DNA of 54,231 bases from a virus. The stretch lies in IMG/VR virus record IMGVR_UViG_3300010389_000019, positions 1 through 54,231 of that record. The stretch is one strand, 5' to 3'. Below are positions 1 to 54,231 of the stretch, piece after piece. Within the stretch, counting starts at the first letter, position 1. Each line of letters opens with the position of its first letter. The translations under genes were made by a program, and so were the position numbers. Under the pieces are notes generated by a model. The model was not told the DNA's origin and did no database searches. It was given only the letters and a program-made list of their open reading frames with translations.

Positions 1-235
1 CATCGAGCTTCTCTTTGAGCCAGTTGGTTGCGTCGTAGCCAAGTTCCTTCTCTTCGAGATCGCGTGTTCGTTTCTCTGGAGTATCGACTCCTGCAACGCG
101 GACTCTCTCTTTCTTATAAAGATCAAAACCCAGGTCAATAGTGACATCAATTGTATCTCCGTCAAGGACTCTGTTGATCTCTACCACTCGGAAGTTGTAG
201 CAACTCTTCCGACTCGGGGGTGTCATGGCTCCCAT
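1..235 (-). CDS. Staphylococcal-nuclease-like (thermonuclease) protein, 3' part outside window
   Basis: The first 78 residues are visible; the stop codon lies beyond base 1. The sequence reads RVLDGDTIDVTIDLGFD, then RVRVAGVDTPE and a Glu/Lys-rich stretch. This is the N-terminal half of the SNase (thermonuclease) fold, in which the Asp of DGDT and the Asp of the DTPE-like motif bind calcium and the Arg of RVRVAG is near the active site. SNase enzymes cut DNA or RNA phosphodiester bonds. In a lytic phage it could degrade host DNA for nucleotide recycling, which is inference. I see no signal peptide, so a cytoplasmic role is likely. Start: ATG at 235 shares one base with the TAA of the preceding gene (TAATG) and sits behind GGAGGAAG, a strong ribosome site. 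A second in-frame ATG is at 226. The catalytic C-terminal half cannot be checked. Confidence 0.85.
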   Translation of the reverse strand, partial: MGAMTPPSRKSCYNFRVVEINRVLDGDTIDVTIDLGFDLYKKERVRVAGVDTPEKRTRDLEEKELGYDATNWLKEKLD

Positions 236-660
236 TATTCTTCCTCCTCTTCGTTAATTAATGTAACATCACTGACATATTTAGACGCAATTTCCTGAGT
301 GGCACAGGGTTCTCCAGAGAGACTCTCATTTATGACAAATGCATCCGCACTCATTGCAATACCCAATATTGTGATTGCTGCTGCAATAACTGCACCAGCG
401 CCAGCAATCCACATCTCATTTTTACGAATCCTTCCACGAAATTCATTGTCAAGTGCTTTGATCTTCTCATCTATCTTGTCGATGCGACTATGAACCATCT
501 CAATGCGACGAATTGCATTTTCTAAGGTACTCTCAACTACAGAGATGTCTTTAGTTTTATCCTCAAGACCATAAAGTCTTTCACGAAAGCTTTCAATCTT
601 GCTTTCTAATACTGCAAGTTTAGAATCCTGTTCAGCATCTTTATTCGTCAGATCGCTCAT
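235..660 (-). CDS. Coiled-coil protein with one membrane segment and acidic tail
   Basis: Unknown function, 141 residues from ATG 660 (a TTG at 666 would add two). Residues 10-85 are heptad-like and charged (ESKIESFRERL, IDKIDEKIKALDNE) and should form a long coiled coil. Then comes one hydrophobic segment (WIAGAGAVIAAAITILGIAM, about residues 86-105), then a short tail ending in five Glu. Topology resembles an anchored coiled-coil stalk. A spanin or holin-accessory role is possible, but no lysis gene is seen beside it, so I do not assign one. It overlaps the preceding 51-aa membrane protein gene by 20 bases and couples by TAATG to the nuclease gene, so it belongs to the same operon as zwf and gnd. 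Ribosome site is weak, consistent with translational coupling. Confidence 0.75.
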   Translation of the reverse strand: MSDLTNKDAEQDSKLAVLESKIESFRERLYGLEDKTKDISVVESTLENAIRRIEMVHSRIDKIDEKIKALDNEFRGRIRKNEMWIAGAGAVIAAAITILGIAMSADAFVINESLSGEPCATQEIASKYVSDVTLINEEEEE

Positions 661-796
661 CGTCAATTTCAGAGAAAGCCATACGCATTATATATGCAAT
701 ATAATACGCTGTTCCCATCAATAGTACGATAAGGGAAATAATGACACTCCATGTTGGGTCGTTAATATCATTCAGAGGGCGTAATAATAAATTCAT
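641..796 (-). CDS. Small membrane protein, 51 aa
   Basis: An intact 51-residue frame, ATG 796 to TAA 641. After a short polar start (MNLLLRPLNDINDPTW) there is one transmembrane segment (SVIISLIVLLMGTAYYIAYI) and an acidic C-terminus (EIDDERSDE). It overlaps the upstream 76-aa gene by 29 bases and the downstream coiled-coil gene by 20, which fits the overlapping style of this operon. Function unknown. Support is the clean frame, the coherent membrane-protein composition and the filling of an otherwise empty gap; no family recognised. Confidence 0.65.
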   Translation of the reverse strand: MNLLLRPLNDINDPTWSVIISLIVLLMGTAYYIAYIMRMAFSEIDDERSDE

Positions 797-998
797 GCCT
801 ATGGAATCCTTCTGGTTCTGTTGCGTGTATCCAGTCTTTTAGTCTTGAAACGTATAGTCTTAACAAATCTGCCTGGTTCAGATGAAAGGTATCTTGCGTC
901 TCAAGATACATCTTGGTATGGAGATCTACACCATCCAAGCACTTCTTTATCACAGGGTTCCAGGGTTCCCTAAAAGAAGTATTCCATTCTCTTGGCAT
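768..998 (-). CDS. Conserved-type hypothetical protein, 76 aa
   Basis: A soluble, Trp- and His-rich 76-residue protein (starts MPREWNTSF, ends IITPSE) with no membrane segment or recognised motif. A GAGGTGA ribosome site lies upstream of ATG 998, about 12 bases away, slightly longer than ideal. A late-promoter-like CATAAATA (1030-1037) precedes it, so it may be transcribed separately late in infection as well as by read-through from zwf. Its end overlaps the next small membrane protein. Function unknown. Confidence 0.65.
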   Translation of the reverse strand: MPREWNTSFREPWNPVIKKCLDGVDLHTKMYLETQDTFHLNQADLLRLYVSRLKDWIHATEPEGFHRHEFIITPSE

Positions 999-1029
999 AT
1001 AAGGTAGCGGTCACCTCAAAATAACACAT

Positions 1030-1037
1030 TATTTATG
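1030..1037 (-). promoter_or_regulatory. Late-promoter-like CATAAATA
   Basis: On the minus strand CATAAATA matches 7 of 8 bases of the T4 late -10 TATAAATA (cyanophage form NATAAATA). It overlaps the TAA stop of the 48-aa gene and lies about 32 bases before ATG 998. T4-like late promoters need only this -10 element plus gp55-type sigma and gp45 clamp. Confidence 0.5.
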
Positions 1038-1179
1038 GATTATTTGGGTCCAATCCTAAACTAATTAAGTATTCTTTCCACCACTCTGGATCTTTATTTC
1101 TTTTCCATTGTGGAACTTCTTGACCCTTGTCAAAATAATACTTCCACAATGCCTCATCGATAATCTGTGCGATCTCCAT
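1033..1179 (-). CDS. Small soluble protein, 48 aa
   Basis: A 48-residue protein beginning MEIAQIIDEALWKYYF and ending LGLDPNNP, rich in Trp and Lys. The frame stays open further upstream to 1299, but that part overlaps the coding sequence of the preceding membrane protein gene. ATG 1179 has a GAGGAAT-type ribosome site (AGAGGAATATG) and leaves a 26-base overlap typical of this operon, so I choose it. No domain recognised; function unknown. Confidence 0.65.
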   Translation of the reverse strand: MEIAQIIDEALWKYYFDKGQEVPQWKRNKDPEWWKEYLISLGLDPNNP

Positions 1180-1363
1180 ATTCCTCTTCCTCTTCATCAA
1201 CGTCTGCATATGGATTCTCCACAAAGGGTCCTCGCTTCCGTAGAGGTTCTTTTCTGACATAATTCGACTCAGAGTTAACGGCAGATACCCAAACTGCAAG
1301 TTTCATGATGATGAAAATTAAAACCAGTGGCGTAAAACAACCGATTAAAATTATGGGGTTCAT
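1154..1363 (-). CDS. Small membrane protein, 69 aa
   Basis: Starts MNPIILIGCFTPLVLIFIIM, an N-terminal hydrophobic helix that serves as membrane anchor, followed by a basic stretch (RKEPLRKRG) and an acidic tail containing five consecutive Glu. ATG 1363 is preceded by GAGGAAGC and overlaps the TGA of the 53-aa gene (ATGA); an upstream in-frame start at 1399 lacks this support. Likely N-out or N-in single-pass inner- or thylakoid-membrane protein. Function unknown. Confidence 0.7.
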   Translation of the reverse strand: MNPIILIGCFTPLVLIFIIMKLAVWVSAVNSESNYVRKEPLRKRGPFVENPYADVDEEEEEYGDRTDYR

Positions 1364-1521
1364 TTGTGCTTCCTCGTGAAAGGTTCCCAGTGCTCCCAAT
1401 TATATTTATGGACTGCCCACATACCTAAGATCGGAATAAAGACCAGAGAGAATCCCATAACTCCTAGAGCAATAGGACTCTCCATAACTATTCTTGCAAT
1501 GTGTCCCAATTCATGCATCAT
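1360..1521 (-). CDS. Small membrane protein directly after zwf, 53 aa
   Basis: Intact 53-residue frame, ATG 1521 (followed by a second ATG) to TGA 1360. It begins MMHELGHIARIVMES, then has one hydrophobic segment (IALGVMGFSLVFIPILGMWAV) and ends in a polar His/Trp/Lys-rich tail. HELGH resembles the HExxH zinc-peptidase motif only in part: HELGH does satisfy H-E-x-x-H, but a 53-residue protein has no room for a peptidase domain, so I treat it as chance. It overlaps both neighbours by 4 bases (ATGA), strong evidence that it is translated and coupled to zwf. Function unknown. Confidence 0.7.
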   Translation of the reverse strand: MMHELGHIARIVMESPIALGVMGFSLVFIPILGMWAVHKYNWEHWEPFTRKHK

Positions 1522-2966
1522 GATGGATAGTCCCAATGTGTTATGAATTGAGTTTTATGTGTTGGTCCCCATATGCCAGGATGATAGATGTATGGTGTTG
1601 TCCGTACAGGACACTTATCACCAGTGCAAAGAAGATCATCAACAATACGCCATGACTCTAACACCTCTTCGGAGTGAACAAAGTGTGATTGGTCACCATT
1701 TATTGCATCATGAAAAAGTTTTTCATATCCATCAACACCTAACCAATCTGGATAGCGATGAGTTAAAGTTGCCTTCTCAACATCATCCCCAAGTCCAGGA
1801 GACTTAACATCAATTTGAACATCTAAATGTGCATGTGGTTGTAAACGCATTACAATACGATCGTTTGTTTCACCTTCAAATAAACTAAGTGGAGGTGCCT
1901 TGAGTTTGATGACTACCTCTACACATTGAAAGGGCATCTTTTTACCTGTCATGAAGTAAAAAGGAACTCCCTTCCAACGCCAGTTATCAACGTATAGATC
2001 ACCAGCAACGAAGGTAGGAGTATCACTGTTAGGATTAACACCCTCTTCAGAACGGTAAGATTCATATTGTCCAGTAACAAACTTTTTACCCAATCTAGTC
2101 GCAGACAAAACTTTTGTTTTTTCTCTGCGTATCTCTTTTGCATTCATGCGACATGGTGCATCCATAGCAATGAGAGATAGAACCTGCAACATGTGATTTT
2201 GCAACATGTCTCTTACAACACCAGCAGTATCGTAGTATTGAGAACGACCTTCGCAACCAATGGTTTCGGTTGCAAAAATTTGAACCTCCTCTACATACTC
2301 TCTATTCCAAAGTGGTTCCAGAAGTATATTCCCAAAACGAGTGGCAAGGATATTATTAACAGTATCTTTACCAAGATAATGGTCAATGCGATAGACTTGT
2401 TTCTCGCGTAGATGTCTAGAAACCACAGATTGTAAATGATTAGCAGATTTATAATCGTATCCAAAAGGTTTTTCGATAACCACCCTGGAGTGGTCTGGGT
2501 CTTCGAGGAGACCTGCTTCTTTGAGATTGATGATAGCATTCTCATAACGTTCTGGCGGTACGGATAAGAAGTAAGTTGAATTATCAGCACTTGGTAGCAT
2601 TTGCAATGAATCTGGATTATCCAAATCAGTGCTAACCCAATCCAGACGATGCAAAAAATCTTCTGGGTATTCTCCAAGAGATTCTACCCACGATTGTTTT
2701 GCAATCTCACGACGAGATGTGCCCACAATTACCATGTTATCTGGTAAAAGTTTTTTCTCATGTAACTTATGTAAAGCAGGAATAAGTTTCCTTCGACAAA
2801 GATCCCCAGTAGCACCGAAGATGATTATTTGACTGCTCTTTATTTCAGTGTGCTGTTCCGTTTCCATCGTAGTTATCTGAGTCGTAGTAGTTATTTTCAC
2901 CTTTTCGTATCCCGAAGTATATCGTGGATAATACAAAGGGTATTGCAATCCATTTGAGAAATTCAC
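1518..2966 (-). CDS. zwf: Glucose-6-phosphate 1-dehydrogenase
   Basis: Oxidises glucose-6-phosphate to 6-phosphogluconolactone with NADP+, the entry step of the oxidative pentose phosphate pathway. Numbered from GTG 2966: Rossmann motif GATGDLCRRK at 51-60, EKPFGYD at 165-171, and the active-site signature RIDHYLGK at 193-200, where His and Asp are the catalytic pair and Lys binds substrate phosphate. The C-terminal beta+alpha domain is complete. Start is uncertain. GTG 2966 overlaps the gnd stop (GTGA) but adds about 33 residues absent from bacterial Zwf; ATG 2867 (METEQHTEI) gives 449 residues with the usual 15-20 residues before GxxGDL, but has no ribosome site. Coupled by ATGA to the next gene. 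In cyanophages this enzyme supplies NADPH and ribose-5-phosphate for phage DNA synthesis while host carbon fixation is shut down. Confidence 0.96.
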   Translation of the reverse strand: MNFSNGLQYPLYYPRYTSGYEKVKITTTTQITTMETEQHTEIKSSQIIIFGATGDLCRRKLIPALHKLHEKKLLPDNMVIVGTSRREIAKQSWVESLGEYPEDFLHRLDWVSTDLDNPDSLQMLPSADNSTYFLSVPPERYENAIINLKEAGLLEDPDHSRVVIEKPFGYDYKSANHLQSVVSRHLREKQVYRIDHYLGKDTVNNILATRFGNILLEPLWNREYVEEVQIFATETIGCEGRSQYYDTAGVVRDMLQNHMLQVLSLIAMDAPCRMNAKEIRREKTKVLSATRLGKKFVTGQYESYRSEEGVNPNSDTPTFVAGDLYVDNWRWKGVPFYFMTGKKMPFQCVEVVIKLKAPPLSLFEGETNDRIVMRLQPHAHLDVQIDVKSPGLGDDVEKATLTHRYPDWLGVDGYEKLFHDAINGDQSHFVHSEEVLESWRIVDDLLCTGDKCPVRTTPYIYHPGIWGPTHKTQFITHWDYPS

Positions 2967-3997
2967 CGAACATCATGACCACCGAACATAGCACGCATAC
3001 CATTTAAAACTCGGTTAGCAAAGCGTCCTAGTCTTCTTGACTCGAACCTTGAGTAGAGAGCAGTAGTAATAACAGGGGCTGGAACACCGAGATCCACAGC
3101 AGCGTGAACCGTCCAACGACCCTCACCACTGTCGCTAACTCCCCCATCGAATTTGCTAAGATCTCTATCGCTCCGTAGAACATCAGCGGTAAGATCAAGT
3201 AACCAACTGCCAACCACGCTACCGCGACGCCACAGCTCAGCCACCTCAGCAACGTTAATGTCATACTGATAATCGGCAGGGTTGTCCATTGGGGCGACCT
3301 CTGCGTCTCCTGCTTTGACATACTTAGAACCTGCGTTTGCTTCATGTAGAATGTTAAATCCTTCGGCATATGCTTGCATGATACCATACTCAACACCATT
3401 GTGAACCATCTTGACAAAGTGCCCTGCTCCAGGACCACCACAATGCAACCATCCTTTCTCTGCTTGTGTCACCCATGAGTTAGGTTTAGTCCTGGGGGCA
3501 GCATCAATTCCTGGGGCGAGGGCATCAAAAATGCCTTGACAAGTGGCGACCGCAGTATCTCCGCCACCAACCATAAGACAGTATCCACGGTCCAGACCGT
3601 AAACACCACCACTAGTGCCACAGTCAAGATATTGGATGCCCAGTTTAGCAAGCCTTTCTGCCCTGCGTCTAGAGTCTTTAAAATTGGAATTGCCATGATC
3701 AATAATAATATCACCCTCCACACAAAATTGTAATAACTCATTGAGTGTGTCCTCTACGGTTTCTGCTGGCACAACCATCATGAAGACACCAGGGGTTTCT
3801 CCAGTGGTTTTGTTTGAATGTACTACTTGAACAAGGCTTTCCACAGAAGTGGCACATCCACTAATATAACCCTTTTCATATTGTTCTTCAGCTTTTGCAT
3901 AGTTGTTACGGTAACCCCACACTTCGTGTCCTGCTTTGATGAGACGGCGGGACATACCCTCGCCCATTCTTCCTAAACCTATGATGCCTACTTTCAT
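2963..3997 (-). CDS. gnd: 6-phosphogluconate dehydrogenase, short form
   Basis: Oxidative decarboxylation of 6-phosphogluconate to ribulose-5-phosphate with reduction of NAD(P)+. Visible motifs: Rossmann GLGRMG (7-12), GTSGGVYG (127-134) and KMVHNGVEYG (196-205), in which Lys196 and Asn200 match the catalytic Lys and substrate Asn of the family. The protein is 344 residues, against about 470 for the classical dimeric enzyme of E. coli and cyanobacteria, so it belongs to the short GndA/YqeC-like class. The region after residue 10 contains RMGEGMSRRL; cofactor preference cannot be decided by eye. ATG 3997 overlaps the PTOX stop (ATGA). Together with zwf it forms the full oxidative branch producing two reduced cofactors per glucose-6-phosphate. 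Confidence 0.95.
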   Translation of the reverse strand: MKVGIIGLGRMGEGMSRRLIKAGHEVWGYRNNYAKAEEQYEKGYISGCATSVESLVQVVHSNKTTGETPGVFMMVVPAETVEDTLNELLQFCVEGDIIIDHGNSNFKDSRRRAERLAKLGIQYLDCGTSGGVYGLDRGYCLMVGGGDTAVATCQGIFDALAPGIDAAPRTKPNSWVTQAEKGWLHCGGPGAGHFVKMVHNGVEYGIMQAYAEGFNILHEANAGSKYVKAGDAEVAPMDNPADYQYDINVAEVAELWRRGSVVGSWLLDLTADVLRSDRDLSKFDGGVSDSGEGRWTVHAAVDLGVPAPVITTALYSRFESRRLGRFANRVLNGMRAMFGGHDVR

Positions 3998-4497
3998 TTA
4001 ATCGTCTCCATTGCTTTTTCTAATTCACGAGAGTGTTCTAATTCATCATTCAAGATCTCAAGGATCTTCTCATCTGGACCATTGTCTGCAAGATACTTAG
4101 CATATGTAGTTGCAGCATGAATCTCTACTTCGTAAGAGAGATGGTAAGCATTGCGAGGAGATAACCAATAATAAACCACGTTAGTCCAATAGTAGATAAG
4201 GACGAGATGCTTGGCAACAAAACGATCGATATAATAAGCGTTGCCACCCCTGCTTTCCATATACTCCAGATGCTCTGTTTCATTGATCGATTGATCGAAG
4301 TGCTCTTTCATCAAATATAGATGCTCAGGTCCTCTGAGTCCCATGCTTTCTCTAAAATGTAAGACACTTAGGAATGCAAAATAAGGTGCCCGAGCAATTT
4401 CCTCAAGCACCCAAAAGCGTTGATAATCTCTCCCCCGATAGAGGAAGTCTAGGATTGAAACTGTGAGATTGAGAATCCATTCGTTGAATTTTTTCAT
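3994..4497 (-). CDS. Plastoquinol terminal oxidase (PTOX), alternative-oxidase family
   Basis: A 167-residue diiron quinol oxidase that passes electrons from plastoquinol to oxygen at the thylakoid membrane. Alternative-oxidase signatures are in order: LEEIARAPYFAFLSVLH (31-47, ligand Glu32), NETEHL (72-77, ligands Glu73 and His76), YEVEIH (122-127, Glu ligand) and DELEHS (151-156, Glu152 and His155). The stretch RESMGLRG matches the PTOX branch rather than mitochondrial AOX. The protein binds one membrane leaflet through amphipathic helices and needs no transmembrane segment. Cyanophage-type PTOX genes are known. Here it probably relieves over-reduction of the photosynthetic chain when carbon fixation stops. 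Translationally coupled on both sides by 4-base overlaps with the 61-aa membrane protein and gnd. Confidence 0.93.
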   Translation of the reverse strand: MKKFNEWILNLTVSILDFLYRGRDYQRFWVLEEIARAPYFAFLSVLHFRESMGLRGPEHLYLMKEHFDQSINETEHLEYMESRGGNAYYIDRFVAKHLVLIYYWTNVVYYWLSPRNAYHLSYEVEIHAATTYAKYLADNGPDEKILEILNDELEHSRELEKAMETIK

Positions 4498-4679
4498 TTG
4501 TCTTTAAGCAATTTTTCAACTTGCTTTCTAGTTGCAGCACTCTTTTCTTTTTCACGCTCAGCATGTCTATAACCATACTTTCCGTGAAAGATTGCATGAC
4601 CTTGACAGAACATAGTAATGCCAAAGACTAGTGCCAAAACTATACCGACCCATTCAATTATAAGTGTATGTTGATCCAT
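4494..4679 (-). CDS. Small membrane protein coupled to PTOX, 61 aa
   Basis: Starts MDQHTLIIEWVGIVLALVFGITMF, one transmembrane helix, followed by HGKYGYRHAEREKEKSAATRKQ, a highly basic helical tail facing the cytoplasm or stroma side by the positive-inside rule. Stop overlaps the PTOX ATG (ATGA), and its start overlaps the end of the 74-aa gene by 22 bases. The strict coupling suggests equimolar production with PTOX, but function is unknown. Confidence 0.75.
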   Translation of the reverse strand: MDQHTLIIEWVGIVLALVFGITMFCQGHAIFHGKYGYRHAEREKEKSAATRKQVEKLLKDK

Positions 4680-4882
4680 GGGAATACTGGCGGTATTACT
4701 CCAATAAGTCGAAGCAGACCCTCAGCAAAAAGTGCAAGAACAACCCACCCAACACACATAGAGATAATTGAAGCATTACGATTATGCTTTCGTATGGCAG
4801 CATCGATCATCTCCTGCACTTGCTCTTTCGTTACCCTTTCTGGTGGTTCAATATCTTTACCCCAGTTTTTAAACATCTTCAT
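4658..4882 (-). CDS. Membrane protein, about 74 aa
   Basis: The frame is open to 4954, but the upstream part overlaps the separate 47-aa gene. I choose ATG 4882 (MKMFKNWGKDIEPP); ATG 4876 is also possible. A polar helical segment (RVTKEQVQEMIDAAIRKH) precedes a hydrophobic region (IISMCVGWVVLALFAEGLLRLIGVIPPVF) with one or two membrane passes. No ribosome site is obvious, consistent with coupling to the 47-aa gene, whose stop lies 14 bases inside this one. Function unknown. Confidence 0.65.
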   Translation of the reverse strand: MKMFKNWGKDIEPPERVTKEQVQEMIDAAIRKHNRNASIISMCVGWVVLALFAEGLLRLIGVIPPVFPWINIHL

Positions 4883-5012
4883 TGTACCAAAAGTCATACC
4901 AATCATGTTCAGTGATTTCGTCCTCATAAGTTGAGGGTTCTTCGAATAATTCACGCATCTTTTGATTATGAACTCTTAAATATAAGAGTTTTATGTCTTT
5001 GTCAGTGAGCAT
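4869..5012 (-). CDS. Small acidic protein, 47 aa
   Basis: An intact 47-residue frame, ATG 5012 to TAA 4869, beginning MLTDKDIKLLYLRVHNQK and ending HDWYDFWYNEDV. It is soluble, acidic and rich in aromatic residues at its C-terminus. It overlaps the upstream 54-aa gene by 11 bases and the downstream membrane gene by 14. No ribosome site or family recognised; support is the frame and its fit to the neighbours. Confidence 0.6.
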   Translation of the reverse strand: MLTDKDIKLLYLRVHNQKMRELFEEPSTYEDEITEHDWYDFWYNEDV

Positions 5013-5166
5013 ATTCGTCTAATAAGTCTAGAACTGTGTTGTATGCATCATGAGCACCACTATTCCAGTCATGACTCTTATCATAATGCCTTCCTTCATG
5101 GAGTGCATGTTTTAATTTTAGAATCCTGACTTTTAATTCATCTTTTGTAATAGATCCTCTTGGCAT
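5002..5166 (-). CDS. Conserved cyanophage-type small protein, 54 aa
   Basis: Begins MPRGSITKDELKVRILKLKH, a sequence style I recall from small hypothetical proteins of many marine T4-like cyanophages, and ends TVLDLLDEYAH. It is predicted to be two short helices. ATG 5166 lies two bases after the stop of the zinc-ribbon-like gene, with only a weak GGGTGA upstream. Function unknown; the resemblance is from memory and not searched. Confidence 0.7.
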   Translation of the reverse strand: MPRGSITKDELKVRILKLKHALHEGRHYDKSHDWNSGAHDAYNTVLDLLDEYAH

Positions 5167-5168
5167 CT

Positions 5169-5459
5169 TCAATCACCCAATCTTTCGTTCATCTCTTTAA
5201 GAGTCTTCTTACGTTCATCGATCATTCCATCGATGTATCCCGATCTGTACTCCCAGGTAACTCCACCATCTATACCTTTTTTAGGATTGATACACTGATC
5301 ATCTCCAAATCTATTGCAGACTAAACCTGCTAAATCAAGTTCACTACCCATGTTACCAGTACCAGACCATCGATGTTCACCATTAATCCAAACTGCATGA
5401 CATTTTGGACATTCCTTCCTTTCCAACTTTAAATCAGAAAAGTTTGAGTCATTTTCCAT
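5169..5459 (-). CDS. Small protein with possible zinc ribbon, 96 aa
   Basis: Contains CPKCHAVW (Cys17 and Cys20) and two later Cys in LVCNRFGDDQC (Cys48 and Cys56), a 4-Cys arrangement that could bind one zinc ion. WINGEHRWSGTG lies between the pairs. The C-terminal third is helical and charged (DERKKTLKEMNERLGD). Could be a nucleic-acid-binding or protein-protein adaptor; no family named. It overlaps the preceding 78-aa membrane gene by 11 bases. Confidence 0.75.
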   Translation of the reverse strand: MENDSNFSDLKLERKECPKCHAVWINGEHRWSGTGNMGSELDLAGLVCNRFGDDQCINPKKGIDGGVTWEYRSGYIDGMIDERKKTLKEMNERLGD

Positions 5460-5685
5460 TTTTTGATTCCTGTTTTTTAAGTTCTTTGAGTTCTGGTAAT
5501 GTGGGTAAGTTAAGTTGTTTCCTGAGTTTACGAGCCATAAAATACATTCTTACTCTAAGTATTGCATATCTAAACTGTACGTCCAAATACGCAAAAAGGC
5601 GCATGGTGTTTTCATATCCACCATACGCGAATAAAAATGCAATTATAAGGAGAGTGATGTAAAAACCCAATAAAGTGGTTTGCAT
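5449..5685 (-). CDS. Conserved-type membrane protein, first gene of the redox operon, 78 aa
   Basis: One N-terminal transmembrane helix (LGFYITLLIIAFLFAYGGY) followed by a long basic amphipathic segment (RYAILRVRMYFMARKLRKQL) and a Pro/Lys/Glu tail. The helix-rich basic stretch may lie on the membrane surface. ATG 5685 has a GGAG ribosome site and follows the sigma70-type promoter at 5723-5751, so it opens the operon that runs through PTOX, gnd and zwf. Function unknown; similar small proteins occur in other cyanophages as far as I recall. Confidence 0.75.
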   Translation of the reverse strand: MQTTLLGFYITLLIIAFLFAYGGYENTMRLFAYLDVQFRYAILRVRMYFMARKLRKQLNLPTLPELKELKKQESKNGK

Positions 5686-5722
5686 TAAGTTGTCTCCGCG
5701 AATAACTCACTATGGAGCTATT

Positions 5723-5751
5723 AATGTATATAGATCATAACCACTTGTCAA
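5723..5751 (-). promoter_or_regulatory. Sigma70-type promoter for the PTOX-gnd-zwf operon
   Basis: On the minus strand TTGACA (5751-5746) is a perfect -35 element, followed after exactly 17 bases by TACATT (5728-5723), a fair -10. The first start codon (5685) is 38 bases downstream. The -35 lies inside one arm of an inverted repeat (5743-5784), so a repressor could act here. This suggests transcription by unmodified host polymerase early in infection. Confidence 0.65.
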
Positions 5752-5784
5752 GTAATCTGTTGTATTAAGTTATACTTGACAAGT
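5743..5784. repeat. Inverted repeat with 11-base arms over the operon promoter
   Basis: ACTTGTCAAGT at 5743-5753 and its exact reverse complement ACTTGACAAGT at 5774-5784, separated by 20 bases. Each arm is itself nearly palindromic (ACTTG-x-CAAGT). The left arm holds the -35 of the operon promoter. On the plus strand the right arm gives TTGACA with TAGACT 17 bases on, a weak divergent promoter. The rest of this 163-base intergenic stretch is AT-rich and holds no gene. Confidence 0.7.
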
Positions 5785-5848
5785 TAGCAATTCCTGACTA
5801 GACTAGGTTTGTTACCGATGAAGATAATAATATAGCTTTAATTAAGTA

Positions 5849-7765
5849 CTAACAGTTCCAACGTCTGAGAGCCTTGTTGATTCTTGAATCTGGATCTCTA
5901 GCAGTCTCTGCAGATGTCAGTCTTTTCTTCATTCCCTTCATTCTGGAACAAAATGACTTACGTCTTTTAGCATCCTTAGAACCTGCTTTGAGTTCTGAGG
6001 GTTTTTTTGTAACTGCTGTTTTGAGTTTTGAACCTGGATTCTCTCTACGATAAGCATCAACTGCTTTCTGACTTAGACCATCAGTCTTGTCTTTGCGGTT
6101 GACCTTTTGCCAATCCTCATCTACTTCAACCTCCTCTTTCATCTTCTCTCTTTTTGCCTTTGCTTTAGCGAGGAGTCTTGCTTTAGCAGCATCTTGTTCG
6201 GACTTAGGAATTGAGGTAACAGCACCAAGTTTCTCTGCTGGTTTACCAGGTACTGCAGACTCATCAACTTCAGATGGAGATCCTGGTTGGAAATATGATT
6301 CACCTGATTGATAAGGAACCTCATAATAATGTCTTACTCTTGAATCTGGATATGCACCTTGGAGGGCATACTCAACTTCCTTACGAGATGGTTTCTTTAG
6401 ATCTGGGAAGAAGATTCTGAGAGACATTAACTTTGCTCTCCAGGTAAACATTACAAGATATGCATTACCTGTTTGTGCAGGAATTCTTGTTGCCTCTGTC
6501 ATCGACTCGATATCATAAGTATCAAAATCAATAGTTTGTGGAGTAGGTTCTAAAGGTTCAGGTTTTACAAGATCTTCAATAGTTGCAAATACATTGCCAT
6601 ATGCATCGGTCAATTCAATCTCTTCTTGACGAAGTGACTTACGACGTTTTTTCTCAACCTGTTTACGAGTAAGAACTTCTCCCTTACCACGATTAGCATC
6701 AGGATCATAGTTACTAGGAGGAGTATAGTTACTTCCAAAAGACTTAATGTTAGATCTTACACGTTGAGTATGTTGCTTATTGCTCATACGACGTGAATCT
6801 TCATCTATGTTCTCAACTTCCTCTTTCTTGACACAATTGTTATATGTTTTACCAAACATCTTTTTAGTGCCTTTCTTTTCATAACCTTTCCAGCACTTTT
6901 GTCCTGCCTCGTTTACTTCAATAGCACCTGCTGCTTCTAAGGCAGCGATCTGTGCCTCTGTAAACCCTTGGAACTCTTCTTTCTTGTCCGAGTTGCCCCA
7001 ATTTGCTGCACCCTTCTTACGGCACTTTACAAGGGCACCTGAGGCATATGCAGATGGCCATACAGAGTAACGAGACTTGACCTTATGATAGCAAGCATCT
7101 TTTTTGCCACTACCCTTACCAGGTTTATCCTTTGCCTCAGTAATTTCAACCTCCTCTTTCTTCATTTTCTTTTTGGGATCAGTAGAAACGTAAGTGGGTT
7201 TTGCTGCACCAGTCTTTTGTTGTTGTCCAGGGTCTGCTGCTTTCTTTCTTCTTTGTGCAGAGAGTCTTTCTGCTTTAGTCATACTTGCTCTTTTTGCAGA
7301 TGAAACACACTTAGGTGTTCCTTCTCCAGGTTCGTCACTCGCACAAGTTCCACCTGTTACAACATTGACCCAACCTGATTTTCCATCTTTTGATTTGGAC
7401 TTACCAAACCAATCACGGAGTCCTTCCTCAGCATGATATGACATTGCTGCATCCATATTGTGATCAGTGTCAGTGATCTTTCCTTGGATCCAAGCAGGAA
7501 TATCTTTTTCCTTTTTGCCAAGTTTTTTCTTTAATTCTTTAGCATTTTTTACAACCTTAGAGAGTTGTGATTGTGCCATTGCAACTTCGTGATCTTTTTC
7601 CTCTCCTATACCACCTGCATCCCCGCCACCATCTGCCACTTCGGCAGCATCTTTTATCTCCTTATCAGAAGCATCATCCACAGTATATTTGTCCCACATC
7701 TTGGGACCAAAACCACATTCTGATCTTGACTCTTTCTTTTTGCAGAGACGACAGTATTTTTTCAT
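5849..7765 (-). CDS. Large modular basic Cys-rich phage protein
   Basis: 638 residues, very rich in Lys, Arg and Glu. It is built from modules. These are an N-terminal Cys cluster (Cys5, Cys8, Cys17), a conserved-looking PAWIQGKIT segment near 90, GWVNVVTGGTCASDE with a later Cys at 131-153, CYHKVKSRYSVWPSAYASG with a later Cys at 225-248 (DUF5872-like), CWKGYEKKGT to C at 291-311, and a C-terminal FCSRMKGMKKRLTSAETA segment ending RRWNC (DUF6321-like). Acidic linkers of the type KKEEVEITEA or KEEVEVDED separate the modules. Such proteins are common in T4-like marine phages but have no settled function. A DNA-associated internal virion protein is plausible, which is inference. A CTAAATA late-type motif lies upstream (7790-7796). 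Confidence 0.85.
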   Translation of the reverse strand: MKKYCRLCKKKESRSECGFGPKMWDKYTVDDASDKEIKDAAEVADGGGDAGGIGEEKDHEVAMAQSQLSKVVKNAKELKKKLGKKEKDIPAWIQGKITDTDHNMDAAMSYHAEEGLRDWFGKSKSKDGKSGWVNVVTGGTCASDEPGEGTPKCVSSAKRASMTKAERLSAQRRKKAADPGQQQKTGAAKPTYVSTDPKKKMKKEEVEITEAKDKPGKGSGKKDACYHKVKSRYSVWPSAYASGALVKCRKKGAANWGNSDKKEEFQGFTEAQIAALEAAGAIEVNEAGQKCWKGYEKKGTKKMFGKTYNNCVKKEEVENIDEDSRRMSNKQHTQRVRSNIKSFGSNYTPPSNYDPDANRGKGEVLTRKQVEKKRRKSLRQEEIELTDAYGNVFATIEDLVKPEPLEPTPQTIDFDTYDIESMTEATRIPAQTGNAYLVMFTWRAKLMSLRIFFPDLKKPSRKEVEYALQGAYPDSRVRHYYEVPYQSGESYFQPGSPSEVDESAVPGKPAEKLGAVTSIPKSEQDAAKARLLAKAKAKREKMKEEVEVDEDWQKVNRKDKTDGLSQKAVDAYRRENPGSKLKTAVTKKPSELKAGSKDAKRRKSFCSRMKGMKKRLTSAETARDPDSRINKALRRWNC

Positions 7766-7789
7766 TGCAACAGACTATTACCCTGTTTT

Positions 7790-7796
7790 TATTTAG
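7790..7796 (-). promoter_or_regulatory. Late-promoter-like CTAAATA
   Basis: Minus-strand CTAAATAA, a variant of the late -10 TATAAATA. It incorporates the TAA stop of the 186-aa gene and is about 25 bases before ATG 7765. The deviation at the second position lowers confidence, but the same variant recurs before 11358 and 19413. Confidence 0.4.
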
Positions 7797-8353
7797 CAAT
7801 CATTGAATACTGAACCAACTTCGGATCCAAGAGACTCTCCTGCTTTTTGTCCTAAGAGGAGTGCCCATCCAGATGCCAACCATCCAATATATGGAATATT
7901 TGCAACTGCTGGGACTACAAGACCAGCACTAATTGCGGTCCCTGCCATCGCACCTTGTGACCGTGCGCCAGCGTCCGCCACTAAACACTCGATGTCCTTT
8001 GCAGACTTTCCCTCGCCGTCAACGGCACCCCCTATGTTCCTGACACCATCCATTGTAAACTCATCTCTACGCCACTCTCTTCTTTGCTCAGTTCTTCCAC
8101 CAAAGAATCCATTCTTATTTGTATCTAACTGAAGGTTTCTTTCTGAGTTGAGAATGGCAGGATCGTTTGCCTTATATTTTATTTTATAACCATCTCTTGT
8201 CGCTTCCACTTCATATGATGAATAATCACCATTTGGGAAGTTAATGGCAGGCCATTGCGGTTTAGTGGAGTGCATCAGGTGTCCTAAAACACCAATGTGA
8301 GCAATTCCAATAACTGCTCCAAGACTTAATACAACCCACTTGAATGGTTTCAT
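7793..8353 (-). CDS. Membrane-anchored protein with Gly/Ala-rich C-terminus, 186 aa
   Basis: An N-terminal uncleaved-looking signal anchor (WVVLSLGAVIGIAHIGVLGHLM, about residues 6-27) is followed by a soluble domain (YSSYEVEATRDGYKIKYKAN). The C-terminal region is Gly/Ala-rich (GAMAGTAISAGLVVPAVANI, GWALLLGQKAGESLGSEVG), resembling glycine-zipper membrane segments. Single Cys at 115 or so and a C-terminal Cys. I recall similar proteins from cyanomyoviruses but know no function. An ATAAATA late promoter lies at 8377-8384. It could act on the host envelope, by injection or lysis, which is inference. Confidence 0.78.
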   Translation of the reverse strand: MKPFKWVVLSLGAVIGIAHIGVLGHLMHSTKPQWPAINFPNGDYSSYEVEATRDGYKIKYKANDPAILNSERNLQLDTNKNGFFGGRTEQRREWRRDEFTMDGVRNIGGAVDGEGKSAKDIECLVADAGARSQGAMAGTAISAGLVVPAVANIPYIGWLASGWALLLGQKAGESLGSEVGSVFNDC

Positions 8354-8376
8354 ACCATTGACCTAATCAGCAATCC

Positions 8377-8384
8377 TATTTATC
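8377..8384 (-). promoter_or_regulatory. Late promoter GATAAATA
   Basis: Minus-strand GATAAATA matches 7 of 8 bases of T4 late -10. It overlaps the TGA stop of the 991-aa fibre gene (TGATAAATA) and is about 24 bases before ATG 8353. Confidence 0.5.
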
Positions 8385-11358
8385 AAAGACCAGCATTATC
8401 GAGTCTTGCTCTCAGTGCTGCATTCTCTGCCTTCAGTTCTTTTATTGCACCAACCAACAGTGCAGTCAAACTACCTTCAGCAAGACCTAAGAAATCTTCC
8501 TGAGGTGCGATTTCATCACCATTATCATCAACAACTGCCTCTCTCCTATTTTCTTTCACAATAGATCCAAGATAGTCTTTGCCACTAAGAGCAGCTTGAA
8601 CTTCTTGAGCAATAAAACCAACTTGCTTCCCTGTTGGGAAGTTATGTTTTGGTCTGAGAACTTTCTCAGGATCATTGCTATCAACAATGTCTTGCTGTTC
8701 TTTCCAATCAAAACTTACAGGATTTAGAGAATCGACAACATTCAAACAATCAGTAAGAGTCGATACATTTTCTTTAAAGTTTCCATCAGATGTTGCAATA
8801 GTTGATGAGGTAGCAAAAATCTGAGAGTTGACTTGGAGTTTGTATGCACCATTATCAGATGTGTATCCAATAAGTAACTCCTTGCCACCATTTAATTGCA
8901 TTCCCTCACTACCATTTACATGCCAGTAGTGTTTTAGTCCAAGGTAATCAATGTCATAATAAACAATACTTGGTGTCCATTGCAGCGCTTGTATTTGAAA
9001 ATGATTCGTATCTGATCTGAGGCGCATTCCAACACCATTATCAGACGGAAAAGTTTCCGACGTTGGGCGCAAGAAAAATGCACCATTAACATCTAGTTTT
9101 GTATCAGGACTCGTATTGTTGATCCCTACTCTGCCACTAGACAACAACGTCATAATGTTTGGATAATTAGTTGAGGTGTTCCTCGCCTTAAACTCAAACT
9201 TACCAGCGTTATCACCTGTTCTTACATATTGAAGTTGTGCTGTAGATGTAGCACCATTAGCAACAGAAAACTGAATACCAACATAGTTGTTAGCACCAGT
9301 TCCATCACTACCGTCTAAATTTTGAAGTTTTAATAAAGCATTAGTTAGATTTGAAGTGTTGGTTTCATTGGTACTATAGGAACTGCTACTAGTAGTTGTG
9401 ATGTGTAATTTGTTGTCAGGATCTGTCTCATTAATTCCAACCTCACCATCACGATTTATACGCATTCGCTCGCTTGGCGTATCAAACGTACCGCTTGGTG
9501 TTGTCTTAATAACAACTGCGCCTGGCGTCGAACTGCCCGAATGAGATCCGTCATTTTCTGCAGAAATTGAGGCAGATTTACCAAATGAGGAATAAAACTC
9601 AAAAACGCCAACAGTATTATTATCGGTTCCATCGTTCCGCTTCAAGAGGATTGCACCTCCGCCATCGTCTCTCAGATGAATACTTCCACCTTCGTAACTA
9701 CTGTTAATCGAATTAGTCGTCCCCACCAACAACCGTCCATTGCTGTCGATACGGAGTGCTTCACTATTATTTGTTCCTAAGGTTAATGTATTTGATTCTG
9801 GAGAAAAAATAGAAGCACCAGTTCCAACTGCCATTCCCCCAGAAAGGCCACTTATTTGATTTGTTGACCCATCAAGAGTAATAGATCCCTCACCAACAGT
9901 AAGAATACCTGTAATTCTTGCTCCACCATAAACAAACAAACTTGTCCCAGCAGCACCTGCTTGACCAACAGTTAAGTAAGAATCTCCATTTTGAGTATCT
10001 GTACCAATTGCAACTGGGTTGTTGTATGTTGATCTATGGAGAGTATTGCCAGTTAGTTGCCAATAGTTTCCACCGCTCGTGTCATAAGCATATGCCTGAA
10101 GAATGTCTCCCGCACCAGCACCAACTGCTAGTGTAATTGTAGTTCCATCAGTCTCAGTAAATTCTGTTGGTTCTAACTTAATACCGTTAACAAATACGTC
10201 AAGAGAATCACTTCCAACGTCATAACTTGGAACTGTAAATACAGTCTGTCCCGAAGTTGCAGTCACTAGACCAACGGTTCTAGCAACACTAAGTTCTGCT
10301 GCACCATTGCCATTATATGCAATAATATCAACCTTATCTCCAGCGTTTGTTGCAGTTGTGAGACCAACACTAGTACCATTTGTTGCGGTGTAGTTATCAC
10401 CACTGATCAGACGAACACCATTTAGGTAAACATCAAGATAACCAGGTTGATAAGTTTTTGTAAATGTTGTTTGTCCTTCCGAGGCAGTGAAATTAGATTC
10501 ATTTTTTTGCCATAATGCACCTTGACCATTAAAGTCAACAAATACAGTGCTAAATCCCAAGGATGGATCGGTAACTGTAGATACACCAGACCCACGGAAG
10601 TCAAGAGTTGTTACTCCCGTTCCGATATATCCACCAGCAGTTTGAATGCCAAGACCAGTGAATACAGAAGCAAAACTTAAATTACCCTCACCATCTGTTT
10701 GCAATACTTGGTCAGCACTTCCATCTGTGGTTGGAAAAGTGTATCCATCTCCGTCTGGATTTACCCTAATAGATCCACCAGCACCAATCGTAACTACTGC
10801 GAAACTGTTGTATGCCAGTGCCAAAGGTGTAGCATTTACGGATCCAAATGCTGAACGAGTATCCTGACCCTCAATAAAACAAGCTGCACCGTCTGTTCTA
10901 TCTAACACTAATAGTGCGTTTGCACCAGTGTTTTCTATTTCTACTTGGTATGCTGGATTATCAGTTCCAATACCAATTCTGTTAGTTGTAGAATTAACGA
11001 AAAGTGTGTTTGTATCAACTGCAAGATTTCCTGCTATATCTACATTATCTTGGAATGTAGAAACACCAGTTACATTTAAAGTGCCTGTTGTAATTGTATC
11101 TGAAATAACATTCGCAGTATTTGCAAGACCAGTGATTGTGACTTGTCCTGTTGACTGGTCAACAGAAATATTTGAACCAGCAACAATGCTGGTGACAATA
11201 CCAGACAGTTTAGTTCCAGTTCCTAAAAACTCGTTTGCCTCAACAGTGCCACTAAACTTTGCGTCAGTGCCTGTCAGAACTCCAACTGTGGTAACACCAG
11301 CATTAACAATATTTCTACTATCATCGATAATAGTAGAACCTGAAATCTTGATTGCCAT
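8383..11358 (-). CDS. Fibre-like virion protein with S74 intramolecular chaperone, 991 aa
   Basis: A long beta-rich Gly/Ser/Thr/Asn protein. Residues about 50-95 contain LSGIVTSIVAGSNISVDQST and ITGLANTANVI, also present in the adjacent 2668-aa protein. Around residues 280-425 are two xDVFxNGxxL modules (LDVYLNGVRL, LDVFVNGIKL). The C-terminus from residue 857, SDGNFKENV, is a Peptidase_S74/endosialidase-type intramolecular chaperone with the Ser-Asp-x-x-x-Lys dyad (Ser857 and Lys862), followed by FDWK, QVGFIAQEV and a terminal coiled coil (IKELKAENAALRARL). S74 chaperones trimerise beta-helical fibres and then cut themselves off. Most likely a tail-fibre or capsid-decoration fibre, but receptor unknown. 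Preceded by a late-type motif at 11395-11402. Confidence 0.88.
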   Translation of the reverse strand: MAIKISGSTIIDDSRNIVNAGVTTVGVLTGTDAKFSGTVEANEFLGTGTKLSGIVTSIVAGSNISVDQSTGQVTITGLANTANVISDTITTGTLNVTGVSTFQDNVDIAGNLAVDTNTLFVNSTTNRIGIGTDNPAYQVEIENTGANALLVLDRTDGAACFIEGQDTRSAFGSVNATPLALAYNSFAVVTIGAGGSIRVNPDGDGYTFPTTDGSADQVLQTDGEGNLSFASVFTGLGIQTAGGYIGTGVTTLDFRGSGVSTVTDPSLGFSTVFVDFNGQGALWQKNESNFTASEGQTTFTKTYQPGYLDVYLNGVRLISGDNYTATNGTSVGLTTATNAGDKVDIIAYNGNGAAELSVARTVGLVTATSGQTVFTVPSYDVGSDSLDVFVNGIKLEPTEFTETDGTTITLAVGAGAGDILQAYAYDTSGGNYWQLTGNTLHRSTYNNPVAIGTDTQNGDSYLTVGQAGAAGTSLFVYGGARITGILTVGEGSITLDGSTNQISGLSGGMAVGTGASIFSPESNTLTLGTNNSEALRIDSNGRLLVGTTNSINSSYEGGSIHLRDDGGGAILLKRNDGTDNNTVGVFEFYSSFGKSASISAENDGSHSGSSTPGAVVIKTTPSGTFDTPSERMRINRDGEVGINETDPDNKLHITTTSSSSYSTNETNTSNLTNALLKLQNLDGSDGTGANNYVGIQFSVANGATSTAQLQYVRTGDNAGKFEFKARNTSTNYPNIMTLLSSGRVGINNTSPDTKLDVNGAFFLRPTSETFPSDNGVGMRLRSDTNHFQIQALQWTPSIVYYDIDYLGLKHYWHVNGSEGMQLNGGKELLIGYTSDNGAYKLQVNSQIFATSSTIATSDGNFKENVSTLTDCLNVVDSLNPVSFDWKEQQDIVDSNDPEKVLRPKHNFPTGKQVGFIAQEVQAALSGKDYLGSIVKENRREAVVDDNGDEIAPQEDFLGLAEGSLTALLVGAIKELKAENAALRARLDNAGL

Positions 11359-11394
11359 CTACCGTCCTCGTAAATTACTGGGTAGTTTTTTTTA

Positions 11395-11402
11395 TTATTT
11401 AG
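11395..11402 (-). promoter_or_regulatory. Late-promoter-like CTAAATAA
   Basis: Minus-strand CTAAATAA, 37 bases before ATG 11358 and 5 bases after the stop of the 2668-aa gene. Variant of the late -10 element. Confidence 0.4.
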
Positions 11403-11406
11403 AGAC

Positions 11407-14400
11407 TCACTCTAATTTGGAAAGTCTCTCGTTTAGGTCATTGATTTGAGTCTGCTGTTCTTTAACAACTTCAATCAAGAGACCAATCAGACCGTTGTAG
11501 TTAACTGTCTTAGGATCTCCGTCTGTGACCAACTCAGGCATTACTCTTTGGATTGTGTCCGCGATAACACCCATTGATGGTTTATTATCTTTCTTCCAGT
11601 TGAAGGAGACACCATCAATTTGAATGACCTTGGAAATTGGGTCTTCAATGTTTTGGATATTAGTCTTGAGTCTAATATCAGATGTTGAATTAAAATCTGT
11701 TGCAGTAACAACTCCAGTCAAGACCGCATCAGTTGCACTCAAGATACCAATGCTTGTCTGCCCAGTGACGGTTAGAGCACCACCAACGGATGCATCATTT
11801 GTGATTGTAAGTGAGTCGCCAATTGTGACATCATCAGGTAAACCAATCTGTGGTGTAGATCTTTCGCCAGTTCCGCTAGTTACCTCAATCTCATTGGCGG
11901 TTCCAGAGATGCTTTCAACATAATCACCAAAGGTATCGGTGCCAAGTCCAACACTATCTGGTTGGATAGTCGCGGCAATCGAGATGTTACTAGTTCCATC
12001 AAAAGGTGTAGCAGTTGCAACCACATCACCTGTGAGTTCGATAGTTCTAGCAGTTTCTAGAGCAGTTGCGGTGTCTGCATTTCCAGTAAGTGGTCCAACA
12101 AATCCAGTTGCTGTTATAACACCAGTTAGAACGGCGTCTGTTGCACTAAAAATACCAACATTTGTTTGTCCAGTGACCGTAATTGCTCCACCAACACTAG
12201 CGTCATTGGTAATTGTTAAGGAGTCACTGATAGTAACATCAGCAGGTAATCCAATTTGAGGAGTTGATCTTTCTCCAGTTCCACTTGTGACTTCAATCTC
12301 ATTGGCGGTTCCAGAGATGCTTTCAACATAATCACCAAAGGTATCCGTTCCAAGACCTACTGAGTCTGGTTGTATTGTTGCCGCAATAGAGATGTTTTGA
12401 CTACCGTCAAAGAATGTAGGAGTAGCGACGACATCTCCAGTTAATGCAATTGTTCTAGGTGTTGCTAACGTGGTAGCGGTATCTGCATTACCCGTAACAT
12501 CACCAGTCAAGTTTCCGACAAATCCAGTTGCTGTAACAACACCTGTTAAAACTGCATCACGAGCACTTAAAACACCTACATTTGTTTGACCTGTTACAGT
12601 AATAGCGCCGCCAACACTAGCGTCATTGGTAATTGTTAATGAATCGCCAATGGTTACATCATCAGGCAATCCGATTTGTGGAGTGGATCTTTCGCCAGTT
12701 CCTCCAGTAACTTCAATCTCATTAGCAGTGCCACTAATACTTTCAACATAATCACCAAAAGTGTCTGTTCCAAGACCTACAGAATCTGGTTGAATTGTTG
12801 CCGCGATGGAGATGTTAGATGTTCCATCGAAGAATGTTGGAGTTGCAACGACATCTCCAGTCAGAGCAATTGTTCTTGGTGTCTCTAGAGCAGTTGCGGT
12901 GTCTGCATTTCCTGTAAGAGGTCCAACAAAAGATGTTGCTGTTAATGTGCCAGACACAACACCGTCACGAGCACTCAGAACTCCAACAGTGCCAATACCT
13001 GTTACATTAAGACTTCCAGTATTAATGGTGTCTGCAATAACATTTGCGGTGTTTGCAAGACCAGTGATGGTTACGACACCCGTTCCCTGATCAATGGATA
13101 TATTTGATCCAGCGACAATTGTTGTGACAATACCAGTTAACTGAGCACCACCACCAACAAATTGAGATGCTGTTGTGACTCCAGTTACATTTAAATCAAC
13201 GAGAGTGCCAACACTTGTGAGCGATGAATTGACAACAGATGCTCCAAGAGTTGTGTTATTTAAAACAGTATCAGTTCCAGTTTTAAATGCTCCGCCTGAA
13301 GTAACTGCAAGACCAATCGATGACTCAAGAGAATTTGATGAGTTGTTAAATGTAAATGTTTTTTGAATAGATGTAGCACCGATAGAGATGCCAGCACCAT
13401 CAAGTAATCCATTAGTTGCAACTGTGGTTGCAATACCAACAACTTGATCTGCCAATTCAATGGTCTTGGAACTGACTATAAACTCCTCGCCATCAACTCT
13501 CAAATCTCCCTTAATTCTGACAAGACCTGTGTTATCACCAACAGCAGCGGGGTCAATAATAAGTTCTGCAGGACCAGTGATTGTGTTTGTTGTGATACCG
13601 ATTCCATCTGATCCACCAACTGTCAATGCTCCACCAACGTTGGCATCATTAGTTACAGTTAGAGAATCTCCAATAGTAACATCATCAGGTAGTCCAATTT
13701 GTGGGGTAGATCTTTCACCAGTTCCACTCGTGACTTCAATCTCATTTGCAGTTCCGCTAATACTTTCAACATAGTCTCCAAACGTATCAGTTCCAAGTCC
13801 AACACTATCTGGTTGAATTGTTGCTGCGATGGAGATATTTTGAGTGCCGTCGAAGAAAGTTGGTGTGGCAACTACATCGCCTGTAAGAGCAATAGTTCTA
13901 GGTGTGGCAAGAGCAGTTGCAGTGTCCGCATTACCTGTAACGTTACCAGTTAAGTCTCCATCAAATGATGTTGCGGTTACGACTCCTGTCAAAACAGCAT
14001 CTCTTGCACTCAGGACACCTACATTTGTCTGACCAGTTACGGTAATTGCACCACCGACAGATGCATCATTCGTAATAGTCAACGAATCACCAATGGTTAC
14101 ATCATCGGGTAATCCGATTTGTGGTGTAGATCTTTCTCCAGTGCCACTAGTTACTTCAATTTCATTTGCGGTTCCACTGATACTCTCAACATAATCACCA
14201 AAAGTATCTGTACCCAAACCAACGCTATCTGGTTGAATAGTAGCAGCAATAGAAATATTCTGTGTGCCGTCAAAGAAAGTTGGAGTAGCAACTACATCTC
14301 CAGTCAACGCAATAGTTCTTGGTGTTGCTAAAGCAGTTGCTGTATCCGCATTACCAGTCAAATCTCCTGTGACATTACCAACAAATCCTGTTGCGGTTAC

Positions 14401-17400
14401 AACACCCGTAAGAACAGCGTCTCTTGCACTGAGGACTCCAACATTAGTCTGACCAGTTACTGTGATCGCTCCACCAACTGACGCATCATTAGTAATTGTT
14501 AATGAGTCTCCGATAGTTACGTCATCGGGTAATCCAATCTGAGGAGTTGATCTTTCTCCAGTTCCACCTGTTACCTCAATTTCATTGGCGGTGCCACTAA
14601 TACTTTCAATATAGTCTCCAAACGTATCAGTACCAAGACCAACACTATCGGGTTGGATCGTGGCAGCAATAGAGATATTTGATGTACCATCAAAGAAAGT
14701 TGGCGTAGCAACTACATCTCCAGTCAACGCAATAGTTCTAGGTGTCTCTAGTGCAGTTGCTGTGTCAGCGTTACCTGTAAGTGGTCCCACAAAAGATGTG
14801 GCAGTAAGAGTTCCTGATACAACTCCATCACGAGCACTTAGAACTCCAACAGTTGCAATACCAGTGATGTTTATGTTTGTTCCATTAAGTTCATCGTATA
14901 CAATGTCACCAACAACATTAAGATCTCCACCAACATTCAGATCACCAACAAATGTTCCGATACCTGTAACTGTAAGTGCCCCACCAACTGAAGCATCATT
15001 AGTTACGGTCAAAGAATCTCCGATTGTGACATCATCAGGTAGTCCAATCTGTGGTGTTGATCTTTCTCCAGTTCCACCTGTTACCTCAATTTCATTTGCA
15101 GTTCCACTGATGCTTTCGATATAGTCGCCAAAAGTATCCGTTCCAAGTCCAACGCTATCAGGTTGGATTGTGGCAGCAATTGAAATATTCTGACTACCGT
15201 CAAAGAATGTTGGAGTGGCAACAACGTCACCTGTGAGTGCGATCGTTCTTGGTGTTGCTAATGTGGTAGCAGTATCTGCATTACCTGTAACATCCCCCGT
15301 CAGATCTCCAACAAATGTAGTTGCAGTTACAACACCTGTTAAGACTGCATCTCTTGCGCTAAGAACACCCACATTGGTTTGCCCAGTTACTGTAATTGCA
15401 CCACCAACTGACGCATCATTAGTGATCGTTAGTGAATCGCCAATGGTTACATCATCAGGTAAACCAATTTGTGGTGTAGATCTTTCTCCAGTTCCGCCAA
15501 TGACAGTAATTTCATTTGCAGTTCCTGAAATGCTTTCAATGTAATCGCCAAATGTGTCAGTGCCAAGACCTACCGAGTCGGGTTGAATAGTTGCTGCAAT
15601 AGAGATGTTGCTAGTGCCATCAAATGGTGTTGCTGTAGCAACTACATCGCCAGTAAGTGCGATAGTTCTAGGAGTCTCCAGTGCCGTAGCAGTATCCGCA
15701 TTACCAGTCAAAGGACCTACAAATGATGTAGCAGTAAGAGTTCCCGATACAACTCCATCACGGGCACTCAGGACACCTACAGTTGCTACTCCAGTGACAT
15801 TGATATTTCTTCCAGTAAATTCATCAAATACGAGGTCCCCTGCAACATTTAAATTGCCACCAACGTAAAGGTCGTTTGAGAAAGTACCAATTCCTGTAAA
15901 TGTAGACGCTCCACCAACCAATACATCTTTATCGAGGTCTAAAACATTTCCATAAATTACCTTCCATCTATAGGAGTCTGCACCAAGATCTCTATTATTA
16001 TCATCAAATGGTACAAAATCGGATGCAACAGTTCCATTGATTATAATTTGATCTGTGGATTCATTGCCTAGAGTTACATTTGAATCAAACTTTGCATTCT
16101 TAGTAACAGTAGCTCCACCACTAACAACTACGTCATTAGTGACTGTTAACGAATCTCCAATTGTTACATCATCAGGTAATCCAATTTGTGGTGTGGAACC
16201 TTCGCCAGAGGTTGCTGAAACTGTAATCTCATTTGTTGTTCCAGTAATACTCTGAACATAATCGCCAGATGTGTAAGTACCAAGAATAATTGAATCTGCA
16301 GTTACAGTTGCCGCAAAAGCAACGTTATCTGTACCGTCAAAGGATATTGCTGGTGCGGTTACAAAGTCTCCAGTAATAGAGAAGTTTCTTGCTGTCTCTA
16401 AAGACGTTGCTGTACCTGCATTTCCGTCAAGAGAACCATTAAATGTTGGTGCAGTAACGACTCCAACAAATACTGCGCCACCAGCAGCAGTCAATGTTGC
16501 TGCAATACTTGGATGTCCAATTTCTACACCAGATCTTGCAGTAATTAATCCAATAGCATCAATATTTGTTACATCTTCGTATGTTAATGTGCCACCAATA
16601 GTTACGTTGCCACTAAATGTTGCACTTGCTCCCTCAATATTAGTTACATATGCGGTTGTGACTCCAATAGATTCTGCACCAGTAATGATGCCTAAAGTTG
16701 ATACTCCAGTAACAACTAAACTGTCAGCAATAATATGTGCAGTATTTGCCAATCCAGTAATCGTTACATTTCCTGTGGATTGATCTATTGAAATATTTGC
16801 ACCAGCGGTGATTGAAGTAACAAGACCACTCATAAGTGATCCATCACCAACATAATTTGTTGCCGTTAATGTGCCAGACACAACACCGTCACGAGCACTT
16901 AAGACACCTACTGTTGCAACTCCAGTGATGTTTAGATTTCTACCAGTAACCTCATCATAAACAATATCTCCTACGACATTGAGATTTCCACCAACATATA
17001 AATCACTGACAAAAGTTCCAATACCAGTAACAGTTAAGGCACCTCCAACAGACGCATCATTTGTAACTGTTAGAGAATCTCCAATAGTAACATCATCTGG
17101 TAAACCAATTTGTGGTGTAGATCTCTCACCAGTTCCACCTGTGATTTCAATTTCATTAGCGGTTCCAGAAATACTTTCAACATAGTCTCCAAATGTATCA
17201 GTACCAAGACCAACACTATCGGGTTGAATAGTCGCAGCAATGGATATATTGGATGTTCCATCAAAAGGAGTGGGAGTTGCTACAACATCTCCTGTAAGAG
17301 CAATTGTTCTAGGTGTCTCTAGAGCAGTTGCGGTGTCTGAGTTGCCCGTCAGAGGACCTACAAAGGACGTTGCGGTTAACGTACCTGATACGACACCATC

Positions 17401-19413
17401 ACGAGCACTCAGGACGCCTACAGTCGCTACTCCAGTGATGTTTAAATTTCTGCCAGTGACCTCATCATAAACAATGTCTCCTACGACATTAAGATTACCT
17501 CCAACATACAAGTCACTTTCAAAAGTTCCAATTCCTACAAATGTAGAAACACCAGCAACACGTAGTTGTGTAAGAGATCCAACTGATGTCAGTGAAGAGT
17601 TGACTACTGATGCACCAAGTGTTGTTCTGTCCAGTACTGTGTGAGTTCCTGCCTTAAACGCTCCACCCTCAGTGACTGCTAAACCAACAGATGACTCTAA
17701 TGAATTTGTAGAGTTGTTAAAGGTAAATGTTTTTACAATCCCTGTAGATCCAATACTAATACCTGCACCATCAAGAAGTGGATTTGTTCCTACAGTTGTT
17801 GCAATACCAACTCTGAAGTCTGCAAGTTCAATAGTTTTGGAACTGACAATAAACTCCTCACCATCAACACGAAGGTCGCCTTTGATTCTTACAAGTCCAG
17901 TATTGTCCCCAACAGCAGCGGGGTCAATAATAAACTCAGCAGGGCCTGTAATTGTATTTGTTGTAATGCCAATACCATCAGATCCACCAACTGTTAATGC
18001 CCCACCAACAGACGCATCATTGGTAACGGATATTGAGTCAGAAACTGTAAGATCAGTAGTAACTGTCATTGCGCCACTAACGGTGGCATCATTTGTAACT
18101 GAAATAGAATCTGAAACAGTGAGATCAGTGGTGACAGTTAATGCTCCACCGACAATCACATTATCGGGCATTCCGATAGTGAGTGTTTGGCTACCTGCCG
18201 AGGTAACAATTTCGTTTGTGGTTCCAGAAACAGTAAATGTTTGTGAATCAAGATCAACTGCACCTGTTCCACTATCTCCAGCAAAATCAAGGTCTTGTGC
18301 TGTGACTTGAGCATCAACATATGCCTTGATCGACTGTTGTGTTGCTAGCGCATCAGCACGATCTGATGTCAATCCATCTTCATCAAGAATTGCAGTGACA
18401 GCGACTCCAGCATTTGAAAGAGTCAGATTTGATACTGTCAGAGCACCACCAACAGACGCATCATTGGTAACAATTATGGAATCCCCAATGGTTACATCAT
18501 CAGGTAAACCAATTTGTGGTGTAGATCTTTCTCCAGTTCCTCCAGTAATCTCGATTTCATTGGCAGTTCCACTGATGCTTTCAACATAATCACCAAAGGT
18601 GTCTGTTCCGAGACCTACAGAGTCTGGTTGAATGGTTGCTGCAATTGATATATTGCTAGTTCCATCAAATGGTGTTGCTGTAGCAACAACATCTCCAGTT
18701 AATGCAATAGTTCTAGGTGTCTCTAGAGCAGTTGCGGTGTCCGCATTACCAGTAACATCACCAGTTAGATTTCCAGAAAAAGATGTTGCAGTAAGAGTTC
18801 CAGATACAACTCCGTCACGAGCACTCAGGACACCGACTGTTGCAACTCCACTGATGTTTAGATTTCTACCATTGACCTCATCATAGATGATGTCTCCTAC
18901 AACATTCAGATTTCCTGCAACGTATAAATCGCTTTCAAAAGTTCCAATTCCCGTAAAAGTTGATGCTCCAGAGACAACAAGATCTGTCGCACTTACTAAT
19001 CCAATTGTTGCTATTCCACTTACGACTAGAGTGTCTGCAATAACGTTAGCAGTGTTTGCAAGACCAGTAATCGTTACTTGACCAGTTGATTGGTCAACAG
19101 AAATGTTTGGACCTGCAGTAATACTGGTAACAATACCAGAAAGATTTACACCATCACCTTTTAATGATGATGCTGAGAGTATTCCAGAAACTGTTGCATT
19201 ACCAGAATACTCAATTGTTCCCCCCTCATAATTTTCTTGCCAGGGAGTTAAGAGAGCAACTGTGGTAGCAATACCAACACCACCAGTGTCTCTCTTGGCA
19301 AATAGATGCCCATCGTTAGTGTTAAGAGCTAACTCGCCTAGCTCGATATTATCTACTCCAGGTCTCTTTCCTGACACGGAGGACCTGAGAATCTTAACTT
19401 TTGGGTTTGCCAT
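11407..19413 (-). CDS. Giant repeat-built fibre protein with S74 chaperone, 2668 aa
   Basis: N-terminal head MANPKVKILRSSVSGKRPG continues to GELALNTNDG, typical of phage fibre N-termini that dock to a virion. Most of the chain consists of repeats of about 100-140 residues. A core unit (TPRTIALTGDVVAT, FDGTSNISIAATIQPDSVGLG, GDYVESISGTANEI, GERSTPQIGLPDD, VTNDASVGGALTV) occurs 11 times, one copy strongly diverged. A second block (GGSDGIGITTNTITGPAE to SSLTSVG) occurs twice. The C-terminus has an S74 chaperone: SDIRLK places Ser2578 and Lys2583 in the expected dyad, then FNWK, MGVIADTIQ and a coiled coil. The chain should be a very long trimeric fibre. No lectin or enzyme domain is recognised. 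Two palindromes and a late-type motif lie upstream. Confidence 0.9.
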   Translation of the reverse strand: MANPKVKILRSSVSGKRPGVDNIELGELALNTNDGHLFAKRDTGGVGIATTVALLTPWQENYEGGTIEYSGNATVSGILSASSLKGDGVNLSGIVTSITAGPNISVDQSTGQVTITGLANTANVIADTLVVSGIATIGLVSATDLVVSGASTFTGIGTFESDLYVAGNLNVVGDIIYDEVNGRNLNISGVATVGVLSARDGVVSGTLTATSFSGNLTGDVTGNADTATALETPRTIALTGDVVATATPFDGTSNISIAATIQPDSVGLGTDTFGDYVESISGTANEIEITGGTGERSTPQIGLPDDVTIGDSIIVTNDASVGGALTVSNLTLSNAGVAVTAILDEDGLTSDRADALATQQSIKAYVDAQVTAQDLDFAGDSGTGAVDLDSQTFTVSGTTNEIVTSAGSQTLTIGMPDNVIVGGALTVTTDLTVSDSISVTNDATVSGAMTVTTDLTVSDSISVTNDASVGGALTVGGSDGIGITTNTITGPAEFIIDPAAVGDNTGLVRIKGDLRVDGEEFIVSSKTIELADFRVGIATTVGTNPLLDGAGISIGSTGIVKTFTFNNSTNSLESSVGLAVTEGGAFKAGTHTVLDRTTLGASVVNSSLTSVGSLTQLRVAGVSTFVGIGTFESDLYVGGNLNVVGDIVYDEVTGRNLNITGVATVGVLSARDGVVSGTLTATSFVGPLTGNSDTATALETPRTIALTGDVVATPTPFDGTSNISIAATIQPDSVGLGTDTFGDYVESISGTANEIEITGGTGERSTPQIGLPDDVTIGDSLTVTNDASVGGALTVTGIGTFVSDLYVGGNLNVVGDIVYDEVTGRNLNITGVATVGVLSARDGVVSGTLTATNYVGDGSLMSGLVTSITAGANISIDQSTGNVTITGLANTAHIIADSLVVTGVSTLGIITGAESIGVTTAYVTNIEGASATFSGNVTIGGTLTYEDVTNIDAIGLITARSGVEIGHPSIAATLTAAGGAVFVGVVTAPTFNGSLDGNAGTATSLETARNFSITGDFVTAPAISFDGTDNVAFAATVTADSIILGTYTSGDYVQSITGTTNEITVSATSGEGSTPQIGLPDDVTIGDSLTVTNDVVVSGGATVTKNAKFDSNVTLGNESTDQIIINGTVASDFVPFDDNNRDLGADSYRWKVIYGNVLDLDKDVLVGGASTFTGIGTFSNDLYVGGNLNVAGDLVFDEFTGRNINVTGVATVGVLSARDGVVSGTLTATSFVGPLTGNADTATALETPRTIALTGDVVATATPFDGTSNISIAATIQPDSVGLGTDTFGDYIESISGTANEITVIGGTGERSTPQIGLPDDVTIGDSLTITNDASVGGAITVTGQTNVGVLSARDAVLTGVVTATTFVGDLTGDVTGNADTATTLATPRTIALTGDVVATPTFFDGSQNISIAATIQPDSVGLGTDTFGDYIESISGTANEIEVTGGTGERSTPQIGLPDDVTIGDSLTVTNDASVGGALTVTGIGTFVGDLNVGGDLNVVGDIVYDELNGTNINITGIATVGVLSARDGVVSGTLTATSFVGPLTGNADTATALETPRTIALTGDVVATPTFFDGTSNISIAATIQPDSVGLGTDTFGDYIESISGTANEIEVTGGTGERSTPQIGLPDDVTIGDSLTITNDASVGGAITVTGQTNVGVLSARDAVLTGVVTATGFVGNVTGDLTGNADTATALATPRTIALTGDVVATPTFFDGTQNISIAATIQPDSVGLGTDTFGDYVESISGTANEIEVTSGTGERSTPQIGLPDDVTIGDSLTITNDASVGGAITVTGQTNVGVLSARDAVLTGVVTATSFDGDLTGNVTGNADTATALATPRTIALTGDVVATPTFFDGTQNISIAATIQPDSVGLGTDTFGDYVESISGTANEIEVTSGTGERSTPQIGLPDDVTIGDSLTVTNDANVGGALTVGGSDGIGITTNTITGPAELIIDPAAVGDNTGLVRIKGDLRVDGEEFIVSSKTIELADQVVGIATTVATNGLLDGAGISIGATSIQKTFTFNNSSNSLESSIGLAVTSGGAFKTGTDTVLNNTTLGASVVNSSLTSVGTLVDLNVTGVTTASQFVGGGAQLTGIVTTIVAGSNISIDQGTGVVTITGLANTANVIADTINTGSLNVTGIGTVGVLSARDGVVSGTLTATSFVGPLTGNADTATALETPRTIALTGDVVATPTFFDGTSNISIAATIQPDSVGLGTDTFGDYVESISGTANEIEVTGGTGERSTPQIGLPDDVTIGDSLTITNDASVGGAITVTGQTNVGVLSARDAVLTGVVTATGFVGNLTGDVTGNADTATTLATPRTIALTGDVVATPTFFDGSQNISIAATIQPDSVGLGTDTFGDYVESISGTANEIEVTSGTGERSTPQIGLPADVTISDSLTITNDASVGGAITVTGQTNVGIFSATDAVLTGVITATGFVGPLTGNADTATALETARTIELTGDVVATATPFDGTSNISIAATIQPDSVGLGTDTFGDYVESISGTANEIEVTSGTGERSTPQIGLPDDVTIGDSLTITNDASVGGALTVTGQTSIGILSATDAVLTGVVTATDFNSTSDIRLKTNIQNIEDPISKVIQIDGVSFNWKKDNKPSMGVIADTIQRVMPELVTDGDPKTVNYNGLIGLLIEVVKEQQTQINDLNERLSKLE
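13195..13635 (-). repeat. Second-type repeat block, copy 2
   Basis: Encodes the block running from SSLTSVG to GGSDGIGITT (read in reverse on the plus strand), about 145 residues. Same peptide as the block at 17560-18010 with a few substitutions, such as TVATNGLLDG against TVGTNPLLDG. Confidence 0.75.
17560..18010 (-). repeat. Second-type repeat block, copy 1
   Basis: Partner of 13195-13635. Encodes GPAEFIIDPAAVGDNTG and the following block. DNA differs from the partner mainly at synonymous positions. Confidence 0.75.
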
Positions 19414-19443
19414 TGTATGGAACTGGTGGTATTTACCTAAATG

Positions 19444-19478
19444 CTGATATATATCAGACTTTTTCCTCTTATATAAGA
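19444..19478. repeat. Two adjacent perfect palindromes upstream of the giant fibre gene
   Basis: CTGATATATATCAG (19444-19457, 14 bases) and TCTTATATAAGA (19467-19478, 12 bases) lie in the 79-base gap between the 364-aa gene and ATG 19413. Possible operators or RNA processing sites; AT-rich composition makes chance palindromes more likely. Confidence 0.4.
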
Positions 19479-19489
19479 AGAATCAATAA

Positions 19490-19496
19490 TATTTAG
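19490..19496 (-). promoter_or_regulatory. Late-promoter-like CTAAATA
   Basis: Minus-strand CTAAATA including the TAA stop of the 364-aa gene, 77 bases before ATG 19413. A second weaker GTAAATA is at 19430-19436, 17 bases before the start. Confidence 0.35.
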
Positions 19497-20587
19497 GTGT
19501 AAATGCCAACGTCCAAAGCGCCGTCCTGAACTCCATCGGAGAGGTCCACAACGTAGAATGGTGTCTCGAAGGTATAATCTGTTCCGTTGAAGATGAGTAC
19601 ATCGTTTGTTGTTGCCGTTCCAACGACATCTGAGAGGTCTGTAAGAACAGTAACTGTAGAGATACCAGCAGAGGACTTGGATGTTGCGATGAACTGACCA
19701 GTAGATGCATTAAACTCAAGCACAGCACCATCATCGATGGCAGTTGTTGAGAGTCCAGCAACGTCTGCCAATGGACCAAGAGATGCAACACCACCAGCAT
19801 CTGCACCTTCCCATTTACCAGTACTAGAGTTGTATCTAAGGAACTTATTGTCTACCTTAGTGCTATCACGGTCAACATCGTCAAGGAACTCCAGTCTGAC
19901 CTCACCACCGCCACCTTGAGCAGCAGCAGATTGAATGGACTGGTAGACCATCTTACGAAGTTGTGCAATCTCACGCTTCATTGCACCAATCTCGTCATCC
20001 TTCTCGGTAAGTTTTTCCTCCTCGGGGATAAGTTTCTCTAGAATCTCAGCTGCTTTGCTGACAGACTCATCTACTACAACTTCTTCCTCTTCATTTTCTT
20101 TCTCACGTTCCTCTGCAACCTCAAGCATCTCCTCATGAGTCATGGACTCCTCTTCGCGCTCAGCAACTTCTTCCTCTATCCACTCCTCATATTTTGTCGT
20201 ATCCTCGCCAATAATCGGAGACACTGAAGTAATTTCCTCTACTTTAGGTTCTGAGAACAACCAATTCTCAAATGCCTTTGCCTCTTTGATTTCCTTTTCT
20301 TTTTTCTCTTTTGCTTGCTTTTTAATACTAGCAAACTCTGCAAACAAACTATCTACGTCTACACTTACTTCAGGTTCTTTAATTTTCTTTTTCTTTTCCT
20401 CTTTTTTACTTGTTTCCTTCTTTTTTTCCTCTTCTTTTTTCTTGGTCTGTTGTGATGCTTTATCTAACTCCGACAGAATGCCACTAAGGTCTCCAACAAG
20501 AGAGTCAAACTCATCTTGCTTCTTTTTTCTCTCATCTCCAATCAGAGAAAAGAACTCGCCTAAGTTTGGGATTTCATTACTTGGCAT
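19493..20587 (-). CDS. Charged coiled-coil virion-type protein, 364 aa
   Basis: Starts MPSNEIPNLGEFFSLIGDERKKK. Residues about 20-215 are almost entirely Lys/Glu (KKKEEEKKKETSKKEEKKKK, EEREKENEEEEVVVDE), alternating basic and acidic blocks expected to be coiled coil or extended. After a second coiled coil (MKREIAQLRKMVYQSI) the C-terminal 140 residues form a beta-rich part (FLRYNSSTGKWEGADAG, VLEFNASTGQFIATS, VLIFNGTDYTFE). The three LxFN/YNxxTGxW-like units look like a short repeat used in phage fibres. Similar proteins sit beside gp15/gp16 in cyanophages and are annotated as virion structural. Overlaps the gp16 gene by 11 bases. Confidence 0.8.
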   Translation of the reverse strand: MPSNEIPNLGEFFSLIGDERKKKQDEFDSLVGDLSGILSELDKASQQTKKKEEEKKKETSKKEEKKKKIKEPEVSVDVDSLFAEFASIKKQAKEKKEKEIKEAKAFENWLFSEPKVEEITSVSPIIGEDTTKYEEWIEEEVAEREEESMTHEEMLEVAEEREKENEEEEVVVDESVSKAAEILEKLIPEEEKLTEKDDEIGAMKREIAQLRKMVYQSIQSAAAQGGGGEVRLEFLDDVDRDSTKVDNKFLRYNSSTGKWEGADAGGVASLGPLADVAGLSTTAIDDGAVLEFNASTGQFIATSKSSAGISTVTVLTDLSDVVGTATTNDVLIFNGTDYTFETPFYVVDLSDGVQDGALDVGIYT

Positions 20588-21005
20588 CGTTTTGCTTAAA
20601 ACCCTGTTTGATTAACTTTTGGAGGTCCGCAGTGGAACCAACAAATAATGCGTTATTTACAGTTGTAGGACCCTTAACCTCTTCCTCCTTCTCTAAGTCT
20701 TTTACTTTTTTCTGGAGGTCCATAAGTTTGTCTGTTGCATCAGACACATTTTTAATCAACTGACCAGCAACCTCATATGCTCTAGGCATCTCACTGTCTT
20801 GTGCCAGTTCTAAAATATTATTTATTGCCTCTTGTCCCTTTTCAATAATGGAGTAGAGATTGCCTCTTGTGTAATCATAATCTTTTTTAATGTCATCTTT
20901 ATTTGATGTCAATTTTGTAATCTCTTGCTTCATATCTGCAGCAGCAAGAATCTCGCCCTCAACGTCGAAGGCATCATTTAAATCATCGTATTTACTAGAG
21001 GTCAT
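20577..21005 (-). CDS. 16: Terminase small subunit, T4 gp16-like
   Basis: 142 residues. Similar in order and spacing to T4 gp16: a mid-protein helical segment with SEMPRAYEVAGQLIKNV (T4 has DSPRHMEVFATLMGQM), a coiled-coil (DKLMDLQKKVKDLEKE) and a C-terminal motif TTVNNALFVGSTADLQK (T4 NIQNATVFMGSPTELMD). gp16 forms rings that recognise DNA and regulate the gp17 packaging motor. Its start overlaps the gp15 stop (TGATG). In T4 gene 17 follows directly; here the next genes are fibre proteins instead. Confidence 0.88.
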   Translation of the reverse strand: MTSSKYDDLNDAFDVEGEILAAADMKQEITKLTSNKDDIKKDYDYTRGNLYSIIEKGQEAINNILELAQDSEMPRAYEVAGQLIKNVSDATDKLMDLQKKVKDLEKEEEVKGPTTVNNALFVGSTADLQKLIKQGFKQNDAK

Positions 21006-22051
21006 CAGATTGGGTTAATATCAGTGTTTAGAGCGGGACTGAACTCTTTGAAGTCTTGGAAGAACGAAACTGTTTCGTTAAATCCAAAGTCATCTCCAAT
21101 ATCAATGAGTGCATCATCGGCAGCAGTAATTAGTTTGACCGCAGAACCTCGGACATGTTGGTCTGCAGTGCTACCGTCCTGACCACGCTTAACGGTCAGT
21201 TTATTGCCAGTGATTTTTTCAACATACATCTCCTCACTATTTACATAAATGTAAGTTTCAGCACTGATTGAAGATGCGTTATCAACGTTAATATATCTCT
21301 CATCTGCGGTAATGTCCTCAGCAAGAGTTGTTACTGCATCGTTATTGTAATCCTTGACTGCTCTTGGAGTTACAGTATATCTCATCTCACGTTTTGGTTT
21401 TTCCATTCCAGTCATAACGTCCACAGTAGCCTTCTTAATAATCTTGCTATCCTGGACAGGACCGAATAGATGAGTCTTGGCAGTAAATACCAAAGTATAA
21501 ACTAATGCAGTTCTTGTAGAGTAGTCTCCCTCATACTGGTCATCCATTGAGATGCTTTCCAGTTGAATGGGGATATCCTTCTTCTCATTAATCTCAGCAA
21601 TCATAGTGATTGTAAGATTATATGATGGTTGAAAGTATGGAAGAATTTGTTCAATAATTTGAAGTGCGTCCTCATTTGTCTTTGAGAGGATTGACAACTC
21701 AAATCTCATATTATATGGCACAGGCATATAAGTCTTCTTTTGTTGCTTAGAATTAGTAGAATTCTTGCTAATAAAAGACTTAGTTGCCGTTGTTTTACGA
21801 GATGGATCATATGACAAACCATTAAATTCAAATGACATTCTTGGCAATGTCATTTGAACTGGTTTATTTAAATCTGGAACTTGCTCAAGTCTTGCCAAGA
21901 ACTTTTGAGTGGGTCCATAAGCAAGTGGAACTTTCAGAGCACTGACAGTATTGTCATTTGCATCTGTCTTTTTAATGATAATGTTGTTGAACAGAGTTCC
22001 AAAACCAATTACGGTTTTTCGCAACAACTCGTGATAAAAATATTCAAACAT
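21005..22051 (-). CDS. 15: Tail sheath stabiliser and completion protein, T4 gp15-like
   Basis: N-terminus MFEYFYHELLRKTVIGFGTLFNNI corresponds to MFGYFYNSSFRRYATLMGDLFSNI of T4 gp15. QIIEQILPYFQPSYN matches QIVEQILPYFQPHFN, and PYNMRFELSILSK matches PIKMIYELSIFTR. gp15 caps the tail tube and sheath as a hexamer and joins the tail to the neck. The chain is 348 residues against 272 in T4. The excess is mostly a C-terminal insertion (about 240-310) with ITADERYINVDNASSISAE, VNSEEMYVEKI and KRGQDGSTADQHVRG, a module also present in the giant baseplate proteins. Late promoter at 22074-22081. Confidence 0.93.
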   Translation of the reverse strand: MFEYFYHELLRKTVIGFGTLFNNIIIKKTDANDNTVSALKVPLAYGPTQKFLARLEQVPDLNKPVQMTLPRMSFEFNGLSYDPSRKTTATKSFISKNSTNSKQQKKTYMPVPYNMRFELSILSKTNEDALQIIEQILPYFQPSYNLTITMIAEINEKKDIPIQLESISMDDQYEGDYSTRTALVYTLVFTAKTHLFGPVQDSKIIKKATVDVMTGMEKPKREMRYTVTPRAVKDYNNDAVTTLAEDITADERYINVDNASSISAETYIYVNSEEMYVEKITGNKLTVKRGQDGSTADQHVRGSAVKLITAADDALIDIGDDFGFNETVSFFQDFKEFSPALNTDINPI

Positions 22052-22073
22052 ACTTGGACACCACTATATCTTT

Positions 22074-22081
22074 TATTTATG
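22074..22081 (-). promoter_or_regulatory. Late promoter CATAAATA
   Basis: Minus-strand CATAAATA 23 bases before the gp15 start; it contains the TAA stop of the gp14 gene. 7 of 8 match to T4 late -10. Confidence 0.55.
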
Positions 22082-23438
22082 GTTCTCCAAAAGGATTCCT
22101 TTGTGTAAAGTCTAGAATACCATCCGCTTCAGACTCAATAACAATGTTCTCAGCAAATGGATCGATAGGATTCATCTGGTCATCCTGTACACTTCTGTAC
22201 GAGTAGACTGCACCAGATTCTGATCCTGTAATTGCCTCACCTGGAGTAAAACTACCTGTGATGATACTGACTTCGAGAGTCTTATCAGTTCCATTCCATC
22301 TCTTGACTCTTGCTGTGTTACCAGACTGACTACCTGTAACAACCTCATTGTACTTGTAGTTACCTCTTCCAAGAGTTGTTGGAGCAGCAACTGTAACACC
22401 AGGAATCTCTGTATATCCAGCACCAGCGTTAGTGATGTAAATTGCAGAGATGTAATCATCAGTGAGTAAAGCATAACCTGTTGCGGTGGTTCCTCCTCCT
22501 GGTGCGCCAGAGAAGGCAATACCTGGAGCAGTTGTATATCCAGAACCGCCACTTGTAACTGTGACAACACCAATAGTACCAGTTGTTCCAATGCCAGTTG
22601 TTGCAATCGCTCCTGTACCAGTTGTACTGATAAACGATATACCTGGTGCCTGAAGATATCCACTTCCAGGATTGAGGATTGCTACCTCGCTAATACCATA
22701 TCCCGCATTCGAGAACGACAAGACACTTGCATTTGTTCCACCAGATGGTGCTGATGAAATCGCTACCGTTGGAGTTGATTCTGTGTAATTATATCCATCA
22801 TCAATCAGTGTGATAAACTGTAGACCACCATTAACGATGGTTGTCTCTGCTGATGCTGTGGATCCAATACCAACCAAATTGAGGACTTGAATATATCCTT
22901 CTCTTTCAATGTTGTCATCAATTTGTTCAACATCGGTATCAATAACTTCATCCTCATAACGGAAGAGTTCACATCTCAACTCATAAACATACGTCTTTTG
23001 GAGTTGATAAAAAGGTTGTTCATGCTCAACAAACTTAATTTCAAAAAGTCTATCTCCCAGTGGGAAGTAAATTAGATCTCCCTCTTTGGGGCGAGTAGCA
23101 AGTTGTACATTTGGAATACTCCTTGCTAAAGGTGTAATATAGTTTTCAAATCTCTCTCTGGATATAATGAGGGTTAAATCGTCAATTGGAGTAACTCCAA
23201 ATTTTGACAAAATAGTACCTTGACCCTCGTATCCATCATATGTGTTAACATATGCTTCAATGGGATATGCGTCCTTAAAATCTGATTGTATAACTTCCTT
23301 GATGATAGTATTGGTTGTCATATATCTTCTAGGAAGATAATAAACTTCAACCCCGTACATACGGAGTTGTTCATTGATCAAACTCTGGACTAAATTTTGC
23401 TCAGAGGATGTGCCCTGAGTGAAAAATGGATTAAGCAT
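22077..23438 (-). CDS. 14: Neck protein, T4 gp14-like, with added repeat region
   Basis: The first 190 residues follow T4 gp14: QLRMYGVEVYYLPRRYM (T4 QMRGVECYYVPREYV), AYVNTYDGYEGQGTILSKFG (T4 AYLNSFEGYEGQNSFFSNFG), KEGDLIYFPLGDRLFEIKFVE and QPFYQLQK. gp14 joins with gp13 to seal the filled head and accept the tail. The protein is 453 residues against 256 in T4. Residues about 205-400 hold four GxGYxxxPxV-type units (NPGSGYLQAPG, SGGSGYTTAPG, NAGAGYTEIPG) and then a GSQSGNTARVKRW/GEAITGSESG module, followed by the gp14-like tail ending (ENIVIESEADGILDFTQ). The start is one base from the gp13 stop. Confidence 0.92.
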   Translation of the reverse strand: MLNPFFTQGTSSEQNLVQSLINEQLRMYGVEVYYLPRRYMTTNTIIKEVIQSDFKDAYPIEAYVNTYDGYEGQGTILSKFGVTPIDDLTLIISRERFENYITPLARSIPNVQLATRPKEGDLIYFPLGDRLFEIKFVEHEQPFYQLQKTYVYELRCELFRYEDEVIDTDVEQIDDNIEREGYIQVLNLVGIGSTASAETTIVNGGLQFITLIDDGYNYTESTPTVAISSAPSGGTNASVLSFSNAGYGISEVAILNPGSGYLQAPGISFISTTGTGAIATTGIGTTGTIGVVTVTSGGSGYTTAPGIAFSGAPGGGTTATGYALLTDDYISAIYITNAGAGYTEIPGVTVAAPTTLGRGNYKYNEVVTGSQSGNTARVKRWNGTDKTLEVSIITGSFTPGEAITGSESGAVYSYRSVQDDQMNPIDPFAENIVIESEADGILDFTQRNPFGEP

Positions 23439-23439
23439 A

Positions 23440-24279
23440 TCATCCTATCAGATCTAATGGGGGCATCTCATAATATGTCATGCTCTTCTGCATCAGGTCA
23501 TCGATTTCTCTTTGACCATCATCATAAATTTGTCTTCCATTTAACTCAACGCCACCTGGAAGTCTCACACCATTGAATTTAATCAAGTTTTGACCCCACT
23601 GTTTTTTGGCAAGAGCGGCAAGGTATTTTTTAAGGAATGAATCATTCCAAACTTGAGGTGCATCACTTGGGTCTAGGATTCTCCAACAGTCAATAACCAA
23701 ATACTCACCCACTTTGAGTTCTGTGAAGTCAATGTCAAGATAAAGACGATCTTGTCTTTTATTAAATCTAATTTGTTTATGAGTATTAAGCAAGAAATTC
23801 ATTGTTTCCAAGTAATCTCTTGTCATGGCATACGTTAAAAGATCTGTTGACCCCCAATAATAAACGTCATTCAAAAACATTTGATATTTAACGCTAAACA
23901 TATTATTTGACATGTTTACGTCATCAAATTGAAATATTTTATTTACCCCAATAATCGAAGATGGTACTTGAAGATAGTTACTATTGTCTTGGTATGAAAA
24001 AGTAACTGCCGTTCCAACAATTGTTGAAGTTGCAGTATCTGTTACCAATCCAGAGTTTCCTCCTTTCGGTGCTCTACCTCTATCGATATCATCCTGAGTT
24101 ACCTGATATTTTAGGTAAGTCTGAATAACACCGTCATAGTGTCTTTCTTGGAAATATTGTACTGCATCGTCAACGAGGTCTTCAAACTGCTCATCAGATA
24201 CGTTGATCTCTAAAACTGGCGCTCCCAGTTTTCTCTTAACGTAATCTATGAGTTCTCCTCTTGTACTTGGTTGCGCCAT
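23440..24279 (-). CDS. 13: Neck protein, T4 gp13-like
   Basis: 279 residues. RGELIDYVKRKLGAPVLEIN aligns with KELKDVILRRLGAPIINVE of T4 gp13. HYDGVIQTYLKYQV aligns with HFDGVNKGFHVFYV, and the C-terminal ALAKKQWGQNLIKF plus RLPGGVELNGRQI with T4 ALAKELNGQILARH plus MLPGGVTIDGQRL. gp13 is the head completion/neck component that binds the portal vertex after packaging. Length is close to T4 gp13 (309), so there is no added module here, unlike gp14 and gp15. Late promoter at 24303-24310. Confidence 0.93.
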   Translation of the reverse strand: MAQPSTRGELIDYVKRKLGAPVLEINVSDEQFEDLVDDAVQYFQERHYDGVIQTYLKYQVTQDDIDRGRAPKGGNSGLVTDTATSTIVGTAVTFSYQDNSNYLQVPSSIIGVNKIFQFDDVNMSNNMFSVKYQMFLNDVYYWGSTDLLTYAMTRDYLETMNFLLNTHKQIRFNKRQDRLYLDIDFTELKVGEYLVIDCWRILDPSDAPQVWNDSFLKKYLAALAKKQWGQNLIKFNGVRLPGGVELNGRQIYDDGQREIDDLMQKSMTYYEMPPLDLIG

Positions 24280-24302
24280 AACCAGTATTTGCTACTTTAA
24301 AG

Positions 24303-24310
24303 TATTTATG
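24303..24310 (-). promoter_or_regulatory. Late promoter CATAAATA
   Basis: Minus-strand CATAAATA 24 bases before the gp13 start; it includes the TAA stop of the 131-aa gene. Confidence 0.55.
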
Positions 24311-24701
24311 GTGCAGACGATACCCCAGATTTAACAATAATATTTCCATCTACAATTGTCCACACTGTAGATCCAGAACTAACTAAAACATCATATACAT
24401 ACCTACCTTCCGATAATGATCTTGTTTGAGTGGATCCAAGAGATATTCTAAACTTTCCCCCTGCTGCACTTGTAAATCCAACATTAAAAGTTGCAGCAGC
24501 ATAAGATGATGATCCAATAGACACACTCTTTGCCATCTGTGAGGATCCTGTCCAAGTAGTACCAGCACCAGAAAAATCGAATGCTGTTCCCGCAGTTGTT
24601 CTGACTGTGAAATCATTAACAAAGTCTGCACCACTATTAATTGTTAAATTAATAGCTACTGGAGTTCCTGATGATGGATCAAATGTTAAAGAGTTTGCCA
24701 T
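24306..24701 (-). CDS. Small beta-rich virion-type protein, 131 aa
   Basis: Begins MANSLTFDPSSGTPVAINLT and is Ser/Thr/Gly-rich with alternating hydrophobic residues (YAAATFNVGF, GKFRISLG, RYVYDVLVSS, WTIVDGNIIV), suggesting an all-beta sandwich. The ending, a short segment giving the value and then IVDGNIIVKSGV, resembles tail-associated small proteins of other phages. It sits between baseplate and neck genes; its start shares one base with the stop of the 77-aa gene (TAATG). Role inferred as structural; no T4 counterpart recognised. Confidence 0.75.
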   Translation of the reverse strand: MANSLTFDPSSGTPVAINLTINSGADFVNDFTVRTTAGTAFDFSGAGTTWTGSSQMAKSVSIGSSSYAAATFNVGFTSAAGGKFRISLGSTQTRSLSEGRYVYDVLVSSGSTVWTIVDGNIIVKSGVSSAP

Positions 24702-24934
24702 TATTTTAAACCTTGTATAATTGTTTTAAGCAGATCTTTTATCTCACTTACATCATTTTTAAGAGTGTCAATCTCACTCTCCAGGTTACTCACCTTATCA
24801 TTTTCTTTTTCTTTTTGTCTTTTTAGACGCATGTAGTTTTCATACTCATATTTAGAGTTATTAACAATAGCATTACTCTCCTGATCTCTCAGGAGAGCAT
24901 GACTATCTTTGACCTTTACATAATCTCTCATCAT
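24701..24934 (-). CDS. Small coiled-coil protein, 77 aa
   Basis: Begins MMRDYVKVKDSHALLRDQ and continues as a long charged helix with a clear heptad pattern (VSNLESEIDTLKNDVSEIKDLLKTIIQGLK). This is a typical oligomerising coiled coil. Overlaps the 2902-aa gene stop by 4 bases (ATGA), so coupled to it. I recall similar proteins at this place in other marine T4-like phages. It may be an assembly factor for the neighbouring baseplate/fibre protein, which is inference. Confidence 0.78.
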   Translation of the reverse strand: MMRDYVKVKDSHALLRDQESNAIVNNSKYEYENYMRLKRQKEKENDKVSNLESEIDTLKNDVSEIKDLLKTIIQGLK

Positions 24935-27900
24935 GCTAGGGCAATTGCTCTCATAGTCTTGATCTTTGGAACGTATGCCTGATTTGTCGATGTCATTACA
25001 ATCTTGATTCTAAAGTATTTAAACTCCGCAAGATCGTTTGCAGTAAACTCATAATTTGAGTAACTATCTGAGTCAGATACTGACTGAAGTACATAGTTCT
25101 TATCAACTAGGACATCTGAAGTTCCATTGTTGTCTTCTGGATTGATGACTTGTCCATTCTGATCAAGATTTGCATATCCAGGGAATGGTGTAAAGATTGG
25201 ATCCGCAACATCCTCATTTGAGATTGAGTAGAATACTCTCAAGTCAGAGTAGTTGTTGACATGTGCATTTAGGTAAACCTTAACAGCACTTGCTGGATTT
25301 TTCAGACTAATTGACTTAGTTACATACTGACAATCTGATGGATCCTCAAACATACTATCAACTCTTGGATCAGTTGCATAATTTGTAATTACGCTGTTAA
25401 TGCGATTAGAGGTTGTAATCATATTAACTCTTGTCGTATCGATAACTGGTGAGAGTCTTGAGTTATCTGTTGACATGTTCATCAACAGGGTTAGAGACTT
25501 GTTACCTGGTAGAGTTGTGAGGATGTTCTTTTCATTAATCTTAGATGCGATGATTCTAGGATCATTGAGATAATTTGTTGCATTGAGTACAACAGGTTCA
25601 AATCCTTTATCGACAAATGATACCTCATTACCACTAATACTAGTTCCACTCACAGTTCTGATGGATGCATCAAGAGATGTTTGATTTGGAACAAAGAGGT
25701 TGACATTAGGTGTAATCGCCTCATATGGGATGTTCTGAGTTGCGATTACGCTGTTACCACCTTCACTCTTCGTCTCATTGAAGTAAAGTGGGATGTAAGT
25801 GCTTTGTGCTGCACTTCTATCAACACCAACGGATGTATCAGACATGTCAACGGTAATATCGTAAGAATTGAGTCCAATAGAACCAGAAGTAAGATTGTGA
25901 GTTCTATTGATTCTTCTAAGGGATACCCCATTCAACTCGTACTTGTAAATCACATCTCCTATAGAGATTTCTTTAGATAGAGTTCCATCAATTCCTCTTG
26001 TAATATTAACAAGTTGACTGTTTGCAACACCTTCATATCTGATTATCTCCTCATTGATAGTGATATATCCTGGATTTGCGGATGATACTGATACACCTTC
26101 AAAGTTCTCATAAACTGTAACATCATCAAGTGTGATTGGACCATCATAAGTTTTAGTGTATCCAGTTGTTGCCTTTGATGGAGTTACATCTGAAAGTACT
26201 CCATTGAGAGTTACAAAGTTTGTTGGAGAATGCATACCATGGTTCTTATGCTCAACTGTAAATGTGAGTCCATTAGTTACCGTTTCGATTGCTTCACTGA
26301 TATAAACACCAGTTGTTCCAGCCACTCCAGTGATTGAAGTAACAACACCAACATCATTGTAAACAAACATTGTATTTGCAATACCAAGAGCAAAATTACC
26401 TTGGACATTATCAAGAATCAACTCATTAGAATCTCCAACTCCTTGGATAGATGCCTTAAATCCACTTCCAAGACCTTGACCTCCGAGTGGTGCTGTTACA
26501 ACGTCTCCAGTTGCATAACCATATCCACCATTAACCAAACTAATACCAGCAACTATTCCGTTTTGTACGGTAATATTTGCAGTTGCATTTTTGCCAGTTC
26601 CAGTTACATTTTGGAGAGCAACATTGTTGTATTGTAAAGTAGATTGTGATGGAGTGTATCCAACACCAGCAGTAGTAACTACAAGACCTGTTGCAATACC
26701 AACTGCTGAGATGTAATTACCAGATGCACCAGTTGTTGGTTGAATAATTGTATTTCCTGGTACTAAATTAGTTCCACTTCCGATTGCAGACGAGAGTCCA
26801 ACTCTAATGTGTCTGGACTTGGTTGTTACTGGATTTTGTACCAATACTGGAATCTGACCGTTACCTCTTTCCAGGTTTGGATTAAAGAATGAAATATCTC
26901 CAGTAGAAACAAAGTCTGCTCTATAGAGCGTAAACTTCATATCATCAAACACACTTGGTTCCCAAGCACCAGCATTCTGAGACTTATACAGAGCACCGAT
27001 GGTTGGTTTTGTTGATACCAAGACCTGAGATGATGTTGCAGCAGTCTGAGTCTTGATATCTACCTCACCAAGTCTTGATGTCCAAATCTTATACTCATTT
27101 GAGTTTGAGAGTAGGACAATTGCATATTTTTTACCACCCTCTAAGTATACTGGGGAATCAAAAATAAAACTTGTTGCAGATGACGCATCTGCTGATATAT
27201 TTACTGCCTCACTATCAAGTGTGACCTCAGAGAATGGGAGGATGATATCCGATGGAGTATCGTACTCAGTGCTTCTAATTTGACAGGTTACAGGCAGTTG
27301 CTGATCCTTGGACTGGAAGAAGATGTCCAATCTTGTGAGATATACACCAGATGTGTCGTCAACAGTGAAAGTCTGAGCAAGTGGGTCAAGATACTTTCCA
27401 ATAAATGTTGAGATGTCAGAGTCGTTGAAGAGTGACTTATCAACCTTCTTAGCATGTTTGATTGATGCAATGTCATCATATACGGACTGGATTGTGCCAA
27501 CAGATGAGTAGAGTTCTTCAGATACGCTGGTAATTACCTGAGTTGAAGAGCTGTTTAGATCACTATTGGTTAGTTTAAATACCTTTTCACCTGCGGTAAA
27601 CTTAGGATTAATATCAACACTTGCATCTGGGATATAGAATGATCCAGCAATCGCACCAGTCTCATCCGTGACTAGTCTTACATCTTGAATAATTGCTTCG
27701 GCACCACTGCTCTCGCCATATAGTTTCATTCCTTTGTTGATGAAACCGTAGTACTCACCTTGAGGTTCATTTGCAAGAGAGAATGTATCTACGTTAACAA
27801 TAGTTGATGTAGATGAATAGTTTGTTGGGATATTTAGTGTTGTGTCATATGGATTTTGCTCATATGTAGTGGTTGGATCCAAATATGGTCCAGTTTTGTG

Positions 27901-30900
27901 GTTTGGAGCAGCTGCTCTAAAACTGATATATGGATTTGCATCCGTTGGTGATACACTGTAATCAACACTTGGGAAGTATCCTTTGATTGTCTCTCCAACA
28001 AGGAAAGATCCATCAGTCATTGCAACTTCAATCAATTTTGGTACTACAAATTGATTGACATCAACGCCATCAAAGAAGGCATACATCTGACTGTTTGGTT
28101 TGAGTCTCTTAGATACAAACTCTACATTTCTAGATCTGATGTATGGTATGATGTCACCTGCGCCCAATTCTGCAGTTTCTACCGAGATTGCGGATGCCTC
28201 TTTATCTGATGTGATAGACTTGACTTCATCACCACTCTTCTCCAAACCAATCCAATCTTTGGTTCCAGATACTGTGGTATCAGATCCGTAGAATGTTGGA
28301 TAGACTGAGTTTGATTCTGAGGCGTCAAGAACACCTGAGTTTTGTGTCCACAGGGTATTCCAAGAATTCCAAACAGTTGGTAAGAATCCAATTTGTGAAT
28401 CGTATTGCTCTACCTTAGCAACTGTCTTAATTGCTGAAGTATAATCGCCAGCAACTTGTAAGTTCTCTGGTTCAACGTTGACTTCATCAATCCAAACATC
28501 TGACGATGGTCTGAGGTCAATGGTTCCCTCCCAGAAGTTGACCAAATAAGGAGTCAGTTTTTCTGTTCTGGTAGCAAATGTCTGAGATAACCACTCTTCA
28601 GTAGTATAATCGAGAGTAATAACGTCTCCAGTCTTTCTGATGTTTGAACCCTTAAGGTCAGTGGCGTAATTTAAATCTGCATAAGGATCAGAAGACTGTC
28701 CAAGTCCAATAACTGAACTTGAACCCAGGACCATATCAACTGCAGTTGTATAGTGAGATGGTCTAATCTCCCCATTATTTGGATCGATAGAGTTCTTGAT
28801 TCCGTTTCTCAGATCTTGATTAATGCTGTTTTTGAAACTATCAACAATAAATCCAGACTTAAACTTGTTAACTCCATTATTGTCTGGAATTACAAGGTTT
28901 GAAGTCTCAGACTCAAGTGCTGTCAGTTTTGTAAACTTCTCAAGAGTCTTAACTCTCTTCTCAAGAGATGAGATATCACTCATAGTGAATCTCTTATATT
29001 TCTTCTGCTTAACAGAAGCATTTTCAACAGTGTAGAGGTATGGTGGCAAGAAGATTTCTGCTACCTCGATTGAATCGTCAATTGCAGCAGGAGGTGCAGG
29101 TTGTTCTGCTGGTGTTCCACTTACAACTTTAAATATGCCATTCTTATTGACATATACTCTGTCAATTCTTGGCAGATAGAAACTGTAGTCAAGTAAGATT
29201 GACTCGTCTGGTGCAAGAACATTCTTAGCACTATTTCCATCTTGAGTAAAACTTCTTCCAGCAAACTCAAACGGGGAAGTCGAACCCTCAGTCAGTGCAT
29301 ACGTTGAAACTCTTGGACGGATATCAATCATATCCGTGTTTCTTAGTTCCTTATAATATGGAATATCTTTTGAGTAGTCAAATGCACTATAAGAGTTGAC
29401 CGTTGTGATATCACCAGTGTCATTTACATCATAATAACCATACTGGAAGTAAACTTTAATCTTTCTCTTGGGCGCATCTTTACCAACAACACGTCTGATT
29501 CTTCCATAGTCATAATATGTGTCTCTCTGACCATTATCTAATTGATATGAATCGGTAATGTCCTTACCACCAGAGGTAAGATCTGCAACAATTGCCTCAA
29601 TTCCAGACTCTTCAAATCTTACTTTTTCACCAACTGTAAATGATTTCTTGTTGGCACGAATATACTCTACAGTGGTGTCATTTCTTCTTTCAACATATGT
29701 TGCCCTCGCATTACTGACAGTTCCAATGATTGTCTCACCTAAGATAAGATCTAACGTTGTCGCATTGGGTCCTGTAAGCGCCGAGAGCACCAGTCTAGGA
29801 GCACTAGGGTCAGTTGTATCGTATGACTCAAATACACCCTGTAGAGAGATGATATCAGGGACATTCAGAGATATCTCTTCGTCTTGAACACGAGTACCAT
29901 ATGGATAGTTTCCATATGCTAACCCATCATTTAAAGTTGTGGTTCCAATACCAGCAGATGACTCAGTTGATTTTGCAACGATGATGCTGCTTGCTCTCTT
30001 ATTTTCTTTTTGCTTCGATACAACATTGATTTTTCTCAGTGTTGTAACAAGACGAGCGGAACCATTTTTGCTGATATTGTTGATTGTTAGACGAGTATCG
30101 CCTGCACCAAAGGCAAACATATCTCTGGTCAATGGTTCAATGCTACCATCAGCAAATGTCAGAGAATATCTTTCCTCATCATATGGTAAGAAGGTCTCGT
30201 CGGTTCCAGCAGAAATTGTGTTTGTTGAGTTGTTGGTTACAGTGACATTATATTGCTTTCTGATTGTCAAGTTTGATGCAGACAGATTAACCTCTGAGAT
30301 GTTTCTTCTTGGCATCGCAGTAAACAGGGTATTATCCGCAGATACTGTTGCCTTTGTAGAGATGAGATCTAAGTTTGGAACAGTAATTGTTGAGCTTGGT
30401 AGGTTACCGTTGCAGATTCCAGTAACAGTTGCAACTGGAGCAACTGTGAGAACAGTAAATCCACCCTGAGTATTAATGGTTCTAATCTCAGCATATGATG
30501 GCAAGTAGACAACATTTGAATCTTTAATATCAAATGCTTCAGTAGAGTATGAGATAAACTCAACAACGTCTCCTGCTTCAAGTGCGGTCTCAAAGGAAAC
30601 TGTTTTTCCATCAACTGCAGTATAAAGTGTTGAATCAAACAGAATACCGTTTACATAGACATCTACAAATCCAATTGTGTAAACAACACTAAAGTTTTGT
30701 TGTCCAGAAATTGCAGTGAATTTGCTGCCAGTAAAGTATCCAGGTTCAAAAATAGTGGTTTCTACAAGGTCATTTGCAAACAACTCGTAGTTAATTTCAA
30801 ATGAGGTTCCACCTTCGATAATGGTGTAATCATTCTTATTATACTTTACACCATCTACAAACAATTGTAGAACTTTATTTGATGTCTCATATATGACATT

Positions 30901-33639
30901 TGTTTGATTCTCATTAAGAGAAGTTGTAAACCCAACTTGTCTTTTGGTCGTATTATATCTGACAATCTCAACTCTATCTCCATTTAATGCTCCTACTGGA
31001 ATGTAAATTGAAGATGAACCAGACCCAATATACTCAGTGTTTTCTCTAAGTCTTATACCATTATAAAATACGTCGGTATATCCACTAACAAATGGACCAG
31101 TAAATCCAGTCTGTAAACCAACTGCGGTAACTGTGTTGATACCAACAATAGTTCCTGCTGAGTTTTCAACAACCTCAATGGTATCTCCAACATTTGTTGG
31201 ATTGGTTAACGTAATATTTCCACTAGACGTTGCTGAGTATTCAACGTCTTTTAGGAGTTTGACACCATTAAGATAAACCTCTTCGTTTCCTGGAGTATAT
31301 GCAACAGAGATTACACTTTGAGGAACAGTGGTTGTAATCGTTGTCAGTCCAATTTTAGAACCAAGATTGTATGGAGCAATTACAAGTTGCACTCCATCTT
31401 CAATTGTTGGACTGTTTAGATTGATAAACTCATTTCCAGAATATACTGAGAATTGATCCGTATCAAGTTTAATACCATTAACAAACAGTTGAGTATTTGA
31501 TACTTGAGCAGATGTAATAGATGTTGTAGTTGAGAATGGAATAACAGTTTGTCCATCATAAGCAAGAACTTCTTGTCTATCTTGGATTCCTCCAATAAAA
31601 GCATTTACCTCAACCTCATCACCCTCATTTGCACCAACATTAAGTAAAATGCCAGTTGAACCTGTAGAGACGTATTCGGATTGTGCCAGATTAATACCAT
31701 TTACATATACGTCTTCGGCACCAGGAACATGATCAACTAAAAATGCTCTCTGCCCCTTTGCAACTGATGATGTCGAGATACCCTTAGTTGATGAGGTCTC
31801 AAGAATAAAGTTGTTAGAATTGTAATAAGATACAATATTGCCAGGTTTTAGTAAGTTGGCAAAAGTTAAATTTGGAAGAGTAACTGTGCTAGTATTTTTT
31901 GAAACATCTCTAAGAGACACAGTTGCCTCACCCAGAGACAACTTGGGCGATTGAGTTGTGTCAGCATTAAATGTTCCCGCTGTGCCAACAAATCCATAGA
32001 TAGATTTTACGTCCTCAAGACCATGTGCGGTGATGGCAAGAGCAATTCTTCCATCATCTTTACCATTGATGACAAAACTTTCTCCATTAGAAAAAGTTCC
32101 TTTGGTATCATAAAGTTTGACTGCCTTACTGTTGGTAACAGTATCCTTAACAAAACCAGTCGCGCCACTAGACTTACCTTTTACAAAGGTTGATTGTGAC
32201 AAATTAATTGGTTGACTCAGAGTAATATTTGTATATGTCTGAATATCATACAGAGAGATATCCCATTCATTTGCAGCCAAATTGGTTGCATTATATGAAC
32301 CGCTTTCTAATGCAAAGTCATAAACTCTTGCAAGACCAACTTCTTGTCCAGCAGCAGTTTTATCATTTGCTTTTCTTGAGTTTCTTAAACTTACTGTATA
32401 TGATGTATTAATTCCTAAAACTGGAGTGCCAGCAACATTATTCAAAGATACTGATGGTCCAGTCAGATAATTTAATCCCTGACCAGTATACTCTTTTGTG
32501 CTTCTTGGTTTTTCAACGTCTAAAAACGTAGGTGCTTTGGTCTCAACTCTATAACCACGGATATATGCTAAACCAGGAGATAATCTGTAAAGAGCAAGAT
32601 TATCAGAAGGAGTATTACCTTGATATGTAAGTTGATTTGCTTTAAATACTCCATTATTTCCCTCCTCGTCATTTAACGAGTTCAGGGTGTTAAGTTTGAA
32701 TGGTCTTACATAATAATCACCAGACTCTTCATAAGTTCTGGTAGCAAGAGCATCTGCAATTAAATTATATTGTGCATTGTTTGGTGAAGTTCTTACAACG
32801 CCGTTTTGTATTGTTGATATCTCAACAAAGTTTTCATCTTCAAAGTCTGTTAGAGATTTTTTGCTGAGAACTGCAGTAATTTTAAATCTATCTGCACCTG
32901 GAGCAGTGTAGTTATTATATCCCTGTGAATTATCGTAGAGTGAAGGGTCTACATCTGCTGTAATGGTTTCTTCAACAACCTCAAAACCAATTCTATAACT
33001 TGGAGTGTTTGAATATTGGTCAAGAATTATTGTTTGAGTGTCTACATTGACAAAAGTTCCTCTTAAGAAGTAGACACCATCTTCAACAGTGAATGATGAA
33101 CCTGTTGAAGTTGCATTATCGCTAATAGTGGTTGCAAATGTCTCATTTTCAATAAAGATGACATTTGATGTACGAATTCCAGACTCAGTAAGTAAGTTCT
33201 CACCATTATTGAATGCTTGAGAAGCATTATTTGTGTTTGATGAGATGTAACTTACATATAGGGTTGTATTATTTCTGTCAGATTCTGATGGCAGAATAAC
33301 CTTTTCAACTCTTGCTCTAACTCCAGATTGCTCACCACGAATTGTCTGTCCTACCAGGAAACTAACATAGGAAGACAGTGTAATTCCAGCAAAAGAGTTT
33401 TCCAACTCAACTGCAAAAAATTGGCTATTATAAGTTGTCTGACCAGGAATGACCTTCGCGCCCTCTTTAAAGACGTGATTGCCAAATTGCTCAACTTGAT
33501 TTTGTAGGATTGACTGTAAAGTAGTCAGTTCACGAGCTTGAACTGGATACCCTGGTTTAAACAGTACCTTGTAATAATTTTTATTAGGATCAAAGTCGTC
33601 AAAGTAGGGAGCGACATTGAGATTAGTTTCCTGTGGCAT
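24931..33639 (-). CDS. Giant DUF4815-type baseplate/fibre protein, 2902 aa
   Basis: N-terminus has the DUF4815 pattern: YFDDFDPNKNYYKVLFKPGY, then QARELTTLQSILQNQVEQFG and FKEGAKVIPGQ. A later DUF4815 hallmark is LSPGLAYIRGYRVETKAP near residue 350. Residues about 630-1040 carry six tandem modules with xxVYxNGxxL cores (VYVNGINL, LFVNGIKL, VYLNGVKL, VFYNGIRL, LFVDGVKY, VYVNGILF). A helical link (SSLEKRVKTLEKFTKL) follows near 1550, and GVGYTP/GGYGYATG modules lie near 2330. The position after gp8 and before the neck genes is that of T4 gp9-gp10-gp11, so it probably links fibres to the baseplate. Length is several times T4 gp10 (602). Composition is even and the frame uninterrupted. Confidence 0.87.
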   Translation of the reverse strand: MPQETNLNVAPYFDDFDPNKNYYKVLFKPGYPVQARELTTLQSILQNQVEQFGNHVFKEGAKVIPGQTTYNSQFFAVELENSFAGITLSSYVSFLVGQTIRGEQSGVRARVEKVILPSESDRNNTTLYVSYISSNTNNASQAFNNGENLLTESGIRTSNVIFIENETFATTISDNATSTGSSFTVEDGVYFLRGTFVNVDTQTIILDQYSNTPSYRIGFEVVEETITADVDPSLYDNSQGYNNYTAPGADRFKITAVLSKKSLTDFEDENFVEISTIQNGVVRTSPNNAQYNLIADALATRTYEESGDYYVRPFKLNTLNSLNDEEGNNGVFKANQLTYQGNTPSDNLALYRLSPGLAYIRGYRVETKAPTFLDVEKPRSTKEYTGQGLNYLTGPSVSLNNVAGTPVLGINTSYTVSLRNSRKANDKTAAGQEVGLARVYDFALESGSYNATNLAANEWDISLYDIQTYTNITLSQPINLSQSTFVKGKSSGATGFVKDTVTNSKAVKLYDTKGTFSNGESFVINGKDDGRIALAITAHGLEDVKSIYGFVGTAGTFNADTTQSPKLSLGEATVSLRDVSKNTSTVTLPNLTFANLLKPGNIVSYYNSNNFILETSSTKGISTSSVAKGQRAFLVDHVPGAEDVYVNGINLAQSEYVSTGSTGILLNVGANEGDEVEVNAFIGGIQDRQEVLAYDGQTVIPFSTTTSITSAQVSNTQLFVNGIKLDTDQFSVYSGNEFINLNSPTIEDGVQLVIAPYNLGSKIGLTTITTTVPQSVISVAYTPGNEEVYLNGVKLLKDVEYSATSSGNITLTNPTNVGDTIEVVENSAGTIVGINTVTAVGLQTGFTGPFVSGYTDVFYNGIRLRENTEYIGSGSSSIYIPVGALNGDRVEIVRYNTTKRQVGFTTSLNENQTNVIYETSNKVLQLFVDGVKYNKNDYTIIEGGTSFEINYELFANDLVETTIFEPGYFTGSKFTAISGQQNFSVVYTIGFVDVYVNGILFDSTLYTAVDGKTVSFETALEAGDVVEFISYSTEAFDIKDSNVVYLPSYAEIRTINTQGGFTVLTVAPVATVTGICNGNLPSSTITVPNLDLISTKATVSADNTLFTAMPRRNISEVNLSASNLTIRKQYNVTVTNNSTNTISAGTDETFLPYDEERYSLTFADGSIEPLTRDMFAFGAGDTRLTINNISKNGSARLVTTLRKINVVSKQKENKRASSIIVAKSTESSAGIGTTTLNDGLAYGNYPYGTRVQDEEISLNVPDIISLQGVFESYDTTDPSAPRLVLSALTGPNATTLDLILGETIIGTVSNARATYVERRNDTTVEYIRANKKSFTVGEKVRFEESGIEAIVADLTSGGKDITDSYQLDNGQRDTYYDYGRIRRVVGKDAPKRKIKVYFQYGYYDVNDTGDITTVNSYSAFDYSKDIPYYKELRNTDMIDIRPRVSTYALTEGSTSPFEFAGRSFTQDGNSAKNVLAPDESILLDYSFYLPRIDRVYVNKNGIFKVVSGTPAEQPAPPAAIDDSIEVAEIFLPPYLYTVENASVKQKKYKRFTMSDISSLEKRVKTLEKFTKLTALESETSNLVIPDNNGVNKFKSGFIVDSFKNSINQDLRNGIKNSIDPNNGEIRPSHYTTAVDMVLGSSSVIGLGQSSDPYADLNYATDLKGSNIRKTGDVITLDYTTEEWLSQTFATRTEKLTPYLVNFWEGTIDLRPSSDVWIDEVNVEPENLQVAGDYTSAIKTVAKVEQYDSQIGFLPTVWNSWNTLWTQNSGVLDASESNSVYPTFYGSDTTVSGTKDWIGLEKSGDEVKSITSDKEASAISVETAELGAGDIIPYIRSRNVEFVSKRLKPNSQMYAFFDGVDVNQFVVPKLIEVAMTDGSFLVGETIKGYFPSVDYSVSPTDANPYISFRAAAPNHKTGPYLDPTTTYEQNPYDTTLNIPTNYSSTSTIVNVDTFSLANEPQGEYYGFINKGMKLYGESSGAEAIIQDVRLVTDETGAIAGSFYIPDASVDINPKFTAGEKVFKLTNSDLNSSSTQVITSVSEELYSSVGTIQSVYDDIASIKHAKKVDKSLFNDSDISTFIGKYLDPLAQTFTVDDTSGVYLTRLDIFFQSKDQQLPVTCQIRSTEYDTPSDIILPFSEVTLDSEAVNISADASSATSFIFDSPVYLEGGKKYAIVLLSNSNEYKIWTSRLGEVDIKTQTAATSSQVLVSTKPTIGALYKSQNAGAWEPSVFDDMKFTLYRADFVSTGDISFFNPNLERGNGQIPVLVQNPVTTKSRHIRVGLSSAIGSGTNLVPGNTIIQPTTGASGNYISAVGIATGLVVTTAGVGYTPSQSTLQYNNVALQNVTGTGKNATANITVQNGIVAGISLVNGGYGYATGDVVTAPLGGQGLGSGFKASIQGVGDSNELILDNVQGNFALGIANTMFVYNDVGVVTSITGVAGTTGVYISEAIETVTNGLTFTVEHKNHGMHSPTNFVTLNGVLSDVTPSKATTGYTKTYDGPITLDDVTVYENFEGVSVSSANPGYITINEEIIRYEGVANSQLVNITRGIDGTLSKEISIGDVIYKYELNGVSLRRINRTHNLTSGSIGLNSYDITVDMSDTSVGVDRSAAQSTYIPLYFNETKSEGGNSVIATQNIPYEAITPNVNLFVPNQTSLDASIRTVSGTSISGNEVSFVDKGFEPVVLNATNYLNDPRIIASKINEKNILTTLPGNKSLTLLMNMSTDNSRLSPVIDTTRVNMITTSNRINSVITNYATDPRVDSMFEDPSDCQYVTKSISLKNPASAVKVYLNAHVNNYSDLRVFYSISNEDVADPIFTPFPGYANLDQNGQVINPEDNNGTSDVLVDKNYVLQSVSDSDSYSNYEFTANDLAEFKYFRIKIVMTSTNQAYVPKIKTMRAIALA

Positions 33640-33648
33640 CTGTCTTTA

Positions 33649-35205
33649 CTAGAATTGCAAAATAACCTTGATATCTTCTTTTTGGTTAGTCGATCTTGTA
33701 ATAGATGGTCTATTATCGACGTAAATTATGTTTCCAGAATATTTCTCAACCTCAGGTTGTGCCACACCATTCACGAAAGACTGACCAAGATTGTAAGTCC
33801 TATTATTTATTACCGTAGTAATACCCGAAAACCCTGTGTCAATACGCAATCCTGTACTCACTTCGTCGTTGTAAATGAGAGTTGAACCGCCAACTCCAAC
33901 AGTGCCAAAGGCGTTCAATTGGAATCCATAATCTGGACTGGTGTTTTGAGTACCATCGGTATTAAAACCTGCCATACTCTTGTCTTGCCAATACTTAAGA
34001 ACACCAGTTACATTGTCATAAGACACGACACGACCAACAGCAGTTGACGCAACACCAACTGTTTGAGTAACAAAAGAGTCTGCAGTTGGGGCAAAGGTTG
34101 TTGATGCTGACCCAGTAAGTCTGAGAGCATAAACACCGCTTGCTTTATCTAGGTTCAAATTGGATGATGAGTCATATGCTTTGGGATTCTCAACAATACC
34201 AACTCTTGCAATTTCATTTCCAGTGATAAAGTCTGGATTTTCTAAGTCGTTCTCAATTCTAGAATAAATTAGAACGTTCTTAGCACCCAACTCACGATAA
34301 ATGTCGGCACCATGACCACCTTGGGGTGGAATGATGACATCAAATGTTGGAGATGTAGATCCAGTTGGAACACTGCCTCCAACAAGATCTATGGTGCCAT
34401 ATGTGTATCCATTACCACCTTTTGAAATATTGATTGACTCAACTTTGGAGTCATTACCGATGATAATAGTTGCTTCAGCACCTCTTCCATTTCCTTTGAT
34501 GGGAACTCTTGTGTAAGTTCTATTTGCAGTACCAAGACCAACTCCCCTGTTGGTAACTGTGACGATTTTTAACTGTCCACTGGTAGCAGCATTCTCTCTT
34601 ACTGCAGCATTGTCTGTGCTTGTATTCCAATCTGATGGAACTGGAATAAATTCAACTGAATCAAACTTTACAATATCTGCAGGGTTGATTGTATAGAGAT
34701 ATTTCCAAACATATCCATCACCACTGGTTCCTGCCGCTCTTGGTTCTAAGTCGGTAAAGTCTGGTTGATCTAGGGATGGTCTTCCAGATGTATTTTCAGG
34801 ATCAGTGCCGTTCTGTAAGCAAATATAAACTTTATAGTTGCTATTCATTACATAATAATTTGCATCATACAAATGTGTTGCATTTGATGGCAATGACAGA
34901 TTATCTCTAGAGATATCATGTCTGTACATATCATAGGTCGTGCCAGATGTCCAATCAATCTTCCTCACAACTCTTCTTACGTCATTAGACGTAATTTTTT
35001 TGAGAGAAATGATTGTATCCCAGATATCATCTTCATTCTGAAAACTATCCTTTGGGGCAGGAGGACTAGTATTCCAAGTAGAACTAATTTCAGTAGCGTT
35101 TGGTAGACCAATGAAGGAATAGTAAGCATTTGCCGTAGATCCTACGGCAGTGACAAAGTTCTTTGCACTTAATATTCTAAATTGATCAGTTATAATTGCT
35201 GACAT
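33649..35205 (-). CDS. 8: Baseplate wedge protein, T4 gp8-like
   Basis: 518 residues against 334 in T4. N-terminus IITDQFRILSAKNFVTAVG corresponds to IVTSKFRTEKMLNFYNSIG. DDIWDTIISLKKI then VVRKIDWTSG corresponds to TDMWTHMMGTVKV then VIPRRDWGD. SGDGYVWKYLYTINPADI matches EPGDGYVWEYLFEIPPDV, and the end GNIIYVDNRPSITRSTNQKEDIKVILQF-like region matches GEMIYMENRPPI of T4. gp8 is a dimeric wedge component binding gp6, gp7 and gp10. The extra length is in the C-terminal half and includes a SKGGNGYTYG unit. Late promoter at 35224-35232. Confidence 0.93.
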   Translation of the reverse strand: MSAIITDQFRILSAKNFVTAVGSTANAYYSFIGLPNATEISSTWNTSPPAPKDSFQNEDDIWDTIISLKKITSNDVRRVVRKIDWTSGTTYDMYRHDISRDNLSLPSNATHLYDANYYVMNSNYKVYICLQNGTDPENTSGRPSLDQPDFTDLEPRAAGTSGDGYVWKYLYTINPADIVKFDSVEFIPVPSDWNTSTDNAAVRENAATSGQLKIVTVTNRGVGLGTANRTYTRVPIKGNGRGAEATIIIGNDSKVESINISKGGNGYTYGTIDLVGGSVPTGSTSPTFDVIIPPQGGHGADIYRELGAKNVLIYSRIENDLENPDFITGNEIARVGIVENPKAYDSSSNLNLDKASGVYALRLTGSASTTFAPTADSFVTQTVGVASTAVGRVVSYDNVTGVLKYWQDKSMAGFNTDGTQNTSPDYGFQLNAFGTVGVGGSTLIYNDEVSTGLRIDTGFSGITTVINNRTYNLGQSFVNGVAQPEVEKYSGNIIYVDNRPSITRSTNQKEDIKVILQF

Positions 35206-35223
35206 TTTACACAGGTTTTTCTT

Positions 35224-35232
35224 TATTTATTA
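35224..35232 (-). promoter_or_regulatory. Late promoter TAATAAATA
   Basis: Minus-strand AATAAATA (7 of 8 to T4 late -10) 19-27 bases before the gp8 start, in the 55-base gap after the gp7-like gene. Confidence 0.55.
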
Positions 35233-35260
35233 CTCAAGATGGAAATGATTTTTCATTTAT

Positions 35261-38200
35261 TTAGACCAGGTAGTTTCTATTCTCTAGAGGAAGAACCCTT
35301 CTGACGTATGCAGAGGTTTTGATTCCTACGACACCATCATCTCCATAGAAGTTAAATTCACGTCCAGATGATCTACCAGTCACTCCCAGTTTGCCCCAAC
35401 TGTAAACTCCAAGATTGTCATCAAAACTACCAGAGATGTTGCTCTCACTGATCTTACAATAAACTCTTCTGACAGTTGTTGTGATACCTGCAACCACGAC
35501 ATCCTCAGCACCAGTTCTAACTGCTTGATAAACGCCATCACTGTTGTGAGTTACAATTCCAATTACAGAGTTGTCAATTCTCAGAGGATTGTAGTTGGAT
35601 GTAGTAACAGCAACACCAGTTCCATAGACAGTAAAGTAGTCTCCACCAACAATTTGACTGATAGTGATTGCAGTTCCAACAATCGTTGTATCTCTTAGAT
35701 ATGAATCAAATGGAATGTGAATGTCAAATGCAATTTCACTAGGATTGACATTGGATGTTTGGATTCCGACAATGGTTCCAAAATCACCAGTGTAACTGAC
35801 ATTATCAATGGTCTCAATAATTGCTTGTGGATGAGCAATTAATACATTTGGTGCTTGCGTATATCCAGTTCCTGCATTTGTAATAGAGATGGATCCAACG
35901 GTTGCTCCAGACAAGGTTGCAGTTGCAGTTGCAGTTGTTCCAACTCCAACGGGACTTTCAAAGGTCACTACAGGTGCCTGAGTATATCCAACACCCGCAT
36001 TTGTGATTGTTACCCCAGTTACATTACCACCAGCATTGATGGTAGCAGTTGCTGTAGCAGACTCTTGTGTATCCAGAGTCATTACCTGAATGGTAGTTCT
36101 GGTCTTTGGTGGAGATGGATTTTCGTTTAGTGAGTCAAAGAATGTTCTTGCGTTCAAGACATAAATTGATTGATCGTTAGGGGATACTGGTTGAATGACA
36201 TTTGTTGCTGGGAAGATCGTTGCTTCGTATTCCTCGCGTGATTTATCAACGCTTTGTCCATTGATAGTGGTATCTTCTCTTTGCTTACACCAGATAACTG
36301 GTCTAAGTTCTCCAGTTGTAATAATGCCAGGACCACTATATGTGTTTGTGGTCACAACATCAACAGAGTCAATTGAGAATACTGTTCTTGAATCTTCTCT
36401 TTCCAGTGGATTGTCGCTGGTTAGTGTTAATTTGTCTCCAATCTTAACAGTTTCAAGGATATCATTTTCAATAACATCAACAGATTCATTTCCGCGATAG
36501 AAGATAATTGTGCAGAGATCACCTGTTTGTGGTGGTTCCGTAAACACGATTGTACTTCCACCATTAAACTCATATGCCTCACCTGGAACTTGTAAAATAT
36601 TATCAATAAAGACTAATAAAACTTGATCAAGATCAACATTATTGACACCAATAATAGATTGTCTTATACCATCAATTGCGAGGGGGAATTCTCTTTCAAA
36701 TCCATTAAAGAGGTTGTCAATCTTGTCAAAGACTAAGAAGTTGCCAAGAGTCCATCCACTAAACTGTTGAGAGTATGTGTCAGATACAGTAACCTCAAAC
36801 GGTTCAAATGTCTTACTGGTGTCAGTTGGAATACCAATGGTTCCACCAATTGCAACTGTTAGACGATCTCCAAAGGTGTATCCGAGACCACTGTTAATAA
36901 TAATGCTGTCGATAACACTGGATCCTTGTCCAACAACAATACTTGCAGTTGCTCCAGTTCCAATACCAGTAGTTCCACTCACATAATCCAATGCAAGATT
37001 CTCATATGAATATGGAGCATCAAATACAACCTCAGGGGGATTTGATGCTGTATAACCAGATCCTGGATTTGTAATTTGTACACTAACTACATTGCCATTC
37101 AAGACTGATGCAATACCAACTGGAGTCAGAGTTGAGAGACCCACAGTAGACGTTGCAAGAGAAACATTTACGGTTTGTAGACCAGATCTGTATCCAGATC
37201 CAGTAAGACCAATTGCAATTGATTCAATAGTTCCCGCGATTGAGACTACTGCAGTACCACCCGCTGCAACTAATGGTTGATATCCATTACCATAAGTGGT
37301 TCCTATAGATACAATCTGTCCTCCGATTGGAGCACCATTAAAGAAGATTGATGTGACACCAACAGTCTCCTCCATATACTGATTTTGTATAATTGGTTGA
37401 GCACTAAATCTTGTTGGTGACTGGAATATACCTTCTAAAAGAACGATGCCATTATTTGTAGAGATGCCAGTAAGAGATGATGCATTTCCTGTTGACAGAG
37501 TAAACTCTGTACCAACTCCAGTAAATTCTGGAGTAATATCATTCAAGATGTAATTGTCATTGTACGTGTCAACGTTTCCATTTGGAGTTCCACCCTTCAT
37601 AAAGGATCTTCCACTAAATGTTGATCTTGTAGTGATACCAACCCAATATCTGTCATCTGGATCATTTGATGATGTTCCAATTGGATCTGGACCATAAGGA
37701 GCAGTAGCAAAGTTAACAGTATTGCCAACAATGTTGTAGTTACCAACAACCTTTTCAATAGCAGCATTGCCCGTATGGACACCAATATTGGTTCCCATCC
37801 ATCCTCTTCTTACTCCAACTTTGTTGGTAACATCATTAACAGTATCGATGAACATTATCTCTTCATCAATTTGTACCAGATCTCCAGACTTATAGTCCTC
37901 AACACTAGTAAAGTCTAGGATATCATCAAATGTGCTTGCAGTCGTAGAGATAGTGGTGGAAGGAGTTGTCTTTACAATAGGAGATTGGATAATATTATCA
38001 ATCGACAAAACAACTCTTTGATTCTGTTTTGTTGATGCTAGTCTGTGTGATACACCAATACCAGTTGATGTAAAATCAAGAGGTCTTGGTGGGATTGCAA
38101 GAGCATCGGATGCTGCTGCAGCAACCTTTACGGTCACATCGTCAATCTTAATAATGTAGAGATTGGTTGGGAGGATATCAGTCGATCCAATTCCAGCAAT

Positions 38201-41200
38201 GTTAACTGTAGCAATTCCAATTGGCGCAAAACCACCAATGCTTGGTGATGAGTAAGTAACTTCCTCACCAGTCACAAAGAAGTGCTCTGCAAGATTGATT
38301 GAGTTTGCGACCACATTTACAACCCCATTATCAGTTGTAGATCCTGTTCTTGGATCAGTGGTAGGTGCAAAATATCTATGGAAAATGTCCTTGGTTTTAT
38401 GCTTCAGTTCAAATGCGCGAGTAATGTCAAGTTCTGTACCAATGTAGTCTCCAAATCCACTATTAATTGATCCATTGCTGAATCCAATACCAGTATCATT
38501 ATTAAAGTTATCAACTAAACGCATTGAATGCTGATAAACTTTGACATCTACGTCAATGTTTGCATTTGGTGTATAAAGAATCTTGACAGTATCATTTGTG
38601 CAAGCAATACCAACGGTTCCAAGTCCAGATGATGTCAGAACATTGCCAAACTCAGAGATTGACTGGTCTAGATCATCCTGAACCGCCATCAACTCAAAAA
38701 TTTCTTGCTCATCATTAGTTGAGTCTGTGACGCCAACAAGCAGATATCCTCCATTAAAGATGTCTGATGACCATCCTGCAATTCTGGTTGCAACTGGAGC
38801 GGTTGATGATGCGATACTGGTTCTAATTGTTTCAACTGTATTGGTGTTGAATGTCATAGATCCAATACCAGTTGCCTCAGTAATACCAAGACCAACAGTC
38901 AGTGCGTTAACAGTTCCAGCAACACCCGCATGTGGATAGAAGTTGAGAATCATCCTCTCACTGTTGAATCTGATGTTTTTGAAACCATAGGTATCAAAAT
39001 CATTACCACTGTTTGCATTCTGTTGGAATCTAAACAGTGTTGATGCAGTTTTTGCTGCATCTGGGATGAGTTTTGTGTGCGTAGTTAAACCACCTGCGCC
39101 GTTGTATGGAACAATGATTCCAGTATTTACATAATTTGAACCACCATCAATGCTGTATCTTAGACTAATGCCATCTGTTACTTCTGGTGCCTCGCCACCA
39201 TTACTGTCATTACCAACAATCGCGTAAACATTAACATCATCAAATGTTCTTGCATCAATGGGTCCAAGTGTCAGTTGTCTTTGTCCATCTCCAGTAAATC
39301 GAGTATGGTCTCCAATATTAAATCCACCAAAAGGACCAGATCCAGATCCACCAGTTGATGTGATGATACCAGAGAAGTTGGCATATCTTGAGGTGCTAAT
39401 AGTTGCTACAACTTTATTTGGTATGGTTGCATCATAAGTTCCAAGTCCCACTGTAGATGTGGCAACCAGATTCAAATCGGTTAAATTGCCGTACTCAGAC
39501 ATTCCAACGTTTCTAGCATTATCTCTCAGTAGTGTAATCTCATCAAATTGATGGAAGTTATCTGTAGATGATGCAGATACAATAACCTTTGCTCCACTGT
39601 ATGTCTTAGCAATGCTTACAACAGGGAAAGTTGCAATACCAGTAGTGATTGCAGTTTGTGAGGTATAGATGTCAGCAACAGATCCTACGATAGTGCTACC
39701 AATACCTGCCAAAACGTCATTGTTAGCATATGATGCCAAACTAACATCATAGTTATTAACAGCAGTCTTAACTGGATAGAATCTAAGTACTCCTTCTCTG
39801 TTAGTGATTGTAAAGTCAAATGATCCTAGGTCAGATAAAGTCTCAACTCTTCCATACTGATTCAAGAATCCCTGAGACTCATTTTGAAGGACAGAGACCA
39901 TCATCAATTGTCTTTCGTTTGTAAATCGTCTATCTTTAACGTATGTAATGTACTTTCTTGATCTATCAGTAAGTGGATAGGTGTCTACGTCAGAGAATGG
40001 ATCTACTCTTGCGTCACTCTTGAATTGATCACCAATATCATCAATACTGAGAACTCTATTGCCAATAGACTCAAAGTAATTTTGAATCAGTTGACTATTA
40101 AAGATAATCTCATCAGATGAGATAGTTCCATTGATAATAAGATTATTTTCTGATGCAAGATCCCAGTCAAAATAACAGTTGGTGTCAACCTCTCTGATGA
40201 TGTCAACAACTGATGTTACTGTTCCACCATCTTGGTCAGTTGTAATACCAGTATTAGTATTGTCTTTGCTGAACATCAACAAGTTACTAAACTTCTTCCA
40301 TCCAGCAGGGTGATTGAGACTTTGTACAGGTTCATCCCACTTTTCAAGTGACACTTCGGACTTTAACTCATAAGAGAAGTACTGATAATAGTCACTATCC
40401 TCAACTCTTGAGAGATCGTTGTTTAAGAATCCAGTAAATCTCTTCCAACCTTGCTCAACCTTAGATGAAGATCCAAGATTATATGAACTCTCAAATGCAA
40501 TATTATTTGAAAGGATTGCACGAGTTCCCGATGTTTGCCCTTCTATGTCTTCTCCAACAACAAATGATCCAGTTGGATTAATTACGTTTAGATGACTTGC
40601 AACAGGATTCCATCTGTCAATAATACCAGTTGCTCCACTATCAGACTTAATGGTTTCTCCAATCAAGAATTGATTTTGCTTCAATGTAACATTAAATATT
40701 GGCATAGACTTTTGAGTGACTATCCTTGCAGAGGAGTTGATGGGATCAAATGTACCAACAGTATCTCCAGTCTTCAGATAATCGCCAAGATTATATTTGA
40801 CCTCAGCATTTACGCCACCATACTTTGGATCGATGGCAGTAACAGTAAAGAATGCATAGTTATAATCTTTGGAGTTAAATCCTTTGACATTTGTCCCGAG
40901 TACTGTAGAACCTTCAACAAATATCTTATCTCCAACATTGATTGGGAATCCTCCAACGGTGGCAAATGAACCAACCAATACTGCAGTTACTTCGCTATTC
41001 GATGAGTTATATTTGATTGTATTGATTCCAACTCCATTTGAGTTATTTGTTGGAATAATAATTGGTTCTACATCATAAAGGTCTCTAGTATTCTCTTCAA
41101 TTCTAACCTCAGTATCTCCCAATTTATATGAGAGTCTAACATCAGTGAGTTGATTCTTGGTGATACTATCAAGAACAATCAAGTCCGCTGGATTTGTATA

Positions 41201-44200
41201 TCCCTCTCCAGCACTTGAGATGCCAATTCTACCAAACGATGAGTATCTACCAACGTCAAGGATGTTGGAGATTCTTACAGTTGGTCTTACGCTATTATCA
41301 GATGGATAATCAAATCCAATGTCTTGGATATCTACAGTCTTGAGTTTACCAATACTGGTGCTAACACCATTAAGGATTGCTTCTGTTCCTGCAGCAGATA
41401 CAATATTGCTAATTTCAGGGAGAGACATATAACCACTGCCAGAGGTTACTCTAATTGATGATATTCCACCAATTGCTGTAACAGACGTTGTATCATAACT
41501 CATCACAGACTGATCTGGAGTTTGTGATGCAAATCTTGGTCTACTTCCAATTGTGTAAGTGAATGTAGTTGCTCCAATTGAAGTTACAACATGATCACCA
41601 GTATATGGAGTTGTTACTCTTAAGAGAGTATTTGGATTTGTAATCTTATCATCGTCTTGGATGATGGTATTTTTGTTTGGACCACTACCACCAGGAACTG
41701 GAGTCAGAGCATAGAATAATTGTCCTGGAGTGGATGATGTTGTCTCAAATTCTAATTTTGCATTTGCGTCAATACCAATTACACCAGTTTTAGTCACATT
41801 AAATGCACCAAGATCTTCAGATGTCACATATGGATTTGTGAGAGTTTTATCTGTATACAGATCAAAATTGAATGATGACTCAACTGCACCAGAGGGTGAA
41901 GTATATGCTAAAGATGAGTCAGATAGGTCAAATATAACTTTTTGATTTGGGCAATAGTCAATCTCTGGATTTACTGGCGCAATTGTTCCTCCAAATGTTG
42001 CGGTAAAATTAATAAAGATAGGCAGAGATTTTGTTGCATCAAAGTAAGTATTAGATAATCTAATATTATTATTGTCAAATACAACAACATAATAGATCTG
42101 ATCATCAACTAATTGACCTGTTGTTCCAGTGAAGATGACTTTTTGCCCATTGTAGAACTTATGTCTATCAATTCTAATAGTATCTCTAGCAACAACAACA
42201 TCACCCACAGTAAATGTTCTTGGATTGATGAGCGTTCTACGATTGTAGTCGTTATATACAACCTTAAATGTCTGAGCAACCCCGACGTTAATGTCAATAT
42301 TGATATTATCTCTCAGTGATAAACCGTGTGTAGATGCTGTAGATACGGTAACGTTATTTTTTTCAATCTGTCCAATAATGACATCAGATCTGACTGTCTT
42401 AAAACTGTGATATACACCAGTGCCAATGCCAATAAACTGTAATATACCTTTATCCAGATTTAAGTCTGATGCAGTTTGAGCAAAAGATACAATGTTATTA
42501 TCAACCCTCTTAACAAAGAGTTCTTGATTCTGAGTTAAAGAAGTGTCTGCTGCAGTATCTCTCTTTACAACAAGTGCTGTACCACCGTTTGAGTTGTAAA
42601 GTACTTTATCGCCAGTTGCCAATCCATGATTCTCAATATAGAGACTTCTTGTTGGAATCTCTTGAGTTACGACACCATTTAAGTATCCAGTGACTCCTGC
42701 ACCAACAAGGGAAGATGTGTCAAAGTCAACTGTGATAGATGTAGAACCTACAGAGAGGACTTTAGCATTTTTAACAGCAAATCCTGGAGATGTTGGATTT
42801 GTGATTGAGACATATCCACCACCAATAAACTTAGAGATATTTTGTGGTGTCTGGAAGTACAGAATTGTAGTGTTTCCAGTATCAAAACTAACGGGTGACT
42901 GATGATTAACTTGGTCTAGGAATAGAGTTGAGGTAATGCCCACACCCCAAGTTGCACCAAGACCAACAGTAATCTCAGGTTCAAAGTAAAGTTGTCTATC
43001 AAGACGAGATGAATCTGACTTCTTGTAGTTTGTAGAGACTTGAACTCTTCTTGATTTTTGTGCAATTGGTGATGCAACAGTATGTGCAACACCAGCAGTT
43101 GAGTTTTGTGCTCTTAGAACACGAATTCTGGACTTGGAGCGATCAACATTGAGAACTTTTACTTGTTCATCGTCAACGGTCAGAATATCATTTTCAAGAA
43201 TAAATGGATGCTGAGGGATGCTTGCAAGAGAGAAATGTGTAACAAAACCTGTGACATTCGCAGTAGAGATGTCTGCAGTCAGTGATAGTGGTGCATCTGG
43301 TAATCTGATTTGTAGATTTTGTCTTAAATCAGTTCTAAATGTTGATAATCCAGTAACTGAAACAAAGTCAAGATTGACCAAATTGTGTGGTTCTGGAGCA
43401 ACACCAACAAATCTTCCAGTGTTGTCTAAAGGTACAAATTCAATACTTTCAACATACGTTGTTGAGTTGGCAATACTAGTGATAGTCTTACCTACAATTC
43501 TTGATATCTTACCAAAAGCACCTCTACCAGTTCCTCCAGTAAAATTGATACTATCGCCTACTTTAAATCCATCTCCAGAATTGTAGATATCAATATTATC
43601 CAATCCACCTGGTTGAGAATATTTTACAACCGATGTTTGTTTTCTTACACTGTTTGGATTAAACAAATATTGATATGAGGCAAAGTCTGATTCAAGTTTG
43701 TATGGTTCAGTATTTCTAAACCAACCACTTGAGTTAATATTGATAGTATTTTGATTTGATGTATTAAGGAAATTAAAATCAATTGGTGTGGACTTAAATG
43801 ACTGTCCTACAACATATGGAAATACTGGAGTCTTAAAGTTTTTAAATGGACCAGACTGAGCATAGGTGTCAGAGACTGTCATGAAGTACGCATAGACACC
43901 ATTTGGAAACTCTGGAGTTACGCAGAATCTACCATTATGTTCATCCAAGTCTCCTGAGTTGTCAAAGATATAATCCTCAACAAACATTCCAAATGGGAAC
44001 TTAGATACTGCTGGTCTTCCAGTCTTTAAGTCTTGTGTATATCCAGAGACCATTCTTCTAACAACTCCGCCAGATGGAGTGTCATATCCATATGGTCCAT
44101 AGATTGGATTGCCATCATATGCCCAACCAATTATAGGAGAGTGATTTGTGCTATCAATTTCTTTACCTGTATTATCAAATGTAATATCTGGTAAAAATGT

Positions 44201-47200
44201 CTCAATACCATTTACAAACCTAGTTCCATAAACTTGTTTTCTAAGTTGTCTTGGTGCATAAAGGTGCGTGTATTCAAGGGATCCAGACGTTTGGTTATAC
44301 AGGACTCCATCATCTGCAGATATCTTCTCTCTTTCTATGAGTCTCTGAACTTCATTCAAGGTCCAAGACTTAATATTTGCCTCAAATTTTGCACCAAGTC
44401 CAGCAGCAACAACTCTTACAGTTGTATTTGATGATTTGTATCCACGTCCTGGACTAATAACAATAATCTCACTCAGGACTCCATTCTTAACAATTGGAGT
44501 AAAAATCGCTCCGAGACCATCGCCAGAGATTACAAGGTTGGGTGGAGCGTTATATCCAGAACCAGAGTTCTTGATTACTACGTCTTGAATGCCACCTGTT
44601 GTTTGGTCAATGATTGGAATAAGTTCTGCATTCTTGCCACTGTTCAAAGTAAACAATGGTTGTCTATTGTAATTTACAATTGAATCAGAACCATAGTTTG
44701 TACCATTGTTTGAAAGACCAACGGTTTCAATACTTCCTCTGAAGATTGGTTGTATTGACGCATTAAAATCTGAACCAAGATAAACAAGTTCGCTTAAGAC
44801 AAAATATGAAAGATATACAATGTCATTAGCAAAAACTGGAACTAAAATCTCAACAAATGATTGATTAGAAGCATCATAATCTTCAACTGGCAATTTGATA
44901 CCATTGAGATACACATCAATGAGACTGTACTCAGTTTGATGTGGGAAGGTAAATTTAGTTTGGCCATCCTGTGCAGTGAAAGTTGCTTCCTTTCTAATGA
45001 CATCAGGATAACCAATCAGTTCAACTGTATCTCCAGCAGTTGCTCCTTGGTCTAAGATAACCGCAGTTCCAGTGTCAGACTCATAATCTCTTGCTGGTAG
45101 TTTTACACCATTTAACAGGACATCTAAGTTTCCTGGAGAATATATGAATGGGAAGTTAGTTTGTCCAGCACCCGCTGTAACCTCTGTATATTGCGTTCTA
45201 ACAGTGGAGGCATAACTTACCATCTCCACTATCTCTGTGCCGTTTGCAGGGGATTGTAGGACTATCTGAGTGCCTGATGTGGCATCATAGTCAACACTAT
45301 TCAACCTGACACCATCCATGAAGACATCAAGCAGTTGTGGATTGCTTGGTCTTACAGGATATCCAAAAGTAAAATCAGTTTGTCCTGCAGTTGCAATCTC
45401 AGTAACAATTCCCGAACGAATAGTTCTAGAGTCAACGATAATACTCTCAGTCGTGGTGACGGTTGTAAGTCCGACAATACCTTTGATTTTTACTTTAATT
45501 GGTTCATAGTTAAATGAGTGAGTTCCACTACCCCGTGATCTGAGGTCTACGTATTCTCTTGCATTGTAATACTGTGCTCTGGTAGTTGATCCAATACCAA
45601 CTTGAGACAGATAGAACTGGTTATTATCATATGCAGTGACATAGTAAGACTGTGCTGTGGAGAGACCCAAAATCTCATTTCCACTGGTGTTATATGTGAT
45701 TATATCCCCACTCTTATATCCATGATTGCGGATATTGATCAAGTTGCTAGCGGTGTTAATACCAGTTGGTGCAACTCGTCTCAATTTATTTTCATAATTT
45801 TTACCACTATCAATTACTCTAATAGAACCTACTTTCTTTCTATAGTTAACAGTTCTGAGAGTATGTCCACCAATACCAAATGATGTCAGGTCAATAACAT
45901 TTTTACCAGTTACCGCGTCAACTTGTGTCTTATAGAGTTTGACTCTGTAAGCATCAACAACACCAACATAATACTCAGAGTTACTCTCCAAACCGCCAAT
46001 TGGAGTTAGTCCATTTGTTTCGTAGAATACGTGCTCACCATCTCTAAATTTGTGTGGTGATCCAATTGCAATAGTATTGAGGGGTAGGTCAACTTGGTTT
46101 GCTGATGCAATCGAGTTAAATGTAACCTCGTGGATAAAGTTTGCAAGAGTTGCCTCTGCCTTTGCTCCAGTTCCATTACCACCAGTGATTGTTACAACTG
46201 GAACTTCCAAATAATCGGAACCTGGATCAATAATTTCAATTCTTTCAAGTCCACCTTTAACGGACACATTACCAGCTGCTGCACTTCCAACACTATCAGT
46301 AATACTTAGAACTGGTGGGTTAATGATATCATATCCATCACCTTCAGCAATAACTTCAACATCATTGATACTACCAAAGTTGACAATATCTTCGCTCTTG
46401 TAACTTCCAACCTCAACACCATTGACAAACATACCAACAGGTGTTGTTTTAATATCAACAATCGTGCCATCATCAATTGGGTCGGAGATTTTTCTCAATA
46501 AACCCTGTGGTTGCAAGGACTTTCCTTTATATCCAAACTTAACTAACTTTCCGTTAGTAATCGTGCCAGTTACAGTAAAGAAGTTGTTTGTTGAGATATT
46601 TGGTCTACTTGCAGCAAGTTTAATTACACTGTTGCTGATGACTTTGACAAAATATACTCCTTCAGATAAGGATAGTCCGCTACCAATCAGGTTTACGGCA
46701 TCTCCAGTTATAAATGGGTGTGAACCAATGTTTAACTCCTCACCAGAGAAAGTTCCAGAGAAAGTAACTGTGTAATTTTCTGGAATAAGAGTCTGATTTG
46801 GATAATAAGGAATTGAGTTTGATGCAACATAAACGTCATCATTATTCAAATATGTATTTTGAACGTTAGTAATAAAATTGGAGATATATGGGTAAGATGA
46901 TGAATTACCCTTTGTCAGACTCCTGGTTATAGTATAAAACTTGGTTGGATCTAATGATGAACCAGAAACTACAAAGGTATCTGGTGTTTTTACTTGTTGA
47001 ACTACAAAAGTTGTGCTAGTCGATGTATTATCTGTAAGAGTTACAGTGTCTCCAAGTACAATGCCATTATCATCATATGTTTTTACATCGTAAGTTAATG
47101 CTGCTGATTGAGCAGTAATACTTTCAACTGTAAATGTTGTTTTATGATTATATTGCCAAATTGTTGTCTTTTTGCTTTGATCAGTATCACCTAAAGTCTT

Positions 47201-48475
47201 GATTTGGATTTTGTCTCCCTTATCAACATAATAGGTATCTTGGGGGATTACTAAATCTTGTAGAACAGCGCCTATACGGACCTGTACGGGGTCTACCTGG
47301 GCAGAAGAGGTATATCCATAGGCAACAAAGTTTTGACGCAGTTCCTGGTCATCAGACATTGCCTGAGTTACACCAGTAACATCAAAAAATTGGTTAGATG
47401 ACTTTGAAAGGTATTGTAATGTCTGGGAAGTTCCGTTAGGGAGAGATGCAACCAACTCACCAGTTGCCGCAAATCCAACAGTTGAGTCAACATCAAGAAC
47501 AGTTGCTCCAATGGAGACACTATTAAGCAGTTCAGTCTTAGGATTTACAACAAAAGTACCTTTGATAGAACCACCTGCTACATCGATATCCTTATCATAG
47601 TCTGAGTCTAGACTAATCGTGTAATATGTCTTTTCTCCACGTATAATCTTCTCAACTTTACTAATTGAACCACTCGCTCTCTTATTATATTGATCAGCAT
47701 CCTGGAAGAGAGTTTTATTGAACAAAAGTTCAGGATCACCATCAACTGCTTCAACAACTAAATTGTTTACAAGTTGATAACGAGCATCTGATGGAATGAA
47801 TAGATAATCACTAGGTCTGATTAACTCAACATCTTTGCCATAAAGAGCGCGGAACAGAATTTCATAGGATTGCTCCGTGCCTTTGGAGACATAAAAACTA
47901 TCTGCTTCTTTAATGAAGAGTTTTTGGTCCAAATCAGAATATAACTTTCTATCCTCAAATCCTGGAAGTATTTGCTTCTTGAGTTTTTTGAGAAACTCTT
48001 GTAAGAATAGAATACTCAAGTTTTTAATTGTTGATCCACTTGCATGTTCTGCAGTATCCGTGCTAGAAAAAACAAGTTCATCTGGTTGATTGGGTGCCCT
48101 ATAAGAAGTGATGCCACTAAATCCTCTTACGCAACCAGTAAAGGAATTTGTAGTAATACCAGTGTATGTGATGATCTCAGAGTCAATCTGTATGACCCCG
48201 TATTGACTTGGGAATCCCTCTGTGGAGTCAGTCCTGATAGTTGTATCGAAAAACGAAATAGAACTGCCCAGAGACGCTTGTGTGACTAGGTTAGTAAGAT
48301 TGTCAACCTTTACATATTGGTCAATATTATTAACAATGTTCGCTGGAAGACTTTGGGAGTCTTGTGACTTGTAATAACTTTCTAGAAACTCTGAAGCAAG
48401 AGGATAATTGTCTCTTACCCAGGAAGGCAGCTGGCTCTCGACGACCGTGCTGATTTTGACCCTTTGATTGACCAT
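35261..48475 (-). CDS. 7: Gigantic gp7-like baseplate wedge protein with YHYH domain, 4404 aa
   Basis: One uninterrupted frame of 13.2 kb. It lies between gp6 and gp8, the place of T4 gene 7 (1032 aa). The N-terminal 260 residues (SWVRDNYPLASEFLESYYKS, LSILFLQEFLKKLKKQILPG, SKGTEQSYEILFRALYG) are of the cyanophage gp7 type. Residues about 1430-1560 form a YHYH-type domain (SPIIGWAYDGNPIYGPYGYD, LDEHNGRFCVTPEFPNGVY). Three NG-module copies lie near 1020-1215, many GxGYxxxP units throughout, and EIxxY-RG-GT-H units near 95-165 and 3560. The C-terminus again has NG-type and GYTQAP units and ends VLPLENRNYLV. It probably spans the baseplate wedge and reaches outward. The number of added domains is extraordinary even for this phage group. 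Confidence 0.9.
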   Translation of the reverse strand: MVNQRVKISTVVESQLPSWVRDNYPLASEFLESYYKSQDSQSLPANIVNNIDQYVKVDNLTNLVTQASLGSSISFFDTTIRTDSTEGFPSQYGVIQIDSEIITYTGITTNSFTGCVRGFSGITSYRAPNQPDELVFSSTDTAEHASGSTIKNLSILFLQEFLKKLKKQILPGFEDRKLYSDLDQKLFIKEADSFYVSKGTEQSYEILFRALYGKDVELIRPSDYLFIPSDARYQLVNNLVVEAVDGDPELLFNKTLFQDADQYNKRASGSISKVEKIIRGEKTYYTISLDSDYDKDIDVAGGSIKGTFVVNPKTELLNSVSIGATVLDVDSTVGFAATGELVASLPNGTSQTLQYLSKSSNQFFDVTGVTQAMSDDQELRQNFVAYGYTSSAQVDPVQVRIGAVLQDLVIPQDTYYVDKGDKIQIKTLGDTDQSKKTTIWQYNHKTTFTVESITAQSAALTYDVKTYDDNGIVLGDTVTLTDNTSTSTTFVVQQVKTPDTFVVSGSSLDPTKFYTITRSLTKGNSSSYPYISNFITNVQNTYLNNDDVYVASNSIPYYPNQTLIPENYTVTFSGTFSGEELNIGSHPFITGDAVNLIGSGLSLSEGVYFVKVISNSVIKLAASRPNISTNNFFTVTGTITNGKLVKFGYKGKSLQPQGLLRKISDPIDDGTIVDIKTTPVGMFVNGVEVGSYKSEDIVNFGSINDVEVIAEGDGYDIINPPVLSITDSVGSAAAGNVSVKGGLERIEIIDPGSDYLEVPVVTITGGNGTGAKAEATLANFIHEVTFNSIASANQVDLPLNTIAIGSPHKFRDGEHVFYETNGLTPIGGLESNSEYYVGVVDAYRVKLYKTQVDAVTGKNVIDLTSFGIGGHTLRTVNYRKKVGSIRVIDSGKNYENKLRRVAPTGINTASNLINIRNHGYKSGDIITYNTSGNEILGLSTAQSYYVTAYDNNQFYLSQVGIGSTTRAQYYNAREYVDLRSRGSGTHSFNYEPIKVKIKGIVGLTTVTTTESIIVDSRTIRSGIVTEIATAGQTDFTFGYPVRPSNPQLLDVFMDGVRLNSVDYDATSGTQIVLQSPANGTEIVEMVSYASTVRTQYTEVTAGAGQTNFPFIYSPGNLDVLLNGVKLPARDYESDTGTAVILDQGATAGDTVELIGYPDVIRKEATFTAQDGQTKFTFPHQTEYSLIDVYLNGIKLPVEDYDASNQSFVEILVPVFANDIVYLSYFVLSELVYLGSDFNASIQPIFRGSIETVGLSNNGTNYGSDSIVNYNRQPLFTLNSGKNAELIPIIDQTTGGIQDVVIKNSGSGYNAPPNLVISGDGLGAIFTPIVKNGVLSEIIVISPGRGYKSSNTTVRVVAAGLGAKFEANIKSWTLNEVQRLIEREKISADDGVLYNQTSGSLEYTHLYAPRQLRKQVYGTRFVNGIETFLPDITFDNTGKEIDSTNHSPIIGWAYDGNPIYGPYGYDTPSGGVVRRMVSGYTQDLKTGRPAVSKFPFGMFVEDYIFDNSGDLDEHNGRFCVTPEFPNGVYAYFMTVSDTYAQSGPFKNFKTPVFPYVVGQSFKSTPIDFNFLNTSNQNTININSSGWFRNTEPYKLESDFASYQYLFNPNSVRKQTSVVKYSQPGGLDNIDIYNSGDGFKVGDSINFTGGTGRGAFGKISRIVGKTITSIANSTTYVESIEFVPLDNTGRFVGVAPEPHNLVNLDFVSVTGLSTFRTDLRQNLQIRLPDAPLSLTADISTANVTGFVTHFSLASIPQHPFILENDILTVDDEQVKVLNVDRSKSRIRVLRAQNSTAGVAHTVASPIAQKSRRVQVSTNYKKSDSSRLDRQLYFEPEITVGLGATWGVGITSTLFLDQVNHQSPVSFDTGNTTILYFQTPQNISKFIGGGYVSITNPTSPGFAVKNAKVLSVGSTSITVDFDTSSLVGAGVTGYLNGVVTQEIPTRSLYIENHGLATGDKVLYNSNGGTALVVKRDTAADTSLTQNQELFVKRVDNNIVSFAQTASDLNLDKGILQFIGIGTGVYHSFKTVRSDVIIGQIEKNNVTVSTASTHGLSLRDNINIDINVGVAQTFKVVYNDYNRRTLINPRTFTVGDVVVARDTIRIDRHKFYNGQKVIFTGTTGQLVDDQIYYVVVFDNNNIRLSNTYFDATKSLPIFINFTATFGGTIAPVNPEIDYCPNQKVIFDLSDSSLAYTSPSGAVESSFNFDLYTDKTLTNPYVTSEDLGAFNVTKTGVIGIDANAKLEFETTSSTPGQLFYALTPVPGGSGPNKNTIIQDDDKITNPNTLLRVTTPYTGDHVVTSIGATTFTYTIGSRPRFASQTPDQSVMSYDTTSVTAIGGISSIRVTSGSGYMSLPEISNIVSAAGTEAILNGVSTSIGKLKTVDIQDIGFDYPSDNSVRPTVRISNILDVGRYSSFGRIGISSAGEGYTNPADLIVLDSITKNQLTDVRLSYKLGDTEVRIEENTRDLYDVEPIIIPTNNSNGVGINTIKYNSSNSEVTAVLVGSFATVGGFPINVGDKIFVEGSTVLGTNVKGFNSKDYNYAFFTVTAIDPKYGGVNAEVKYNLGDYLKTGDTVGTFDPINSSARIVTQKSMPIFNVTLKQNQFLIGETIKSDSGATGIIDRWNPVASHLNVINPTGSFVVGEDIEGQTSGTRAILSNNIAFESSYNLGSSSKVEQGWKRFTGFLNNDLSRVEDSDYYQYFSYELKSEVSLEKWDEPVQSLNHPAGWKKFSNLLMFSKDNTNTGITTDQDGGTVTSVVDIIREVDTNCYFDWDLASENNLIINGTISSDEIIFNSQLIQNYFESIGNRVLSIDDIGDQFKSDARVDPFSDVDTYPLTDRSRKYITYVKDRRFTNERQLMMVSVLQNESQGFLNQYGRVETLSDLGSFDFTITNREGVLRFYPVKTAVNNYDVSLASYANNDVLAGIGSTIVGSVADIYTSQTAITTGIATFPVVSIAKTYSGAKVIVSASSTDNFHQFDEITLLRDNARNVGMSEYGNLTDLNLVATSTVGLGTYDATIPNKVVATISTSRYANFSGIITSTGGSGSGPFGGFNIGDHTRFTGDGQRQLTLGPIDARTFDDVNVYAIVGNDSNGGEAPEVTDGISLRYSIDGGSNYVNTGIIVPYNGAGGLTTHTKLIPDAAKTASTLFRFQQNANSGNDFDTYGFKNIRFNSERMILNFYPHAGVAGTVNALTVGLGITEATGIGSMTFNTNTVETIRTSIASSTAPVATRIAGWSSDIFNGGYLLVGVTDSTNDEQEIFELMAVQDDLDQSISEFGNVLTSSGLGTVGIACTNDTVKILYTPNANIDVDVKVYQHSMRLVDNFNNDTGIGFSNGSINSGFGDYIGTELDITRAFELKHKTKDIFHRYFAPTTDPRTGSTTDNGVVNVVANSINLAEHFFVTGEEVTYSSPSIGGFAPIGIATVNIAGIGSTDILPTNLYIIKIDDVTVKVAAAASDALAIPPRPLDFTSTGIGVSHRLASTKQNQRVVLSIDNIIQSPIVKTTPSTTISTTASTFDDILDFTSVEDYKSGDLVQIDEEIMFIDTVNDVTNKVGVRRGWMGTNIGVHTGNAAIEKVVGNYNIVGNTVNFATAPYGPDPIGTSSNDPDDRYWVGITTRSTFSGRSFMKGGTPNGNVDTYNDNYILNDITPEFTGVGTEFTLSTGNASSLTGISTNNGIVLLEGIFQSPTRFSAQPIIQNQYMEETVGVTSIFFNGAPIGGQIVSIGTTYGNGYQPLVAAGGTAVVSIAGTIESIAIGLTGSGYRSGLQTVNVSLATSTVGLSTLTPVGIASVLNGNVVSVQITNPGSGYTASNPPEVVFDAPYSYENLALDYVSGTTGIGTGATASIVVGQGSSVIDSIIINSGLGYTFGDRLTVAIGGTIGIPTDTSKTFEPFEVTVSDTYSQQFSGWTLGNFLVFDKIDNLFNGFEREFPLAIDGIRQSIIGVNNVDLDQVLLVFIDNILQVPGEAYEFNGGSTIVFTEPPQTGDLCTIIFYRGNESVDVIENDILETVKIGDKLTLTSDNPLEREDSRTVFSIDSVDVVTTNTYSGPGIITTGELRPVIWCKQREDTTINGQSVDKSREEYEATIFPATNVIQPVSPNDQSIYVLNARTFFDSLNENPSPPKTRTTIQVMTLDTQESATATATINAGGNVTGVTITNAGVGYTQAPVVTFESPVGVGTTATATATLSGATVGSISITNAGTGYTQAPNVLIAHPQAIIETIDNVSYTGDFGTIVGIQTSNVNPSEIAFDIHIPFDSYLRDTTIVGTAITISQIVGGDYFTVYGTGVAVTTSNYNPLRIDNSVIGIVTHNSDGVYQAVRTGAEDVVVAGITTTVRRVYCKISESNISGSFDDNLGVYSWGKLGVTGRSSGREFNFYGDDGVVGIKTSAYVRRVLPLENRNYLV

Positions 48476-48484
48476 GATTTATTT

Positions 48485-50395
48485 TTAGTTTCTGATAAGT
48501 CTGCCAGTTTTTCCACAACTTGCTGTTGCAACAAAGTTTGATCCAGAAATATCTGCACCAGACGCTATGTTGTCAGCTAACATATTGATTGTGCTATTAT
48601 TAATATCTAGTTGCAGATATAACTCCTCTTTTCCGATGACATCATTGGAAGAAGGCTCAACCGAGACCTCAATAATTGGTCCTTCAGCGTTAGTTTTTGA
48701 TGTTGATTGAATCTTGATTGGGTTAAGTTTAACTTCACCCTTAACATAATCAACAGTTCCAATATTTTTAAGCAAAATAACTGCTTCAGTGGTGGTATCA
48801 ACCTTAAACAAGAAGATTGAACCAGTCTTTAAATCTGCATTTGGCATATCTGAGAAATAAACCGTATCTGAGATACCAGTTACAGTAAATCCCGAAGTTT
48901 TGATGTTATATCCAGTTGGATCAACACAGAATGAGTTACCAAAGCAAATCTCATACTCAGCAAAAGACCTCAGCACGGGTGCTAAGTCTCTTCTCATTTC
49001 AATAGATGTAATATTTGAGGTAATTGAGTCATCCGAGTCATCAACGACCTTCGTAAACTTACTATATCTAAATTTGGCACCATATTTATTCAATTCTGTA
49101 GAATCTGCATAATCCTCTATATTTTTTGTAATTGCTGCCTTTACAAATGCTGCATTTGGTGCAAGAGATGGATCATAATATGCAGTTGTATTAAATTCAA
49201 CGTAAGTATACTTCGTATCAAGGATAATTGGACGAATTCCAGAGATTTGATACTTCCTAAGTTGATCAATTAGGTTTTCTTTGACCGAGTTAGACAAATA
49301 TTGACCATTAACTGGTTTAATTGATATAAAAATACGTCCATATTGTGGTGGATTTAGTACTTCACCACCAAAAGCAGAGATTGATTCAACTTCTCCATAG
49401 ATTTGGGGGATAATTGCCTCATAATCCATCGCTGTAACTGCTCTGTCGGCCGCGGCGTAACTTTTTGGAGCAAATTTTCTGATGGAATCAACCGATTCGA
49501 TCTCTTGTCCACCCGAAGATGGAGAATTCGTGGTCAATGCAGAGATGTCAGACGTTATAACAGTTGCATTATTGTCTAAAATACGTCCAGCATAACTGAA
49601 AGATGAGACATCATTGCCGTTTTCGCCATTTGAGACAGTGTAACTGACGGTAATGTAGTTGTTATTATCTAATTTTCTACCAAAAACTCCATCTCCAAAG
49701 AAAAGTTCGTATCTTTCGCCTGCAATTTCTTGTAAGAAGTAAACATTTGACGTTGAAGTGACCTGAAACAGGTCATTTTTCTGAGTGTACTTGACAAATG
49801 AGTTACTTTGAGACGTTGGATAAACTTTTACGTCAAGATTTGACGTATCAATGTTGGGATTTCCAAGTTCAAACTTTTGATTTGGGATATTTACGTCAAC
49901 AGTAAACGCTTCAGTAACATAATTTCCCTCATAAATCGTAATATTGTCGAAAGTTGCAACTCCATTTACCACTGGGACGGTAATATCTGCTGGAATTGTG
50001 AATACAAACGACTCATTTCCAAATTTTTGCGATGAAGTTGCAACAACACCCGCTTTTAGAGTCAAAGTAAGGGGTGAAGATGGCAATGCGGTAACATCAA
50101 CAAAGAAAGATATATTTGCTTTTGCAGATCTTCGTGATCTTGGTAGATATCCAATGTTTTTTGCAAGAGAAACTACGTTTTCTCTCAACGTAGCACTATC
50201 AATGAACACCTCATTGCTGAGCATGTTCGCATTAAATGACGTTAGATACGTATTATACGCAAGCGTGTCGATAATGACCGAGAGATTTGATCCCTCAAAG
50301 TCATAATCGGTAAAATTTGAGTTAGATTTGATATAATCCTTAATGGATTGTTTTATTTGATCAAAATCTAAGTTAGCGAACTTAACTAGAGGCAT
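48485..50395 (-). CDS. 6: Baseplate wedge protein, T4 gp6-like
   Basis: 636 residues (T4 gp6 is 660). LDFDQIKQSIKDYIKS, DYDFEGSNLSVIIDTLAYNTY and SATLRENVVSLAKNIGYLP correspond to T4 FAEIKQNLIEWL, DYDFEGSRLNVLCDLLAYNT and TANLRSSVVQAAQDNGYLP. The middle has the gpJ/gp6 baseplate_J-like fold (AKSYAAADRAVTAMDYEAII, GRIFISIKPVNG). gp6 dimers form the inner baseplate ring that drives sheath contraction. It follows gp25 by 6 bases. No insertion relative to T4. Confidence 0.93.
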   Translation of the reverse strand: MPLVKFANLDFDQIKQSIKDYIKSNSNFTDYDFEGSNLSVIIDTLAYNTYLTSFNANMLSNEVFIDSATLRENVVSLAKNIGYLPRSRRSAKANISFFVDVTALPSSPLTLTLKAGVVATSSQKFGNESFVFTIPADITVPVVNGVATFDNITIYEGNYVTEAFTVDVNIPNQKFELGNPNIDTSNLDVKVYPTSQSNSFVKYTQKNDLFQVTSTSNVYFLQEIAGERYELFFGDGVFGRKLDNNNYITVSYTVSNGENGNDVSSFSYAGRILDNNATVITSDISALTTNSPSSGGQEIESVDSIRKFAPKSYAAADRAVTAMDYEAIIPQIYGEVESISAFGGEVLNPPQYGRIFISIKPVNGQYLSNSVKENLIDQLRKYQISGIRPIILDTKYTYVEFNTTAYYDPSLAPNAAFVKAAITKNIEDYADSTELNKYGAKFRYSKFTKVVDDSDDSITSNITSIEMRRDLAPVLRSFAEYEICFGNSFCVDPTGYNIKTSGFTVTGISDTVYFSDMPNADLKTGSIFLFKVDTTTEAVILLKNIGTVDYVKGEVKLNPIKIQSTSKTNAEGPIIEVSVEPSSNDVIGKEELYLQLDINNSTINMLADNIASGADISGSNFVATASCGKTGRLIRN

Positions 50396-50401
50396 TTATA
50401 T

Positions 50402-50812
50402 CTACCTTATTTTGGTTAATGGAAATGACAGAGATTGTGCTGGTGCATCAATACCAACAATTTCGTAATTGACTGTCATATCAAAGGCATTATCATCAGG
50501 TCTTGGATCAACCGTGACATCAATGAGTTTTACTCTTGGTTCATACGTGTTGATTGTATTCTCAGCCGATGTTTTAATTTGTGTTGCGGAAATAACGTCA
50601 ATTTGTTCAAAAAGTGACTCATAGATTCCAGATCCAAGTTCAGGATTGAAGAATCTTTCACCTGGAGTCGTTAAAACCAAATTTTTAATCGACTGAGCAA
50701 TCGCATTCTCATTTTTCAATGGAATGAGGTCGTTCGTCAGCGGATTCTCCTGAAAGGACATACTAATGTCCTTAAATCCGATAGATGTACGTTGGGCGAC
50801 CTCAACAGGCAT
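50402..50812 (-). CDS. 25: Baseplate wedge protein, T4 gp25-like
   Basis: 136 residues (T4 gp25 is 132). GFKDISMSFQENPLTNDLIP, then LVLTTPGERFFNPELGSGI carries the GPW/gp25 family core TxPGERxxxPxxGxG. ISATQIKTSAENTINTYEPRVKL and NAFDMTVNYEI complete the fold. gp25 starts sheath polymerisation by clamping gp6 in the wedge core; the family is shared with type VI secretion TssE. Late promoter at 50841-50849. Confidence 0.94.
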   Translation of the reverse strand: MPVEVAQRTSIGFKDISMSFQENPLTNDLIPLKNENAIAQSIKNLVLTTPGERFFNPELGSGIYESLFEQIDVISATQIKTSAENTINTYEPRVKLIDVTVDPRPDDNAFDMTVNYEIVGIDAPAQSLSFPLTKIR

Positions 50813-50840
50813 GGATAAGAGATGGAGACTCGTTCTGCCT

Positions 50841-50849
50841 TATTTATTA
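50841..50849 (-). promoter_or_regulatory. Late promoter TAATAAATA
   Basis: Minus-strand AATAAATA about 29 bases before gp25, in the gap after the 82-aa gene; 7 of 8 to T4 late -10. Confidence 0.55.
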
Positions 50850-50865
50850 AGGTAGATTATAGTTT

Positions 50866-51114
50866 TTATTCGTAAAGTGGTTCTGTACCATATTCCCAAT
50901 CATCATAATCGGGATCATTGCGAATTTGAGCATGTAAATCGTTTTGTTTCTTCAATCTATTCTCTTTTGTCAAATCGTCACCTACAACCTCTCTTAATTC
51001 TTGCTTCTCTTCTTTTTGTAAGTTGCCTGACCAGTAATCAGTAATCAAATTTGTTGTTCCCCACATTTTATACATGTACTCCTTATCTCTATCAGGATCT
51101 GGGTGCATTGCCAT
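50866..51114 (-). CDS. Conserved-type hypothetical protein before gp25, 82 aa
   Basis: Charged soluble protein, MAMHPDPDRDKEYMYKMWG to WEYGTEPLYE, with a helical Lys/Glu centre (QKEEKQELREVVGDDL). The frame is open upstream to 51228, but that part overlaps the preceding gene. ATG 51114 has an AGAGG ribosome site and leaves a 23-base overlap, so I choose it. Small proteins of this type lie next to gp25 in other cyanophages as far as I recall. Possible baseplate or assembly role; no motif. Confidence 0.72.
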   Translation of the reverse strand: MAMHPDPDRDKEYMYKMWGTTNLITDYWSGNLQKEEKQELREVVGDDLTKENRLKKQNDLHAQIRNDPDYDDWEYGTEPLYE

Positions 51115-51808
51115 CTGTTTGGTCCTCTGTTTGGTTAACAGAACTTTTTTCGGGGTTGCTATCCCGCTCTTTAGATGTTTTCCAAAAATACTCGTCCTCA
51201 CGTCCCATACCGAGTCTATCAAAACCATTCTCTACAGAGTACTCTATAGTAGATACTTTAAAGTCTGGTTTCTTAGGTTCTGCAGGTGTAAGACTATTAT
51301 CAAAGATACGGATTCGATTATTTGGATATAATGCAAATTGACCGTTGTCCAACTCAATCAAATTGTGAGATTTATGCTCAGCAGGATTTTCGCTGGTTGC
51401 ATAGTCAACAACATCTGGATCTTGATGGTAATTGTCTAAAGTACAAACATATGTACCCTTTTGAATACCATGATCACGAGTATAGCACTCATAATCCATT
51501 GATCCAACGAATTGTTTCTGTACCGCAACAACTCCATAATCCATACAGTTCCAAAACTGTAAATTTGGCAGATTTAAATCGGGAGAAGGTGTCTCTGGTC
51601 GTGCAACGAATGCTGAAATTGGCAATTTATCATACATTGCAGCATACTCTGGTAAGTATGTCTCAAAGTAAAACGCACGACCTGGAATGCTCTTTGCAGA
51701 TACCCATACGCCCTTCTCAAACTCACCATGTCCAAATTGATGATCAGTCAAATACTCTTTTCGAACCCATACTTCAACGGATGGGAGATTGCAAATTAGT
51801 GCGGGCAT
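51092..51808 (-). CDS. Conserved cyanophage protein upstream of gp25, 238 aa
   Basis: MPALICNLPSVEVWVRKEYL, KGVWVSAKSIPGRAFYFETY and NLQFWNCMDYGVVAVQKQFV are sequences I recall as strongly conserved among cyanomyoviruses. The rest reads YTLDNYHQDPDV-like and NGQFALYPNNRIRIFDNSLT. It has no membrane segment. The last 30 residues are low-complexity polar. It lies where baseplate genes start, directly after a terminator and a late-type TATAAATT, so it probably opens the late baseplate transcript. It is not visibly similar to T4 gp53 or gp5. Function unknown. Confidence 0.85.
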   Translation of the reverse strand: MPALICNLPSVEVWVRKEYLTDHQFGHGEFEKGVWVSAKSIPGRAFYFETYLPEYAAMYDKLPISAFVARPETPSPDLNLPNLQFWNCMDYGVVAVQKQFVGSMDYECYTRDHGIQKGTYVCTLDNYHQDPDVVDYATSENPAEHKSHNLIELDNGQFALYPNNRIRIFDNSLTPAEPKKPDFKVSTIEYSVENGFDRLGMGREDEYFWKTSKERDSNPEKSSVNQTEDQTDGNAPRS

Positions 51809-51829
51809 GATAAACCGATCAACTACAGT

Positions 51830-51837
51830 AATTTATA
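51830..51837 (-). promoter_or_regulatory. Late promoter TATAAATT
   Basis: Minus-strand TATAAATT (7 of 8 to T4 late -10), 22 bases before ATG 51808 and immediately after the T-tract of the terminator at 51840-51866. Confidence 0.55.
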
Positions 51838-51839
51838 AT

Positions 51840-51866
51840 AAAAAAGACCCTCCCGAAGGAGAGTCC
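51840..51866 (-). terminator. Rho-independent terminator with UUCG loop
   Basis: Minus strand: GACTCTCC, loop TTCG, GGAGGGTC, then six T. Eight-base stem with one T-G wobble (plus-strand 51846-51865). It starts 6 bases after the stop of the 49-aa gene and separates the glycosyltransferase unit from the baseplate unit. Confidence 0.88.
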
Positions 51867-51871
51867 TTATA

Positions 51872-52021
51872 TCAACCGCGACCTTGACCGCGATAACGTT
51901 TGGTCTTCGCATTTCGACTGGAAGCAGCATACTTGGTATGTTGTCCCGATCCCTGACGAGTCTTCTTGGGTTTAGACTCAATCATCTGACTGCCCATCAG
52001 GGACTTCTTCATTTTTGCCAT
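51872..52021 (-). CDS. Small basic conserved cyanophage protein, 49 aa
   Basis: Intact frame ATG 52021 to TGA 51872 behind a strong TAGGAG ribosome site. Sequence MAKMKKSLMGSQMIESKPKK continues TRQGSGQHTKYAASSRN and ends KRYRGQGRG. It is very basic, without hydrophobic core, and looks like an RNA- or ribosome-binding tail. I recall closely similar proteins in many cyanophages. It ends directly before the terminator, so it is the last gene of the unit that starts at 52870. Confidence 0.85.
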   Translation of the reverse strand: MAKMKKSLMGSQMIESKPKKTRQGSGQHTKYAASSRNAKTKRYRGQGRG

Positions 52022-52041
52022 AATTTAGTTCTCCTATTAAA

Positions 52042-52815
52042 TCAAATAACGCGAGTCTTTTCGTGACCAACACGGATGCGAGGGTCACACCAGGTCTCAA
52101 TACCAAGTTCCTTAGCATCGAGACAGAATGATACGTCTTCACCGCACATATCTTGGACTGCACCAGATTCAAACTGCTGCATCTTAGGAGCAAACCAGGG
52201 ATACTCCATACGCTCAAACACACCCTTCTTAATCATGACCCAACCAAATCCAGTGTAGTCAACAGTAAAGGGTTGCTTACGCTTGCTCATGGATTCACCA
52301 GTCTCGTGGTTCATCACACCACCGTTCTTACGGAACTCCTCTTCCTCCAACCAGTGTGCCACAGAGGTAGTACGACCATCTTCAGTCATGTACCAACCAG
52401 CAGCAATCTCACGCTCATCACCACCTTCGGGCATTGCAAGGTCAGCAAGTTGCCAGAACTTTTCAGTGTTGAATACGATGTCGTTATCGATCCACAGTTG
52501 GTAATCATAATCCAGTTTGCCATCCCAGGGCACCTGATTGGGTCCACGCAGAACGTTCGCACCCAGAACCTTACAACGTGCAAAGTTAACCATGGATGAG
52601 TAGTCCTGACTAATCTGAATGCTCATTCCATTCTGAACCAAGTCAAACGACATTTGAACAAAGTTCTTCAGGAATGTATACGAGCATCCACGACCAGGGA
52701 GACAGAAGACAATCTTCTTGCCCCTCCAACGCTCTTTAATTTTGTCATAATCCCATTCAGGAGCTTTTGCGCCGCTCGAAGGCGCATTTGCTTTGACTAC
52801 AAATCCTTTTGCCAT
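52042..52815 (-). CDS. GT-A-type glycosyltransferase-like protein, 257 aa
   Basis: A soluble enzyme-like protein. After a disordered N-terminus (MAKGFVVKANAPSSGAKAPE) comes KIVFCLPGRGCSYTFLKNFVQ, a beta strand and sugar-nucleotide loop. LWIDNDIVF (107-115) supplies the DxD metal motif (Asp110, Asp112) of GT-A transferases. CGEDVSFCLDAKELGIE (224-240) holds the acidic catalytic-type residues, and IRVGHEK the late His251 that often binds the metal. This arrangement is seen in family-2-like or anaphase-promoting-type transferases in cyanophages. It may glycosylate virion proteins, host surface or DNA; substrate cannot be told. Own sigma70-type promoter at 52842-52870, so probably early or middle. 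Confidence 0.82.
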   Translation of the reverse strand: MAKGFVVKANAPSSGAKAPEWDYDKIKERWRGKKIVFCLPGRGCSYTFLKNFVQMSFDLVQNGMSIQISQDYSSMVNFARCKVLGANVLRGPNQVPWDGKLDYDYQLWIDNDIVFNTEKFWQLADLAMPEGGDEREIAAGWYMTEDGRTTSVAHWLEEEEFRKNGGVMNHETGESMSKRKQPFTVDYTGFGWVMIKKGVFERMEYPWFAPKMQQFESGAVQDMCGEDVSFCLDAKELGIETWCDPRIRVGHEKTRVI

Positions 52816-52841
52816 GTGTTGTTTACCTTTTGTTCAGTTCA

Positions 52842-52870
52842 AGTTTAGATCAGGAAAAATAAAATGTCAA
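52842..52870 (-). promoter_or_regulatory. Sigma70-type promoter for glycosyltransferase unit
   Basis: Minus strand TTGACA (52870-52865), 17-base spacer, TAAACT (52847-52842). Perfect -35 and good -10, 27 bases before ATG 52815. Confidence 0.72.
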
Positions 52871-52875
52871 GACAG

Positions 52876-53046
52876 TTATTGATCAACTTTCTCGATTTTA
52901 AAATCTTCTACCTTATAGTCCGTGTGAATACCAGTCAAACTAATGATGCCGTTAATGGACATCATGTGCCGCTCTGCCTCTTCCCGTGTCGGGATATTAT
53001 CACAGAAGATCACGCCCGTCGTCTCTGCTAAGATTCGATATGCCAT
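52876..53046 (-). CDS. Small soluble protein, 56 aa
   Basis: Intact frame, ATG 53046 to TAA 52876: MAYRILAETTGVIFCDNIPT followed by REEAERHMMSINGIISLT and a polar end. Predicted beta-alpha-beta; no family recognised. AGGTGA lies about 18 bases upstream, farther than ideal. A CATAAATA late motif lies at 53076-53083. Function unknown. Confidence 0.68.
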   Translation of the reverse strand: MAYRILAETTGVIFCDNIPTREEAERHMMSINGIISLTGIHTDYKVEDFKIEKVDQ

Positions 53047-53075
53047 AAAGTGTGGTATTGGTTTTCACCTGCACC

Positions 53076-53083
53076 TATTTATG
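53076..53083 (-). promoter_or_regulatory. Late-promoter-like CATAAATA
   Basis: Minus-strand CATAAATA 30 bases before ATG 53046, in the gap between two small genes. Confidence 0.5.
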
Positions 53084-53101
53084 ACTCTCAAAACCAGAAG
53101 T

Positions 53102-53233
53102 TCAAGTCAGAAGTTTGAGAACCAGAAGCGCCGTATAACCGACAAGGATCCACCCAAAGAATCTGCAGAAAATACGCAGAGGTGTCTTGAGAAGGAAAAC
53201 CCCGAGTCCTAAGATTGTAAGTAATAAAATCAT
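53102..53233 (-). CDS. Small hydrophobic protein, 43 aa
   Basis: MILLLTILGLGVFLLKTPLR, then IFCRFFGWILVGYTALLVLK: two hydrophobic segments joined by a basic turn, so a two-pass or hairpin membrane peptide. Clean stop TGA 53102; no ribosome site. Could be a leader-like small membrane protein. Confidence is limited because short hydrophobic frames arise by chance in AT-rich DNA. Confidence 0.5.
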   Translation of the reverse strand: MILLLTILGLGVFLLKTPLRIFCRFFGWILVGYTALLVLKLLT

Positions 53234-53361
53234 AATTTTTTTGCAATATTATCGTAGTCTATCAGAGTAACTCTTATACTTATACAAGTAATCACTGAAT
53301 GACTACGAGTTTTGTGCAGATCAAAAGGTCTTGCGACCCAAAAATTTTTCTCAGAAATTTT

Positions 53362-53511
53362 TCAGAGATTTTTTAATACTGCCGAGATATTCATGTGCCC
53401 GTGATAATACCCCGCCGCAATAATCGAGATCACAAAAATTATAAGAGTTATGAGAACTATTACTAAGGGTTTACGGGCGTCTTGATTCTTGGGCGGGGTT
53501 TTGGGAGTCAT
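53362..53511 (-). CDS. Small membrane protein, 49 aa
   Basis: MTPKTPPKNQDARKPLVIVL, then one transmembrane helix (LVIVLITLIIFVISIIAAGYY) and a short tail (HGHMNISAVLKNL). The Pro/Lys-rich N-terminus with a sharply bounded helix looks like a real membrane protein. CCAGG lies about 8 bases upstream of ATG 53511. Function unknown. The 128 bases after its stop are AT-rich, with direct repeats of AAATTTTTCTCAG/AAATTTTTCAGAG, and hold no gene I can support. Confidence 0.6.
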   Translation of the reverse strand: MTPKTPPKNQDARKPLVIVLITLIIFVISIIAAGYYHGHMNISAVLKNL

Positions 53512-53666
53512 TGAATACCTGGGGAAATTTTTTTAGAGCAAGGAATCACTCTCGCGTTTTCGGTTCGTTGTAGGTTAGGGTAGTTAGCGTTTTTTATAAC
53601 CGCATCGCCCGCCGACACGCACGCCCCGCAATCATAATAACTGCGATTTCACGACACTGGTCAAAT

Positions 53667-53702
53667 AAGGGCACGCACGATAACACTAACCGTGCGCCCC
53701 TT
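53667..53702 (-). terminator. Imperfect GC-rich hairpin, possible terminator
   Basis: AAGGG, CGCACG then CGTGCG, CCCTT arms with a small internal mismatch and an 11-base loop. On the minus strand it is followed only by ATTT, so termination would be weak. It lies just after the 68-aa frame. The surrounding 53512-53715 stretch holds no gene; it is GC-rich against an AT-rich genome. Confidence 0.35.
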
Positions 53703-53715
53703 AAGTGTTATTCAA

Positions 53716-53922
53716 TCAACCAACTTTCCCCCCAGCGTTGTGACCATTGCCGCCGCGAAGTTTAACCCCAGCAACACGAACCCCAGTGGTTCTGTGACCC
53801 GAAGTGAACACCAGATCCTGCTTTCGTGCTTTCTTAGTGGGCAACTTCGTAACCTTAGGTTCAACACCGTTAGCACGAAGTTCGTCGATGATGTTGTTCA
53901 GGTTTTGGAAAGTGTTGGTCAA
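53716..53922 (-). CDS. Possible small basic protein with TTG start, 68 aa
   Basis: Frame reads NTFQNLNNIIDELRANGVEP, then KVTKLPTKKARKQDLVFTSG and a Gly-rich basic tail (GVKLRGGNGHNAGGKVG). No ATG or GTG is available before an in-frame TAA; TTG 53922 is the only usable start and has no clear ribosome site. Codon use has many C- and G-ending codons, unlike neighbours, which could mean host-like high expression or non-coding DNA. Ends in a plausible nucleic-acid-binding tail. Kept as tentative. Confidence 0.42.
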   Translation of the reverse strand: MTNTFQNLNNIIDELRANGVEPKVTKLPTKKARKQDLVFTSGHRTTGVRVAGVKLRGGNGHNAGGKVG

Positions 53923-53973
53923 AGTGTTCGTTTGATTTCGACTCTTTTAATATACAGGATTCAGCGGGCAGAA

Positions 53974-53996
53974 GGGGGAAAGGTGGACAGTCCCCC
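53974..53996. other. GC hairpin between small genes
   Basis: GGGGG (53974-53978) and CCCCC (53992-53996) with a 13-base loop, located between the 44-aa gene stop and the 68-aa frame. No T-tract follows on the minus strand; could be an RNA stability or processing element. Confidence 0.3.
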
Positions 53997-54016
53997 GACT
54001 GGCACAAGACTTCTCT

Positions 54017-54151
54017 TCAGAAACTGATTTCCTCTAGGGTAGGTTCAGGACGCTCAGATTCGTCTTCGGTGATAGCATTGAGAATTCGAAGAATCTCTGC
54101 GCCGTTGTTACCCTGACGGAGCATACCGAAAGCAGTTTCACGATTGAACAT
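54017..54151 (-). CDS. Small soluble protein, 44 aa
   Basis: Intact frame ATG 54151 to TGA 54017: MFNRETAFGMLRQGNNGAEI continues LRILNAITEDE and ends TLEEISF. LRQGNNGAEILRIL is a helix-turn-helix-like pair of short helices resembling small proteins found in cyanobacteria and their phages. No ribosome site, common for cyanobacterial leaderless or SD-less genes. The 80 bases upstream to the window end hold nothing I can assign. Function unknown. Confidence 0.6.
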   Translation of the reverse strand: MFNRETAFGMLRQGNNGAEILRILNAITEDESERPEPTLEEISF

Positions 54152-54231
54152 TGAAGGAAAAAAATGTAAAGAACTGTTGGTGCTTTTAATGACATCACCA
54201 GGTCAAAATGAATCAGATTGTATCAAGCATG

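Follow-up and report, generated by a model that had tools for sequence, protein, structure and literature searches.

We found that the giant minus-strand open reading frame in the analysed virus DNA (a 54,231-base record that is a fragment contig, hereafter the window) encodes a real, complete and conserved gp7 of an already known giant kind. This protein would be fixed in the baseplate wedge by an N-terminal anchor and would continue as a long modular peripheral arm, an explanation to which, taken as a whole, we assign a probability of about 0.75. The frame runs from an ATG at position 48475 to position 35261 and comprises 4404 codons plus a stop, with zero internal stops and zero N, and the predicted protein has a mass of 476 kDa per copy and a pI of 4.7. 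An earlier note on this DNA had described a single uninterrupted frame of 4404 residues without giving its strand, a description that was borne out by a full-length copy in another contig (see below). The results of use are the inverted placement of the gp7 core, the lack of the YHYH site, an anatomy of three blocks with a natural cut point and the link to protein S-PM2d081.

Overlapping frames aside, all large genes of the window lie on the minus strand, as do gp25, gp6, gp8, the VrlC-type gene and the segments of the giant gene listed below with their window positions. The giant gene (35261–48475) is part of the gene order gp25–gp6–giant gp7–gp8, which includes gp25 (136 aa, 50402–50812, PHROG 261), gp6 (636 aa, 48485–50395, T4 gp6 E = 1.8e-40, PHROG 219) and gp8 (518 aa, 33649–35205, T4 gp8 E = 1.9e-10, PHROG 438). 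Beyond gp8, a VrlC-type protein of 2902 aa (24931–33639; DUF4815, PF16075) is found in place of T4 gp9–gp12, together with gp13 (23440–24279, matched by T4 gp13), gp14 (22077–23438), gp15 (21005–22051) and the small terminase subunit (20577–21005). The cyanophage S-SM2 has the same gene order, and its equivalent of 24931–33639 is annotated VrlC. When compared directly with the window proteins, T4 gp9, gp10, gp11, gp12 and wac gave zero matches; as the contig is a fragment, their homologues may lie elsewhere. A megablast search with the 3' end of the giant gene retrieved no close isolate, and NCBIfam gave no matches. Genes for a glucose-6-phosphate dehydrogenase, a 6-phosphogluconate dehydrogenase and a plastoquinol terminal oxidase near the left end mark the window as belonging to a marine T4-like cyanophage. 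These zwf, gnd and PTOX-type genes (1518–4497) are adjacent, with head-to-tail overlaps, and form a compact host-derived metabolic cassette. Moreover, a 2668-residue protein (11407–19413) that matches many families of tail fibres and baseplate wedges (22 PHROGs) represents a second giant structural protein.

On the basis of its slot between gp6 and gp8 and of a conserved core, sequence comparison identifies the giant protein as the gp7 of a T4-like cyanophage, in line with the gp7-like baseplate protein proposed in the earlier note. The core (LPGFE...FYxSKGTxxSfeiLFraLYG, residues 149–219, 47819–48031) is homologous to residues 708–761 of T4 gp7. A profile built from 28 N-terminal regions and searched against the PDB retrieved T4-type gp7 sequences (E = 1.8e-5 and 2.6e-5, at T4 708–761) and nothing else up to an E value of 10. 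In the opposite direction, T4 gp7 found the giant protein among 19 window proteins (residues 176–218, 35% over 48, E = 2.8e-4), and T4 gp6, gp8 and gp13 each matched the expected neighbour. The giant protein matches PHROG 2885 ('baseplate wedge subunit') with 3174 bits, the same family was matched in reverse by T4 gp7 (E = 1.3e-4), and PHROG 26741 matched both proteins. The Pfam family Baseplate_wedge was present in 24 of the 28 members of the N-terminal alignment; in the window protein itself PF23786 reached 20.7 bits, which is below the curated cut-off of 27. Since the core lies at 708–761 in T4 gp7 (confirmed to have 1032 residues) yet at the N-terminus of the window protein, its placement is inverted relative to T4, and what had been called a gp7-type N-terminus has its T4 counterpart in the C-terminal third of gp7 and not at the N-terminus. 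T4 gp7 (PDB 5IV5, 5HX2; a T4-type relative in 9F4A) shares the gene order and the KGT core, but most of its additional domains precede the core, with domains V and VI following it, whereas the extra mass of the window protein is C-terminal. A low-confidence structure model placed helices at residues 8–39, 51–55, 154–169 and 184–212, with the core-bundle helices at the expected places and a pLDDT of about 50–60. In a Foldseek search against the PDB, the model of residues 1–600 (mean pLDDT 65, pTM 0.32) gave no gp7 match; for this model and that of residues 1236–1680 (mean pLDDT 64, pTM 0.47) all matches were long, poorly superposed or insignificant, so that no conclusion on the fold was drawn from either.

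Two alternatives concern the identity and the integrity of the frame. It has been reported that gp7 is absent from cyanomyophages, with the VrlC protein as its replacement (PMC7029224), and on that account the giant protein would be an unrelated structural component of the periphery. Homology to T4 gp7 can indeed be detected over a short stretch only, about 45 residues (176–219), and the Pfam domains Gp7_helical, Gp7_5th and Gp7_6th, which lie at 643–689, 766–861 and 920–1012 in T4 gp7, were not found in the window protein. However, the core was recovered by four routes (the PDB profile search, the comparison with T4 gp7, the reciprocal PHROG matches and Pfam Baseplate_wedge), the gene sits between gp6 and gp8, and VrlC follows gp8, where T4 has gp9–gp12. 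We consider this account very improbable and correct the statement that cyanophages have no gp7. Nothing was seen in favour of an assembly chimera or a frameshift artefact fusing several genes, and the probability of one is negligible. The same frame recurs at full length in an independent contig, L005 (IMGVR_UViG_3300005512_000231; 4410 aa, 90.6% identity), partial copies are present in L004, L157 and L158, in two contigs besides L005 the C-terminal part stays open up to an identical endpoint (82–84% identity), and isolates encode proteins of similar length; the assembly join inside the frame that the earlier note had raised was thus rejected. The window gene and its L005 counterpart differ with a dN of 0.054 and a dS of 0.59 (dN/dS = 0.093), and dN/dS is 0.03–0.19 in every full stretch of 200 residues through to the end of the protein. 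The identity and dN/dS of the L005 frame exclude a chance open frame, and the whole 4404-residue chain is selected as a protein, with purifying selection throughout. A dead or untranslated 3' part was also considered and rejected, because both the frame and the dN/dS constraint are kept to the same end in independent contigs.

The size of the protein, which had been regarded as exceptional, is ordinary in Kyanoviridae-type cyanophages and hence not new. According to annotated coordinates, the gene directly after gp6 encodes between 1937 and 8573 residues in 12 cyanophage isolates: S-CREM2 (1937), S-SSM7 (3007), S-PM2d (3048), ACG-2014j (3494), S-CAM9 (3884), Bellamy (4067), S-SM2 (4156), ACG-2014f (4225), P-HM1 (4446), P-SSM2 (5195), Syn33 (6376) and P-RSM6 (8573). 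S-SSM7 encodes a second protein of 3001 residues further along from its 3007-residue gp7. Many of the isolate homologues are already annotated as 'gp7' or 'baseplate wedge initiator', and PHROG 2885 is a family of 4179 positions, most of which the window protein matches in four stretches. The Kyanoviridae giants (S-SM2 gp7, Bellamy gene 111 and P-SSM2 gp7, with the lengths given above) share the slot, the three conserved blocks and the size class of the window protein and are homologous to it over nearly all of their length, with about 26–43% identity depending on the segment; relative to them, the window lineage adds an LNG triplet (1007–1235) and a Reelin-like domain (3016–3189). The figure of about 20,000 extra residues per baseplate is arithmetically correct, given one copy per wedge, and a large peripheral structure not present in T4 is plausible.

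In the coverage across 14 proteins, three blocks stood out as being kept even in distantly related gp7s of cyanophages (residues 1–365, about 1250–1650 and about 2300–2800). Block 1 (1–365, 47381–48475), as delimited in a 28-sequence alignment, contains the gp7 core and a small inserted beta module (about 66–138). Within the same N-terminal core domain, P-RSM6 (L063, NC_020855) and Syn33 (L057, NC_015285) carry approximately 500 residues of tandem GxGY modules. Block 2 (1238–1680, 43436–44764; 32-sequence alignment) comprises two GxGY modules followed by half a YHYH domain and is present in both S-CREM2 gp7 and S-PM2d081. Block 3 (2300–2822, 40010–41578; conservation map) contains an HPAG box at residue 2722, and as the 1937-residue gp7 of S-CREM2 ends 29 residues past this box, the common gp7 is taken to end near there. 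Other segments have been gained or lost between lineages. The LNG triplet (44771–45457) is a lineage-specific insertion found in L004 and L005 and not in L006, L007, L002 or L003, and the jelly-roll insertion at 3016–3189 (38909–39430) resembles a Reelin subrepeat (Pfam PF21471, 29.8 bits, cut-off 27; PDB reelin, E = 3.9e-4). This domain is absent from close relatives, and its match to Reelin subrepeat B is weak and implies no ligand function; its dS against L005 (0.24) is the minimum of the gene (0.59 overall), which is compatible with a recent exchange. Relatives of the Reelin-like domain were observed at different positions in other cyanophage baseplate proteins. By sequence, 21 small beta modules of four kinds were recognisable (8 GxGY, 4 LNG, 3 VDST and 6 HGF), covering about 900 residues, so that the modules reported earlier are present and their number, given as dozens, was somewhat high. 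The GxGY and LNG types are shared virion building blocks: the former is present in gp14 as well, the latter in the VrlC-type protein and in the tail-fibre gene at 8383–11358. Six LNG modules like those inserted in gp7 were counted in the VrlC-type protein (24931–33639), which suggests that modules move between the baseplate genes of a single phage.

The C-terminal arm (residues 2839–4404, 35261–39961) is lineage-specific and is encoded as a separate gene in some relatives. Its boundary is a linker (2818–2838, 39962–40024) that serves as a natural cut point: in L010, L012 and L013 the frame terminates at the position matching residue 2818, and the remainder starts with an ATG of its own. S-SSM7 is also split, though not at exactly the same residue. 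In a tree of the N-terminal and YHYH regions, L010, L012 and L013 fall into a single clade that is nested within relatives having an undivided frame, with S-SSM7 separate, and by this phylogeny at least two split or fusion changes are indicated, both forced by well-supported branches. The S-SSM7 gene located between the two gp7-related proteins (L061:25042–26064) encodes a connector whose N-terminus resembles T4 gp10 (E = 5e-8) and gp9 (E = 7e-6). The arm ends in a conserved C-terminal domain (3786–4402, 35270–37120; 15-sequence alignment), which is also part of the second S-SSM7 protein. The profile of this domain matched only the GxGY-like modules of a tailspike depolymerase in the PDB; as a single small module is concerned, a depolymerase activity of the domain was not supported.

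The internal YHYH domain described in the earlier note proved to be a partial one. The Pfam match (PF14240, residues 1437–1539, 43859–44167) scores 87 bits against a curated cut-off of 25, but covers positions 84–187 of the 193-position profile, and thus the second half only, without the name-giving motif. Cellular YHYH proteins (PF14240, e.g. of Bacteroidetes) are alike in the half containing HSPIIGWAYDGNPIYGPYG...GDLDEHNGRFCVTPE...YAYF, with about 45–60% identity, and at full length carry a GH...YH[HY]H half ahead of the HSPIIG segment, which the phage domain is without. In the alignment with these proteins the window protein has Q and YTHL at the corresponding places, histidines are lacking there in more distant gp7s, and the motif Y[HY][HY]H was found in 0 of 60 gp7-type frames bearing the HSPIIG signature. 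We also considered YAYF (1528–1531) as a mutated version of the YHYH motif and rejected it, as the cellular homologues likewise have YAYF and the true motif belongs to the missing first half. Relatives of the YHYH segment were observed in 387 stretches of cellular genomes (L064–L143), among them many Bacteroidetes proteins in which the YH[HY]H half is complete. A few of these stretches (L064, L067) resemble phage contigs that were binned with bacterial or archaeal genomes.

Two further alternatives concern what the chain does once it has been made. Metal binding or an enzymatic action on the host surface had been suggested for the YHYH region, an idea already contained in the proposal that YHYH domains in general are zinc-dependent hydrolases with a site of three histidines and an aspartate (PMC7824862). 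A virion-borne metal-dependent hydrolase would be in line with the Pfam score above the cut-off, with the retention of the block across cyanophage gp7s and with H1445 and D1454 of HSPIIGWAYDG, which are invariant in 32 gp7 sequences. Against this, only half of the domain is present, GH and YH[HY]H are replaced and the motif is missing from every frame inspected, and the weak model of the region finds no enzyme. Most of the predicted zinc ligands, and with them the His3-Asp site, are missing, so that the hydrolase proposal is not transferable to the window protein; such an activity appears quite improbable, H1445 and D1454 are probably kept for the fold, and the lack of the proposed metal site corrects the earlier note. 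The other alternative holds that the C-terminal arm is released by proteolysis or acts mainly in assembly, with only the conserved part kept in the virion. The existence of the arm as a gene of its own in L010, L012, L013 and, in part, S-SSM7 indicates that in some phages it functions while not covalently linked, so that attachment is not needed; yet selection on the arm is equally strong (dN/dS 0.04–0.15) and, where the arm has its own gene, that gene stays immediately downstream. We regard release of the arm as unlikely.

In the preferred reading, a gp7 with a wedge anchor and a peripheral arm, residues 1 to about 220 would pair with two gp6 chains, as in T4 gp7 and XM1 gp17, and the remainder would leave the core C-terminally as a long modular arm. 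The shared blocks (the half YHYH block, 1238–1680, and the HPAG block, 2300–2820) would build the common part of the baseplate periphery, and the lineage modules (the LNG triplet, the Reelin-like jelly roll and the C-terminal domain) would decorate it, probably positioning or forming fibre and host-surface contacts. The arm would thereby form the periphery and carry or position the host-contacting parts in place of T4 gp9–gp12; it is the pairing with gp6, the peripheral location and the contact with the host that we infer. The 242-residue gp7 orthologue of XM1, gp17, has exactly two binding sites for the tail spikes, a core loop (80–106) and the C-terminus (201–242) (PMC10457771), and these are the two spots at which cyanophage gp7s carry extra sequence, namely the beta module in the core (66–138; enlarged in Syn33 and P-RSM6 by roughly 500 residues) and the giant C-terminal arm. 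XM1 gp17, P2 gpI and TssG are the expected equivalents in a (gp6)2–gp7-type wedge; they are of minimal size, and sequence homology to them was not detected in the PDB search. Tentatively, and as a possibility that we rate below even odds, the arm and the VrlC-type protein may together replace the T4 gp9–gp12 periphery as a covalently tethered, module-swapping platform. If so, host contact would evolve by insertion and exchange of beta modules inside gp7 and not only by changes of the tail fibres.

Among the viruses of marine Synechococcus and Prochlorococcus, cyanomyoviruses are a major group, yet in the literature found their baseplate periphery is structurally undescribed, and that literature contained no cryo-EM of a baseplate from a marine cyanomyovirus. 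The anatomy given here (three blocks, the HPAG end, the cut point at 2818–2838 and the mobile modules) is usable for what would be the largest part of this periphery. Two sets of published data are relevant to the preferred reading. In purified virions of S-CREM2, the 1937-aa gp7 was represented by 91 unique peptides (PMC10665884). In a chemostat coevolution of S-PM2d with Synechococcus, 18 genes had acquired mutations by day 39, one of them that of S-PM2d081, which was named only as a large hypothetical protein (PMC9910659); gp8, tail fibres and other proteins were altered as well, so that gp7 was not singled out. S-PM2d081 (3048 aa) occupies the same slot after gp6, matches the core (E = 1.8e-100) and the YHYH block (E = 4.3e-92) and is without the C-terminal arm domain. 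These sequence matches identify this coevolution-mutated protein, annotated as hypothetical, as a cyanophage gp7 homologue.
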